Origin: an uncultured Enterococcus sp.
GTDB taxonomy: Bacteria > Bacillota > Bacilli > Lactobacillales > Enterococcaceae
Assembly (NCBI RefSeq): GCF_913775425.1
Contig: NZ_CAJYIS010000054.1
Span: 1-50,767, forward strand
Direction of reading: 5' to 3'
Length of the DNA stretch: 50,767 nucleotides
A program made the position numbers and the translations under genes. Below are positions 1 to 50,767 of this stretch, piece by piece. Numbering within the stretch: position 1 is the first letter of the stretch; every line of letters starts with the position of its first letter. The notes beneath the pieces were generated by a model. The model saw only the letters and a program-made list of their open reading frames with translations, searched no databases and was not told the DNA's origin.

Positions 1-1
1 A

Positions 2-526
2 TACAATGCCCATAAACGCAATCCAAGCCAAACGAAAACCTATTGGCATTCTTTTGCAGCAATTTTTATTAGCACTTATATTACGTTGGGGATTTTATTA
101 CTGGCAGGTGCGGTATCTTTTATTCCCTCACAAATCGTACCAATCACGGGAATGATCGCTAGTAATTCAATGATTGCGATCGGCCTATGCTATCGTCAGT
201 TAGCTTCTCAATATGAAGATCAACGCCAACAAGTTCTAGAAAAATTAGCATTAGGAGCGTCGATTAAATTAGCTTCACAACCCATTTTACGACAAAGTAT
301 CAAAACGGCGATGCAACCGACGATCGATTCAGCGAAAACGGTGGGACTTGTGAGTCTGCCTGGAATGATGTCGGGATTGATTTTTGCTGGGCTTGATCCA
401 GTCCATGCCATCAAGTATCAAATCATGGTGATGTTTATGTTGCTATCGACAACAAGTTTAGGCTCAATCATTGCGGGGTATTATGCATATAAAACGTATT
501 TTACGAAAGACTATCAGCTAAAATAG
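2..526 (+). CDS. FetB/YbbM-type ABC permease, 3' part only
   Basis: The reading frame is open from the window edge, so only the last 174 residues are visible and the start lies outside. The protein is hydrophobic with about four membrane segments. The stretch PGMMSGLIFAGLDP, followed by a YQIMVMFMLLS segment, is typical of the UPF0014/FetB family. These are permeases of an ABC system linked to iron export and resistance to metal or oxidative stress in E. coli (FetAB). The partner ATPase FetA would be expected just upstream, outside the window. Family assignment is fairly secure; the substrate is inferred. Confidence 0.8.
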   Translation, partial: YNAHKRNPSQTKTYWHSFAAIFISTYITLGILLLAGAVSFIPSQIVPITGMIASNSMIAIGLCYRQLASQYEDQRQQVLEKLALGASIKLASQPILRQSIKTAMQPTIDSAKTVGLVSLPGMMSGLIFAGLDPVHAIKYQIMVMFMLLSTTSLGSIIAGYYAYKTYFTKDYQLK

Positions 527-537
527 TAGGAATTCCA

Positions 538-566
538 TTGCTTTTTTTAGACTGAAATTATAAGAT
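538..566 (+). promoter_or_regulatory. possible promoter for the ECF operon
   Basis: TTGCTT and TAAGAT are separated by 17 bp, about 45 bp upstream of the next start codon. Both hexamers are only moderate matches to the sigma-A consensus, so this is tentative. Confidence 0.3.
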
Positions 567-612
567 AGAAAAGAATTCATAAAAATAAACGCAGTGATAA
601 AGGAGAAGCGAC

Positions 613-1164
613 ATGTCAAAAGGATTTTCAGTGAAAACAGTCGTGGCAATCGGGATTGGTGCGGCAGTATATGTGATTTTAGGCCGTTTTGTAACGATTC
701 CAACAGGTATTCCAAATACGAACATTCAAACAACGTATCCTTTCCTAGCTTTAATGGCAGTTTTGTTTGGTCCCGTTGCCGGAGGATTGATCGGTTTGAT
801 CGGTCATGCGTTGACTGATTTTACAACGTCTGGTGCTCCTTGGTGGAGTTGGGTCGTTTGTTCCGGTATTTTAGGTGTAGTATTCGGTCTAGCTGGTCGT
901 AAGTTAGATTTGGCACACGGTGTCTTTGAGAAAAAAGGGATCATTTCATTTAATATTGCACAAATTTTAGGAAATCTAGTGGTTTGGATCATCATCGCGC
1001 CAACTTTAGATATCTGGATCTACAGTGAACCTGCTAGTAAAGTGTATACACAAGGGGTAATTTCAGCGCTAGTCAACATTCTATCTGTTGCCATCATTGG
1101 TACGATTTTAATGAAAGCTTATGCTGCAACGCAAACAAAACAAGGTAGTCTAAAAAAAGATTGA
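613..1164 (+). CDS. ECF transporter S component, UPF0397 family
   Basis: A 183-residue membrane protein with about five hydrophobic segments. It would be the substrate-binding S component of an energy-coupling-factor importer; UPF0397 proteins usually sit next to a duplicated ATPase and a T protein, as here. The segment [19 protein letters not shown] is a hallmark of these S components (small residues for helix packing, then H and D near the binding pocket). A good RBS (AAAGGAG) precedes the ATG. The substrate cannot be read from the sequence; a vitamin-like cofactor is the usual expectation. No riboswitch was seen upstream that would name it. Confidence 0.85.
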
Positions 1165-1171
1165 TCTTGAG

Positions 1172-1216
1172 AAGCTGAAAACTCAGGACGAGTAACTGAG
1201 TTTTCGGCTCTTTTTT
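1172..1216 (+). terminator. hairpin with T-tract inside the ECF operon
   Basis: AGCTGAAAACTCAG pairs with CTGAGTTTTCGGCT (14 bp, one G-U) around a 9-nt loop, followed by C and six Ts. It lies between the S component and the ATPase gene, whose RBS follows within 10 bp. Partial termination would lower expression of the energising module relative to the S component. Confidence 0.75.
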
Positions 1217-1232
1217 AGGTAAAGGAGAACAG

Positions 1233-2936
1233 ATGAAAAAGCCTATTATTGAATTTAAACAGTTTACATTTCAATATTTTACGCAAGCAGAACCAACGCT
1301 ACAAGATATCGATGTTACGATATACGAAGGCGAAAAAGTTTTGGTAATTGGACCTTCTGGTAGTGGGAAATCCACTTTTGCTCATTGTATTAATGGTTTG
1401 ATTCCCAATCAATATGAAGGTGAAGCAAAAGGAGAATTATGGATCAACAATCGCCAAGTTTTTCAAGATTCATTATTTGATCGTTCTTTTGAAACATCGA
1501 CAGTGTTACAAGATACTGACGGTCAATTTATTGGTTTGACAGTGGCAGAAGATATCGCTTTTGCATTGGAAAATGACGAAAAACCCGTGACCTATATGAA
1601 GGAACAAGTACAAAAATGGGCAGAAATCGTTGATGTCGATCACTATTTAGCACATCGACCACAAGACCTTTCTGGTGGACAAAAACAACGGGTCTCAATG
1701 GCAGGAGTATTGATCAACGAAGCACCGATCTTGGTTTTCGATGAACCGCTTGCTAACTTAGATCCACAGGCTGGGCAAGAAGCGATTGCTTTGATCGACC
1801 AAATACATAAAGAAAATAAAACGACTATTTTGATTATCGAGCATCGATTAGAAGAAGTATTGACTCATGAAGTCGATCGTATCTTACTTTTTCATGAAGG
1901 TGCGATTGTAGCAAATGTAACACCAAATGAACTACTCGCATCGGCAACTTTAAGTGCATATGGTATTCGTGAACCCTTGTATATCAGTGCGTTAAAATAC
2001 GCGGGGGTTGATTTGACCACCTTGGACCAGTTGACACCTTTATCCAAAGTGTCTCATCCTTTAATTCATGAAAAATTGACGCAGTGGCAAAAGCAGTTAG
2101 ATGAAAAAATACAATCACAAGACACAAAGCCGCTATTAACCTTACGTGAGTTTAGCGCAGGGTATCTCAAAAATCAGCCTACTGTGAAACAAATCAGTCT
2201 GACGGTCAATCGTAAAGAACGTATCAGCATCGTTGGAAAAAACGGAGCCGGAAAATCAACGCTGATCAAAGCCATCTGTGGCTTTTTGCCAATTCAAGGA
2301 GAGATCATGCTAAACGGTTGTTCGATCAAACAAGCATCGATTAAAGAACGTGCGGACCACATCGGTTACGTGATGCAAAATCCTAATCAGATGATTTCAC
2401 AAAAAATGATCGTCGATGAAATTGCCCTAGGATTAGTGTTACGTGGTGTTGAAGAAAATGTAATCAAAGAAAAAGTCGACCGAGTATTAAAAATCTGTGG
2501 ACTGTATGCATTTCGTAATTGGCCGATTTCTGCACTTAGTTATGGGCAAAAAAAACGAGTGACTATCGCTTCGATTTTAGTACTAGAACCAGAAATTATT
2601 TTATTGGATGAGCCAACAGCTGGACAGGATTTTTATCATTATACAGAAATGATGCAGTTTATTGATCAATTATCCGAACAAGGCAACACGATTATTATGG
2701 TAACGCACGATATGCATTTGATGTTAGAATACACAGATCGGGTATTGGTGATCGATCAAGGGCAGTTGTTAGCGGATACGACGCCAGTCGATGTGTTGAC
2801 AGACAAGCTGTTGATCAAACAAGCATCGTTGGCTGAAACCAGTTTATTTACACTAGCCAAACAGTTTGAATTAAATGATCCAATCGCTTTCACGCATCAG
2901 TTCATTACACATGATCGGAAGGTACGTAAACAATGA
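1233..2936 (+). CDS. ECF transporter duplicated ATPase (EcfA1-EcfA2 fusion type)
   Basis: A 567-residue cytoplasmic protein with two complete ABC ATPase halves in one chain. The N half has Walker A GPSGSGKST at about residues 40-48, signature LSGGQKQR and Walker B ILVFDEPLANLD. The C half has Walker A GKNGAGKST near residue 335, a variant signature LSYGQKKR and Walker B IILLDEPTAGQD. It would supply the ATPase pair for the ECF importer formed with the upstream S protein and the downstream T protein. The RBS AAAGGAG lies 7 nt before the ATG. The stop overlaps the next start by 4 bp (ATGA), which suggests translational coupling. Confidence 0.9.
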   Translation: MKKPIIEFKQFTFQYFTQAEPTLQDIDVTIYEGEKVLVIGPSGSGKSTFAHCINGLIPNQYEGEAKGELWINNRQVFQDSLFDRSFETSTVLQDTDGQFIGLTVAEDIAFALENDEKPVTYMKEQVQKWAEIVDVDHYLAHRPQDLSGGQKQRVSMAGVLINEAPILVFDEPLANLDPQAGQEAIALIDQIHKENKTTILIIEHRLEEVLTHEVDRILLFHEGAIVANVTPNELLASATLSAYGIREPLYISALKYAGVDLTTLDQLTPLSKVSHPLIHEKLTQWQKQLDEKIQSQDTKPLLTLREFSAGYLKNQPTVKQISLTVNRKERISIVGKNGAGKSTLIKAICGFLPIQGEIMLNGCSIKQASIKERADHIGYVMQNPNQMISQKMIVDEIALGLVLRGVEENVIKEKVDRVLKICGLYAFRNWPISALSYGQKKRVTIASILVLEPEIILLDEPTAGQDFYHYTEMMQFIDQLSEQGNTIIMVTHDMHLMLEYTDRVLVIDQGQLLADTTPVDVLTDKLLIKQASLAETSLFTLAKQFELNDPIAFTHQFITHDRKVRKQ

Positions 2937-3760
2937 ATCAACAAACATTAGGGTATCACCCGGGCGAAACAGTCATCCATAATGTGAATGCAACAGCTAA
3001 ATTAGTTTTTTTATTAGTAACAACGATTGCCTGTATGACAACGTATGACACGCGCTTTTTATTCGTTATTAGTTTGTTTTCACTAGGTCTATTTAAATTC
3101 TCGAGTATCAAATGGCAACAAGTATCATTTGTAGTCAAATTTATCGCATTCTTTTCTGTTTTAAATTTAGTCGCAGTATATGTGTTCCAACCAATGTATG
3201 GAGTGCAGTTATACGGAAGCGAACATATTTTGCTAAATGGTTTCGGCCGCTTCAATTTGACACAAGAAGAAGTCTTTTATTTATTTAATTTATTGTTAAA
3301 ATATTTTTGTACGATTCCACTTACATTGATTTTTTTATTGACAACAAATCCAAGTTCATTTGCAGCTAGCTTAAATCAAATTGGCATCAGCTATAAAGTC
3401 AGTTATGCTGTTTCTTTAGCTTTACGCTATATTCCAGATATCCAAGAAGACTTTATGAATATCTCGCAAGCTCAACAAGCCCGTGGGTATGAAATGTCTA
3501 GAAAAGGAAGATTATCCCAGCGGATCAAAGGAACAGCACGTATCGTATTGCCGTTGATTTTTTCAAGTTTAGAGCGTATCGAAGTCATTAGTACAGCAAT
3601 GGAGCTCAGACGGTTTGGTCAGAAGAAAAAACGAACATGGTACGTTTCACAACCATTTAAAGCAATCGATTATATCGTGATTTTAGTTGCATTAATGATT
3701 CTTGCAAGTAGTATTGGCTTATTCATGGTAAATCATGGTCGTTTTTACAATCCGTTTTGA
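2933..3760 (+). CDS. ECF transporter T component (EcfT family)
   Basis: A 275-residue integral membrane protein with about five or six segments. It carries the two coupling motifs of EcfT proteins that touch the ATPases: QQARGYEMSRKG in the central cytosolic helix and AMELRRFG about 35 residues later. It would link the S component to the ATPases. The start codon overlaps the ATPase stop by 4 bp, so the pair is coupled. S, A-A and T genes lie in one direction, which makes a dedicated (group I) ECF system likely rather than one sharing a housekeeping module. Confidence 0.9.
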   Translation: MNQQTLGYHPGETVIHNVNATAKLVFLLVTTIACMTTYDTRFLFVISLFSLGLFKFSSIKWQQVSFVVKFIAFFSVLNLVAVYVFQPMYGVQLYGSEHILLNGFGRFNLTQEEVFYLFNLLLKYFCTIPLTLIFLLTTNPSSFAASLNQIGISYKVSYAVSLALRYIPDIQEDFMNISQAQQARGYEMSRKGRLSQRIKGTARIVLPLIFSSLERIEVISTAMELRRFGQKKKRTWYVSQPFKAIDYIVILVALMILASSIGLFMVNHGRFYNPF

Positions 3761-3799
3761 TGAGAGGATCCGTTCAAATATCAAGTGAAGTGGAGCGTA

Positions 3800-4549
3800 A
3801 TGATGATGAAACAAAAAACAAGCAGACCGTTTAGTATGTTCAAAAAAACAGCACAACACTTGTCGCTAGGATTAGCAGGGGTAGTTGCAATTTTTGGTGT
3901 TCGTCAAGACGAGCAAGTGATGGCATTAGAACATGAAAGTAAACACACCGGAAAGCAAAATGAAATCAAAATGGATACGCAAAAGCTATATATGTATCAA
4001 AAACAAACGAAGATTCCTGCAGTAACAGAACTCGCACAGAAAAAAACGCGGATCGTAGCTTCAGCACCTATTTCTTCAAATAATATAAAACAAGAATCAA
4101 CTGATGTTGGATCTCTTCAAAACAGTCAATCGACTAGTAATAGTCAAAGTGCGGTTCAATCGACGAGTTTGAAGACGATGGAGAGTACAAGTCAAAAAGC
4201 AAGCGAGTCTACCAGTACACATTCAGCAAACGATCTATCTCAAAAAAACAGTCAATTAAAAGTCAGTGAATCTCAAAGTCAAAAAATGAGTGAAACAAGC
4301 TCTTCCTCACTTTTGTTAGCAGAAGAAAAACAAAGTGGCTCGACAACTACTAGTGAATCTACAGCTTCTAGTAAATCAAGCAGTGAAAGCAACTATTCAC
4401 CTTTTGTGATGAGTGTGATGAACTCGCAGTCGCTTAGTTTATCGGTTAGCGAATCTTTAGTGCATCCTAATAGCACGAGTCAAGAGACGAGTGAACTGGT
4501 GAGTGATTTTTTACAAGACGATTTTGATCTTGATTTTTGGCTAAGCTAA
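3800..4549 (+). CDS. secreted Ser/Thr/Gln-rich protein of unknown function
   Basis: The preferred start is the first of three consecutive ATGs, because GGAG sits about 5 nt before it; a GTG 15 nt upstream is in frame but has no RBS. The 249-residue product has a basic N-terminus, a hydrophobic stretch LSLGLAGVVAIFG and a possible signal-peptidase site after VMA. About 180 low-complexity residues dominated by S, Q, T, E and K follow, with many STSQ/SES words. No LPXTG, LysM, WxL or transmembrane anchor is visible and the C-terminus is acidic (DDFDLDFWLS). Such sequence resembles the stalk of surface glycoproteins, but I recognise no family. It is followed at once by a strong terminator. Confidence 0.65.
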   Translation: MMMKQKTSRPFSMFKKTAQHLSLGLAGVVAIFGVRQDEQVMALEHESKHTGKQNEIKMDTQKLYMYQKQTKIPAVTELAQKKTRIVASAPISSNNIKQESTDVGSLQNSQSTSNSQSAVQSTSLKTMESTSQKASESTSTHSANDLSQKNSQLKVSESQSQKMSETSSSSLLLAEEKQSGSTTTSESTASSKSSSESNYSPFVMSVMNSQSLSLSVSESLVHPNSTSQETSELVSDFLQDDFDLDFWLS

Positions 4550-4583
4550 AGTTAGGGGAACCTTAACTTTAGCTTTTTTATTT
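4545..4583 (+). terminator. rho-independent terminator after the Ser-rich gene
   Basis: A 13-bp stem (GCTAAAGTTAGGG with CCTTAACTTTAGC, one G-U) closes on a GGAA tetraloop and is followed by T6. The stem begins inside the stop region of the upstream gene. Confidence 0.9.
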
Positions 4584-4625
4584 TTTAAGGAAAGTTTTAG
4601 TTATTCGTGAATTTTCGAACTTTTG

Positions 4626-4654
4626 TTGAAAAATAAAATATTTCTCGCTAAGAT
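4626..4654 (+). promoter_or_regulatory. promoter upstream of the M-box leader
   Basis: TTGAAA and TAAGAT are separated by exactly 17 bp. Transcription would start near 4661, roughly 25 nt before the riboswitch core, leaving an untranslated leader of about 260 nt. Confidence 0.65.
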
Positions 4655-4682
4655 AAGGAAGAATAGAAAATGAAAACTAAAT

Positions 4683-4892
4683 AAAACTTGTTAGGTGAGG
4701 CTCCTATACAAACATAAGCTATTGTTCAGAAACGTCGAAAGACGCCAATGGATGAAGCAGAAATTGTCGAATTAAGGCTTTTTCAAAATAGCTAAGGATA
4801 TTTCCTTTACGTTGTATAGTGCTAAAACTCGGACGAAGAGATTAGATGAAGTCGTAGTCAGCTCCTTGTTCGGTGGGGGACTGACTTTTTTT
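4683..4892 (+). promoter_or_regulatory. M-box (ykoK leader) Mg2+ riboswitch
   Basis: Conserved blocks of the Rfam ykoK/M-box family occur in order: TTAGGTGAGGCTCCTATA (from 4691), CAGAAACGTCG, AGACGCCAATGG (from 4740), a TCGAATTAAGGC segment and TATAGTGCTAAA (near 4815). The 3' side is an expression platform with a terminator at 4856-4892. The segment CGGACGAAGAG (about 4830) can pair instead with CTCCTTGTTCG inside the terminator (11 positions, one mismatch and two G-U), a plausible antiterminator. Known M-boxes switch off their genes at high Mg2+ and mostly precede Mg2+ transporters. Here the next genes are SEDS cell-wall polymerases. Confidence 0.93.
4856..4892 (+). terminator. expression-platform terminator of the M-box
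   Basis: AGTCAG pairs with CTGACT, extended by CTCC with the following G-rich stretch across a bulge, and is followed by T7. It lies 30 nt before the first SEDS start codon. Confidence 0.85.
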
Positions 4893-4921
4893 ATTGCGTT
4901 GAAGCATAAGGAGGTAGACAT

Positions 4922-6067
4922 GTGCGACGTGTAAAACAACTAGATTGGGTTTTACTCGTACCTTATTTAGTATTATCGATTATCGGGTTATTGGAAATTT
5001 ATAGTGCCAGTTCTTATCGCTTATTGGTAAATCATCAAGCGGCAACGAGTCTATTGATCAAACAATTCATATTTATGTTATTAAGTTGGTTTGTGATTGG
5101 GGTAACATATTCGTTGAAATTACGTTATTTTTTACAGTATCGCATCGCAAAAATTGGGATCATCGTATCATTAGTAACGTTGATCATGGTCAAAGTCGGT
5201 CTATTTGCGGTAACTGTCAACGGGGCACAACGCTGGTTGTCGATTTTTGGCTTTCAGTTTCAACCAGCTGAGCTAGCAAACTTAGCTTTGATTTTATATT
5301 TGGCTTATGTCTTTCGTTCGGCTACCTCAATTCCTAAAAAATTACTTCAAACAGTACTGATCGTCATTACCATGGCTATTCTTGTTTTATTTCAGCCAAA
5401 GATTGCTGGAGCATTTATGATTTTGTTTATTGCTGGGATGATGTTTTGGGCAGCTTTACTTCCTTTCAAAAAAGGGGCGATGATCGCAGGTGGAGCGACT
5501 TTAGGTCTGGTTCTAGTAGCTGGTGGCGTTTTATTTTTAGGAAGTCATGATCTATTACCTGGGATTTTTGCGCATGCATATGAACGGATCGCATTGGTTA
5601 AAAATCCTTTCTTAGATGAACATGGTTCGGGGTATCAAATGGCTAATTCTTATTATGCACTTTATAACGGAGGACTATTTGGACGTGGGATTGGTAACAG
5701 TATTACCAAAAAAGGATATTTACCAGAATCTGAAACAGATTTTATTTTTTCGATTTTAACAGAAGAGCTAGGATTAATCGTAGCGCTAGGTGTGATCTTA
5801 TTATTATTTGGTTTATGCTTACGATTGTTTCAACTGGCAACCAAAACGGCTAATCAACAAGCAGCGCTTATTTTATTAGGAATCGGCCTGCTGATTTTTT
5901 CGCAAACCTGTATCAATTTAGCGAGTATCTTAGGATTTATTCCCATGACGGGTGTGCCATTACCTTTTATTAGCTATGGCGGAACGAGTTATTTGATCTT
6001 ATCTTTTGCGATTGGATTAGCTTTAAATATTTCAGCGAATCAAAAGCGAGGTGGTTTAGATGCGTAG
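4922..6067 (+). CDS. SEDS peptidoglycan polymerase, FtsW/RodA family (copy 1)
   Basis: A 381-residue polytopic membrane protein with about ten segments. SEDS proteins polymerise lipid II into glycan strands together with a class B PBP. Family marks are FQFQPAELANLAL (usual QPSELAK) and SETDFIFSILTEELG, whose Asp aligns with the essential Asp of RodA, and the C-terminal PLPFISYGGTS. The start is GTG at 4922, 7 nt after AAGGAGG; an overlapping ATG at 4920 encodes only four residues. It overlaps the next SEDS gene by 8 bp. No PBP gene is adjacent. Expression should follow the M-box just upstream. Whether it is the division or elongation enzyme, or an accessory copy, cannot be decided here. Confidence 0.9.
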   Translation: MRRVKQLDWVLLVPYLVLSIIGLLEIYSASSYRLLVNHQAATSLLIKQFIFMLLSWFVIGVTYSLKLRYFLQYRIAKIGIIVSLVTLIMVKVGLFAVTVNGAQRWLSIFGFQFQPAELANLALILYLAYVFRSATSIPKKLLQTVLIVITMAILVLFQPKIAGAFMILFIAGMMFWAALLPFKKGAMIAGGATLGLVLVAGGVLFLGSHDLLPGIFAHAYERIALVKNPFLDEHGSGYQMANSYYALYNGGLFGRGIGNSITKKGYLPESETDFIFSILTEELGLIVALGVILLLFGLCLRLFQLATKTANQQAALILLGIGLLIFSQTCINLASILGFIPMTGVPLPFISYGGTSYLILSFAIGLALNISANQKRGGLDA

Positions 6068-7214
6068 CGCTCGTCGCAATGTTGAAAAAATAAACTATGC
6101 ATTGTTTTTACCGATTTTTTTATTGCTGCTGATCAGTGTTTGGGTTCAATATCAAGCAGCTGTATTAGATGGAAATCCAGTGAAATCGATTGTCATTAAA
6201 CAACTTATTTTTGCGATTGGAATGTTATGTATTTTATTTGGTTCAAGTTTGATTCCATTTCGCTTGTTTATCAAGTATGCATATTGGTTGTATGGATTAT
6301 CATTAATTCCGATGATGTTATTGCAGTTTTTTTATGATCCTACGATGTATCAGTTGACTGGAACGAAACGTTGGTTACATTTAGGACCGATTACATGGCA
6401 ACCTTCAGAGTTGGTGAAGATCACGTTTGTATTGGCTGTAGTATTACTGACGATCACCTTAAGGCAAGAGAAAGTCCGCTACACGTTAAAAGAAGATTTA
6501 ATTTATATGGCTAAAATTTTACTGCTCGCTTTGCCAACATTTTTACTGATGTTTTTACAAAGAGATTTTGGTACGAGTATCGTATTTATTTGGGCATTGA
6601 TGGCCATTTTTGTCATCGCAGGTGTTGATTGGCGGATTTTACTGACTGGCTTTTTAGGTGTCGCACTAGCAGCGAGTGCATTATTGTTGTTCGTATTTAC
6701 AAAATGGGGACAAGAAATCTTATATACGTTACATTTTAAAGAATATCAATTAGATCGAGTTCGTGCGTGGATCGATCCCTTTGCTTACAAAGATACGATT
6801 GCTTATCAACAGGTTCGTAGTATGTTAGCGACAAGTTCAGGTGGAGTCTTTGGTCAAAGTCTAGATGCCCAGTCGATCTATGTGCCAGTTAGAGAATCGG
6901 ATATGGTCTTTACAGTCGTAGCAGAACGTTTTGGATATTTAGGTAGTTGTGTGGTCTTGTTTACGTATTTTTACTTGTTCTATCAAATGATTATGACAGG
7001 ATTAAAAACTAATCAACGCGCCAGTTTGTATTATTGTGTAGGATTTATCTTTATTTTATTGTTCCAAGTATTTGAAAATATCGGTGCCGCTATTGGGATT
7101 TTGCCATTAACTGGGATCCCATTACCATTTTTAAGTCAAGGCGGGACTTCTTTGCTGACAATCGGGTTAGGGTTAGGGATCATTTTGGGGATGAAACCAA
7201 AACAGAATAACTGA
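6060..7214 (+). CDS. SEDS peptidoglycan polymerase, FtsW/RodA family (copy 2)
   Basis: A 384-residue polytopic protein of the same family as the gene before it but clearly divergent. It has ITWQPSELVKI, the catalytic-Asp segment VRESDMVFTVVAERFG and the C-terminal motif PLPFLSQGGTS. The extracellular loop region (ARFxDP-like VRAWIDPFA) is more RodA-like than copy 1. The start overlaps copy 1 by 8 bp, so translation is probably coupled and both genes share the M-box leader. Two SEDS genes back to back is unusual, since the housekeeping ftsW and rodA loci are normally separate; these may be an accessory pair used when Mg2+ is low. Confidence 0.9.
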   Translation: MRSARRNVEKINYALFLPIFLLLLISVWVQYQAAVLDGNPVKSIVIKQLIFAIGMLCILFGSSLIPFRLFIKYAYWLYGLSLIPMMLLQFFYDPTMYQLTGTKRWLHLGPITWQPSELVKITFVLAVVLLTITLRQEKVRYTLKEDLIYMAKILLLALPTFLLMFLQRDFGTSIVFIWALMAIFVIAGVDWRILLTGFLGVALAASALLLFVFTKWGQEILYTLHFKEYQLDRVRAWIDPFAYKDTIAYQQVRSMLATSSGGVFGQSLDAQSIYVPVRESDMVFTVVAERFGYLGSCVVLFTYFYLFYQMIMTGLKTNQRASLYYCVGFIFILLFQVFENIGAAIGILPLTGIPLPFLSQGGTSLLTIGLGLGIILGMKPKQNN

Positions 7215-7243
7215 TCATAGAGAAGATCTGAAAGGAAGAAAGA

Positions 7244-8143
7244 ATGAAAATTTTTCGTAGAGTACTTATTGGTGTTGTCGCAGTTGTATTTATAGTCGCA
7301 GGATATATTGGAATCGAATTTTTTATGGGGTACCAAGCAGCAAAAGAAGTAACCGGATCACAAACGAATGCTCCGAAAGTGGTCAAACGTAAAGATATCC
7401 CTGATATTTTACAAGTCGCATTAGTAGGATCTGATGCTCGTTCCCTAGATGAGAATGGCCGTTCGGATTCATTGATGGTCGGACAGTACAATCAAAAGAC
7501 CCACGATGCAAAATTGGTATCGATCATGCGCGATTCTTATGTCGATATCCCAGGGTATGGTGAAGATAAAATTAATGCAGCTTACTCATACGGAGGCTAT
7601 CCTTTATTACAAGAAACACTGAAAGATAATTTTGCGATGGATGTACCTTATTATGTGACGATTACATTTCAAAGTTTTATCGATTGTGTCAATGAGATTT
7701 TTCCGAATGGAGTGACGATCGATGCTGAAAAAGAAATGGAATTAGACGGTGTTGAGATTCATCCTGGAGTTCAAAAAATGGATGGCAATACGTTGTTACA
7801 ATATGCTCGTTTCCGTGAAGATGAAGAAGGTGATTTTGGCCGTGTGAGACGTCAACAACAAGTCGTAACGGCATTAGCAGATCAGGTAAAAGACGTCACC
7901 TCGATTTTGAAATTACCAAAGGCAGTTGGAAAATTGATGGGAAGTATTCAAACAAATCTACCGCAAAGCTTTTTAGTTGAATGCGGGTTGGATTTTGTTC
8001 AAGGAGAGGTAAAAGAGATTAATACATTATCTGTGCCTGTAGAAGGTAGCTGGGATTTCAATGACGATACCCCTTCTGGTAGTGTATTAGAACTTGATCT
8101 ACAACAAAATCAACAAGCAATTAAACAATTTCTAAATCAATAA
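7244..8143 (+). CDS. LytR-CpsA-Psr (LCP) family wall-polymer ligase
   Basis: A 299-residue protein with one N-terminal membrane helix (about residues 5-28) and an extracytoplasmic LCP domain. LCP enzymes move undecaprenyl-linked teichoic acid or capsule onto peptidoglycan. Motifs seen are VGSDARSLDENGRSDS, VSIMRDSYVDIPG, KINAAYSYGG and YARFREDEEGDFGRVRRQQQ, which supply the conserved Asp and Arg residues that bind pyrophosphate and Mg2+. It lies 30 bp after the second SEDS gene with no terminator between, so it is probably the third gene of the M-box operon. That fits an enzyme that needs Mg2+ and acts on new wall. Confidence 0.9.
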   Translation: MKIFRRVLIGVVAVVFIVAGYIGIEFFMGYQAAKEVTGSQTNAPKVVKRKDIPDILQVALVGSDARSLDENGRSDSLMVGQYNQKTHDAKLVSIMRDSYVDIPGYGEDKINAAYSYGGYPLLQETLKDNFAMDVPYYVTITFQSFIDCVNEIFPNGVTIDAEKEMELDGVEIHPGVQKMDGNTLLQYARFREDEEGDFGRVRRQQQVVTALADQVKDVTSILKLPKAVGKLMGSIQTNLPQSFLVECGLDFVQGEVKEINTLSVPVEGSWDFNDDTPSGSVLELDLQQNQQAIKQFLNQ

Positions 8144-8238
8144 TCTCCTTACAAGAATGATCGTCAAATGAATGGTGAGATTTAGTCTAGATAGCTTAAA
8201 CTAGACGTAGAGCTTAGTTATGTTTAGGAGGAATGAGC

Positions 8239-9243
8239 ATGTGTACAGCAGCAATGATTGAATCATTACAAAAAAATCCTTATTGGGCAAGAACCATGGA
8301 TTTTCCGATTGACTTTTTTGAAAGTGGTGGAGAAGTTCTTTATATGCCAAAAGACAACCCACTAGACATGTTATCTGGAACGATCACCGCGAAATATGAT
8401 TTCTTTGGTATGGGATTGCCTAATTCTTATATGATGATGGATGGTATTAATGAAGTTGGTTTGACGGGAGGATTATTCTTTTTTGAAGAAGCGACTTGGG
8501 CAAATGAAACAAGTTTGAAGAAAAAAGATAAACTTCCAGTGGTATTAGATGAACTCGTTTCTTATTTCTTAGCACAATGTCAAACCGTTGAAGAAGTTGG
8601 CGCATTAGCATCACGTTTAGCAGTGATTGAAAAAAGTACAATGCCAGAAAATGGATTGACACCACTTCACTTGATGTTTGCCGATGCACATGGTCATGCC
8701 ATCGTTTTAGAACCAGTCGAAAATGGTGAATTTACGATCCATTACCAAACAACAAAAACGATGACCAATAGTCCGACATATGATTGGCATGTCACGAATC
8801 TTAGAAATTATGTCAATCTATCTGATTATACGATTGCTCAATCGCAAGTCGGTGAGCTTGTGATCAAAGATATCGAGAGCGGTTCAGGACTACTAGGATT
8901 GCCAGGTGATTACACTAGTCCATCACGTTTCATCAAAATTACGATGTTGACGAAAATGATGGATAAGGTCAATGATGAACATGCGTTAAATGCTCTATAT
9001 ACCGCATTTCATTCTGTGATTATTCCAAAAGGTATTGAAAAAGATACGCCGACAGTTGGCGATTCGACTTCTTATTGGGTGGGATATGATATCAAAAATC
9101 GCACGTTACAACTGTTACCGATCGCTTCGCAAACTTTTACGACCGTATCATTAGCTGAATTAAGTGCACAATTTGGCGACAATACGACTCATTTACCGAT
9201 CAATTTGACTGAAAATCTTTACCATCACCTAGTTGGCGAATAG
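8239..9243 (+). CDS. Linear amide C-N hydrolase, choloylglycine/penicillin V acylase family
   Basis: The start was set at the second ATG because TAGGAGG is 7 nt before it but only 1 nt before the ATG at 8233. This choice also puts the nucleophile Cys at position 2, as required in this Ntn-hydrolase family once Met1 is removed. The 334-residue protein keeps Arg18 and Asp21 (WARTMDF), an Asn in TNSPTYDWH and an Arg in PSRFIK, matching the bile-salt-hydrolase active site set. It may cleave conjugated bile salts, penicillin V or acyl-homoserine-lactone-like amides; the sequence alone does not separate these. It is probably a single-gene unit, followed by the 9250-9412 hairpin. Confidence 0.88.
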   Translation: MCTAAMIESLQKNPYWARTMDFPIDFFESGGEVLYMPKDNPLDMLSGTITAKYDFFGMGLPNSYMMMDGINEVGLTGGLFFFEEATWANETSLKKKDKLPVVLDELVSYFLAQCQTVEEVGALASRLAVIEKSTMPENGLTPLHLMFADAHGHAIVLEPVENGEFTIHYQTTKTMTNSPTYDWHVTNLRNYVNLSDYTIAQSQVGELVIKDIESGSGLLGLPGDYTSPSRFIKITMLTKMMDKVNDEHALNALYTAFHSVIIPKGIEKDTPTVGDSTSYWVGYDIKNRTLQLLPIASQTFTTVSLAELSAQFGDNTTHLPINLTENLYHHLVGE

Positions 9244-9249
9244 AAGAAA

Positions 9250-9412
9250 AGAGGCTGTGACAGAACTCTATCACAGCACTAAAAATGAATAAATGGTGTT
9301 CCAAAAGTAGCCCTACGGAAATAAGCCGAATCATGTCGATAATAGGTTCACCTATTTCGATTATGATTCGGCTTATTTCTTGAATTTGACCACTTCTGTC
9401 ACAACCTTTTTT
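9250..9412. repeat. 163-bp nested inverted-repeat element / bidirectional terminator
   Basis: The outer arms AGGCTGTGACAGAA and TTCTGTCACAACCT (near-perfect) enclose a long inner hairpin, GAAATAAGCCGAATCAT at 9318 with ATGATTCGGCTTATTTC ending at 9379. It fills the gap between the convergent hydrolase and ferric-reductase genes and has A- and T-runs at its two ends, so it can terminate both. The nested architecture suggests a MITE-like or REP-like element. No ORF is present inside. Confidence 0.65.
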
Positions 9413-9414
9413 GA

Positions 9415-10698
9415 TTACCAGCTGAAACTTTCGTAATAGATTTGTTCTTTAGTGATGCCGTGATCGATTAAAAATGCTTCATAAGCCAGATTCATCGCCA
9501 TCGGTCCGGCAATCAAGTAAATCGCATCTTCATGTAATGGAACATGTTCTTTTAGTTGGTCTTTTGTGAACCGTCCTTTTTGAAGAAATAATGTCCGATT
9601 TTGTGCTTGATCCCATGTTTCAAGTAGTTCGCTTTCTAGAAATTCTTTTTCTTTTTTGATTGAATAAAAGAAGTACATCGTTTTTTCTTTAAATTCCGAT
9701 AAGATAGAAAAGAAAGGAACAACACCGATCCCACCGCCGAGTAAGACGATTTCTTGTGCGGGTTGTGTCTTTTTGATCATATCGTGTAAGACACCATAGC
9801 CTTTTGAGAACGTTACAGGTGTGTTGGAGGTGACGTTGGCTAATTGCTGAGTGTAGTCACCTACAGTTTCAATCAATAATTTGATCGATCCAGCTTGACG
9901 TGGGTCATTGGCTACAGAAAATGGGTGCGGCTCCTTTAGTCCTTGGATCTGTGGGAAGGATAAGAAAATAAAATCACCTGACTGGACTTGTTTTAACGAT
10001 GATCGAGGTGCTTTGATCACGACTTCTAAAATAGTGGGAGCGACAAACGAAATCTCTTTGATCACACCAGGCATTAGGGAACGATTGGTAATCAGTAAAT
10101 ACCATGCATAACTTGCAAATGTCAAAATTGTATAAAGTGTCAATAAAAAGAAAAATAGTGGTAGTGTACGTAAATAGTCAATCAACCACACATGGACATA
10201 AACGACTAACGTTGCGACGATATTGAGTCGATGTAACCAAACGGAAACTTCATGTTTAAATATTTTTTCTAAACTTTTTTTGATAAACGCTGCAATTTTC
10301 ACGCGACTAGTAAACCAACCGCCTAAAAAAAAGAGTGAATATACAATTAAACCGGTAAACACATACAACGAAAAATCGCCACTTGTTTTGATCCATCCAG
10401 CTGATGGAGATAGATATTTGTGTAACCAAGCTAAGAGCAAAGCGAAAATCGATAACATCCCATGGACCAGATACATGTCTGGTAGACCGATACGTTTATC
10501 TAACCATTTTGGCTTTGTGGCTAAGTAGATCACAGCAAGCATCCATGTATAGGCGATCAAACCAGCGTTGATCCCGAGTTTTTCTCCTTGATATAGACTA
10601 GGCAGTTCTTGATAAATCGCAAATAATAGCGGTAACGGCAAAGTAAATAAGATTAAAAGCCATAAACTATTCACACGAAAGCGATGACTGTGTATCAT
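9415..10698 (-). CDS. Ferric-reductase-like membrane flavoprotein (NOX/FRE type)
   Basis: A 427-residue protein. The N half has about six membrane helices with two His pairs spaced for two b-type hemes (VHGMLS...LHKY and LHRLN...VHVW). The C half is a ferredoxin-reductase-type module with the FAD motif HPFSVAN, the NAD(P) motif LLGGGIGVVPFF and the terminal nucleotide segment YLIAGPMAM. It should carry electrons from NAD(P)H across the membrane. The start overlaps the ApbE gene by 32 bp and has GGAGGG about 8 nt upstream. With ApbE and the FMN-binding protein it forms a likely flavin-based extracytoplasmic electron-transfer set; the terminal acceptor is unknown. Confidence 0.85.
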   Translation of the reverse strand: MIHSHRFRVNSLWLLILFTLPLPLLFAIYQELPSLYQGEKLGINAGLIAYTWMLAVIYLATKPKWLDKRIGLPDMYLVHGMLSIFALLLAWLHKYLSPSAGWIKTSGDFSLYVFTGLIVYSLFFLGGWFTSRVKIAAFIKKSLEKIFKHEVSVWLHRLNIVATLVVYVHVWLIDYLRTLPLFFFLLTLYTILTFASYAWYLLITNRSLMPGVIKEISFVAPTILEVVIKAPRSSLKQVQSGDFIFLSFPQIQGLKEPHPFSVANDPRQAGSIKLLIETVGDYTQQLANVTSNTPVTFSKGYGVLHDMIKKTQPAQEIVLLGGGIGVVPFFSILSEFKEKTMYFFYSIKKEKEFLESELLETWDQAQNRTLFLQKGRFTKDQLKEHVPLHEDAIYLIAGPMAMNLAYEAFLIDHGITKEQIYYESFSW

Positions 10699-11464
10699 AA
10701 GTGATCCCTCCTTGTTGGAATTGATAGGTGTGATGTTCGTTTAGATAAACGATTCCAGTCAATTTTTCTTGTTTGATAAAGGTTTGAAAATGTTGATCAT
10801 CCGTGGCGAGACCTACAGTGGCCCAACAATCTGCTAAAGAAAGATAAGGAGCCAAAACAGTAACTTGTTGTCTTAAATCACGACCGCTGGCAACATGCTG
10901 CCCGCGTTTTGTGTTACCAGAAGTAGCAATCGCTCCATTTTTTAAAGTATAGGTTGCGATGATTCCAGTTTTCGTGGGGTGTTCGATCCCGATCTTCCAA
11001 GAAAAATCGACCTGTTCTTTTGCGCCTACTTGCATATCACCACCGCCATTAATAGAAGCTGCGATTAATTGATTGGTATCTAGTAATGGTTGTAAGTAAC
11101 GAAAAAATGCTTCCTCGATCGCCCAACCTTTGACTAAACCAGTTGGATCGTATGTTCCGCTATAAAAAGGATCAAAAATACCTGCGCTTTTTTCTTGCAT
11201 CAATAAACATTGTGCAAAGATTGCTTGATATTCCTGGTTTTGAAGCAAAAATGTAGGCACGACTTGTCCCATTTGTGGATGTTGACGAACGAAACTACTT
11301 TCTAAAAATGGTGAATAGTCACGATTGATACGGGCTAAAAATTGATCGATTTGATCGATTGTTTCTTTTTTTAAATATGGATCCAGAGGCTTTGTAGTCA
11401 CCAAGTGAATCGTAAATGGGATCGTCATGTGAGATAAAACAGTAATGTCATAGCAAGGTTCCAT
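10667..11464 (-). CDS. apbE: ApbE-type FAD:protein FMN transferase
   Basis: A 265-residue protein with the ApbE core: DPTGLVKGWAIEEA, INGGGDMQVGAKE, IATSGNTKRG and DCWATVGLA. ApbE uses FAD and Mg2+ to attach FMN covalently to Ser or Thr in target domains. Most ApbE proteins are exported, but this one begins MEPCYDITVLSHM with no clear signal peptide, so it may act in the cytosol or its leader is unusual. The natural substrate is the FMN-binding protein encoded next to it, which contains the acceptor-like segment VSGATETYNG. AGGGAGG precedes the start. Confidence 0.87.
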   Translation of the reverse strand: MEPCYDITVLSHMTIPFTIHLVTTKPLDPYLKKETIDQIDQFLARINRDYSPFLESSFVRQHPQMGQVVPTFLLQNQEYQAIFAQCLLMQEKSAGIFDPFYSGTYDPTGLVKGWAIEEAFFRYLQPLLDTNQLIAASINGGGDMQVGAKEQVDFSWKIGIEHPTKTGIIATYTLKNGAIATSGNTKRGQHVASGRDLRQQVTVLAPYLSLADCWATVGLATDDQHFQTFIKQEKLTGIVYLNEHHTYQFQQGGITYDTQSSLSCE

Positions 11465-11477
11465 ACAAATCCCTCCT

Positions 11478-12040
11478 TTAGCTTAATGCTTGATTTAATG
11501 CATCTTGCAGTGAACCGGTAAATCCGTTATAGGTTTCTGTAGCACCAGAAACCAATTGGATCGAACTTGATTGGGCATCGATTGCTTCTTGTTTATACGT
11601 AGGGAGAACTTGTTGGTTGATTGATTGTGATTTGCGATCACGAGTGGGATAAGACAATACATCGACATTAGTCAATTGACCATTTGCAATCGTGATTTGT
11701 ACTTGTACATCGCCCCATCGTGTACTTGTACATCGCCCCATCGTGTACTTGTCGCGCTACCAGTATATGTCCCATCTTGATACCCAGAACTAGAAGCTGT
11801 AGTCGTTTGTGTATTTTCAGCAGTTTCTTGTTCTGTTTGAGTTTGGGATGTATCTTGACTAGTAGTCGTTTTTTGACTCGTAGTACTTTGATTTGTAGCC
11901 GCTTGTGTAACGTTTGCAACTGTTTGAGTTGTGGCAGCTTGCGTATCGGTATCCTTTTTGATTAAGGTAAAATACGTATCGGCTAGAATAGATGCTCCTG
12001 TTAGTGTGAGGAGCATGATTTTAGTAGGTAAATGTTTCAT
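11478..12040 (-). pseudogene. FMN-binding domain exported protein, frameshifted by a 23-bp duplication
   Basis: Reading from the ATG at 12040 (RBS AGGAGG, 7 nt spacing), the product has a signal/anchor helix, a T/Q/S-rich linker and the start of an FMN_bind domain, YQDGTYTGSATSTRWGDVQV. The frame is then lost at a perfect 23-bp direct duplication (11701-11746) and ends soon after. The rest of the domain, including the FMN-attachment motif SGATETYNG, continues in another frame to 11478. Removing one copy restores an uninterrupted 179-residue protein (VQVQITIANG across the junction). The protein should be a membrane-tethered covalent flavoprotein, the substrate of the adjacent ApbE. As it stands it lacks its flavin site. 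The lesion looks recent, since nothing else is decayed; a reversible slippage variant or assembly error is possible. Confidence 0.85.
11701..11746. repeat. 23-bp perfect tandem duplication
   Basis: Two identical 23-bp units (11701-11723 and 11724-11746), each beginning ACTTGTACATCG, are followed by a partial third copy, ACTTGT. Because 23 is not a multiple of three, this shifts the frame of the FMN-binding gene. The flanking 6-bp ACTTGT microhomology suggests replication slippage as its origin. Confidence 0.97.
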
Positions 12041-12107
12041 GTTGATTCCTCCTATAAATATGATAAATTTAGTATATCCAAGATTCATCACAAAATTGAT
12101 GGAAAAA

Positions 12108-12128
12108 TATCAACAAAGTATCAACAAA
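12108..12128 (+). promoter_or_regulatory. direct-repeat operator candidate in the divergent promoter region
   Basis: TATCAACAAA occurs twice with an 11-bp period (12108 and 12119), one helical turn. OmpR-type response regulators bind such tandem half-sites. It lies between the flavin operon and the two-component genes, 28 bp before the kinase start. Confidence 0.45.
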
Positions 12129-12155
12129 CTCTTAAGAATAAGTAGGAGCAAGCTT

Positions 12156-13613
12156 ATGAAATTGAAACAACGTCTGTATCTCTCAAATGTCATCATGATC
12201 ATATTGCCGATTGTATTTGTCTTGGCATCAGGCTATTTGATTTTTTTTACAGTCAATCGTCATTTTGGTCAAGAGTTCTATCAACATTGGCGCGAAAATG
12301 CGACTTATTTTAAATTAACCGAGTCGATCGAAGAAATAGGGAAACAAAAAAAGACCACAGATCTGACCCAACAGTTACAAGAAATGTATGAAAAAAAAGG
12401 CTCTAAGCAAGTCGAAGTGTTTTATTTTGATGACCAAAATCAATTGGTTTGGAAAAGTGAACAAGAAGTTGATTCGGTCGTTGAACAAGTTTTGGCTCAA
12501 CCGATGTTAAAGCAAGTCTCTTTTGATCAACGTTTGATCGAAAAGATTCCTTTCCAAAAAGGGACCGTGATCGTAGTCAATAATGCGTATCATGCAATGA
12601 TTGAAAAACAACTGTTTGAACACAAAGAGCTATTGCAAAAACTGATTTGGATTTCTTTATTGGTCGCGCTATTGTTAACAGTGATTGCTATGATGGTGTT
12701 TGCGCGTATCCTCTATCAACCGATAAAAAAAGGATTGTCTGTATTGATCAAAGGGGTCGATACGATTAGCCAAGGTGAGTTGGATTACCGCATCGATTAC
12801 CAAACCAAAGATGAGTTTCAAGAAGCCATCGATAATTTTAACCAAATGGCCTCACGTTTAGAGATTATGGTGGAGCAACAACAGCAATTACTAGAAAATC
12901 GTAAAGCGCTGATTGCTGGAATGTCTCATGATATTAAGACACCTTTGACTTCGATCAAAGCATACGTCGAAGGATTGGAACAAGGGATTGCTCAAACTCC
13001 AGAACAATATGCACGTTACTTACAAATCATTACACAAAAAACGAATGAGTTGAACCGCTTGGTTGATCAGTTGTTTCTATTTTCTAAATTAGATATCGGT
13101 GAGGAAACAATTCATTATGATCAAGTCATCGTCGACGATGCTTTACGTGCGTATATTGTCGAACATGAATTAGAATTTCAAACAAAAGAACTTATAGTAA
13201 AACTCGATCTAGCAGCACCAACTACCAAAGTATGGATCGATCCACAACATTTGCGTAATATTTGGCTGAATCTCTTTGAAAATAGTCTAAAATATGCACG
13301 TGTGTCGCCTGTTGTGATTCATTGTCAAACTAAGGTCGAATATGATCAGCTTTTAATTCGGATCGAAGACAATGGACAGGGAGTCGAGCCGACACAATTA
13401 CCGTATCTATTTGATATATTTTATCGTGGTGATCAAGCACGAACTAATCCTGGTAAAGGTAGTGGGATCGGTTTAGCGATGGTGAAAAAAATCGTTGAGT
13501 CCGCCAATGGAACAGTCTCAGCTTATCTCACAGGAGTAGGTGGATTAGGGATTCAGATTTTATTTCCACAAGATAAGGAGGAGGGATTCGATGGAACAAA
13601 TTTTAATTATTGA
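12156..13613 (+). CDS. Sensor histidine kinase (HAMP-HisKA-HATPase)
   Basis: The start is the ATG with TAGGAG 7 nt upstream; the longer open frame reaching back to 11931 would overlap the divergent gene and has no RBS. The 485-residue kinase has two membrane helices (about residues 12-32 and 160-190) around a sensory domain of some 130 residues, then HAMP and HisKA with the phospho-acceptor His258 in GMSHDIKTPLTS. The N box is NLFENSLKYA and the glycine boxes are DNGQGVEP and GKGSGIGLAMVKKI. It overlaps the response-regulator gene by 23 bp. The signal is unknown; the divergent flavin electron-transfer genes are the obvious candidate targets. Confidence 0.9.
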   Translation: MKLKQRLYLSNVIMIILPIVFVLASGYLIFFTVNRHFGQEFYQHWRENATYFKLTESIEEIGKQKKTTDLTQQLQEMYEKKGSKQVEVFYFDDQNQLVWKSEQEVDSVVEQVLAQPMLKQVSFDQRLIEKIPFQKGTVIVVNNAYHAMIEKQLFEHKELLQKLIWISLLVALLLTVIAMMVFARILYQPIKKGLSVLIKGVDTISQGELDYRIDYQTKDEFQEAIDNFNQMASRLEIMVEQQQQLLENRKALIAGMSHDIKTPLTSIKAYVEGLEQGIAQTPEQYARYLQIITQKTNELNRLVDQLFLFSKLDIGEETIHYDQVIVDDALRAYIVEHELEFQTKELIVKLDLAAPTTKVWIDPQHLRNIWLNLFENSLKYARVSPVVIHCQTKVEYDQLLIRIEDNGQGVEPTQLPYLFDIFYRGDQARTNPGKGSGIGLAMVKKIVESANGTVSAYLTGVGGLGIQILFPQDKEEGFDGTNFNY

Positions 13614-14286
13614 AGATGACGAAGCGATCGCGATGATTGAAAAAGATTTTTTGGAAATCAATGGGTATCAAGTGACAGTTGCATTAGATGGAGAAACAGG
13701 CTTGAACTATGCGACGAAGCAATCGTTTGATTTGATTATTTTAGACATCATGATTCCCAAAATCGATGGATTAACGATCATGAAGACGTTGCGTTCACGT
13801 TTAATGATTCCAATTTTGTTTGTTACGGCCAAAACAGATGAGATCGATCGTTTACGCGGACTAGGTATTGGGGCAGATGATTATATTTGTAAGCCGTTCT
13901 CACCTACAGAATTAGTTGCACGCGTCAAATCCAATTTAGCAACTTACGATCGACTCAAGCAACAATTTAATGCCGTACCGATCCAAAATGAATTAGTCGT
14001 AGGTCCGATACGAATTCAACCACAAGCGTATCGATTGTGGGTAGCTGATCAGGAAGTGACGTTAAAACGTAAGGAATTTGAATTATTATTATTCATGATG
14101 GAACATGTCGACCAAGTATTAAGTAAAGAACAATTGTATGATCGTATTTGGGGTGGAGAATCTTTTGGTGATTTACGGACGGTAGTTGTTCATATCAATC
14201 GATTACGTGAAAAAATCGAACGCGATCCTGCACAACCCAAACACATTCAAACGGTTTGGGGAGCAGGCTATAAATTTATTCCGTAA
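13591..14286 (+). CDS. OmpR-family response regulator
   Basis: A 231-residue two-domain regulator. The receiver domain has the acidic pocket EDD (residues 8-10), phospho-acceptor Asp52 in LDIMIPKIDG, Thr in FVTAKTD and Lys in CKPFSP. The C-terminal winged helix contains LKRKEFELLLFMMEH and RTVVVHINRLREKIE, typical of OmpR/PhoB proteins. The start lies inside the kinase gene with the RBS AAGGAGGAGG, so the pair is coupled and cognate. Likely targets are the adjacent flavin operon, its own operon and perhaps the following DUF2798 gene. Confidence 0.92.
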   Translation: MEQILIIEDDEAIAMIEKDFLEINGYQVTVALDGETGLNYATKQSFDLIILDIMIPKIDGLTIMKTLRSRLMIPILFVTAKTDEIDRLRGLGIGADDYICKPFSPTELVARVKSNLATYDRLKQQFNAVPIQNELVVGPIRIQPQAYRLWVADQEVTLKRKEFELLLFMMEHVDQVLSKEQLYDRIWGGESFGDLRTVVVHINRLREKIERDPAQPKHIQTVWGAGYKFIP

Positions 14287-14364
14287 ATGAGAAAATTCTC
14301 ACTTACGAACGGTTGGAATTTTGTGCTAGACTAAATCCTATTCATAAATATAGGGGGAAATGAT

Positions 14365-14814
14365 ATGCCAACCAACAAAAAAGAAGGACTATTTTTTACA
14401 ACGATGATGTGCGGATTGATGGTGATTGGAATGAGTATTTACAATCTTTCATTACATCAAGCCTTAACACTTGAGAGTTTTGCGATCGGATTGATTCCAG
14501 CATTTATCTTCGCGTTTGTTTTAGATGTATTTATCGTCGGCGTGATTGCGAAAAAAATTGCATTTTCGTTACCGATTCCTAAAGAAAAACCGATTTTCTT
14601 GATCTTGACCATTTCGACACTCATGATCATTGGAATGGTAACGTTTATGTCTGCCTTTGGAATCTTGATCAATGGGCAATTTTCTGAGTTTGGAACTGTC
14701 TATGCTCAAACTTGGGGATTAAACTTTATTGTCGCGTTACCTTATCAATTATTGATCGTAGGCCCAATTTCACGTTATCTGTTGTCTCAAGTTCAACAAA
14801 CCGCAACCGAGTAA
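14365..14814 (+). CDS. DUF2798 membrane protein
   Basis: A 149-residue protein with four predicted membrane helices arranged as two similar halves (MMCGLMVIGMSIYN... and TISTLMIIGMVTFMSAFG...), the duplicated DUF2798 pattern. Function is unknown for the family. The RBS AGGGGG precedes the ATG. The gap of about 80 bp after the response regulator contains a TGCTAGACT extended -10-like element near 14330, so it may have its own promoter. A strong terminator follows, closing the unit. Confidence 0.7.
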   Translation: MPTNKKEGLFFTTMMCGLMVIGMSIYNLSLHQALTLESFAIGLIPAFIFAFVLDVFIVGVIAKKIAFSLPIPKEKPIFLILTISTLMIIGMVTFMSAFGILINGQFSEFGTVYAQTWGLNFIVALPYQLLIVGPISRYLLSQVQQTATE

Positions 14815-14885
14815 AATTTGGGAATTTTTGCTTAGGCATTTGTACATCTAAATCATTTTGTTAAAGCTAAGGAATCACTATATAA

Positions 14886-14929
14886 AAAAGAAGTTCTATG
14901 CGTTTTTTAGCATAGAACTTCTTTTTTTT
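14886..14929 (+). terminator. rho-independent terminator
   Basis: A stem of about 14 bp (AAGAAGTTCTATGC with GCATAGAACTTCTT) is followed by T8. With an A-run on the other side it could act in both directions. Confidence 0.92.
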
Positions 14930-15157
14930 GTTACAAATTAAGTTAAAAGGCTTTAATGAAACATACAGGTTGGGTTGATATTTATTATGGTATAAAATAA
15001 CATATTTAAATAGAATTTTTATTTTAAAATAAAACTTTTTTAATATTAAAAATAACTATAATAATTATTTAAAGGTGTTATATTTAAGTTGAACAACATA
15101 TAAGTAAATGCTAAGTTAAATATGTCGATAGAGCGTTTAAATGAGGAGGAAATGAAA
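14930..15157 (+). other. AT-rich leader upstream of the adhesin genes
   Basis: No gene is visible. A TGGTATAAAAT element near 14988 resembles an extended -10, with no convincing -35. The rest is very AT-rich and would give an untranslated leader of about 150 nt. The preceding stretch 14815-14885 also holds no gene. Confidence 0.4.
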
Positions 15158-18100
15158 ATGGGGAGCATACATAAGCATCAATCGTTACATCTATACATAA
15201 TAGTACTAACTTTCAGTATAATCACTTCTTTTGTGACAACGACTGTTCATGCAAAAGAATTTTTATTAAACGATTATGTATCACAAGTTGGATTTACGGA
15301 TATGGAAGGAAATACTGTTAAAAAAGCAATCGTTGGTACACCGATTCAAGCAACAGTAAGTTTTGATCTACCAGAAAAGACGTTTTTTGCATCAGATCAA
15401 ACGGTGATGTATCAATTGCCTTCTGAATTAGCTGCAATGGTAAACGAAAACACGATGGTGTATAACGAATACAATCAAATCGTAGGAAAAATGGAAAAAT
15501 CTTATTCTGGTGATGAGCTGGTTGTGTTGCACCTGGTTTTACCCAATTACTTAGAAAAGCAAAAATTGCATGTATCTTTTTTCGTAAGAGTGAAAGAGCA
15601 GCAATTCATCAACAATCGTACGTTGACTTTTGGGGATCAAATGATCCAAGATTTAACAGTGGAAGCTGCGACTTCAGGTTTTTTTGGATGGAAAACGGAC
15701 GTGTTAAATTATGCTCTAGAAGAACGAGCAGCGCCTTATTTTGAAGACGATTATACGTTGATGGGGACATATTTTGAAGCCCGCTTAAAAGGGGATACGA
15801 TTAAGGCGAAAAATCCTAATTATCAAGGGCGTATCCCAGAACGTGGTGTACCCTATATCTTTTTTGGGAAAAGTGCACAAAACGGAGTGTATTATCCAAA
15901 TGAGATTGCCATTTGCATCGACATTTTTCATTCCTTAGTAGAGGGCAACGGATACAAATCAGATATTGAAGAGTATGTTGATCCAGAATCTGCAAAACAT
16001 ATTGTAGATATTATTCATATGGGCGCGATTCGTGCAGAACAAAACGGGATGCAAATCTTGAAAAGTGCCAGTTATCAAAAACCAATTATTTTTGGCGATA
16101 TGTTGACCGAAAAAGGCTACAATCAACGGGCCTATATGTTTACGGCACAATTGATCGCGTGGCAAGTTGCTGCTCTAGGGAATTTGAATCCAGACTATCG
16201 TTTGCAGACTTTGCCGATAAGTGATATCAATCCAGTGATGCGTAAACCAGGGACAGCTTTTTCAAGTGTTGATCTAACAAAGTACATCAACGAGTTAGAA
16301 CAAATGCGGGTCTATTTTAATGATTGGTCATTTATCGATAGTTTGCAAAACCAAGAACTCTCAACTGATCGAGTGATCACGTTAACTTTACCTAAAGAAC
16401 AAGATGATTTTGAAGTTTATTTGGATTATGAGCAGTCAGAAAACCTTGAGTATTTAGTGCAAAGCGATTTACCTGAAAAAAATGTACCGTTTACGGAATT
16501 AAAACTGCAACTGAATAAGCCATTACCGGCTGATCAGAATGTAAATTTGGTTTTTTATAAATTACCAAAAGACTCTTGGAAAGGTGACGTTGGCTTTAGT
16601 GGGATTTCAGAAGGGAATAAACAATATAAAGCTGTTTATACTTTACCGACTAAATACCGTCCAACGACTAAAGTCCCTTTTGAAAAAGAAGAGGATACAG
16701 GCGAAAAAACGGAACTTGAAGGTGAAAAGATTTGGGTTGACGGTGAGGATAAAGCACGACCGCTAGCGATCACAGTTGCTTTACTTCAAAACGGAATCGA
16801 ATTTGATCAAACGGAAGCTACAATGCAAAATAATTGGCAGTATCGCTTTACGAAATTACCAAAATACGATAAAAATGGGAATGCATATACCTATACGGTC
16901 AAAGAAGAAGCTGTTCCAGGATATGAAATGAGTATTGATGGTACAACGATTACCAATACGAAAGTGACAGATATCGAAGGCGAAAAGATCTGGTATGACG
17001 ACAATAGTACGAATAGACCAAAGTCGATTACAGTTCATTTGTTGCAAAATGGGAAACGAATCGATAAGCAAACGGTAACCGCACAAACCAACTGGAAGTA
17101 TTCATTTAATAATCTACCGGTGTTTGATATTTCTGGAGTGAAGTATGACTATACAGTAGAAGAAGATGCTGTTTCAGGGTATGAAACCACGATCAAAGAT
17201 ACAACGATTATCAATACGAAATTAACAAGCATCTCCGGTCAAAAAACATGGATCGATGGCAACAATAGCGACAAAACACGCCCCAGTGAAATCACTGTGA
17301 TCTTATTACAAAATAAACAAGAATATGATCGGAAGACAGTAAAACCAGATCGCTTAGGAAAATGGAGTTACACGTTTACGAATTTGCCGATGTATGATGA
17401 AAATGGAAAATTATATAGCTATACCGTAACGGAGATTCCAGTAGATGGATATGAAACCAGTGTTTCGGGAAATAACATTACAAATACCCAATTAATTAAT
17501 TTAACAGGTGAAAAGAAATGGTTTGATGGGGATGGAAGCAATCGTCCTCAAAAAATCACGGTGAATCTTTATCGTAAAACGAAAGGCAGTATTTTTGGTA
17601 AAACAAAAGTAGACAGCCAATCTGTTTCAGAATCCACTAATTGGCGATACAACTTTACCGAATTGCCAAAATACAATAGTAGCGGAACGTTATACGAATA
17701 CTCCATTGAAGAAGAAACTGTCCCTGGGTATGAGTCTGTGATTTCAAATGACTATCAAACGATTTCAAACTATGCCTATACTGAAGTTAATGGTGAAAAA
17801 ATCTGGGATGATGGCGATAATCAACTCAATTCACGGCCAAATTCGATCATTGTCGAATTATTACAAGACGGTCAACCCTATCAAGAAAAACAAATTACCG
17901 CAGATAAACATGGAAAATGGAATTATGCTTTTACCAACTTACCAATGTACAATAAAGAAACCAATCAAATCTATACGTACACCGTCACCGAAAAAGAAAT
18001 TCCCGAACAATATCTTTTATCGGTTTCCGAAGCAGTTATTAAAAATGGCAAAACCACGATCGATCTAACGAATACTTATCGACCAACTGGCGTATTGCCA

Positions 18101-18220
18101 GAAACCGGGAAAGGTAAGTTAAAAAGAAGACTAATCATCGCCGGTTCAGGCATTACAGCTATGAGTTTACTTGCTACATCTTATGCAGTATATCAATCTA
18201 AAAAATATTTTGATAACTAA
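15158..18220 (+). CDS. LPXTG-anchored thioester adhesin with five Cna_B repeats
   Basis: The start at 15158 (MGSIHKH) has GAGGAGG 8 nt upstream; ATGs at 15122 and 15152 are poorly spaced. The 1020-residue precursor has a signal peptide ending near VHA. It continues with an N-terminal region, then a thioester domain with Cys253 (AICIDIF) and Gln331 (TAQLIAW, the TQxA-type motif). Five Cna_B repeats follow, each opening GxKxW (for example GEKIWVDG, GQKTWIDG) and closing with NT, supplying Lys-Asn isopeptide pairs. The end is LPETG, a hydrophobic helix and a basic tail. Such proteins attach covalently to host or matrix amines through the thioester and are wall-anchored by housekeeping sortase. 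It is paralogous to the next gene. Confidence 0.9.
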   Translation: MGSIHKHQSLHLYIIVLTFSIITSFVTTTVHAKEFLLNDYVSQVGFTDMEGNTVKKAIVGTPIQATVSFDLPEKTFFASDQTVMYQLPSELAAMVNENTMVYNEYNQIVGKMEKSYSGDELVVLHLVLPNYLEKQKLHVSFFVRVKEQQFINNRTLTFGDQMIQDLTVEAATSGFFGWKTDVLNYALEERAAPYFEDDYTLMGTYFEARLKGDTIKAKNPNYQGRIPERGVPYIFFGKSAQNGVYYPNEIAICIDIFHSLVEGNGYKSDIEEYVDPESAKHIVDIIHMGAIRAEQNGMQILKSASYQKPIIFGDMLTEKGYNQRAYMFTAQLIAWQVAALGNLNPDYRLQTLPISDINPVMRKPGTAFSSVDLTKYINELEQMRVYFNDWSFIDSLQNQELSTDRVITLTLPKEQDDFEVYLDYEQSENLEYLVQSDLPEKNVPFTELKLQLNKPLPADQNVNLVFYKLPKDSWKGDVGFSGISEGNKQYKAVYTLPTKYRPTTKVPFEKEEDTGEKTELEGEKIWVDGEDKARPLAITVALLQNGIEFDQTEATMQNNWQYRFTKLPKYDKNGNAYTYTVKEEAVPGYEMSIDGTTITNTKVTDIEGEKIWYDDNSTNRPKSITVHLLQNGKRIDKQTVTAQTNWKYSFNNLPVFDISGVKYDYTVEEDAVSGYETTIKDTTIINTKLTSISGQKTWIDGNNSDKTRPSEITVILLQNKQEYDRKTVKPDRLGKWSYTFTNLPMYDENGKLYSYTVTEIPVDGYETSVSGNNITNTQLINLTGEKKWFDGDGSNRPQKITVNLYRKTKGSIFGKTKVDSQSVSESTNWRYNFTELPKYNSSGTLYEYSIEEETVPGYESVISNDYQTISNYAYTEVNGEKIWDDGDNQLNSRPNSIIVELLQDGQPYQEKQITADKHGKWNYAFTNLPMYNKETNQIYTYTVTEKEIPEQYLLSVSEAVIKNGKTTIDLTNTYRPTGVLPETGKGKLKRRLIIAGSGITAMSLLATSYAVYQSKKYFDN

Positions 18221-18225
18221 TACAA

Positions 18226-18256
18226 GGTGACTGCCTTATCATAGGTGGTCATTTTC
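18226..18256 (+). terminator. weak terminator between the two adhesin genes
   Basis: TGACTGCCT pairs with AGGTGGTCA (9 bp, two G-U) around a 6-nt loop, followed by TTTTCT. Two G-U pairs and a short T-run suggest incomplete termination. Confidence 0.5.
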
Positions 18257-18393
18257 TATATTTATAACACCTTACAAAAGTGTTCGTAAAATTACAAAGG
18301 AATGTTCGTGACTAACAATAAATATAATTTATACTGATAATTGAAGAGAAGATGACGAATAAAATAACGTTATATACAAAGGGGATTACAAAA

Positions 18394-21066
18394 ATGAATA
18401 TCAAAAAAAACGTATTTCTAGTTTTATTTTTAGGTGTGATGTTCAGTTTAGTGGGGTTAAGTCAGACAGCAAAAGCCGATGTACAGTCGCTAGATTCGAT
18501 TGCTACGTTGGAACAAGTTGAGGTAGTCAAAGGTGGAGAACAAAATTTAGAAGATGTTTCAGTTGGAATGCCGTTAGTTGTGACACTAACTTTTAAACTA
18601 AAACAAGAAGCTATTGTGAATGGAGAATATGGTTACAATTTACCAACCCAATTAGAATTATTTGCAACAAGTGAACTAGAATTTCGTAATGCACAGGACC
18701 AATTATTTGGTACACAAGAACGGATCCAAATGGGGCAACAATATGTTGTACTAAATTTAAGTGATACCAGTTTGTTGAAAGCTGGACAATCTCTTAAAAT
18801 CCAATTGCTAGCTGCGTTAAAAGATGGCACACCGACTGGCGAAGTTAATCTTGATTTTGGGAACAATCTACATCAGATGATTGATATAAAAGAGGCCAAT
18901 CCAGGATTTTTTGAATTACAACAAGCTCAAGAAATCACAGATCTACGTCGAAGCCGTGCCTTGATATCTAAGAATTGGACGGCAGATACTAGTACGATGG
19001 CCGAGTATTTTCGAGTACTAGTCAATACATCTGCTGTTAGCAATCGCAATCCTTACTATAGTAGTGGAATTGAAAGTTCCGGATACCCATATTACTTTTG
19101 GGGACTAAATAGTTGGGGACAGTACTTGCCGAATCAGTTAGCGATGTGTGTCGATATTTTTCACCCAAAAATTACAGGGGCTGGCCAATGGGATTCAGAT
19201 TTAGCAAAATATATTGGAAAAGATGCCGCAGAAGACGTAGTCTATACGATGCATATGGGGGCCACTTTAGCAGAAAATGCGGGTATGAATCATTTATCTG
19301 ATAAAGCACAGTATACAGTACCTAAATTATTTAATAACCGTACGATGAGTTCGTCGACTGTTGATATGGCACGTTTATACATGTTTCGCATGCAAACAAT
19401 GGTTTGGCAGATTGCAGCTTCCAATAATGTGAATATCTATCAACGATTAGTCATTTATGATAGTGATTTTACACCACAATATAATCTAAATGGAAGTGGA
19501 TTTAGTGGGGGGTATTCGAATTTTAACTGGGCTTGGAGTGCAAAATATACACAAGCTAAAAAAGATATCGAAGCTTTGAAAAAAAGTTTTAAAGATTTAA
19601 GTTATCTGAAATTCGAGAACGAAACACCTACAAGTTCAACTGTCATCAATAAAAATAATAAAAAAGTTCCAGTGGATGAGTATACAGTAGAACAAAATAA
19701 AACTTATACGATTAATGTGCCCGCTGGACAACAATTGTTTTTACATACGATCGATACAACGACCGGGACAACATCTGTTTCGAAAAATTTAGATCTTGTA
19801 AAAATCGAAACAATCAATAATTCGAAAGTCAATGGCTCATTTACTACTGTCAAGGTGACACCAATCAAAGATTTTGACGGTAAACAAGTCGTGATTGGAT
19901 TTAAGAAAAACACAGCTGACTTTTGGAATAGTGATAATGGGAAAACAGGGTTGATCAGTGACTCGAATCCAAATCAATATAAAGCGATCTTTACTATGCC
20001 AGAAGCATTGAAATTGGAAAAAGAAATTATTTTGAATATGAAACCTGTAGAAAAAACAAGTATTTCAGGTGAGAAAAAATGGTTGGATGATGGCAAAAAT
20101 CGTCCAAATCAGATTACCGTAAGCCTACTACAAAATGGTCAAGAAACAGGCCAAACACAAGTCGTTACGGCAGCAAATAACTGGAAATACGAATTTACTG
20201 ATTTAGTGAAGTATGATGAATCCGGAAAAGCTTATGAATATAGTGTGAAAGAAATTACAGTTCCAGGATATGAAAGTCACGTAGATGGAACGACGATCAC
20301 AAACATTCAGTTGACTGCGTTAAAAGGTGAGAAAAAATGGTTTGACGATAATGGATATACAGATGGAGTGAAGCGCCCAGATCAGATAACGGTTCATCTT
20401 TATCGTAAATTAAAAGAGAGCAGCGATGAACCAATCGATACAAAACAAGTACAAGTGGCAACTGCAAACAATAACTGGAAATATGAATTTACGAATCTGC
20501 CTAAATACGATGAGACTGGTAAAGAGTATGAATACAGTATCAAAGAAGATGCTGTCCCAGGTTATGATTCTGTTGTTTCAAGTGACTCACAGGTAATTTC
20601 AAATTATGCTCATACCGAAGTGGAAGGCGAGAAAAAATGGGAGGATGGCAATAATCAGTATGGTACGCGCCCTAAAGAAATCGTTGTCCAATTACTTCAA
20701 AATGAGAAAGTAATCAAAGAACAAACAGTAAAACCTGATCAAAACGGAAACTGGACCTATACCTTTACTGACTTGCCGATGTATGATCAAAAAACAAATC
20801 AAAAATATAGTTATACTGTGAAAGAAAAAGAAATTCCTAATGGCTATACTTTTGCTGCAGAACAGGCTGTGATGAAAAATGGGAAAATTACTGCGAATAT
20901 GTTGAACACCTATCAACCTGAAGGTGTGCTTCCGGAAACTGGAGCAGGAATGACTAAGCAACTGTTGATCATCGTCGGAGCTAGTGTGGTATTGATCAGT
21001 CTAGGTTTTGTTAGCTTTTCTTGGTATCAAAAAAAAAATATAATTAATAGAAAAAGAGTTCCTTAA
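18394..21066 (+). CDS. LPXTG-anchored thioester adhesin with three Cna_B repeats
   Basis: The start at 18394 (MNIKKN) follows AAGGGG; an upstream in-frame ATG at 18352 has no RBS. The 890-residue precursor has a signal peptide ending near AKA. The thioester domain has Cys252 (LAMCVDIF) and Gln334 (FRMQTMVW), at nearly the same positions as in the preceding protein. A linker domain and three Cna_B repeats follow (GEKKWLDD, GEKKWFDD, GEKKWEDG), and the end is LPETG, a membrane helix and a basic tail. Repeat number is the main difference from its paralogue, as if the stalk length had been adjusted by recombination. Function is inferred to be covalent adhesion; the ligand is unknown. Confidence 0.9.
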   Translation: MNIKKNVFLVLFLGVMFSLVGLSQTAKADVQSLDSIATLEQVEVVKGGEQNLEDVSVGMPLVVTLTFKLKQEAIVNGEYGYNLPTQLELFATSELEFRNAQDQLFGTQERIQMGQQYVVLNLSDTSLLKAGQSLKIQLLAALKDGTPTGEVNLDFGNNLHQMIDIKEANPGFFELQQAQEITDLRRSRALISKNWTADTSTMAEYFRVLVNTSAVSNRNPYYSSGIESSGYPYYFWGLNSWGQYLPNQLAMCVDIFHPKITGAGQWDSDLAKYIGKDAAEDVVYTMHMGATLAENAGMNHLSDKAQYTVPKLFNNRTMSSSTVDMARLYMFRMQTMVWQIAASNNVNIYQRLVIYDSDFTPQYNLNGSGFSGGYSNFNWAWSAKYTQAKKDIEALKKSFKDLSYLKFENETPTSSTVINKNNKKVPVDEYTVEQNKTYTINVPAGQQLFLHTIDTTTGTTSVSKNLDLVKIETINNSKVNGSFTTVKVTPIKDFDGKQVVIGFKKNTADFWNSDNGKTGLISDSNPNQYKAIFTMPEALKLEKEIILNMKPVEKTSISGEKKWLDDGKNRPNQITVSLLQNGQETGQTQVVTAANNWKYEFTDLVKYDESGKAYEYSVKEITVPGYESHVDGTTITNIQLTALKGEKKWFDDNGYTDGVKRPDQITVHLYRKLKESSDEPIDTKQVQVATANNNWKYEFTNLPKYDETGKEYEYSIKEDAVPGYDSVVSSDSQVISNYAHTEVEGEKKWEDGNNQYGTRPKEIVVQLLQNEKVIKEQTVKPDQNGNWTYTFTDLPMYDQKTNQKYSYTVKEKEIPNGYTFAAEQAVMKNGKITANMLNTYQPEGVLPETGAGMTKQLLIIVGASVVLISLGFVSFSWYQKKNIINRKRVP

Positions 21067-21084
21067 TAAAGGAACTCTTTTTTT
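21051..21084 (+). terminator. terminator after the second adhesin gene
   Basis: GAGTTCCTT and AAGGAACTC pair around AATA, followed by T7. The stop codon lies inside the loop. Confidence 0.92.
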
Positions 21085-21145
21085 AAGGTTCATTTAAGTC
21101 CGATACACTATAGTCAGTATAGGTTAACAATACAGGAGGGATTTT

Positions 21146-22603
21146 ATGAAAAAAATGAAAACCTACCTTGTTTCGGCAGCCATGCTTACCATGCTTTTAG
21201 CAGGATGCAGCGTACAAGGTACAACAAGTTCATCGACAACAACCAAATCAGATACAACAAATGTCTCGACAACAAGTAGTGATTCAACGAGTACGGAAAA
21301 TACGTTCTTTACAGATGATACTGTTCATACGATTGAAATCGAATTTAATGACGAGGATTATCAAGCGATGTTGACTGCTTATAAAGAAGACAATAAGAAG
21401 AAATGGATCTCAGCGACCGTAACGATCGATGGTCAAAAATTTGAGAACGTCGGGTTGAAATTAAAAGGAAATTCAACCTTACGAAATGCATTATCTAGTG
21501 GTCAAGGTGTGAAGAATGGTGAGGTAACCACAGATAGTACAACAGACAGTAGTACCGATAGCACAGAAACCAATGCCGAAGACTTGCCATGGATCATTCG
21601 TTTAGATAAATATGTGGATGGCCAAAGTTATTCAGGTAGAACAGATTTTGTTATCCGCGGCAACAATAGCGAAACATCTTTAAATGAAGCGGTGGCCTTA
21701 TCGATGCTGACGGCAGCAGATATTCCAACCGAACAAAGTGCCTTTACCAAAGTTTCAGTTAATGGTTCAGATCAAACATTACGTTTAGTGATCGATACAC
21801 CAGATGATGATTTATGGACGGAGGAACATTTTGGCACTAACGTATTAGTATACAAAGCAGATGCCGATGGGGATTATTCTTATCGTGGCGATGATGCAAG
21901 TTCTTATACAGATGTCTTTGATCAAAAATATGGTGATGATGACATGACACCGATGATTGATTTCTTGAAATTTATCAATGAAGCAAGTGATGAAGATTTT
22001 GCGAATAAATTATCGGATTACCTTGATGTCGATGAGTTTGCTACATATCTTGCGATGCAAGAAATCGTTGGCAACGACGATGATATCGACGGTCCGGGAA
22101 ATAATGCGTATTGGGTCTATGACAAAGATACGAAGAAATTCCAAATCATCGCTTGGGATCAGAACCTATCCTTTGGTGGTATGGGGCAAAATGGACCTGG
22201 CGGCGGTGGCCAAATGGGGCAAATGGATGGTACGGGTGATGATACGAACCGACCAACCCCGCCAACTGGCCAAGATGGACAGATGGGTCAAACTCCGCCA
22301 GATCAAGCAACAGATCAAAATCAAACTGGTGATCAAACGGCCGGTCAAAACCCAGGTGGTGGCGGTGGTATGAATAAAGAAAATCCACTGACAGAAAAAT
22401 TTGAGGCCAATAGTACATTTGCTGCTTTGATTGCTGAGAAGAAAACGGAGTTGATCGCTTCACTTGTGACAAGTGGCGATGCAGCGAAAATCGTCAGCGA
22501 TGATCAAGCATTACTTGAAAAAGATGCCAGTGATCTAGTAGATCAAAGCACCATTCAAAGTGAAGCGTCATCGATTACAACCTATTTAAGTTCATTAAAA
22601 TAA
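21146..22603 (+). CDS. CotH-family kinase-like lipoprotein
   Basis: A 485-residue lipoprotein precursor with the lipobox LLAGC near residue 20 and a Ser/Thr-rich linker. The CotH-like fold opens with HTIEIEFNDEDYQAML and includes NVGLKLKGNSTLRN, RTDFVIRGNNSETSL and EAVALSMLTAADIP. The catalytic region is DDDIDGPGNNAYWVYD followed by FQIIAWDQNLSFGG, matching the CotH pattern of a metal-binding Asn and a (P/A)WDxN segment. A G/Q/N/D-rich insert of about 75 residues comes directly after the last motif. CotH proteins are atypical protein kinases of spore coats, but enterococci do not sporulate, so an extracellular substrate is likely. The neighbours are Ser/Thr-rich adhesins. It has its own terminators on both sides. 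Confidence 0.85.
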   Translation: MKKMKTYLVSAAMLTMLLAGCSVQGTTSSSTTTKSDTTNVSTTSSDSTSTENTFFTDDTVHTIEIEFNDEDYQAMLTAYKEDNKKKWISATVTIDGQKFENVGLKLKGNSTLRNALSSGQGVKNGEVTTDSTTDSSTDSTETNAEDLPWIIRLDKYVDGQSYSGRTDFVIRGNNSETSLNEAVALSMLTAADIPTEQSAFTKVSVNGSDQTLRLVIDTPDDDLWTEEHFGTNVLVYKADADGDYSYRGDDASSYTDVFDQKYGDDDMTPMIDFLKFINEASDEDFANKLSDYLDVDEFATYLAMQEIVGNDDDIDGPGNNAYWVYDKDTKKFQIIAWDQNLSFGGMGQNGPGGGGQMGQMDGTGDDTNRPTPPTGQDGQMGQTPPDQATDQNQTGDQTAGQNPGGGGGMNKENPLTEKFEANSTFAALIAEKKTELIASLVTSGDAAKIVSDDQALLEKDASDLVDQSTIQSEASSITTYLSSLK

Positions 22604-22605
22604 AA

Positions 22606-22646
22606 GCAAAAGAGGGATGACAGAAGTCTGTCATCCCTCTTTTTTA
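22606..22646. terminator. bidirectional terminator between CotH and DegV genes
   Basis: AAGAGGGATGACAGA pairs with TCTGTCATCCCTCTT around a short loop, with A-rich and T-rich flanks. It serves the convergent genes on both strands. Confidence 0.92.
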
Positions 22647-23498
22647 ATCTAAAATTTGCACACCTAATCCGACTAGTCCTGGACCAGTATGGACGACCAA
22701 GGCTGGCGAGATCGTACCAAATAGTACTTCTGTTGCATCCGGGAACGTTTCTTTGACTAAAGAACGTACCCATTCACCTTCTTCCAATGCATCTCCATGC
22801 GCTACAGCAATTCGATACTTTGTATGATCACCGATATCTTTTTTGAGTAATTTGATCAAGTTCTCTAAACTTTTTTTGCGACCACGAGTTTTGGCTACAG
22901 TATAATAGATTCCTTCTTCATTACAAGAAATCGTCGGATTTAAGCGTAACGCTGTCCCGACGATCGAAGAGACTAAACCGATTCGGCCACCTTTTTGTAG
23001 AAATTCTAATGTTGCGACATTAAAATATAAGATTGTTTTTTGAACTTCTCGTTTGAGTATCTGCATGATTTCTTGGAATGCAAGCCCACTTTGGATCAAT
23101 TCATAAGCGTGGATTGCTTGTAAACCGGCACCGATACCGATATTTTTAGTATCTAATACGTTCATTTCAAGACTCGTTTCATCTGCGAGCAACCGTAATA
23201 CATTATACGTTCCGCTTAATCCACTTGAGATCGTTACTGCAATGATTTTTTCGTAGCCGTCTGCTTTGATTTTTTCTAAAACAGATAAGATTTCAGCACC
23301 ATCGGGTAGAGAGGTACTGGGGATTTCAGTCGTTAGTCTTTGATAAACTTCTTCTGGTGAAATATCGACTTTATCCTTGTAGACGTGATTTTTATAGATA
23401 ATTTGTAGGGGGATCGTATAGACTCCAGCCTTAGAGGTAATTTCTATTGGGACATCTGTTCCAGAATCGACTAAAACAGCAATTTTTTCTTGATTCAC
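22644..23498 (-). CDS. DegV family fatty-acid-binding protein (FakB-like)
   Basis: A 284-residue protein of the DegV/EDD fold. Marks are the N-terminal AVLVDSGTDVPIE, STSLPDGAEI, the ligand-site SSGLSGTYNVLR and the C-terminal HGDALEEGEWV. DegV proteins hold a single fatty acid; those that work with FakA present it for phosphorylation. The start overlaps the DUF1836 stop by 4 bp, so the two genes are coupled. A second DegV domain is found in the fusion protein at 33757-35538, so this genome has at least two. Which fatty acid is bound cannot be read from the sequence. Confidence 0.9.
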   Translation of the reverse strand: MNQEKIAVLVDSGTDVPIEITSKAGVYTIPLQIIYKNHVYKDKVDISPEEVYQRLTTEIPSTSLPDGAEILSVLEKIKADGYEKIIAVTISSGLSGTYNVLRLLADETSLEMNVLDTKNIGIGAGLQAIHAYELIQSGLAFQEIMQILKREVQKTILYFNVATLEFLQKGGRIGLVSSIVGTALRLNPTISCNEEGIYYTVAKTRGRKKSLENLIKLLKKDIGDHTKYRIAVAHGDALEEGEWVRSLVKETFPDATEVLFGTISPALVVHTGPGLVGLGVQILD

Positions 23499-24049
23499 TT
23501 TGCTTCCACCTTTTCTAGATAATCTTTTTCAAGCTGAACCATTTTTTCAGCTAATAATTTGCCCGAAAAACTTTTAGCGGCTGCAGTTACAGCAATCAGT
23601 TCTAAGGGAACGTTGGCGATTGGTGTTGAAAAATCACCTTGAATTTGTTTGCCGATCAATTGGATGGCTTGTTCTTGAGTTACACAAAACAAATCATAGG
23701 CTTGTCTGATACCGATTTGTTTCGCTTGGAATAAAATTCCCGTTCGAATCTCTTCAAGTACTAAGACTTGTTTAAGTGAGGTAATGGCGATTAAAAAAGC
23801 CAAGTGCTTACGATTATATTTTTTTTTGATTGGTGCTGGAATGATCTTCTTTTTGACATAATTATTGACCATTGCTGCTGTCAATAATGAGTGCTTTTCA
23901 CTTTGAATGACAGGGGATAAATATTGGTCAACAAGCGTGATCACTTGATCCATATAAAGTTCTAAATCGGGCAATTCTTGCCAGCGTGGCAAATGAAAGC
24001 AAGTCAATTCTTGTGCCCATTCGCGTAATTCTTGTTGGAGTGTATCCAT
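23495..24049 (-). CDS. DUF1836 protein (possible MerR-like regulator)
   Basis: A 184-residue protein with an N-terminal helical region, the segment HSLLTAAMVNNYVKKKII (about residues 52-69), then KKYNRKHLAFLIAITSLKQVL. This matches the DUF1836 pattern, whose helix-turn-helix-like core has been compared with MerR regulators. It is cotranscribed with degV (4-bp overlap), a frequent pairing that hints at control of fatty-acid handling. A perfect 12-bp inverted repeat sits about 35 bp upstream of its start and is a natural operator candidate. Confidence 0.75.
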   Translation of the reverse strand: MDTLQQELREWAQELTCFHLPRWQELPDLELYMDQVITLVDQYLSPVIQSEKHSLLTAAMVNNYVKKKIIPAPIKKKYNRKHLAFLIAITSLKQVLVLEEIRTGILFQAKQIGIRQAYDLFCVTQEQAIQLIGKQIQGDFSTPIANVPLELIAVTAAAKSFSGKLLAEKMVQLEKDYLEKVEAK

Positions 24050-24083
24050 GAGTGCGCTCCTTATATTGAGTTTTAAAAATCGT

Positions 24084-24110
24084 TTTATCTAGTTTTTGAA
24101 ACTAGATAAA
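24084..24110. promoter_or_regulatory. perfect 12-bp inverted repeat, operator candidate
   Basis: TTTATCTAGTTT and AAACTAGATAAA are separated by TTG. It lies in the promoter region of the minus-strand DUF1836-degV pair. There is no T-run on the gene side, and its position argues against a terminator. Confidence 0.5.
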
Positions 24111-24645
24111 GGATACCATATTTTCCATGTGATGAATAGTATTGCATTTCAGTTGTAATATTTTTTTATGTTTCGTTATTTTACTTAAATATAAAAAATG
24201 AATTTAATAACGAAATAAAAATTGTGAATTTAATAATTTATTTGTTAAAAAAAGGATAAAAAAACATAAATAATAAAAGTTATTTCATGTAACATCTGTT
24301 ATGATGTTATCATTTTAATTGTAATAGATGGTTTTTATTTGTATAACTAAAATAATATGTGAATAAATTATTAATATAAGCTTTTTTTTTATTTTTAATG
24401 TAAAAAAATAACTATATTTTAACTTTCATTTTTGTTAGATTGTCGTACAAAAATGTTTGGATAATCGATTAATGATTTTGGATGCACACGCTATACTTGA
24501 GTTAAATAAAAATCATCTACTGACAATTAGCTAGTAGGGAATAGTGAATGCGAGGGGGAGCAGGATGAATAGATGAGAAAAACGTACGATGAATATTCAT
24601 GAGTTTCAGAAAAAAGGGGGGTCATCATGAAAGAGGAGATGGACA
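24111..24645 (+). other. long AT-rich region upstream of the pilus operon
   Basis: About 535 bp without a credible gene. It contains a 7-bp inverted repeat, TAACATC with GATGTTA, at 24290-24309, and many A/T tracts between 24160 and 24440 that may bend DNA or bind a repressor. A promoter candidate is listed separately. An 11-codon ORF at 24627-24662 (RBS AAGGGGGG) overlaps the start of the first pilin gene in another frame and might couple translation; this is only a possibility. Confidence 0.5.
24469..24497 (+). promoter_or_regulatory. pilus operon promoter candidate
   Basis: TATACT at 24492 is a good -10; TTAATG lies 17 bp upstream as a poor -35, as expected for an activator-dependent promoter. 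The resulting leader would be about 140 nt. Confidence 0.4.
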
Positions 24646-25401
24646 ATGAAGAAATTAGTTAGCGGAGTACTAATGGTTTCTGTTTTAAGTGGTTTCTTAC
24701 TGATGTTGTTTACTCGTTCAGTAGATGCTGAAACAGCGATTGCGAATGTTACGATGATCATTCATGAAGATGAAAGTGACAGTGAGCAGACGACGATGGG
24801 TGGTAGATTAGTTGGGTTATACGATATCACTTCAATTTATTTGGAAGCAAAACAAGCTTCAGACTTCGATGAGAAAAAATTTAGTGAAACATGGTCAGAT
24901 AAAACGTTACACAGTGATGAAGGATTACCTGCACCATTAAAAACGGCAACAACCAATAGTGAAGGCGAATGTGAATTTGTCGTTCCTATGAAACAAAATG
25001 GTGAATATGCTGTGTATCTTGTTCGTGAAATGAGTCAAATCCAGTCGAAAAAAGTATTGCCTTCAGTGATTATTTTGCCAGTTCGTTCAGTCGAAACTAA
25101 CGAAGTATTAACTACTATCGATGTGTATCCCAAATATATTGATGGAAAAGTATCAGAAAAGCCAACCACTCCAACAGAACCGAGTGTACCAGAAGAACCA
25201 TATACACCGACAGAGCCAAGTGTACCAGAAGAACCGTACACCCCAACTGAAACGACTTCAACTGAGTCGACACCGTTTGGGAAATTTCCAAGTACCAACG
25301 AGCTGAAAACCAAGGCTTCGTGGATCGGTGCAGGGATTATCTTACTGGCGGGGATTTTGATTATAGCCAGAAAAAAACAAACTAAAGGAGAGAGAAAATG
25401 A
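24646..25401 (+). CDS. Minor (basal) pilin with FPSTN sorting signal
   Basis: A 251-residue precursor with a signal peptide ending near VDA, one pilin-type domain (about residues 30-165) containing the pilin-motif-like VYPKY, and a Pro/Glu-rich stalk. The stalk has two copies of TEPSVPEEPYTP. The C-terminus is PFGKFPSTNE, a hydrophobic helix and KK...K. The sorting signal therefore reads FPSTN rather than LPXTG. A Pro-rich stalk and wall-proximal position suit the basal subunit that ends pilus growth. GAGGAGA lies 7 nt before the ATG. The gene overlaps the major pilin by 4 bp. Confidence 0.82.
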   Translation: MKKLVSGVLMVSVLSGFLLMLFTRSVDAETAIANVTMIIHEDESDSEQTTMGGRLVGLYDITSIYLEAKQASDFDEKKFSETWSDKTLHSDEGLPAPLKTATTNSEGECEFVVPMKQNGEYAVYLVREMSQIQSKKVLPSVIILPVRSVETNEVLTTIDVYPKYIDGKVSEKPTTPTEPSVPEEPYTPTEPSVPEEPYTPTETTSTESTPFGKFPSTNELKTKASWIGAGIILLAGILIIARKKQTKGERK

Positions 25402-27218
25402 AAAAGAAAAAACGCAATCTATGGATGAGCATGATGTTGTTATTACCAGTCATGGCTGGTGTGATCACAGCAGGAAGCCATCAGGTCAAAGCAGCTGAAG
25501 AAGATAAAAATACTGTAAATATTACGCTAAATAAAAAAGCATATGATGAAGTAAGAGATGACAAAGGGAATATCATTCCACCTACAGAGTATCCAAATAC
25601 AGGATTGGAAATGGACGAATTTAAAAATGCGAAACCGTTACCAGGTGTGACGTTTAAAGCCTATAATGTCACTGAAGACTACACTGCAGCATATAAAGCT
25701 GCCTTTGACACGACGATCGATCAAAAAGAAGCAGCAGAAAAAGCAGCTGAAGCAGCCAAAAACAAACTAATGAGCACTTACAGTAATACAGAATTACCTA
25801 GTTCAGGGAAAGTTGGGACTGAAGTTACAGATGCTAATGGTCAAGCAAAATTTACAGACTTAACAGCAAAATCTAACGGAATCTATCAAGCATATATGTT
25901 TTTTGAAACAGCTAAACCAGCTAACGTTTCTCAAGAAGCTGCACCGATGTTAGTTGTTTTGCCTGTAGAAAATGGTGGAAAACTGTTAACAGATATTCAA
26001 CTTTATCCTAAAAATGTAATTAAAAATGAATTTGATAAACAAATGGTAGGGCATGAAAAAGAAACAACTGAAAATGGTTTAGCTGTTGGTCAAAAAGGTG
26101 GATATACGGTTAAAGAGGATACAGGATATGCACAAACTGTCGGCGATAAAATTCAATATTATGTCGATTTTACCGTACCAAATGGTATTGGGGAAAGTGT
26201 TCCATTTGAAAATGGTACTAGAACTTTATACGACAAATTAACGATCAGCGATAAAATGAACGTAGTCGGTACAACATTTAATCAAATTGACAGTTTCACT
26301 GTACCAAGTGAAAACAATAAAGAGATCACTGGTGAATTAAAAGATCACTATACATTAACAAATGTTACAGGTCCAGTTACAGTGGATGGTAAAACGACTC
26401 AAACTGATCCATCAGGATTTACAATTGCTTTTAATTTAAACAATAACGTAGACGATGCAACTTCAAAAGCAACTGCAGCTGCACTCGAGCCATATGCAGG
26501 TCAAACATTGCGCGTATACTACACGATCACGATCAATGAATTTGCAGTTCCAGATGTGTATATGCAAAATGGAGCAACATACGAATTCAAAAAATCAACT
26601 GAAAATGATAGCCACAAAGATGAATCAAAAGCACCTAAATTAATCGTTGGTGGACGCCATTTCAAAAAAATCGACGGTAGTTCAGAAAATGGTTTAGCTG
26701 GAGCAGAATTCATCATTCAATTGAATAACGATATTAAAAACAACCAAGGTCAAATCGTCGGTAAAGCAGGACAATATGTTCAATACACAGAAGGACCAGC
26801 TGATAAAGTCAATGGATTAGGAACAGGAGCTGCACAAGAAATTTACAATCCAGCAACTGCTCAAGGTGTACGTTATGTCGATGACCAATCTAAAGCAAGC
26901 ATTATCAAATCTGGCGAAAACGGAAACTTTGAAGTAAAAGGATTATTGTATGCTGAAGAAGATGCTTATGCCTTGATTGAAACCAAAGCACCAGAAGGTT
27001 ATGTGATTGTAAAAGAAAAAACTGATTTTACGATCAATGCAGGTAGTTATGGTCAAGCAGGTGATGACTTAGAAATCACGATCATCAATAATCATGAAGG
27101 ATTCTTGCCAGGTACTGGTGGTAATGGAATTTATGCTTACTTAGCAGTAGGGGCGCTTGTTGTAGCAGCAGCAGGTTTCTGGTTTGTAAGATCTAGAAAA
27201 AATGAAGTGAAATTTTAA
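25398..27218 (+). CDS. Major pilin (backbone), LPXTG type
   Basis: A 606-residue precursor with a signal peptide ending near VKA. The pilin motif LYPKNVIK supplies Lys205 as the likely nucleophile for polymerisation. Several Cna_B-like domains follow, with an E-box in YALIETKAPEGY near the end. The sorting signal is LPGTGG, followed by a helix and the tail RSRKNEVKF. Subunits would be joined covalently from Lys205 to the Thr of LPGTG by the class C sortase encoded next. Its position between the minor pilin and the sortase is the normal pilus arrangement. Confidence 0.92.
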   Translation: MKKKKRNLWMSMMLLLPVMAGVITAGSHQVKAAEEDKNTVNITLNKKAYDEVRDDKGNIIPPTEYPNTGLEMDEFKNAKPLPGVTFKAYNVTEDYTAAYKAAFDTTIDQKEAAEKAAEAAKNKLMSTYSNTELPSSGKVGTEVTDANGQAKFTDLTAKSNGIYQAYMFFETAKPANVSQEAAPMLVVLPVENGGKLLTDIQLYPKNVIKNEFDKQMVGHEKETTENGLAVGQKGGYTVKEDTGYAQTVGDKIQYYVDFTVPNGIGESVPFENGTRTLYDKLTISDKMNVVGTTFNQIDSFTVPSENNKEITGELKDHYTLTNVTGPVTVDGKTTQTDPSGFTIAFNLNNNVDDATSKATAAALEPYAGQTLRVYYTITINEFAVPDVYMQNGATYEFKKSTENDSHKDESKAPKLIVGGRHFKKIDGSSENGLAGAEFIIQLNNDIKNNQGQIVGKAGQYVQYTEGPADKVNGLGTGAAQEIYNPATAQGVRYVDDQSKASIIKSGENGNFEVKGLLYAEEDAYALIETKAPEGYVIVKEKTDFTINAGSYGQAGDDLEITIINNHEGFLPGTGGNGIYAYLAVGALVVAAAGFWFVRSRKNEVKF

Positions 27219-27251
27219 TCACTTGCAATAAATAAAATGGGGGTAATATAT

Positions 27252-28463
27252 ATGAAGCGTACAAATAGAAGTTCTGGGCCGAAAAATCAATTGTTTAGTC
27301 GATTGATGGTACTAGGGTTACTTTTGATTGGATTGCTGATTATGTGTTACCCTTTTTATATTGATGCGGTAAATGGCTATATCGACCAATATCGGATTAC
27401 GAAATTTGAACAAGAAATGACGGAGCGTAATGCTGAAACCGTCGCGGCACAAAAGAAAAAAATGGAAGAAAAGAATAAGGAAATCGCTAAAAATGGTTTA
27501 GTAGCAAATTCAGATCCATTTACTGATATTTCAGAAAATGAGATCACCTCAAATGCAATGCGGAAAGAACATTTGATTGGATCGATTAGTATTCCTAAGA
27601 TCAAAGTTACGATTCCTTTATTTGATACGACCAATGACTTCTTGCTACAAGACGGTGCAACAGTATTAGATGATTATTCGATGCCGACTGGCGGTGAAGA
27701 TACGCATGCCGTGATTGCAGGACATAGAGGACTAGCTCAACGAAAACTATTTACAGATCTAGACAAAATCAAACTGGGCGATACTTTTGTTATCAATGTA
27801 TTAAATGATAATTTAGCTTACGAAGTTGATAATATCCAAGTCGTAAAACCGAATGATATCTCAGCGCTTGCGATCCAACCACATCGCGATTTGGTCACGT
27901 TAGTTACATGTACGCCTTATATGATCAATAGTCATCGTTTATTGATTACAGGCCATCGCGTACCGTATACACCGGTGATTGCCAAAGAAGTTGCAAAAGG
28001 AAATCAAGGAATGAATTTGCAACGAATCTTGATTTTAAGTGCCTTTGTCACAGTTACTCTAACTATATTTGCCACGATGGGCTATATGATCTACCGTGCA
28101 CGTCAAACGACAAGAATGATCACGATTCGTTTACTTGTAACTAATCAAGAAAATCAACCGCTGGCACATGAGCAAGTGTTGCTATATCCCAAAAAAGGTA
28201 GTCAACCATTGATGGAAAATGGACGCCGAATGATTCGGACGACAAACGCTCTAGGGATTGTAGAATTCAACTATTTAAAAGCAGATATCTATCGAGCAAA
28301 GTTAGTCTATCATGAAGATGTCGAAGTATTTGTTGGCATCAAATCGAAGAAACAAAAAGCGATCGAAGTCTATCAAGTACAAGTAAAACATCAAACACAT
28401 CAAAAACAAAAGGATTGTCAAATCTCGCTTGTTCAACCAAGAACGTCATTTGCAATCTCTTAA
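27252..28463 (+). CDS. Class C (pilus) sortase with C-terminal extension
   Basis: The start at 27252 has a G-rich RBS 8 nt upstream, whereas the ATG at 27237 lies on top of that RBS. The 403-residue enzyme has an N-terminal helix, a lid motif (NSDPFTD) and catalytic His158 (VIAGHRG), Cys220 (LVTCTPY) and Arg229 (NSHRLLI). The second membrane helix is at about residues 259-281. Class C enzymes usually end soon after that helix; this one adds about 120 residues resembling a Cna_B/carboxypeptidase-regulatory beta-sandwich (TIRLLVTNQENQPLAHEQV...GIVEFNYLKADIYRAKLVY). By topology the extension would be cytoplasmic. It polymerises the two upstream pilins. Confidence 0.92.
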   Translation: MKRTNRSSGPKNQLFSRLMVLGLLLIGLLIMCYPFYIDAVNGYIDQYRITKFEQEMTERNAETVAAQKKKMEEKNKEIAKNGLVANSDPFTDISENEITSNAMRKEHLIGSISIPKIKVTIPLFDTTNDFLLQDGATVLDDYSMPTGGEDTHAVIAGHRGLAQRKLFTDLDKIKLGDTFVINVLNDNLAYEVDNIQVVKPNDISALAIQPHRDLVTLVTCTPYMINSHRLLITGHRVPYTPVIAKEVAKGNQGMNLQRILILSAFVTVTLTIFATMGYMIYRARQTTRMITIRLLVTNQENQPLAHEQVLLYPKKGSQPLMENGRRMIRTTNALGIVEFNYLKADIYRAKLVYHEDVEVFVGIKSKKQKAIEVYQVQVKHQTHQKQKDCQISLVQPRTSFAIS

Positions 28464-28499
28464 AGAACACATCCGTTTAAAATAGGATGTGTTCTTTAT
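28462..28499 (+). terminator. terminator after the pilus operon
   Basis: AAAGAACACATCC and GGATGTGTTCTTT pair around a 10-nt loop, followed by ATTTT. Confidence 0.85.
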
Positions 28500-28874
28500 T
28501 TTAGTCCGAAAAATATGCAAGATATAAAAAAAAATGAACTTTAAAATTTGTTATTTTTTGATAGAATTAAATTATCAAAAGTTATTGAAACAATATTTTT
28601 ATAAATAACCTTATATATATTATTGTTTTTTTATTAGTGATTTTAAAGGAATCGAATACTGACAACCGTTATTCAAAAAAATATCTTCTTTTGCTTTTTA
28701 ATCTAATAAAAATAAGTATCTTTTGATACCTCCCCAAAAAACCTATGAAAACAAGCAGAGCAATGGATGTTTCGTTAAAACCATCCGTTGCTCTGCTTGT
28801 TTTGCTATGCATAATAATGCCATAATTTTTTTAAATCACGTATACTAGATAAAAACAAGTGGGAGGAAATGACG
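28500..28874 (+). other. AT-rich intergenic region with an isolated strong hairpin
   Basis: No gene is visible. A 22-bp stem (AAAACAAGCAGAGCAATGGA at 28748, partner ending at 28803, one G-U) ends in TTTT and looks like a terminator without a gene before it. It could end a small RNA made from the AT-rich stretch or insulate the photolyase gene. TATACT at 28841 is the best -10 for that gene, with no clear -35. Confidence 0.5.
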
Positions 28875-30281
28875 ATGACTTCAGTAATGTGGTTTCGTAA
28901 AGATTTACGAATTTCAGATAATAAAGCACTAGCAAAAGCTTGTGAGGAATCAGAGGAATTGATTTTATTTTTTCAATTAAATCCAGAACAATTTATCGAA
29001 GGCAGTCCTAATCATCAGGCCTTTTTTTCAAGTGTAGCGTATCTAAAAAAACAAATCGATCAACATCGCCACTTGCATGTTCATTTTGGAGATCCTAAAG
29101 ATTCATTTAAAGAACTATTGAAGGCTGTGCCAGAAATTACAGATATTTATTTTAATACTGATGAAACGGGATATGGTGCTACTCGTGATCAAGAAATGCG
29201 TACTTTTTTTAAAGAACAAAAGATCCAAGTCCACGAATTTATGGATGGGTATCTGCATGGAGCAAGAGAAATTACACGAAATGGTAACTATTACAAAGTC
29301 TATACACCGTACTATAAAAAATGGATCGAGCAAGTGAAGGAAAGTCCAATCGAAGTGGATTTAAGCAAAACGACAGTAAAAAGTCAGCTGATTTTTGAAA
29401 AAGAAGAAGCGCGATTCGAGACGTTTTGTGAGCAATTACCTGTGCTTGACGATCAGCCTTTAGGTGAAGCCTATGCAATAGAACGACTGAAGAAATTTGT
29501 CAACGAAGATCTTAAAGTATATGATCAAAAGCGCGATATTCCTGAAGCAGATCAAACCAGTCGCTTGTCTCGTCACTTGCGTACCGGTGAAATTTCGATT
29601 CGTACCGTTTGGCAAGCAGTTCAAAAGGCACCGAATTCGACCGGTAAAACGACATTCGAAAAAGAATTGTGCTGGCGTGATTTTTACCACATGATCTACG
29701 CAGCTTTTCCAAAACAAAAAGAAGAAAGTGTCCAAGAAAATTATCGATATGTCGAATGGGAAAATAAACGAGCTGACTTTAAAAAATGGCAAGCTGGTCA
29801 AACGGGGTTTCCAATCGTGGATGCGGCGATGCGTCAGTTGAATGAAACCGGCTGGATGCACAATCGTTTGCGGATGATCACAGCTTCTTTTTTAACTAAG
29901 GATCTTTTAATCGATTGGCGTTGGGGTGAAAAGTATTTTCAGCAGATGCTAGTTGACTATGATCCGGCAAGCAACATTGGCGGCTGGCAATGGGCGGCTT
30001 CGACAGGTACCGATGCAGTTCCTTATTTTCGAATTTTCAATCCGACTACGCAATCCGAAAAATTTGATCCAAAAGGAAACTTTATTCGAACTTTTGTACC
30101 AGAGTTAAAAGCAATACCAAATAAATTTATCCATCAACCTGAAAAAATGACCGAAGCCCAACAAAAAGAATATGGGATCAAATTAGGTGAAACGTATCCG
30201 TTACCGATAGTGGACCATAAAGAACAACGTAAAAAAGCACTTGCAAAGTATGAATTTAGTAAAGAAAGAGCACAAGAATAG
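28875..30281 (+). CDS. phr: Deoxyribodipyrimidine photolyase (class I CPD)
   Basis: The start at 28875 has GGAGG 8 nt upstream; the ATG at 28869 is too close. The 468-residue enzyme begins SVMWFRKDLRISDNKAL, the antenna domain. The C-terminal FAD domain carries ELCWRDFYHMIY, DAAMRQLNETGWMHNRLRM, DYDPASNIGGWQWAASTGTD and RIFNPTTQSEKFDP. These include the Trp electron-transfer and FAD-binding residues of class I photolyases. It repairs UV-induced cyclobutane dimers using blue light. It stands alone between two terminators, just before the pigment island, a setting that fits photoprotection. Confidence 0.95.
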   Translation: MTSVMWFRKDLRISDNKALAKACEESEELILFFQLNPEQFIEGSPNHQAFFSSVAYLKKQIDQHRHLHVHFGDPKDSFKELLKAVPEITDIYFNTDETGYGATRDQEMRTFFKEQKIQVHEFMDGYLHGAREITRNGNYYKVYTPYYKKWIEQVKESPIEVDLSKTTVKSQLIFEKEEARFETFCEQLPVLDDQPLGEAYAIERLKKFVNEDLKVYDQKRDIPEADQTSRLSRHLRTGEISIRTVWQAVQKAPNSTGKTTFEKELCWRDFYHMIYAAFPKQKEESVQENYRYVEWENKRADFKKWQAGQTGFPIVDAAMRQLNETGWMHNRLRMITASFLTKDLLIDWRWGEKYFQQMLVDYDPASNIGGWQWAASTGTDAVPYFRIFNPTTQSEKFDPKGNFIRTFVPELKAIPNKFIHQPEKMTEAQQKEYGIKLGETYPLPIVDHKEQRKKALAKYEFSKERAQE

Positions 30282-30287
30282 TATTGC

Positions 30288-30323
30288 GAAAAGACTTACA
30301 GTACTGTAAGTCTTTTCTTTTTG
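30288..30323 (+). terminator. terminator after the photolyase gene
   Basis: GAAAAGACTTACA pairs with TGTAAGTCTTTT around a short loop, followed by CTTTTTG. Confidence 0.9.
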
Positions 30324-30331
30324 TTTAATTC

Positions 30332-30389
30332 TTGACTTCAAAAAATAGTTCGATTAGAATAATAAACAAGAAGTGACGAAATGTCACTT
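30332..30389 (+). promoter_or_regulatory. promoter and palindromic operator of the TetR-ABC unit
   Basis: TTGACT (30332) and TAGAAT (30355) have 17-bp spacing, an excellent sigma-A promoter. Immediately downstream, at 30371-30389, is a perfect inverted repeat AAGTGAC-5-GTCACTT that would overlap the start of transcription. It is the obvious binding site for the TetR protein encoded 18 bp further on. Confidence 0.7.
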
Positions 30390-30406
30390 TTGAAGGAGCG
30401 AGTAAA

Positions 30407-31003
30407 ATGCCAACACAAACTTTTTATAATTTAGCCGATGAAAAACGTATGTTGATTGAAGGAAGCTTAATCGATCTGTTCAATGAATTCCATATTAGTC
30501 AAGTCAAAGTAGCGCAAGTCGTAGAAGCGACTGGAATCTCACGAGCAGCGTTTTATAAATACTTTGTCAATCTAGAAGATGCCCATCGGTATATTGTCCA
30601 AAAATTTGCCAATCAGATCCATCATGATATTTTAGATGCAGTCATGGCGACACCAGAAGACATATTCTTTGGTTTGAAAGAATATTTGATAACAAGTCTG
30701 ACGCTCGATCGTTTGAGCCAAGAATTCAAAGGATTACACTTATTGCTTAAAGGAGAGACGACGACTTTATATAAGCGCACAACAGTCGACGAGAGTAAAC
30801 ACTTCATCGGTCAGTGGATGCGTTTATTAAAACAAAATCAATTTAACATCGAGACGAAAGAAGAAGCACATGCGTTTTTATTCTTTTTAATGGATCTGGT
30901 GACAGATTCCATCACTTCAGCGCTCGTCAATGAATGGACTGAAGATGAATTAGTAGCTGATTTTGATTTTCGAACACAATGGTTAATTAAAGGCTTAAGA
31001 TAA
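30407..31003 (+). CDS. TetR-family regulator of the first ABC exporter
   Basis: A 198-residue protein with an N-terminal helix-turn-helix (VKVAQVVEATGISRAAFYKYF, about residues 36-56, two residues wider than the core) and a helical ligand domain. The beginning TQTFYNLADEKR resembles regulators such as HrtR/FhtR that control heme-efflux HrtBA pumps in lactococci and enterococci. The following permease and ATPase genes also match that order, so a heme or similar hydrophobic ligand is possible but not proven. It should repress its own operon through the palindrome at 30371-30389. Confidence 0.85.
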   Translation: MPTQTFYNLADEKRMLIEGSLIDLFNEFHISQVKVAQVVEATGISRAAFYKYFVNLEDAHRYIVQKFANQIHHDILDAVMATPEDIFFGLKEYLITSLTLDRLSQEFKGLHLLLKGETTTLYKRTTVDESKHFIGQWMRLLKQNQFNIETKEEAHAFLFFLMDLVTDSITSALVNEWTEDELVADFDFRTQWLIKGLR

Positions 31004-31020
31004 AATTGGAGGGATAAATG

Positions 31021-32085
31021 ATGTTTTTAGCTTTAAACGAAATTCGACATTCAAAACTACGGTATAGTTTAGTGATCGGTGTGATGTTTCTGATTGCTTA
31101 CTTGGTCTTCTTTTTAACAGGCCTATCTTATGGGTTAGCGCAAGAATTTCAAATGTCGATTGATAAATGGCAAGCCGATAATGTTATTTTAACAAGTGTT
31201 TCAAATGATAATTTAAATATGTCGATGATTACGCAAAAAGAATTCGATGCTATCAAAGCAAGTGATAAAGCAGGGTTAGTTCAAAAACCAGGTATTTTGG
31301 TCAAAGGTAATGATCAAGATGATAAGGTAAACGTTACGTTTTTTGGAATCGACAAAGAGCAGTTTATTGCGCCAAATATTATTGAAGGAAAAATGTTTAG
31401 CGAAAAGAATGAAGCAGTGGCCGATGAAAGTGTGAAAAAACAATACAACATCAAACTGGGGGATACAGTCAGTGTAGCTGGGACAGGTGAAAAAGTAAAA
31501 ATCGTTGGATTTACAGATAAAGCAAGTTACTCTGCCTCACCTGTTCTTTATGTATCGTATGCCACAACGACCGATTTAGGTGGTGCACCCACTAAAAATA
31601 ATGAACAAATATATAATGCAGTTGTGACCAGAGGGACTGTCAAAGATCTACCAAAAGGTTTAGAAAAATTAACGATCGCAACATTTATTAATAAATTGCC
31701 AGGATACAACGCACAAGTATTAACATTTAGCTTTATGATTGGCTTTTTAGTCGTGATTGCTGCTGTCGTGATTGGGATTTTCGTGTATGTACTTACGATG
31801 CAAAAAATCAATATCTTTGGTGTGATGAAAGCTCAAGGGATCTCAAGTGCCTATATCGCACGCTCCGTAATTGCACAAACGTTCTTTTTAGCTGTCGTAG
31901 GAGTCGTTGTCGGGTTGCTTGCAACACTAGGTTCTGCATTGTTGTTGCCTCAAGCCGTACCATTCCAAGTGAATACGATGTTCTTTGTAGGTATTAGCGT
32001 CTTGATGGTGGTCATTGCGATCTTAGGTGCCGTGTTCTCAGTACGCACGATCGTGAAGATCGACCCATTGAAAGCCATTGGATAA
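31021..32085 (+). CDS. FtsX-type ABC permease (copy 1)
   Basis: The start was moved to the second ATG (31021), which has GGAGGG 7 nt upstream and matches the start of its paralogue at 36347. The 354-residue protein has one N-terminal helix (about residues 17-38), a large extracytoplasmic domain and three C-terminal helices, the MacB/HrtB/DevC layout. Ends and helices are nearly the same as in copy 2 (FLALNEI, LPGYNAQVLTF, VKIDPLKAI), while the outer domain differs. It would pair with the ATPase encoded next to export or extract a hydrophobic molecule from the membrane. Confidence 0.88.
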   Translation: MFLALNEIRHSKLRYSLVIGVMFLIAYLVFFLTGLSYGLAQEFQMSIDKWQADNVILTSVSNDNLNMSMITQKEFDAIKASDKAGLVQKPGILVKGNDQDDKVNVTFFGIDKEQFIAPNIIEGKMFSEKNEAVADESVKKQYNIKLGDTVSVAGTGEKVKIVGFTDKASYSASPVLYVSYATTTDLGGAPTKNNEQIYNAVVTRGTVKDLPKGLEKLTIATFINKLPGYNAQVLTFSFMIGFLVVIAAVVIGIFVYVLTMQKINIFGVMKAQGISSAYIARSVIAQTFFLAVVGVVVGLLATLGSALLLPQAVPFQVNTMFFVGISVLMVVIAILGAVFSVRTIVKIDPLKAIG

Positions 32086-32097
32086 GGAGGAGATTAG

Positions 32098-32787
32098 ATG
32101 AAAGCTATTGAATTAAAAAATGTAACGAAATATTTTAAAGACGGCGACGAAACGATCGAAGCCTTGAAACCTACTAATTTTTCGGTTGAAAAAGGCGAGT
32201 TTGTGGCAATCATCGGTCCTTCTGGTTCGGGGAAAAGTACCTTTTTAACGATCACTGGAGGCTTACAATCGCCTTCTGAAGGAGAAGTATTGATCAACGG
32301 TCAACCATTTAGTGATAAAAAAGAAAAAGAACGTGCTAAATTACGATTTGATGAAATTGGTTTTATCTTACAAGCATCAAATCTCGTTCCGTTTTTGACC
32401 GTCAAACAACAAATGAAGCTTGTGGATAAAGTGACAAGGGCAAAATCTAAAATCGATGTTGAACAATTATTCGAACAATTAGGCGTAGCAAAATTAAAAA
32501 ATAAATATCCAGAAGAATTATCTGGAGGAGAACGTCAACGAATCGCGATCATCCGAGCGCTTTACAATGATCCGACGATTATTTTAGCCGATGAACCAAC
32601 TGCGAGTCTAGATACAGAGAAATCGTATGAAGTGGTTAAAATTTTAGCAAAAGAAACAAAAGAAAAAAATAAAGCAACGATTATGGTTACACATGATATT
32701 CGTTTAGTTGATTTTTGCGATAAAGTATACGTGATGAAAGATGGCGTATTGACACAAAAAGATCATGTAAAAGCCGAGGAAGTTTAA
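32098..32787 (+). CDS. ABC exporter ATPase (copy 1)
   Basis: A 229-residue ATPase of the LolD/MacB/HrtA group with Walker A GPSGSGKST (residues 40-48), Q-loop ILQASNLVPF, signature LSGGERQR, Walker B IILADEPTASLD and switch His in MVTHD. It is 12 bp after the permease and is very similar to the ATPase at 37426. It drives the FtsX-type permease. Confidence 0.93.
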   Translation: MKAIELKNVTKYFKDGDETIEALKPTNFSVEKGEFVAIIGPSGSGKSTFLTITGGLQSPSEGEVLINGQPFSDKKEKERAKLRFDEIGFILQASNLVPFLTVKQQMKLVDKVTRAKSKIDVEQLFEQLGVAKLKNKYPEELSGGERQRIAIIRALYNDPTIILADEPTASLDTEKSYEVVKILAKETKEKNKATIMVTHDIRLVDFCDKVYVMKDGVLTQKDHVKAEEV

Positions 32788-32797
32788 GGGGGAAATG

Positions 32798-33205
32798 ATG
32801 AAAAAACTAGTCAGAGTAAGTATGTCGTATATGATCATTGGATTATTATTGGGGGTTTATTATAGAGAATTGACTAAATGGTTTGATTTTAGTGGGAAAA
32901 CACAACTAAGCACCCTACACACACATACGTTAGTCTTGGGGATGTTTTTCTTCTTGATTGTGTTATTATTAGAAAAAAATTTCCATATTATGGCACATAA
33001 ATGGTACAAGCGATTTTATATCACGTACAATATCGGTTTGGGAATCACCTTATTACTTATGCTGATCCACGGAACAATGACCGTGATGGGGATTGAAAGT
33101 TCAGCAGCGATCTCAGGTATTGCCGGTCTAGGGCATATTATCATGACGATCGGGTTAGGTTTTTTCTTTGCTGTATTATTTGGTTCAGTAGAAGAGCATG
33201 CGTAG
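32798..33205 (+). CDS. DUF2871 membrane protein
   Basis: A 135-residue protein with four membrane helices and several conserved His in or near them (LHTHTLVLGMFFF, LIHGTM, LGHIIM), the DUF2871 pattern, which suggests a metal or heme ligand site; the family has no known function. The start at 32798 has AAGGGGG 5 nt upstream. It closes the first TetR-ABC transcription unit, since a terminator overlaps its stop codon. Confidence 0.75.
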   Translation: MKKLVRVSMSYMIIGLLLGVYYRELTKWFDFSGKTQLSTLHTHTLVLGMFFFLIVLLLEKNFHIMAHKWYKRFYITYNIGLGITLLLMLIHGTMTVMGIESSAAISGIAGLGHIIMTIGLGFFFAVLFGSVEEHA

Positions 33206-33221
33206 AGCATGTTCTTTTTTT
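33194..33221 (+). terminator. terminator after the DUF2871 gene
   Basis: GAGCATG and CATGTTC pair (one G-U) around a 7-nt loop, followed by T7. The stop codon is in the loop. Confidence 0.8.
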
Positions 33222-33283
33222 GTCATAAAAAATAACGTGTTATTTAATTAGCAGAAAAAAGCGCTTGAATTTGAGCAACATTC

Positions 33284-33331
33284 TAGGCATGAAAATGGAG
33301 ATATGCTACACTTTGCTTATCAAGTGATAAG
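33284..33331 (+). promoter_or_regulatory. promoter and palindrome before the DUF2177 gene
   Basis: TAGGCA (33284) and TACACT (33307, with an upstream TGC) have 17-bp spacing. At 33316-33331, right after the -10, lies CTTATCA-AG-TGATAAG, a 7-bp inverted repeat placed where a repressor would block initiation. Confidence 0.5.
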
Positions 33332-33343
33332 GGGGAGGAAGGC

Positions 33344-33751
33344 ATGTCACAATTTTTCAAATTATTTTTAACAAGTGCGATTGTCTTTTTGATTTTTGAC
33401 TTATTTTGGTTGTTGGTAGTATCGAAAAAAATGTATCAACATTTTATTGGACAACTAATGGGAGAAGTAAAATTGGCTCCAGCAGTGATTTTTTATGTGC
33501 TTTATGTGATAGGTGTTGTCTTTTTCGTATTATTACCAGGAGTCGAAAAACAGAGTATTCTTTATACAATCGGTGCGGGAGCATTATTTGGGTTGATTTG
33601 TTACGCAACGTACGATTTGACAAATTTAGCCACGCTTAAAGATTGGCCAGTGAAGATGACGATTATCGACCTTGCTTGGGGGACTGGTGTAACCGCTGTG
33701 ACGTCGGCAATTGTTTATATGATCCAAGCGAATTTTTTTAAGGGAATGTGA
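33344..33751 (+). CDS. DUF2177 membrane protein
   Basis: A 135-residue protein with four membrane helices. The segment GALFGLICYATYDLTNLATLKDW (a few residues wider than the core) and the following DLAWGTGVT are the DUF2177 signature. The family is often found with lipid-modifying genes such as DUF1295, which is two genes away here, but has no assigned activity. The stop overlaps the beginning of the next gene region, so the two are probably coupled. Confidence 0.78.
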   Translation: MSQFFKLFLTSAIVFLIFDLFWLLVVSKKMYQHFIGQLMGEVKLAPAVIFYVLYVIGVVFFVLLPGVEKQSILYTIGAGALFGLICYATYDLTNLATLKDWPVKMTIIDLAWGTGVTAVTSAIVYMIQANFFKGM

Positions 33752-33756
33752 ATGAA

Positions 33757-35538
33757 ATGAAAGAATCAGAAGGAACCAGGTTACTCGAAGGCTTTTTGAA
33801 TGGGGCTAAAGAAGTCGTCAATCAAAAACAAGAATTGAATCGAATCAATGTATTTCCTGTAGCTGATGGAGATACTGGGAGTAACTTGGCTGCTTTGATG
33901 CAAACGATCTTAGACCAAGTTTCCATACAAACAAACAGCATCAAAGATGGATTGAACCAATTATCAGAAGCGGCAATGATGGGTGCTAGAGGAAATTCGG
34001 GTATGATCTTTGCTCAATATTTTTATGGGTTAAGTACTAGCTATGATGATGCACTCGTAGCAGAAAAAGCACTTGTTTATGCAGCACAAGAAGCGTCAAA
34101 AAAAGCATATCAAGCTGTCTTGGAACCAAAAGAAGGTACGATTTTATCAGTTATGCATGTGTGGTCAGAACATCTCGTTGAGCAGATCGAACACGGAAAT
34201 ACCCTGATTGAGGCGTTGACGGTTGCAAAAAGACAGACTAAAGCAGCGTTGGAACAGACACAGTTCCAAATGGCTGTACTGAAGAAGAATAAATTAGTCG
34301 ATGCAGGTGCAAAAGGATTTTATTATTTTATTGCCGGTCTAACCGAATATTTTTGTAATGGGGATGTCTCTCACTATGAAAAGATGCAAGTAGATCAACA
34401 GGAAGCAATCGAAGAACATTTTCTAAGCGAGGCACCTAGATATCGTTATTGTTCAGAATTTTTAGTCAAACAGTTGACGATAGAATTTGACACATTTAAA
34501 GCACAACTGGCACACTATGGTGATTCTTTGGTTTTGATTGGTGATCAAACACAAGTAAAGATACATATCCACACTAGTGAACCTGCACGATTGATGTCTT
34601 ATTTAGTATCTAATGGTCAAGTGACGTATCAAAAAGTCGACGATATGCAATTGCAATATCAAATTGGACAAAACGCAAAAGCAAAGATTGCGATTGTAAC
34701 CGATTCGATCGCAGACTTACCAAAAGATTTTAGCTTGGAACATCAAGTACATGTGTTACCGATGAATCTTTTACTAGATGAAGAAACATTTTTAGACAAA
34801 TTGACTATCGAACCAGATTATTTACAGCAACGACTAAAAACAGCTAAAAGTATGAGTACTGCGCAACCAAATATAAAAACGGTCGATGCCTTGCTTTCGT
34901 TTTTAGAAGGGAAATATGATCATGTGTTGGTTATCAGTGTAGCGGCTAAATTAAGTGGAACGTATCAATTGATCACCCAACGCATAAAAGAAAAACAGCT
35001 CTCTTCTAACTGGATTCAAGTAATCGATTCGAAACTCAATTCGATTGCCCAAGGATTACTTGTCAAACGAGCCGTAGAGTTAGTTGAGGCAGATAAATCA
35101 TTTGAAACAGTCGTGAATGAATTGCGGTCCTTGCGTGAACGTATTTTTATATATGTAGCAGTAGCGGATTTAGATCCGATGATTCAATCTGGCAGAATTC
35201 CCCAATTATTAGGAAAAATCGCTCAAAAAGCCTCTGTCCATCCAATCGTCAGTCTAAATGAAGAAGGCGATGGCAAGTTGATTGGCGCTTCTTTGAGTCA
35301 AAAACAAAGTTTGAAAAAAATCACAAAAAAGGTTAGCGGATTTGCTAACAAACAGCGTTTAGAAGCAGTCTATGTCACACATGTGTTCAATGAACAAGCA
35401 GCACTTGATTGGAAAACGAGCTTAAACGCACGAGCGATACCAGTCGATGCGATCGTAGAAAGCTCAGCAGCGATTGCGATCAGTGCGGGACAATCAAGTT
35501 TAGCGATCGCCGGGGTATTAAAGGAGGAAGAAAAATGA
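33757..35538 (+). CDS. DhaL (DAK2)-DegV fusion, fatty-acid-kinase-like
   Basis: A protein of about 593 residues. The start is uncertain: ATG at 33757 has AGGGA 11 nt upstream, while the GTG at 33748 is too close to it. Residues 1-200 are a DhaL/FakA-type nucleotide domain with the Mg2+-binding Asp set [25 protein letters not shown] and LVDAGAKGF. After a linker comes a complete DegV/FakB domain from about residue 305 ([41 protein letters not shown]). In most Firmicutes FakA and FakB are separate; here both roles may be in one chain. It would phosphorylate fatty acids for membrane lipid synthesis. The FakA C-terminal domain appears absent. Confidence 0.85.
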
Positions 35539-36308
35539 TGTATGGGATTGTTGCATTTGCATTACTCATCTATTTTATTTGTTGGTTTATTATTTCAAAA
35601 GGCAAACGCAAGTATTCGTTAGTCGATATTGCTTGGGGTGGGGGGTTCGTTGTAGTAGCTTGGGTCGGTTTGATTGCTACAGATTTGATCACATTACAAC
35701 AATTAGCCATTTTAGTACTCGTGACATTATGGGGTGGAAGATTATTTACCCATCTTGCTCGTCGCAATTGGAACAAGCCAGAAGACTATCGCTATGTGAA
35801 CATGCGTAAACGCTGGGGGACAAAATATGTCGATATCAAAGCGTTCTTAAATGTATTCGTCTTGCAAGGCGTATTATTATTTATTATTGCGCTACCGATC
35901 ACGTATACATTTGCTAACCCAAATGAATCCATGATGTGGTGGCAATGGCTTGGCGTTTTGATTTGGTTGATTGGCTTTATTTTTGAAGTTGGCGGCGATC
36001 GTCAATTAGAACAGTTCAAAAAAAATCCACAGAATAAAGGCAAATTACTAACAAGTGGTTTTTGGTCGGTAACACGTCATCCAAATTACTTTGGTGAAGC
36101 CGTTTGTTGGTGGGGCGTATTTTTAGTTGCGCTGACAAGTTGGTCGACATTATGGCTGATTTTAAGTCCAATCTGTATTACATTGTTGTTATTATTTGTT
36201 TCAGGAGTTCCATTATTAGAAAAGAAATACCATGATCGTCAAGACTTTAAAGAATATGCAGCACATACTGCAAAATTCTTTCCAATTATTGGGAAAAAAG
36301 GGCTATAA
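35535..36308 (+). CDS. DUF1295 membrane protein (steroid-reductase/ICMT-like fold)
   Basis: The start at 35535 forms an ATGA overlap with the fusion gene and has AAGGAGG 7 nt upstream. The 257-residue protein has about seven helices and carries [42 protein letters not shown] and [12 protein letters not shown], the DUF1295 marks. The RHPNYFGE segment is the nicotinamide- or SAM-binding type motif of the 5-alpha-reductase/isoprenylcysteine-methyltransferase superfamily. It may reduce or methylate a lipid; its place before crtN and crtM makes an isoprenoid substrate conceivable but unproven. Confidence 0.8.
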
Positions 36309-36323
36309 GTGTAGCCTTTTTTT
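36297..36323 (+). terminator. weak terminator before the second ABC pair
   Basis: GGCTA and TAGCC, extended by A-T pairs, close a 6-nt loop and are followed by T7. The stop codon is in the loop. The next gene starts 23 bp later with no room for a promoter, so partial readthrough is likely. Confidence 0.6.
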
Positions 36324-36346
36324 TCTACCAAAAAGGGGGAAAATCG

Positions 36347-37414
36347 ATGTTTTTAGCATTAAATGAAATCAAACATTCTAAATTACGTTACACATTAGTC
36401 ATTGGTGTGATGTTTTTAATTGCCTATCTGGTCTTTTTTTTGACAGGATTAGCTTACGGATTAGCTCAAGAAAATCGAATGGGAATCGATAAATGGCAAG
36501 CAGATAATATTTTATTATCCAGTGAAGCCAATGATAATTTGAATATGTCGATGATCGATCCTAAAGATTTTGATAAGGTTGATGTCAAAGACAAGGCTGA
36601 ATTGTCACAACTTTCTGGTATCGTCTATCGTGAAGGGGATAAATCAGAAAAAGAAAATGTCAGTTTCTTTGGAATCAATCCAGATCAGTTTATTACTCCA
36701 GAAGTTACAGAAGGAAAATTATTTACAAAAGATAATGAGGTCGTTGCCGATGAAAGTTTAAAAATCAATGCAGGGTATAAAATCGGCGATACGATCATCT
36801 TAGCAACAAATGAAGACGAATTGACTATCACAGGATTTACAAAAAATGCAAAATTTAATGTGGCACCAATCCTGTACACAACGCTAGATACGGTCCACAA
36901 ACTAAAATACGGTGAACGTGCGCAAATGCAACCGATGAAATTAAATGCCATTGTGACAAAAGGGAAACTAACGGATGTACCAAGTAGTTTACAACGTTTA
37001 ACGATTTCAACATTTATCAATAAACTTCCGGGATATAATGCCCAAGTGTTGACTTTTGGTTTTATGATCGGCTTTTTAGTCGTCATCGCTGCAGTAGTTA
37101 TTGGGATCTTCATCTATGTTTTAACGATGCAAAAAACGGCGATTTTTGGTGTGATGAAAGCCCAAGGAATCTCTAGTAGTTACATTGCCCGCTCTGTTAT
37201 TGCCCAAACGTTCTTTTTAGCGGTTGTGGGTGTTGGGATCGGGTTGCTTGCTACGATCGGCTCAGGACTTGTATTGCCAGAAGCGGTACCGTTTCAAAGT
37301 AATGCGTTATTTTTTGCCGCAGTCAGTATTATGATGGTTGTCGTTGCAATCATTGGAGCCTTTTTCTCAGTTCGTACTATTGTCAAAATCGATCCATTAA
37401 AAGCCATTAGTTAG
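36347..37414 (+). CDS. FtsX-type ABC permease (copy 2)
   Basis: A 355-residue paralogue of the permease at 31021. The first 40 and last 140 residues are closely similar (helices, LPGYNAQVLTF, AQGISSSYIARSVIAQTF), but the extracytoplasmic domain (about residues 70-225) has diverged and contains small insertions. This is expected if the two copies recognise different molecules. AAGGGGG precedes the ATG. It begins the stretch that continues into the carotenoid genes without a terminator. Confidence 0.88.
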   Translation: MFLALNEIKHSKLRYTLVIGVMFLIAYLVFFLTGLAYGLAQENRMGIDKWQADNILLSSEANDNLNMSMIDPKDFDKVDVKDKAELSQLSGIVYREGDKSEKENVSFFGINPDQFITPEVTEGKLFTKDNEVVADESLKINAGYKIGDTIILATNEDELTITGFTKNAKFNVAPILYTTLDTVHKLKYGERAQMQPMKLNAIVTKGKLTDVPSSLQRLTISTFINKLPGYNAQVLTFGFMIGFLVVIAAVVIGIFIYVLTMQKTAIFGVMKAQGISSSYIARSVIAQTFFLAVVGVGIGLLATIGSGLVLPEAVPFQSNALFFAAVSIMMVVVAIIGAFFSVRTIVKIDPLKAIS

Positions 37415-37425
37415 GAGGAAAATAG

Positions 37426-38109
37426 ATGAGCGCGATAGAAATGAAACACGTGACCAAGCAATTTCAGGATGGTGATGAGACGATTCATGCGTTAAAAGAA
37501 ACGAATTTTTCAGTAGATAAAGGAGAATTTGTAGCTATTATTGGACCATCGGGATCTGGAAAAAGTACATTTTTAACCATTATCGGAGGCTTACAGAGTC
37601 CAACTTCAGGTGAAGTTTTGATCAACGGCCAACCATTTAGTCAGAAAAAAGAAAAACAACGAGCGGCTTTACGTTTTAAAGAAATCGGCTTTATTTTACA
37701 AGCATCAAATCTTGTTCCGTTTTTGACCGTCAAAGATCAATTGAAATTAGTCGATAAAGTCACGAAACAAAAAGCACGGTCAGTTGGAACAGAATTATTT
37801 ACTCAACTAGGCGTCGAAAAATTAGTTTCAAAATATCCAGAAGAGCTTTCAGGAGGAGAACGTCAACGAATCGCTATCATCCGTGCTTTATATCATGATC
37901 CTACGATTATTTTAGCTGATGAGCCCACTGCAAGTTTAGATACGGAAAAAGCCTATGAAGTGGTCAAAATTTTAGCAAAAGAAACGAAAGAAAAACAAAA
38001 AGCGACGATCATGGTCACGCATGACCTCCGTTTAGTCGACTATTGTGATAAAGTATATATAATGAAAGATGGAGAGTTAACCGAAAAAAAAGAAAAGTCA
38101 GGTGAATAG
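37426..38109 (+). CDS. ABC exporter ATPase (copy 2)
   Basis: A 227-residue ATPase closely similar to copy 1 throughout: Walker A GPSGSGKST (residues 40-48), LSGGERQR, IILADEPTASLD and MVTHD. It is 11 bp after its permease and only 3 bp before crtN, so carotenoid synthesis and this exporter are expressed together. Confidence 0.93.
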   Translation: MSAIEMKHVTKQFQDGDETIHALKETNFSVDKGEFVAIIGPSGSGKSTFLTIIGGLQSPTSGEVLINGQPFSQKKEKQRAALRFKEIGFILQASNLVPFLTVKDQLKLVDKVTKQKARSVGTELFTQLGVEKLVSKYPEELSGGERQRIAIIRALYHDPTIILADEPTASLDTEKAYEVVKILAKETKEKQKATIMVTHDLRLVDYCDKVYIMKDGELTEKKEKSGE

Positions 38110-38112
38110 TAC

Positions 38113-39600
38113 ATGGAAAAAATTATAGTGGTTGGAGCAGGCGTAGCAGGATTAAGTGCAGCTGTTCGTTTACAAAATCTGGGTTATGATGTTCATTTAT
38201 ATGAAAAAGACGTCAAGCCTGGTGGAAAAATGAATCAAATCGAAAAAGATGGCTTTCGTTTTGACGTAGGACCAACGATCGTGATGATGCCCGAAATTTA
38301 TCGTGAGGTGTTTGAAGTCTGCGGGAAAGATCCTGATGACTACATTCCAATGGAAAAAGTCGATCCAATGCTAGAATTGTTTTTTGCAAACGACGACCCA
38401 TTGCTATTTTCAAGTGACCTTACGACGTTGACAAAAACGTTAGAAGATATCTCAGAAGAAGATGCGCAAGGCTATTTTGCCTTTTTAGCGGATATCTACA
38501 AACGATACTTGATTGCAAAAGAACATTTTATTATGAAATCGTTCCGTGGTCCGCTTGATTTTTATAATCCAAAATCATTGTGGGCGGGTGTTCGTTTGCG
38601 TACGTTTAGCGATGCCTATTCTTCGATCTCTAAATTTGTCAAAGATGACCGCTTGCGTAAATCGCTTGCCTTTCAGACATTGTATATCGGTGTTTCACCG
38701 TATCAAGGTCCATCATTGTATACGATTATTCCGATGATCGAGCTCTTTTATGGGGTGCATTTTATGAAAGGTGGGATGTATACCTTAGCGAAATCATTAG
38801 ACCGATTGTTTAAAGAATTAGGTGGAACAGCTCATTATGGTACACCAGTCGATGAAATCGTCATCGAACAAAAGTCTGCCAAAGGAATCCGTATTGGCCA
38901 AGAGATGATTGCAGCCGATGCTGTCGTGTGTGGAGCTGATTTTCCATATGCAATGAAGCATTTGATCCCTGACGAAAAGAAACGCGGAAAATATACTAAC
39001 AAAAAAATCGATAAAATGGAGTACTCATGTTCTTGCTTCTTGATGTATCTTGGCTTAGATAAGCATTATCCAGGAGAGACGTTACATAGTATTTATTTTG
39101 CTGAAGATTTTGAACGCAATGTGAGTGATTTGTTTGAAGACGGGGTACTTCCAGAAGATCCTTCATTTTATTTGTATCGACCAACTTTACTTGATAAAGA
39201 TTTAGCACCAGAAGGCAAGGAAGGCCTGTATGTCTTGATTCCAGTACCAGAAGTGTCAAAATATAATGACTGGTCAGATCAGGCGATTCAAACGTATCGC
39301 AATAAAATTGTTGAGTTGATCCAAACGAAAACGCAATTTACAGATCTAAATGATCATATCGTGTTTGAAGAATATTACACACCAGATAAATTCAAGCAAC
39401 AATTCAATGCCTATAACGGTGCGACATTTGGACTGAAGCCAATCTTGTCACAAAGTAATTACTATCGCCCACACAACAAATTTGATTATGCAGAAAATCT
39501 TTATTTCTGCGGAAGTAGTACCCATCCTGGAGCGGGAGTGCCGATCGTCATGCAAAGTGCTAAACTTGCAGTAGAGGAGCTGGTCAAAGATGATCAATAA
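38113..39600 (+). CDS. crtN: 4,4'-diapophytoene desaturase
   Basis: A 495-residue FAD enzyme of the CrtI/CrtN family. The N-terminal dinucleotide fold is VVGAGVAGLSAAVRL, followed by GGKMNQIEKDGFRFDVGPT. The C-terminal carotenoid-desaturase signature is FCGSSTHPGAGVPIVMQSA. With CrtM it makes the yellow C30 pigment 4,4'-diaponeurosporene. No crtP, crtQ or crtO genes for staphyloxanthin are near. It overlaps crtM by 11 bp and follows the ABC ATPase by 3 bp. Confidence 0.93.
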   Translation: MEKIIVVGAGVAGLSAAVRLQNLGYDVHLYEKDVKPGGKMNQIEKDGFRFDVGPTIVMMPEIYREVFEVCGKDPDDYIPMEKVDPMLELFFANDDPLLFSSDLTTLTKTLEDISEEDAQGYFAFLADIYKRYLIAKEHFIMKSFRGPLDFYNPKSLWAGVRLRTFSDAYSSISKFVKDDRLRKSLAFQTLYIGVSPYQGPSLYTIIPMIELFYGVHFMKGGMYTLAKSLDRLFKELGGTAHYGTPVDEIVIEQKSAKGIRIGQEMIAADAVVCGADFPYAMKHLIPDEKKRGKYTNKKIDKMEYSCSCFLMYLGLDKHYPGETLHSIYFAEDFERNVSDLFEDGVLPEDPSFYLYRPTLLDKDLAPEGKEGLYVLIPVPEVSKYNDWSDQAIQTYRNKIVELIQTKTQFTDLNDHIVFEEYYTPDKFKQQFNAYNGATFGLKPILSQSNYYRPHNKFDYAENLYFCGSSTHPGAGVPIVMQSAKLAVEELVKDDQ

Positions 39601-40477
39601 TCAATATACATTTTCTTCTCAGCAAGCTGATTTTTTAGCTTGCGAGAAGATCATCAAGCATCATTCGAAAACGTTCTATTTTGCTTTTTCAAAATTACCC
39701 AAAGAGCAAGCTCAAAGTATTTTTGCGATCTATGCATTTTGTAGAGAGGCAGATGACATCGTTGATTTAACTAAAGATCGCGCAAAACTAGAGGCCTTAT
39801 ATCAAAAATTAGTTGCATTTGAGCAAGGAAATATTCCGAACGAACCGATTTTCAGAGCGTTAGCGGTGGTTTTTCAACACTACCCAATGGATATCGCACC
39901 ATTTTATGATATGTTAGAAGGCCAAGCAAAAGATCTAGAATTCAGACAACCCAAAACATTAGGTGAGTTAAAAGAGTATGCTTATTACGTTGCAGGAAGC
40001 GTCGGGTTGATGTTATTGCCATTGCTATCACGGTATCCTGAAAAAATCCAAGAACCAGCTAAAAAATTAGGAGAAGCAATGCAAATCACTAATATTTTAC
40101 GTGATATTGGTGAAGATTATCGTATGGGACGGATTTATTTACCAATGGAAGATATGCTTCGCTTTGATGTTTGTCCATATGACTTGGGTAAAACTGAACC
40201 AACAGAAGCAGTAGTGGAATTATGGGAATTTCTAGCACAAGAAGCGGAACGGTTGTACGATGAATCATTTGAAATGCTGCCATTATTGGAAACTAAGGCA
40301 CAAAAGCCTTTATATCTAGCTGCGACAGTCTACCGTGAGATTTTAATGGAGATTCGTCATAAACAGTATCAAATGTTAACCAAACGGCAATCGGTCAGCC
40401 GATTTAGAAAGTTGGAGTTATTTCAACAAGCGACCAAACAAGTTGCGCGCCTGATAGCAGGTGAGGCAAATGTATGA
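39590..40477 (+). CDS. crtM: 4,4'-diapophytoene (dehydrosqualene) synthase
   Basis: A 295-residue trans-isoprenyl head-to-head synthase that condenses two farnesyl diphosphates. Both Mg2+-binding Asp-rich motifs are intact: CREADDIVD (about residue 48) and NILRDIGEDYRMGR (about residue 168), with the early SKTFYFAFSKL segment. Its length and pairing with crtN favour the C30 rather than the C40 pathway. The start overlaps crtN by 11 bp and its stop overlaps the TetR gene by 8 bp, so all three are translationally linked. Confidence 0.92.
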   Translation: MINNQYTFSSQQADFLACEKIIKHHSKTFYFAFSKLPKEQAQSIFAIYAFCREADDIVDLTKDRAKLEALYQKLVAFEQGNIPNEPIFRALAVVFQHYPMDIAPFYDMLEGQAKDLEFRQPKTLGELKEYAYYVAGSVGLMLLPLLSRYPEKIQEPAKKLGEAMQITNILRDIGEDYRMGRIYLPMEDMLRFDVCPYDLGKTEPTEAVVELWEFLAQEAERLYDESFEMLPLLETKAQKPLYLAATVYREILMEIRHKQYQMLTKRQSVSRFRKLELFQQATKQVARLIAGEANV

Positions 40478-41021
40478 AGAGATCTTAGATGTAGCAGAAG
40501 AATTATTTATGGTCCAAGGCTATCGAGCGACGTCCACAAGGCAGATTACCGAAAAATTAGGTGTGACACAACCAACGTTGTATTATCATTTTAAGAAAAA
40601 AGAAGATATCTATTATCATGTGATGTTGCGTTTATCCGCAACTGTTGAAGCGCAGTTGCGGATTATCGCGAATGACGAAGCTCTATCAGCTGAAGAAAAA
40701 ATCTTACATATGGCTTTATTCCTACAGCAAAAACATCCATTTAATCTTTTTGTGATGATGCATGATATCCAACATTCTCTATCCAAAGAAATGTCACAGA
40801 AACTATACCGATTGTGGACGACTTCTTATAAAACACCATTTATAGAGTTATTTGAACAAGCGGAATTTCATTTAAAATCAGAAATTGATCCGACATTTGC
40901 TGTCAGTCAATTATTTATTTTGATTGCTGCTTATTTAGAGACACCGAACCGACAAAGCGATTTAGCTAAAAGTGTTCAGGTATTTTTATATGGTGTTATG
41001 GCAACAGAAATTAAAGAGTAG
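40470..41021 (+). CDS. TetR-family regulator in the carotenoid operon
   Basis: The start is the ATG at 40470, with GTGAGG just upstream. The 183-residue protein has the helix-turn-helix STRQITEKLGVTQPTLYYHF (about residues 25-44) and a divergent helical ligand domain. Being the third gene of the crt set, it probably senses a membrane or isoprenoid signal and controls this operon. The palindrome at 33316-33331 is one candidate target; no palindrome was found directly before crtN. Confidence 0.88.
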   Translation: MYEEILDVAEELFMVQGYRATSTRQITEKLGVTQPTLYYHFKKKEDIYYHVMLRLSATVEAQLRIIANDEALSAEEKILHMALFLQQKHPFNLFVMMHDIQHSLSKEMSQKLYRLWTTSYKTPFIELFEQAEFHLKSEIDPTFAVSQLFILIAAYLETPNRQSDLAKSVQVFLYGVMATEIKE

Positions 41022-41034
41022 AGGGAGTAGTGAA

Positions 41035-41781
41035 ATGAAAAAGTGGCCCCGTTGGAAAAAAATTGTTGGAATTGTTGTGTTTGTACTACTCGTTGTAGTC
41101 ATTGCCAGTACAGTTTTTATCCAAAAGAGTTGGTATCCTGCAACAGTAGAAGCACAAAAGCAAAGTCAAGTCGCTACATCAACCAAAAGCTATGACCTTT
41201 ATACAAGTGGACAAAAAGGTGCAACGAGTATCATTTTCTATCCGGGTGCTTTTGTGGCCACAGCAAGTTATAGTAACTGGGCATCGCAACTGGCAGCGGC
41301 AGGAATCAATGTTTATGTGCTAAATGTTCCGCTTGATTTGGCGGTGTTAGCACCAGACGCAGCGAATACGATTCTCAAAGCACATCCTGACGAAAAATTT
41401 ATTTTAGCGGGACATTCATTAGGTGGTGTAATGGCAAGTCGTTTTGCCAAAGAACATGCAAGTCAAGTAGCTGGAGTTATTTTTTTGGCGAGCTATCCAG
41501 ATAAAAAAGGTAGTTTAAAAGAGGAAACGTTCCCGGTTTTATCCATTACAGCTTCAAACGATGGAGTTTTAAATTGGGCTAAATATGATGAAGCGAAGCA
41601 ATATTTACCTAAAGATACAACTTATGTTGAAATAAAGGGTGGAAACCATGCTGGTTTTGGAACATATGGCGATCAAAAAGGGGATGATACTGCAACGATT
41701 TCTAATGCGATGCAACAAACTAAAATCAGTACCTATATTATGGAATGGATTGCGCAGTATATTCTACCAAAAACTTCTTAA
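41035..41781 (+). CDS. Membrane-anchored alpha/beta hydrolase
   Basis: The start is the ATG at 41035 after GAGGGAG. The 248-residue protein has an N-terminal membrane helix (about residues 10-30), which places the catalytic domain outside. The probable triad is Ser128 in GHSLGG, Asp176 in ASNDG and His205 in GGNHAGFG, the alpha/beta hydrolase type 5 pattern. It is 13 bp after the crt-linked TetR gene and ends in a strong terminator, so it closes the pigment operon. It could act on a lipid or ester, but its substrate is unknown. Confidence 0.85.
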   Translation: MKKWPRWKKIVGIVVFVLLVVVIASTVFIQKSWYPATVEAQKQSQVATSTKSYDLYTSGQKGATSIIFYPGAFVATASYSNWASQLAAAGINVYVLNVPLDLAVLAPDAANTILKAHPDEKFILAGHSLGGVMASRFAKEHASQVAGVIFLASYPDKKGSLKEETFPVLSITASNDGVLNWAKYDEAKQYLPKDTTYVEIKGGNHAGFGTYGDQKGDDTATISNAMQQTKISTYIMEWIAQYILPKTS

Positions 41782-41809
41782 TCTGTTCGATTAAGAAGTT
41801 TTTTTTTGA
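41771..41809 (+). terminator. terminator at the end of the carotenoid operon
   Basis: AACTTCTTAATC pairs with GATTAAGAAGTT around TGTTC, followed by T9. The stop codon of the hydrolase is inside the stem. Confidence 0.93.
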
Positions 41810-41820
41810 GGAGTGATCAG

Positions 41821-42225
41821 ATGGAACAAGATAAAGAACACTTAAAAGCATTTCAACGTTCGTGGGCCTATCATAAATATTGGGTGATGCTGCACTCGCA
41901 AAAAGCCTACGAAGAAATTCGAACACTTGCTAAATTTAACGATTGGAATGAAGCAAAACAATTGCGCTATGAAGCGATTTTAGCAGAATGTACTACTCTA
42001 AAGCCAACTCGGGGAAGTACGATTAATACCTGTTTACATGTTTGGGGGTACTTTAAAAAAGAGGCAACTGTTGAGGAGAAAACACAGTTTTTTACGTGGA
42101 TTGAAGAAGATCCCATTCCGGCAATATTAATCTTTGATTGGTTACATGATCTTTCCGTTAAATATAAAAAACGTTATTTAATCAACAACAAACTTTTTGA
42201 AAAAACATGTGAAAAAAAGACTTAA
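41821..42225 (+). CDS. DUF1722 (YbgA-like) protein
   Basis: A 134-residue soluble protein that starts at 41821 after GAGGAG (8 nt spacing). KAFQRSWAYHKYWVMLHSQK and KPTRGSTINTCLHVWGYF match the DUF1722/YbgA pattern, including the histidines and the conserved HVWGYF. In other bacteria this domain is often fused to DUF523 or sits beside photolyase genes, as in the E. coli ybgA-phr pair. Here a photolyase lies 12 kb upstream in the same island. The function is unknown. Confidence 0.72.
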   Translation: MEQDKEHLKAFQRSWAYHKYWVMLHSQKAYEEIRTLAKFNDWNEAKQLRYEAILAECTTLKPTRGSTINTCLHVWGYFKKEATVEEKTQFFTWIEEDPIPAILIFDWLHDLSVKYKKRYLINNKLFEKTCEKKT

Positions 42226-42230
42226 AAAGT

Positions 42231-42258
42231 TTGAATTTTTTATGAATTTCGCTATAAT
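42231..42258 (+). promoter_or_regulatory. promoter of the SipW-fibre operon
   Basis: TTGAAT and a perfect TATAAT are separated by 16 bp. Transcription would begin about 190 bp before the sipW start, leaving a long AT-rich leader (42265-42456) in which I see no gene. Confidence 0.65.
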
Positions 42259-42456
42259 TGGGGTGTAATTAAAGAATTTAACATGAATGAAATTATTTGG
42301 AGTATTTGCTAGTGATGTTGATATGAAAGATGGTTTGATTCATGTTTTTTTATCTATATTGTGAAAAAGATTCAATAACTTTCGTTTTATTAGAAGTGAT
42401 TAAAAATAATTAAACCTTAAATTGAATGTTTTGTCACAAAAAAAGGAAGTGATGTA

Positions 42457-43038
42457 GTGAAGCAAGAAAACAAGATTCTACACTATATATGGAATATCTT
42501 TTTTTATACAGTAATCGTTCTATTTTTAGTTGGTGCTGGTTTATTTGCTTTTATGCAGCAACAAGACCGATCGGTTGGAGGATACCGATTATTTGGTGTT
42601 TTAACGGACTCGATGATTGCGCCAGGAAATACATTGAAAGAGGGTGGTTTTCGTTCTGGAGATATCGTCATTACTAAAGAGGTCGATCCTGGTAAGTTAA
42701 AAGTAGGTGATGTAGTTACCTTTCGTTTGACACCAATCGATGGACAAAGTGAAGAAACTAATTTTTTAACACACCGGATCATTAAACTGACTCCTCAAGA
42801 AAATGGTCAGATTCAAGTGACCACACAAGGTGACGCCAATCGCTCGTCAGATCAACCAATCAACGCAGATAAGATTGTGGGAAAAGAAGTGTTTCGCATC
42901 CCAGCGATCGGTGGTTGGCTATTGTTTATTCGTGGACATTTATTATTATCGCTTATGGTTCTAGTGGCTGTCTTAGCACTAGTTTGGGGAATAACGCAAT
43001 TATTTTCAAAAGATCCATCCTCAATAAAGGAAACATAA
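42457..43038 (+). CDS. sipW: SipW-type (ER-type) signal peptidase I
   Basis: A 193-residue protein with an N-terminal helix (residues 14-32), catalytic Ser52 in LTDSMIAPG and His105 in LTHRIIKL in place of the usual Lys, then a C-terminal helix. The Ser-His dyad is diagnostic of the SipW/archaeal/ER class. In Bacillus SipW processes TasA and TapA, and homologues process BsaA in Clostridium. Three genes downstream encode the expected substrates. The start is GTG, with AAGGA 9 nt upstream. Confidence 0.92.
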   Translation: MKQENKILHYIWNIFFYTVIVLFLVGAGLFAFMQQQDRSVGGYRLFGVLTDSMIAPGNTLKEGGFRSGDIVITKEVDPGKLKVGDVVTFRLTPIDGQSEETNFLTHRIIKLTPQENGQIQVTTQGDANRSSDQPINADKIVGKEVFRIPAIGGWLLFIRGHLLLSLMVLVAVLALVWGITQLFSKDPSSIKET

Positions 43039-43067
43039 GAAAAAATCAAGATTGGGAGGAAATAGAA

Positions 43068-44120
43068 ATGAAGAAAAATAATCGGAAGAAGTGGATTGCA
43101 GCTGCAACTGCGCTCGCTGCAGTCGGAGTATTAGTCGGAACATTTGCTTGGTTTACAAGTAATGACCAAACAGTCAATAAATTTGAAGGTGGCGTAGCCG
43201 GAAATGACGTAGAAGTAGTCGAAACCTTTACACCGCCAACAGATTGGAAACCAGGACAAACGGTAGAGAAAAAGGTGGGTGTGTTAAATAGTGGAACATA
43301 TGATTCATTCACTCGCGTTTCTCTATCTGGAAAATTAACAAAATTAAAAGATCCTAATGGGAAATTAACAACTGATGTCAGTGTACTAAATAATAAAAAT
43401 GCAGACCAAGTGTATTTATATACGTATAGTGGATCTCTAAATGGATTTACTGAGATTCCTTCAACAAGCCTAAAATACACGACAAAAGATAGCAATGAAG
43501 TCACGACAATTAAAGACGGAGCTCCTTCATTTACTGTGGCTAGTGGTGCTTATGCAGGAACATACACTCTAAGAGTATTGGTGAATGCAGACGGACAATA
43601 TACTTCTTATTGGAATAATCCAGCTAATAATACCAAATATTATGCTAAAGTCGGATCTTACAGTAAAGATGGAAATACTGTAATATTGCAAACAAATCCA
43701 CAATTTGAATATTTAGATTTAACACCAGATACACCTGTTACCGTGGATTGGTTAAAAACTAAACCAACCGTTACCGTACAGGATGACGGCACGGCTACAG
43801 TAACATCAAATGCAGATGAAAATATTCAAATCCATTTTGTTAATTTATCGAAAACTCCTACTACAGGAAAATGGTTCTACAATGATGATGATGGCTATTT
43901 TTACTATGTTGGTAAATTAGCACCTCAAGAAACAACTGAATTATTGATTGATTCGGTTACGCTAAACCAAAATGCGGATAACAGCTATACTAAGGTCAAA
44001 TATGATTTAACAATCAATGCAGACGGTATCCAAGCGCGTAAAGGAGCTCCATCAAGTGATCAGTGGGTCAATGGAACGAATGATACCTTGCGTACTGCTT
44101 TAGAAGACTTAGCTAATTAA
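43068..44120 (+). CDS. SipW-dependent fibre protein 1 (TasA/BsaA-like)
   Basis: The start at 43068 has GGAGG upstream; the open frame extends further back only over sipW in another frame. The 350-residue precursor has a basic N-terminus, a hydrophobic core and the SipW-type junction GTFAWFTSNDQT at about residues 24-35. The beta-rich remainder contains WKPGQTVEKKVGVLNSG and FTRVSLSG, typical of TasA/camelysin/BsaA proteins that assemble into matrix fibres. Being the first and largest of three and next to the peptidase, it may be the major subunit. A hairpin follows that could raise its transcript level over downstream genes. Confidence 0.85.
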   Translation: MKKNNRKKWIAAATALAAVGVLVGTFAWFTSNDQTVNKFEGGVAGNDVEVVETFTPPTDWKPGQTVEKKVGVLNSGTYDSFTRVSLSGKLTKLKDPNGKLTTDVSVLNNKNADQVYLYTYSGSLNGFTEIPSTSLKYTTKDSNEVTTIKDGAPSFTVASGAYAGTYTLRVLVNADGQYTSYWNNPANNTKYYAKVGSYSKDGNTVILQTNPQFEYLDLTPDTPVTVDWLKTKPTVTVQDDGTATVTSNADENIQIHFVNLSKTPTTGKWFYNDDDGYFYYVGKLAPQETTELLIDSVTLNQNADNSYTKVKYDLTINADGIQARKGAPSSDQWVNGTNDTLRTALEDLAN

Positions 44121-44135
44121 TTAAAATTTAACTGG

Positions 44136-44174
44136 AAATAAAGCTAGTAGGCAGCAGCGTGCTAGCTTTATTTT
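44136..44174 (+). terminator. hairpin after fibre protein 1 (partial terminator or RNA stabiliser)
   Basis: AATAAAGCTAG pairs with CTAGCTTTATT around a loop of about 15 nt, followed by TTG. The T-run is short, so it is more likely to protect the upstream mRNA or stop only part of transcription. Confidence 0.55.
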
Positions 44175-44193
44175 GAAATAGGAGGAGGAGTGG

Positions 44194-44877
44194 ATGAGAA
44201 AAATCATTTTTTCATGTCTTCCGTTACTCTTTTTGACGAGTTGCTTTTTTATGCTATCGACAGCACGTGCGCAAGAATTACCTTCGAGTCTATTGATTGG
44301 AGACAATGAAGGCATCAAGGTACAAAATAATGGTGAATATTTCGTCAATGTGACTGATGTCATGCCTGGAAAAAGCTGGTATAAAAAACTAACGATTCAA
44401 AATACTGAAAAAGATGTACCGTATTCACTGACTTTACAGATCTCGCCAGCGAAAGTATCGGGAATTTTAGATCTATCAAAAGCGATCCAAATGAAATTGA
44501 CCTATGAAGGGGAAGTCGTTTACGAAGGGCCTGCTTCAGGAATCAATGATACGCAAAATTTACAACAAAATCCTTTGTCGCTCGGGACATTTGCCTCAGG
44601 AGATAAACGGATCTTTGAAGTCGAGTATTCGCTGTCGGAAAAGTATACGAGTAAAGATTTTGAAGTCAAAAATACGATGGAAAATGTTTGGACGTTTTCT
44701 GCCATTAAAAAGAAATCTTCACTACCAAGTACAGGTGGAAATACGAATAAACCGTTTGGGAATCTACCGATGACCAACGAACAACTAAAAAGTGGCATGG
44801 TGATCGGTTTATTGTTATTAGGTCTTTGGGCGATTTTATTAATTCTTCGCAAACGTACTCAACAAAGAAAGGTGTGA
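44194..44877 (+). CDS. Wall-anchored companion of the fibre locus, LPMTN sorting signal
   Basis: A 227-residue precursor. Its classical signal peptide ends at ARA-QE (a lipobox-like LTSC is also present, so lipidation is not excluded). One beta-sandwich domain of about 140 residues includes VTDVMPGKSWYKKLTIQN. The C-terminus has two candidate sorting motifs: LPSTGG about 20 residues before the helix and PFGNLPMTNEQ next to it, followed by a helix and an RKR tail. Position favours LPMTN as the real site. It probably tethers the SipW fibre to the wall, the role TapA plays in Bacillus, though the sequence is unrelated to TapA as far as I can see. Confidence 0.75.
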   Translation: MRKIIFSCLPLLFLTSCFFMLSTARAQELPSSLLIGDNEGIKVQNNGEYFVNVTDVMPGKSWYKKLTIQNTEKDVPYSLTLQISPAKVSGILDLSKAIQMKLTYEGEVVYEGPASGINDTQNLQQNPLSLGTFASGDKRIFEVEYSLSEKYTSKDFEVKNTMENVWTFSAIKKKSSLPSTGGNTNKPFGNLPMTNEQLKSGMVIGLLLLGLWAILLILRKRTQQRKV

Positions 44878-44880
44878 GAA

Positions 44881-45747
44881 ATGATGAAAGATAAACTAGT
44901 TCAGTCAATCAAGCGTTATCCAAAAGTCGTTCTCCTCCTTTTTTTATTAGTTATTAGTGCGAGTAGCTTTACCGTTGGAACGTATGCGTGGTATGTCTCG
45001 TCAGATCAAACGGAAAACAAATTTCAAGGTACCGTTTTTCAATCACAAATTGCAGAAGTCTTCGCACCCGTGGTGGACTGGCAACCCAATCAAACCAAAC
45101 CAAAACAAGTTTCGGTTCAAAATGCAGGAGAAATGCCTTCATTTGTACGATTATCACTTTATGAATTTTTAATTGATTTTAAAATCAACTACGAAGATCA
45201 GTCTGGCAATGCGAATTTAGAACAACTTAAAGGGCCTACTGCGAATCCCATCGATGAAAAAAATACCGATACATGGGTCAAACAACATTCATATTTAGCT
45301 AATGATGGTAATTACTACTTAGCCAATCATGCTTGGATTCCTTCGACTGATCCTAGTAAACAACAAATGTTTACTTATAATCCAGATCGAACGTTAGACC
45401 GTAATGAATTTGCTTATAGTAGTCAAACGTATCAACAGTTAAAATATTTTCAACTTAATTTTACTAACAATCTAATGACAACTGTGCAAGCAAACACGCA
45501 AAATGGTTACTGGTTATATGAAAAAGGTTATTTTTATTATTCAAAACCTTTACAACCTGGAGAAACAACAAGTGATTTATTAGAAAGTGTTAGGTTAGCA
45601 TACAACTTTCCAAACAAGTATAAAAATGCGCTCTACACGATCAAAGTATTTATGGATGCACATGATCCAACCGATTCTATCTACGCTAACTGGGGGATCT
45701 CAACAGATAGTGAAGCCGGAAAATTAATCAAAGCACAATTAAATTAG
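44881..45747 (+). CDS. SipW-dependent fibre protein 2 (TasA/BsaA-like)
   Basis: A 288-residue precursor with the SipW-type junction GTYAWYVSSDQTENKF at about residues 33-48, almost the same as in fibre protein 1. WQPNQTKPKQVSVQNAGEMPS and FVRLSLYEF parallel the equivalent region there. The C-terminal half has YWLYEKGYFYYSKPLQPGET, similar to WFYNDDDGYFYYVGKLAPQE in protein 1, so the two are paralogues. An ATG at 44884 is an alternative start. It is likely a second fibre subunit. Confidence 0.82.
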   Translation: MMKDKLVQSIKRYPKVVLLLFLLVISASSFTVGTYAWYVSSDQTENKFQGTVFQSQIAEVFAPVVDWQPNQTKPKQVSVQNAGEMPSFVRLSLYEFLIDFKINYEDQSGNANLEQLKGPTANPIDEKNTDTWVKQHSYLANDGNYYLANHAWIPSTDPSKQQMFTYNPDRTLDRNEFAYSSQTYQQLKYFQLNFTNNLMTTVQANTQNGYWLYEKGYFYYSKPLQPGETTSDLLESVRLAYNFPNKYKNALYTIKVFMDAHDPTDSIYANWGISTDSEAGKLIKAQLN

Positions 45748-45760
45748 GAGGGAATAGAAG

Positions 45761-46384
45761 ATGAAGTTACATAATCAAAAAAACAAAATGATCCTCATCG
45801 CAAGTTCCCTCTTTATTTTATTGATGGGCATTGGGATTTTCGGTGGATACACATACGCTTCATTTACCGATAAAGACAGCAGAGATAACGGTTTTGTTGC
45901 TACTGGGTTAAAGGGAACGATTAAAGAAGATTTTCCTAAGCCTGGAACAGTAGAACCAGGAAAAACCTATACTAAAGAAGTGACGATCAAAAATGAAGAA
46001 CACGCACCATTTTTTGTACGCATTTTAGTATTACCAGAAATGACCTCACAAGACGGGATTCTTTTACCAGCAAATATCGGGCAAGAATTAGTCATGGATA
46101 TAGGAAATGATTGGCAATTAGGCGAAGATGGATTCTATTATTATAAAAAAGTAGTCGATTATAATGAAACAACAACACCATTATTTACGAAAGTCAAAAT
46201 TCCAACGAGTTTAGCAGATACCTATAACAATGCGAACTTAACGATCAATGTTAAGAGTGAAACGGTCTCAGCAGCAGGGATTAATTACCGCGATGCATAT
46301 TTTCATGGTGTGACACCGACTGAAACAGACTTAAAAGCGTTAGATACTCTATACAACTCACTTTCGATCAAAGGAGGAAACTAA
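45761..46384 (+). CDS. SipW-dependent fibre protein 3 (TasA/BsaA-like)
   Basis: A 207-residue precursor with the junction GGYTYASFTDKDSRDNGF at about residues 28-45. A compact beta domain follows with VEPGKTYTKEVTIKNEEHAP, FFVRILVLPEM and GFYYYKKVVDYNETT, the family pattern in short form. It is the smallest of the three and could be an initiator or cap. AGGAGGG precedes the start, 13 bp after protein 2. The stop is 2 bp before the next start codon. Confidence 0.82.
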   Translation: MKLHNQKNKMILIASSLFILLMGIGIFGGYTYASFTDKDSRDNGFVATGLKGTIKEDFPKPGTVEPGKTYTKEVTIKNEEHAPFFVRILVLPEMTSQDGILLPANIGQELVMDIGNDWQLGEDGFYYYKKVVDYNETTTPLFTKVKIPTSLADTYNNANLTINVKSETVSAAGINYRDAYFHGVTPTETDLKALDTLYNSLSIKGGN

Positions 46385-46386
46385 TC

Positions 46387-49300
46387 ATGCACTTATTCAA
46401 AAAAACACTTAAATCATTGTTTCTTCTTTTGATCTTGATGGGGGTTGGATTAGGGGTAAAAGGTGCGACGATTCAAGCGGTCGATGAATCAGCAAGTCGT
46501 GGATTAAATGCAGATGGCTTATATGAATATACAGATAAAGAGTTAGGCGTAGGCTTTACAAATTGGCAAAATGATGGAACGATAAGTTTTGAGCAAGAAT
46601 TTTTGAATCTCGATAAAAAGGGAAAACCTGCTTCTAAACAAATCTTGACGTCTATAGTAGGTCGTAAAAATTTGTATCAACAGATTAATACAATTACAAT
46701 AAGATCGCTATCAAAAGACACAGTTCCTTATTACAGTAATAGTTTTAATGCGATTGCTGTCAAAGGAGCGGAAGACCCTACACTTTATGCGCAAAGCTCA
46801 AGATATAAAAACAGCGTGCTTTTATCAAACAGTGGAACTGGTTTTTTCTACGATGTGCCGTTTGATACGAATACTTCAGCAATTCCAGGAAATAAAGGCA
46901 TAAACGCGGGTCCGTCAATAACCGTTTTTCCAAATTATGCAACAGATAAACAATCATCATTTAATATCTATTTAAACCCAAATCAATCGGCTGTTCCAAG
47001 TCTTCCTGCAATAGGAGGAGCCTCTAATTTACAGTCGGTTTATTTTTCACAAGACAGTCCACAAAATAAAACTATTACAGCAACAATGAAAGTCAATTTG
47101 TACTATCTGGCTGCTAACTCAGGAACAGAAAATACATTAGGTTCTATTGGGTACACGGGGAATCCTTCAGTCGCTGTTCCCCAAATGACCAAAATTCTCT
47201 ACCGTGATGTGAATAATCCAAAACAAGATATTAGTCCAAGCAAAACTCTAGGACAACGAAAAGAAGCGGGTGGTACGGATACCGGGATGTATATGGAGCC
47301 ACTTAGTGCATCGAGTATCCCCATTTCTGGGTACACGTATAAAAATTATCAAGTATTACTTGGTAGAGGAGATAAAAACGATGTTTATACTTCAGAAACT
47401 AGGGCTGTTTCTGCCGATACCACATGGGAAGGTGCTCAAAATACTAGTGGTAAAGCGCATCGCTATATTATTTTTTATTACGAAAAAAAACCTGATACAG
47501 GAACTATAAAAAAAAGCAATGATAAAAAAGATACTGGTGTGGTAGTCAATTCGAGTACACCAGACAATATCGTGACCTATACGTTAAATGTTACCAATAC
47601 TTCTGATCATGATGTCAAAGGATTTGAAATGCAAGATACCTTGCCAAGTGGAATGTCAAATATCACTAACAGTTTGAGCGGAAGCCCAAGTAACGTTCAA
47701 TTAAATGGGACAGCATTATCTGCCACAAGTAGCACGAGTAATGACTACTATAGTTATAGTGCTACGAATAATACTTTAAGCGTCAAACTAAATAAAACGG
47801 CAATCAAACCTCAAGAAACCGTAAAAATTACGTATCAATTAAAAGTAAAAACGGGCACAGTGGGAGAACAGAAAAAAAATACAGTTATTTTAAAGAGTTC
47901 TACTGGTGAAACTTTAGACAAAGCAGGCTCTACTTTTAGCATTAACGAACCACCTAGTGGAATACTTACGAAAACCAATACGGCAGCAAGTGCATTGATT
48001 TTAAATCAACCGGTCACTTATACATTAAATGCGACCAATACCACAAGTGCCACGACTTTTAATAACGCAAAATTGGTCGATGTATTGCCAAATAATTTAG
48101 CAAGCCCAACCAATATTAAATTAAATGGCATAGCACTGAAAACAACAGGTGATAATTATTATGAACTAAGTGGACAGAAACTTACGGTCCATTTTAAAAC
48201 AATAGCACCTAAACAAGTGATGAAGGTGACGTACGATACTTATCCAACAGCTGTCGTGTCACCGTTAGTCAATAATGCGGACTTTTTACTTTCAGACGAC
48301 ACCTCACTAGCGAAAGCCAAGTCAACGGTCAATGTCGTCGATACAAAAGGAAGCGTGACGAAAGTAAATGATGCGACCGCACCGATTTTAGCCAATAGTA
48401 TGGTGAATTACACGATCACCGCGACTAATGAATCGACGGTGGCTTTGAGTAAGTTCAAATTAGTCGATACATTACCTAGTGGTGTTGCTTTGACTAAAGA
48501 CTCAACCATCAGTGTTGCTGGAACTAAGATCAGTTCAAAAGCAGATCTTGAAAATAGTGGTGGGAATGTTGCTACAAGTGATTATTATGAGTGGAATAGC
48601 ACCAGTCAGATACTCACGGTTTATTTCAATAAAACGACGCTTAATCCAAATGCCAATGTAAAAGTCGTGTATTCAGCGCAAGCTTCCAAACCAGGAACGC
48701 ACACGAATACTGTTGAATTTAAGGATCCTAATAATAAAACTTTAGGAAATGCTTCGTCAGAGATTCAGGTATATCAGGCATCATTGACAAAAACAAATGA
48801 TAAAGCCAAAACCGGTGCTATTGTTGGACAAACGGTAACATACACATTGACCGCAAATAATTTAGCCTCTTCTGCTGGTGATATTAAAGGATCATTCATT
48901 TATGATGATCTGCCAACGGGAATGGGAGTGCCGCAAAATGTCTATCTACAAGTCATTCCGAGTGGAACAAGCCCTTCAGATAATGCTAAAGTAAAACTTC
49001 CAAATACTGGTGGATCTACGACAAACTATTATACTTTGGATAATAATAAAACAAGATTGACGATCCATTTTAATGGCACGACATTTAAACCTGGAGATCA
49101 AGCGGTTATCACTTACGAAAGTGTAGTTACTGCGGGGAATACGGGAGATACAAAGAAAAACAGTGCTGATTGGCGTAATTCTAAATCAACATCGATGGCT
49201 AAAGCCGATTCCACTTTTCCGATTGTCGCTGAAGCATTTAAAGCAAGTTTAACTAAAACGAACGACAAAGCAACATCTGGAACGGTACGTGGTCAAGATG

Positions 49301-50767
49301 TTACCTATACGTTGAGCGTAAAAAATGATATGACCTACACCAATTTAGAAGATGCGTACGTTCAAGATACATTCCCAACAGACATGTCAAAACCAAAACA
49401 AGTGACGGTAAATAACGTGTTGATCAGTCAAAAAAATGCCCAAGATCAAACGTTAAACTATAACTACTATACGTGGGATAGTGGGATTTTAACGGTTTAT
49501 CTACAAGGCGCGAGTATTGCGCCTGGAAAAACGGCTGAAATCAAATACACGACGACACTAGCTAGTTTAAGTACAACGTCTTCTGATGCAGAAAAACAAG
49601 CCGTGAAAAAAGAAAATACAGCAAAACTGTTTAGCGTAAAAAAAGATGAGCTAGAGACTGCAAAATCTGAGTTTCCGATCATCAAAGGCGAATTGACCAA
49701 AACCAATGATCAACCAGTGGGGGTAGTCAAAGTTACCCAGAAAAAAGGTGAGAGTGACGCTGCTTATCAAACTAGAGTGAAAAATGATACGATTGAGTAT
49801 ACGTTGAAATTTAAAAATACCTCTTTGATTAATTTAAGTAATACATATATCAAAGATAAGTTACCTGAAGGATTAAGTGAACCTAAAACAATTCTTTTAA
49901 ATGGTAAAGTACTCGCTAATGGTGATACAGCGAAACTCGAAAATGGCTATTTGATTATCAATTTAAATTATACGGTACTTCAACCTAATGTCGAGCAAAC
50001 ACTTACTTATAAAGCTTATGTGACGTCTGATGAAGTGCAATCGCCATTTGTAAATACGGCAGAATTATTTACACAAGACAATCATTCCCTAGCTAATTCA
50101 GAGTCAACAGTAAACTTATTCAAAGGGAGTATTGTCAAAGAAAATAATAAACCCAATGGAGCCTTTACAGGCGATGTAGTGCATTACACGATCGATGCAA
50201 AAAATGCTGAGAATTCGTCTATTTTAGAAAATTCTTATATTAAAGATAAGTTGCCGACCGGAATGTCTACGCCAACCAATATTATGATGAATGGTAAAGC
50301 ATTAGTTGAATTTGACAAAGATACTTCAAATACTGAAAATCGTAACAACACCGATACGTATGAATTCGATACGAAAAACAATATTTTGATTATCCATATC
50401 AATGGTAGTGATATTGCACCAGGTGAAACTGTTAAGATCGAGTATGACAGTACGATTACAGCAATAAATAGCGGCGAAGTACAAAAGGTAAATACAGCCA
50501 CGTTTTATAAACGGGGTAGCCGTGATGCAAATAATAAGTGGGTCGATCACGAGCTAGATACTGACAATTCGACCGTTAAACTCGTAAAACCAACTAAAAC
50601 GGTCAAACTCAATATCAAACAAGAGTATTTTACCACTTCACAAAATAATCGTTTAGTCTATCCAAAAACAGGTTATTTTAACTTAAAGAATCTATCGACG
50701 GCAAGTAATCAAGTCGTTGAAAGTTATTCTGTGACAAGCAAATCTTACGCAATCGACAGTCCGGATG
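46387..50767 (+). CDS. Giant DUF11-repeat surface protein, 3' end beyond the window
   Basis: The frame is open from the ATG at 46387 (RBS AAAGGAGG, 7 nt) to the window edge, giving at least 1460 residues. A signal peptide is followed by about 340 residues I do not recognise, then at least seven tandem repeats of 130-155 residues. These start near residues 371, 525, 655, 797, 953, 1100 and 1246. Each begins with (L/S)TKxND, continues with VTYTL and contains DTLPSGM and an LTVxF segment, the DUF11 (conserved repeat) pattern. Such stalks are beta-rich and often stabilised by Lys-Asn bonds. The C-terminal anchor would lie outside. As last visible gene of the sipW operon it may be a long adhesin or fibre partner. 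Confidence 0.85.
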   Translation, partial: MHLFKKTLKSLFLLLILMGVGLGVKGATIQAVDESASRGLNADGLYEYTDKELGVGFTNWQNDGTISFEQEFLNLDKKGKPASKQILTSIVGRKNLYQQINTITIRSLSKDTVPYYSNSFNAIAVKGAEDPTLYAQSSRYKNSVLLSNSGTGFFYDVPFDTNTSAIPGNKGINAGPSITVFPNYATDKQSSFNIYLNPNQSAVPSLPAIGGASNLQSVYFSQDSPQNKTITATMKVNLYYLAANSGTENTLGSIGYTGNPSVAVPQMTKILYRDVNNPKQDISPSKTLGQRKEAGGTDTGMYMEPLSASSIPISGYTYKNYQVLLGRGDKNDVYTSETRAVSADTTWEGAQNTSGKAHRYIIFYYEKKPDTGTIKKSNDKKDTGVVVNSSTPDNIVTYTLNVTNTSDHDVKGFEMQDTLPSGMSNITNSLSGSPSNVQLNGTALSATSSTSNDYYSYSATNNTLSVKLNKTAIKPQETVKITYQLKVKTGTVGEQKKNTVILKSSTGETLDKAGSTFSINEPPSGILTKTNTAASALILNQPVTYTLNATNTTSATTFNNAKLVDVLPNNLASPTNIKLNGIALKTTGDNYYELSGQKLTVHFKTIAPKQVMKVTYDTYPTAVVSPLVNNADFLLSDDTSLAKAKSTVNVVDTKGSVTKVNDATAPILANSMVNYTITATNESTVALSKFKLVDTLPSGVALTKDSTISVAGTKISSKADLENSGGNVATSDYYEWNSTSQILTVYFNKTTLNPNANVKVVYSAQASKPGTHTNTVEFKDPNNKTLGNASSEIQVYQASLTKTNDKAKTGAIVGQTVTYTLTANNLASSAGDIKGSFIYDDLPTGMGVPQNVYLQVIPSGTSPSDNAKVKLPNTGGSTTNYYTLDNNKTRLTIHFNGTTFKPGDQAVITYESVVTAGNTGDTKKNSADWRNSKSTSMAKADSTFPIVAEAFKASLTKTNDKATSGTVRGQDVTYTLSVKNDMTYTNLEDAYVQDTFPTDMSKPKQVTVNNVLISQKNAQDQTLNYNYYTWDSGILTVYLQGASIAPGKTAEIKYTTTLASLSTTSSDAEKQAVKKENTAKLFSVKKDELETAKSEFPIIKGELTKTNDQPVGVVKVTQKKGESDAAYQTRVKNDTIEYTLKFKNTSLINLSNTYIKDKLPEGLSEPKTILLNGKVLANGDTAKLENGYLIINLNYTVLQPNVEQTLTYKAYVTSDEVQSPFVNTAELFTQDNHSLANSESTVNLFKGSIVKENNKPNGAFTGDVVHYTIDAKNAENSSILENSYIKDKLPTGMSTPTNIMMNGKALVEFDKDTSNTENRNNTDTYEFDTKNNILIIHINGSDIAPGETVKIEYDSTITAINSGEVQKVNTATFYKRGSRDANNKWVDHELDTDNSTVKLVKPTKTVKLNIKQEYFTTSQNNRLVYPKTGYFNLKNLSTASNQVVESYSVTSKSYAIDSPD

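Follow-up and report, generated by a model that had tools for sequence, protein, structure and literature searches.

A SipW-linked cluster of BsaA-type proteins in Enterococcus, proposed to encode a wall-anchored TasA-type fibre with exchangeable adhesin heads

Introduction

What keeps TasA-type fibres attached to the cell is an unsettled question. In Bacillus subtilis, TapA is described as initiating TasA fibres at the membrane. The mature TasA protein begins at residue 28 (PMC10151520), and Phe39, which is position +12 of the mature chain, is a reported donor-strand contact (PMC9674648). The Clostridium perfringens protein BsaA forms SDS-resistant polymers and depends on SipW for its export (PMC7395162); in the same report it is mainly extracellular and has no predicted LPxTG-like motif, and the nearby srtB is dispensable. 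In Bacillus cereus, two camelysin subunits co-assemble while a third protein of the operon, located at the wall, controls assembly, and the TasA/CalY/CapP system is termed sortase-independent by its authors (PMC13082335). In the portions of the open-licence PMC literature searched, neither a sortase-anchored TasA/BsaA system nor an enterococcal SipW cluster is described.

Here we analyse a locus at the end of contig C54 of an uncultured Enterococcus sp., a stretch of 50,767 nucleotides that we call the window. The locus encodes a SipW-type signal peptidase, three BsaA-type proteins (BsaA1, BsaA2 and BsaA3), a protein with a sorting signal (LPX) and a giant surface protein that ends in a domain we refer to as WDY. 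As in the B. subtilis tapA-sipW-tasA operon, the putative SipW-processed subunits belong to the camelysin family and carry Phe at +12; B. subtilis has one such subunit whereas this locus has three, and here they are accompanied by a sorting-signal protein and a giant adhesin, with no TapA seen (at E ≤1, no NCBIfam model matched by a cluster protein bears that name). The C. perfringens sipW-bsaABCRSD operon likewise combines SipW with a number of secreted proteins, chief among them a protein of BsaA type. That operon includes a two-component system, whereas the cluster in the window holds no two-component pair, and in contrast to C. perfringens, where BsaA has no predicted LPxTG-like motif, the present clusters as a rule include a sorted partner and a WDY giant. 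Whereas LPX is a predicted sortase substrate, the DUF4047 protein CapP of B. cereus, which has a repetitive region at its C terminus, is not. Sortase-assembled pili (SpaH/Ebp, GBS104/RrgA) resemble the present system in their sorted wall protein and in the domains of the giants, of which 19 of 109 have heads with VWA and GBS104-like tip-pilin Ig domains and others have isopeptide or SpaA repeat domains. They differ in that the shaft subunits here lack LPxTG, the giants end in WDY and the cluster contains no pilin sortase; with neither shaft nor giants ending in a sorting signal, the shaft should be non-covalent.

Layout of the locus

The six genes occupy positions 42457-50767, all on the plus strand and separated by 29, 73, 3, 13 and 2 bp, an arrangement that the sequence-only reading had described correctly. 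The order is sipW (42457..43038, GTG start; a SipW-type, that is archaeal/ER-type, signal peptidase I of 193 residues), BsaA1 (43068..44120; 350 residues), LPX (44194..44877; 227 residues), BsaA2 (44881..45747; 288 residues), BsaA3 (45761..46384; 207 residues) and the first 1460 residues of a giant DUF11/isopeptide-domain surface protein (46387..50767). The giant is truncated in the window because contig C54 stops at 50767. Its remainder lies on contig C58 of the same genome (L055:1-417), whose first 127 bases are identical to the end of C54; the frame closes with ...YNWDYAINEFN, without LPxTG, and the WDY domain is split over C54 50572-50757 and C58 1-420.

A strong RNA hairpin (44118..44196, plus strand) lies between the BsaA1 and LPX genes, with a folding energy of −23.7 kcal/mol and a z of −5.15, and none of 200 shuffles scored as well; it may act as an attenuator or as a 3' stabiliser. 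E. sulfureus has a hairpin of −28.6 after BsaA1. Across 60 clusters (defined below), terminator-like hairpins follow BsaA1 in 15/60, sipW in 19/60, LPX in 9/60 and BsaA2 in 6/54, and we rejected an attenuator after BsaA1 as a general feature, as it holds only in this genus. A promoter-like site upstream of sipW (TTGAAT-16-TATAAT, 42231..42258, plus strand; 10/12 matches in a consensus scan) is a lead only, because such sites occur in the region at the chance rate (16 found, 15.9 expected).

SipW and the Bsa proteins

The signal peptidase matches TIGR02228 with 67.3 bits against a cut-off of 51.85. Its score of 47.4 bits against the Bacillus SipW equivalog model NF046067 is under the cut-off of 190, so it is not an orthologue in that model's sense. 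BsaA1 exceeds the cut-offs both of TIGR04090 (E 1.2e-33, 116.9 bits vs 60) and of Pfam Peptidase_M73/camelysin (29.9 bits vs 22.5), and BsaA2 exceeds that of TIGR04090 (E 9.2e-20, 71.4 bits). The proposal of three TasA/BsaA-type proteins beside a SipW peptidase is supported by these matches for the peptidase, BsaA1 and BsaA2, whereas BsaA3 stays under the TIGR04090 cut-off of 60 (E 1.4e-11, 44.6 bits). All 29 aligned relatives of BsaA3 match this model at E ≤0.001, and its profile matches those of BsaA1 (E 7e-27) and BsaA2 (E 2e-29), which also match one another (E 2.1e-38). Labels by best HMM confused the three, and the final BsaA names were assigned by position. None of BsaA1-3 has (L/F)PxT in its last 60 residues or, by eye, a hydrophobic end.

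Sequence profiles of BsaA1 and BsaA3 gave no useful match among PDB chains, BsaA3 none at all, and those of LPX and WDY gave none among solved structures; the best E values for BsaA1, LPX and WDY were 0.34-0.6. In a structural comparison of the BsaA3 model, which is poor (mean pLDDT 59.6), TasA ranks 32nd with Z 5.9, and by Foldseek it ranks 18th with E 0.027.

The three proteins have the matching T(F/Y)A junctions reported earlier, namely GTFA/W in BsaA1 (GTFA/WFTSNDQTVNKF), GTYA/W in BsaA2 (GTYA/WYVSSDQTENKF) and YTYA/S in BsaA3 (YTYA/SFTDKDSRDNGF). Positions +2 and +12 are Phe and Phe in BsaA1, Tyr and Phe in BsaA2, and Phe and Phe in BsaA3, and the donor-type N terminus (hydrophobic +2, Phe +12) is present on all three. 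Across the clusters, Phe occupies +12 in 24/60 called junctions of BsaA1 (Val in 20), 29/42 of BsaA2 and 48/59 of BsaA3, junctions having been called in 42/54 BsaA2 and 59/60 BsaA3 proteins; the BsaA1 counts are low because the caller placed some junctions four residues early (e.g. in L036). At +10, +11 and +13 to +15 of the Bsa proteins, Phe occurs just 0-2 times. Asn is found at +10 in 49/60, 42/42 and 49/59 called junctions of BsaA1, BsaA2 and BsaA3, respectively. None of the 26 junctions called among 60 LPX proteins has Phe at +12. Position +5, the third contact in TasA (Ile32), is non-hydrophobic in most Bsa proteins, unlike in TasA.

The anchor protein LPX

LPX, first described as an LPxTx-anchored protein, does have a sorting signal over the TIGR01167 cut-off (19.4 bits vs 15.9), and it is more than an LPxTG tail, with a predicted folded domain in the form of a beta-sandwich. 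The motif that aligns with its relatives is LPMTN-E at residue 191, followed by a hydrophobic stretch and a basic tail; there is also an LPSTG motif at residue 177. The relatives mostly have (L/F)PxTGE, as against LPMTN (not LPxTG) in the window. The match to EF0750_LPXTG (NF053819) covers residues 174-221 only and reaches 27.7 bits, under the cut-off of 47. Tested on 25 LPX relatives at E ≤0.01, the two models TIGR01167 and NF053819 match 25/25 and 13/25.

With the AF2 model of LPX (pLDDT 65, modest), the closest structure is TasA (5of2, rank 1, Z 8.6, rmsd 3.8 over 134 aligned residues), and the following structures include TasA 5of1 (Z 8.3), 8aur (Z 7.9) and the TasA-related pilus 7ueg (Z 7.7); an unrelated plant enzyme scores level with these (Z 8.0). 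By Foldseek alone, TasA ranks 16th (E 3.9e-3), after the Gram-negative pilin CfaB and others. The LPX profile matches that of BsaA3 with 84% probability in an alignment that includes the signal peptide, and those of BsaA1 and BsaA2 with 2.1% and 5.3%. On this modelling, LPX may perhaps itself be TasA-like.

The cluster contains no sortase gene. Six sortase matches were found in the genome, and the sole one on contig C54 (27585-27962) belongs to another locus. An ordinary sortase-pilus locus lies elsewhere in the window, at 24646-28463.

The giant and its WDY domain

The giant in the window matches the repeat models TIGR01451 (128.1 bits, cut-off 24) and TIGR04226 (119.4 bits, cut-off 30) in seven stretches each, in keeping with its initial description as a DUF11 protein. 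Among the giants at large, searched with a probe from the window, repeats of this type are rare (4/110 giants), Pfam places one DUF11 domain over the cut-off in the L088 giant, and the constant element is WDY. This C-terminal domain of ~150 residues has no consistent Pfam or NCBIfam match. A large secreted protein ending in WDY follows the Bsa genes in 57/60 clusters, with the window counted via C58, and WDY is present in 17/20 loci of other families; it is absent from L039, L074, L173 and L183, and L102 and L172 stop at contig ends. Over 114 loci we find 109 WDY proteins, in 105 of which the domain lies within 10 residues of the C terminus, under heads as different as VWA with tip-pilin Ig, RCC1, SpaA, DUF11 and unknown types. 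Not one of the 109 has an LPxTG-like motif near its C terminus, which argues against the suggestion that the giant itself attaches the system to the wall. Of 34 loci selected by WDY, and therefore excluded from the 57/60 and 17/20 frequencies, five have no adjoining cluster. The WDY domain of the window begins with VYPK, which was considered as a pilin motif and dropped, since E. sulfureus has VMPT at that place.

Conservation and distribution

The order SipW-Bsa-LPX-Bsa(-Bsa), with SipW always present, is kept in all 60 clusters examined within the family, comprising the window, L030 and 58 hand-picked by BsaA1-type matches among the matches listed. It is the same in 20/20 loci of the families f2 and f8, drawn from 13 genomes; 21 strong LPX matches are listed outside the family, and these loci account for 20 of them. 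With this recurrence the layout goes beyond chance, and the sequence-only reading, which named a gene order confined to this strain as grounds for its own refutation, survives that check. L035 (a duplicate of L030) and the placeholders L054 and L170 were excluded from counts; the 60-cluster set does not extend to G008, G039 and G102, where TIGR04090 matches are weak.

The cluster type is widespread in the order, and genomes often hold several copies, with up to 17 WDY matches per genome (G006, a draft in 160 contigs). Of the 31 genomes of the family that have WDY, 30 have TIGR04090 as well. A class-wide search with LPX (E ≤1e-15) matched 4/398 genomes, all in the window's order. No relative of BsaA3 or WDY was found in the viral contigs searched, and none of BsaA1 in the phages searched. 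Both E. wangshanyuanii and E. raffinosus have plasmid-borne copies of the cluster. In these two records the NCBI annotation of some Bsa genes reads 'BsaA family' or 'TasA family', and that of the anchor and giant 'hypothetical protein' or 'cell wall protein'.

Discussion

We propose, with a probability of roughly 0.64, that the product of the locus is a TasA/BsaA-type fibre anchored to the wall, with LPX as its base and the giant docked through WDY as an exchangeable head. SipW would cut the three Bsa precursors after their T(F/Y)A-type junctions and so free an N-terminal donor strand, by which the subunits would assemble extracellularly into a non-covalent polymer. As a guess, BsaA1 would be the main subunit, and BsaA2 and BsaA3, whether further fibre subunits or adaptors, would sit at the ends. 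LPX, probably a related beta-sandwich without a donor segment, would be joined to peptidoglycan by one of the cell's sortases and accept a Bsa subunit's free N-terminal strand, which would make it the base of the fibre. The giant would consist of an adhesive head and a stalk, and docking through a constant WDY would render heads exchangeable between clusters. The biological role may be adhesion or cohesion.

Other explanations were weighed against this one. A Csc/WxL-like wall complex that binds polysaccharide, in which the Bsa proteins stay single or form small complexes held by the LPxTG protein and build no long fibre, is unlikely. Csc clusters resemble the locus as operons of secreted proteins with one small LPxTG protein (PMC1534035), an EF0750/EF2685 sorting-signal model is matched in 25/25 LPX relatives, L036 has a cluster of WxL and WxL-interacting proteins directly after its Bsa cluster, and among the structures compared with the BsaA3 model an E. 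faecium WxL-interacting protein (9i1y) appears at mid-rank with Z 6.0. Against this, none of the six proteins in the window has a WxL or DUF916/WxL-interacting match over cut-off, BsaA3 reaching 14.9 bits with WxLIP_PGBD (cut-off 27.3); LPX, at 227 residues with a predicted folded domain, contrasts with a CscD of 90-140 residues (PMC1534035); and the family of the Bsa proteins is one that forms polymers, while the proteins themselves retain the donor-type segment. The EF0750 match is also unspecific, as a protein of the pilus locus (24646-25398) scores higher with 34.4 bits, and we dropped it as a sign of kinship between LPX and Csc. It is quite unlikely that the Bsa proteins form a loose matrix fibre, shed on the C. 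perfringens precedent described above, with the LPxTG protein and the giant independent of it and merely sharing the operon. WDY giants without an adjoining cluster do occur, as this would allow; yet the anchor gene stands between Bsa genes in 60/60 and 20/20 loci, the predicted fold of LPX is matched best by TasA, if with a borderline score, and giants with differing heads have a common C-terminal domain.

Two further explanations appear highly improbable. The Bsa proteins could be camelysins in the sense of cell-surface metalloproteases, and the cluster a set of secreted enzymes without a fibre; Peptidase_M73, which BsaA1 matches over cut-off, is the family of the camelysin metallo-endopeptidase, and 6/20 BsaA1 relatives match it at E ≤0.001. 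Three tandem paralogues with a donor-type N terminus and a constant sorted partner are unlike such a set, however, and relatives polymerise, as reported for C. perfringens BsaA (PMC7395162) and B. cereus TasA/CalY (PMC13082335). Alternatively, the giant could be exported by the accessory Sec system, with the fibre cluster a part of it: secY2, asp1, asp2, asp3 and a glycosyltransferase gene come directly after the giant, both in this genome (on C58) and in E. sulfureus. Nine other accessory-Sec loci in the family have no SipW, Bsa or WDY gene, though, three of them in genomes with SipW clusters elsewhere (G006, G013 and G014); KxYKxGKxW proteins are encoded away from the locus in both genomes (a single one in G000, on contig C11, and three in G060); and the giant begins, by eye, with a short ordinary signal peptide. 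We rejected the giant as an accessory-Sec substrate on the grounds of those KxYKxGKxW proteins and those nine loci.

The wall-anchored fibre with LPX as its base could amount to a third pilus architecture of Gram-positive bacteria, composed of a non-covalent, donor-strand TasA-type shaft, a sortase-sorted TasA-like base that fixes it covalently to peptidoglycan, and exchangeable adhesins docked by WDY as a new C-terminal docking domain, a possibility to which we give just short of an even chance. If true, it would be a functional Gram-positive counterpart of chaperone-usher pili, and such pili would exist in three or more families within a single order, multiplied in individual genomes. A sortase-sorted, perhaps TasA-like, base would offer a genetically testable answer to how cells retain fibres of the TasA type, joining the sortase and SipW systems, and a constant WDY under diverse heads would show adhesin change on one retained fibre. 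The presence of several clusters per genome, together with the plasmid copies, suggests that this surface layer is important to the cells.

A conserved SipW-Bsa locus with its own sorted protein

The contig C54 (50,767 bases) is complete in the window and belongs to a genome of 2.08 Mb. Among the named genomes searched, one relative was found, Enterococcus sulfureus ATCC 49903 (locus L030), with 74% identity in the anchor protein. All six genes that the sequence-only reading had placed in a SipW/TasA-like fibre locus are present in the window sequence (42457–50767, forward strand), in the order SipW, BsaA1, the small sortase-sorted anchor protein LPX, BsaA2, BsaA3 and a giant secreted protein. 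The signal peptidase exceeds the cut-off of TIGR02228, and BsaA1 and BsaA2 exceed that of TIGR04090 (BsaA family SipW-dependent biofilm matrix protein); BsaA3 falls under it with an E value of 1.4e-11, and BsaA1 also exceeds the cut-off of the Pfam camelysin model. The description of the giant as a DUF11 protein was borne out by an HMM search, in which DUF11-type and isopeptide-forming repeats were matched. The stretch that separates BsaA1 from the anchor gene holds a strong RNA hairpin (44118–44196; −23.7 kcal/mol), which recurs at the same place in E. sulfureus (L030, about 9941–9982; −28.6 kcal/mol) and is shared by these two only, not being general in the other clusters.

Of the 105 family genomes searched, 33 contain TIGR04090 matches, spread over 6 of 17 genera. 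Together with the window and L030, 58 loci hand-picked from this match list form a set of 60 clusters, all of which have the order SipW, Bsa, LPX, further Bsa, with a third Bsa gene in 54. The arrangement SipW-Bsa-LPX-Bsa is likewise found in 20 of 20 loci (13 genomes) from two other families of the order, 17 of them with a giant carrying the C-terminal WDY domain described below. The gene order is thus kept outside this strain, which the sequence-only reading had set as one of its tests, with the counts referring to clusters in loci chosen from lists and not to independent events. When the LPX profile was run over the order (395 genomes), matches below 1e-40 turned up in 34 genomes from three families (our own count); the weaker ones, among the matches listed, span mostly the sorting signal. 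In a class-wide draw, LPX was matched at 1e-15 or better in 4 of 398 genomes, all from the order of the window. Relatives of LPX are also borne on plasmids, in E. wangshanyuanii (206 kb) and in E. raffinosus (three records of about 1 Mb), the annotated cluster being inspected in one record per species.

Putative donor segments of the Bsa proteins

Mature TasA starts at residue 28 (as given in the accessible part of PMC10151520), and its donor strand comprises residues 28–38, with contacts at F29, I32 and F39 (accessible part of PMC9674648), that is, at +2, +5 and +12 of the mature protein. In the window, BsaA1, BsaA2 and BsaA3 have F, Y and F at +2, respectively, and F at +12 in each case. Among the called junctions, F occupies +12 in 24 of 60 BsaA1 (V in 20), 29 of 42 BsaA2 and 48 of 59 BsaA3 proteins, and is found 0–2 times at +10, +11 and +13 to +15; N stands at +10 in 49/60, 42/42 and 49/59, respectively. 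In contrast to the hydrophobic I32 of TasA, position +5 is mostly not hydrophobic in the Bsa proteins. With a model of BsaA3 (mean pLDDT 59.6, six sequences), TasA ranks 32nd at Z 5.9, and 18th in Foldseek.

The anchor protein is probably a TasA-like module

The 25 LPX proteins that were aligned have in common a folded region, marked by PGxxxxxxITIxN, and a C-terminal signal, mostly (L/F)PxTGE. In the window (44764–44778) and in E. sulfureus the sorting motif is LPMTN-E; LPxTN replaces LPxTG also in L187, as LPKTN. The EF0750/EF2685 model recognises every one of the 25 with an E value of 0.01 or less, which means little beyond the sortase signal because a protein of the window's pilus locus matches as well. 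That locus (24646–28463) is an ordinary sortase-assembled one, with a small sorted protein (from 24646) before a SpaH/EbpB-family major pilin (25398–27218; 148.2 bits, cut-off 95) and a class C sortase (27237–28463; 250 bits, cut-off 160). Sortases are matched six times in the genome, always outside the cluster.

For the N-terminal part of LPX there is no Pfam match. An AF2 model, built from two sequences with a mean pLDDT of 65, shows a beta-sandwich, for which the top VIA-align match is TasA 5of2 (Z 8.6, rmsd 3.8, 134 aligned). The TasA entries 5of1 and 8aur reach Z 8.3 and 7.9, respectively, and 7ueg, an archaeal bundling pilus, reaches 7.7. Since an unrelated plant enzyme reaches Z 8.0, we regard the match to TasA as borderline. 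Foldseek places TasA at rank 16 (E 3.9e-3), and profile comparison links LPX to BsaA3 with 84% probability, to which the signal peptide contributes, vs 2.1% for BsaA1 and 5.3% for BsaA2. LPX is probably, though not certainly, a TasA-like module. A donor-type segment was not found in the LPX proteins, which would suit a base that accepts a strand and donates none.

A constant C-terminal domain on variable giants

The reading frame of the giant is still open where C54 ends. A second contig of the same genome, C58, starts with the same 127 bases, and there the frame closes with ...YNWDYAINEFN; the completed protein contains no LPxTG. This end belongs to WDY, a domain of ~150 residues marked by IPEYY, a conserved H and EYWxTxYIxP...YSWDYKxNxFG. 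Pfam and NCBIfam contain no family that reached E 0.01 or better in more than one of 41 members, and the WDY profile gave no useful match among PDB chains. The domain occurs in 57 of the 60 Bsa-selected clusters, the window being counted via C58; it is absent from L039 and L074, and L102 is cut off by the contig end. Over 114 loci we collected 109 WDY proteins, 105 with the domain within 10 residues of the C terminus and none with an LPxTG-like motif in the last 45 residues.

WDY is present in 31 of 105 family genomes, 30 of which also match TIGR04090. In 34 loci fetched by WDY, Bsa genes lie upstream in 27 and are lacking in 5; the other 2 loci are truncated by contig ends. WDY giants without adjoining SipW, Bsa or LPX genes are those of L145, L161, L163, L167 and L169, the last from a genome (G052) with zero TIGR04090 matches.

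The heads vary. Typed by five probes from four giants, 110 giants (the window's included) comprise 19 with VWA and a GBS104-like tip-pilin Ig domain, 11 with RCC1, 10 with SpaA, 4 with the DUF11 type of the window and 66 without a probe match. When six giants were scanned with Pfam, VWA and GBS104-like Ig were matched in L037, RCC1 in L050, SpaA in L053 and L088 (the latter also with one DUF11 over the cut-off), and nothing in L044 and L045. An end that stays the same under interchangeable heads, next to a fibre operon, is what one would expect of a docking domain.

Genomic surroundings

Upstream, the window and E. sulfureus share a carotenoid pair, TetR, abhydrolase and DUF1722 genes. The pair (38113–40477), which we take to be crtN and crtM, encodes a phytoene-desaturase-family protein (TIGR02734, 447 bits) and a phytoene/squalene-synthase-like protein under every cut-off. 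Directly after the giant on C58 (L055, 594–6974) lie SecY2 (TIGR02920, 251.7 bits, cut-off 249.6), Asp1, Asp2 and Asp3; next comes a glycosyltransferase-like gene. The order behind the giant of E. sulfureus is identical (L030 16700–20702, L056), with SecA2 further along and a TnpB gene (L056, 9823–11010) between secY2-asp1-asp2-asp3 and secA2. A further nine accessory-Sec loci, fetched from other members of the family, are free of SipW, Bsa and WDY genes, four of them adjoining serine-rich proteins (by eye), and KxYKxGKxW proteins are encoded at other sites both here and in the E. sulfureus genome. We therefore read the neighbourhood as positional and dropped the accessory-Sec system as a partner of the fibre.

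Recombinase or recombinase-like genes adjoin several clusters. A divergent serine recombinase lies just upstream of sipW in L037 (17473–18042; Resolvase, 147.4 bits), as does a similar one in L052 (1276–1845; by eye), an arrangement that might go with an invertible promoter. Behind the giants of L045–L049, L099–L101, L103 and L104 there is often a recombinase-like protein with a hydrophobic C terminus, adjoining a winged-helix regulator (by eye); one such protein, in L199 (13875–14582), matches Resolvase weakly (23.9 bits, cut-off 23.3; this locus only), and the kind is, by its sequence, a putative membrane-tethered recombinase-like protein. On an E. raffinosus plasmid (L199, 3800–16516) the genes around the cluster encode another signal peptidase, a glucosaminidase and proteins of the NlpC/P60 and FtsX-like kinds, which may serve to open the wall when fibres are exported. 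In L036 (1132–16005) the SipW cluster is followed by one that encodes a WxL and a WxL-interacting protein, and both clusters have a gene for a Trans_reg_C winged-helix regulator in front.

A possible wall-anchored fibre

From what is known of the BsaA family, the Bsa subunits would be freed by SipW, and the donor pattern suggests that they may be chained by donor strand. The constancy of the genes, the sorting signal and the arrangement of domains point to LPX being sorted to the wall, where it would cap one fibre end, and to the giant docking on the fibre via WDY. In the accessible parts of the respective papers, BsaA polymerises and requires SipW (PMC7395162), TapA is membrane-associated and donates the first strand (PMC9674648, PMC10151520), and TasA/CalY/CapP of B. 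cereus is called sortase-independent by its authors (PMC13082335). The BsaA of Clostridium perfringens is described, in the same part of PMC7395162, as mainly extracellular and not requiring the nearby srtB, whereas the cluster here includes LPX with its sorting signal. No paper on a sortase-anchored version of TasA or BsaA was found in the open-licence literature searched. The fibre part is not new, because NCBI already names some subunits of the plasmid records 'BsaA family' or 'TasA family protein'. As far as could be seen, what is new is the anchor, the WDY domain and their conserved combination.
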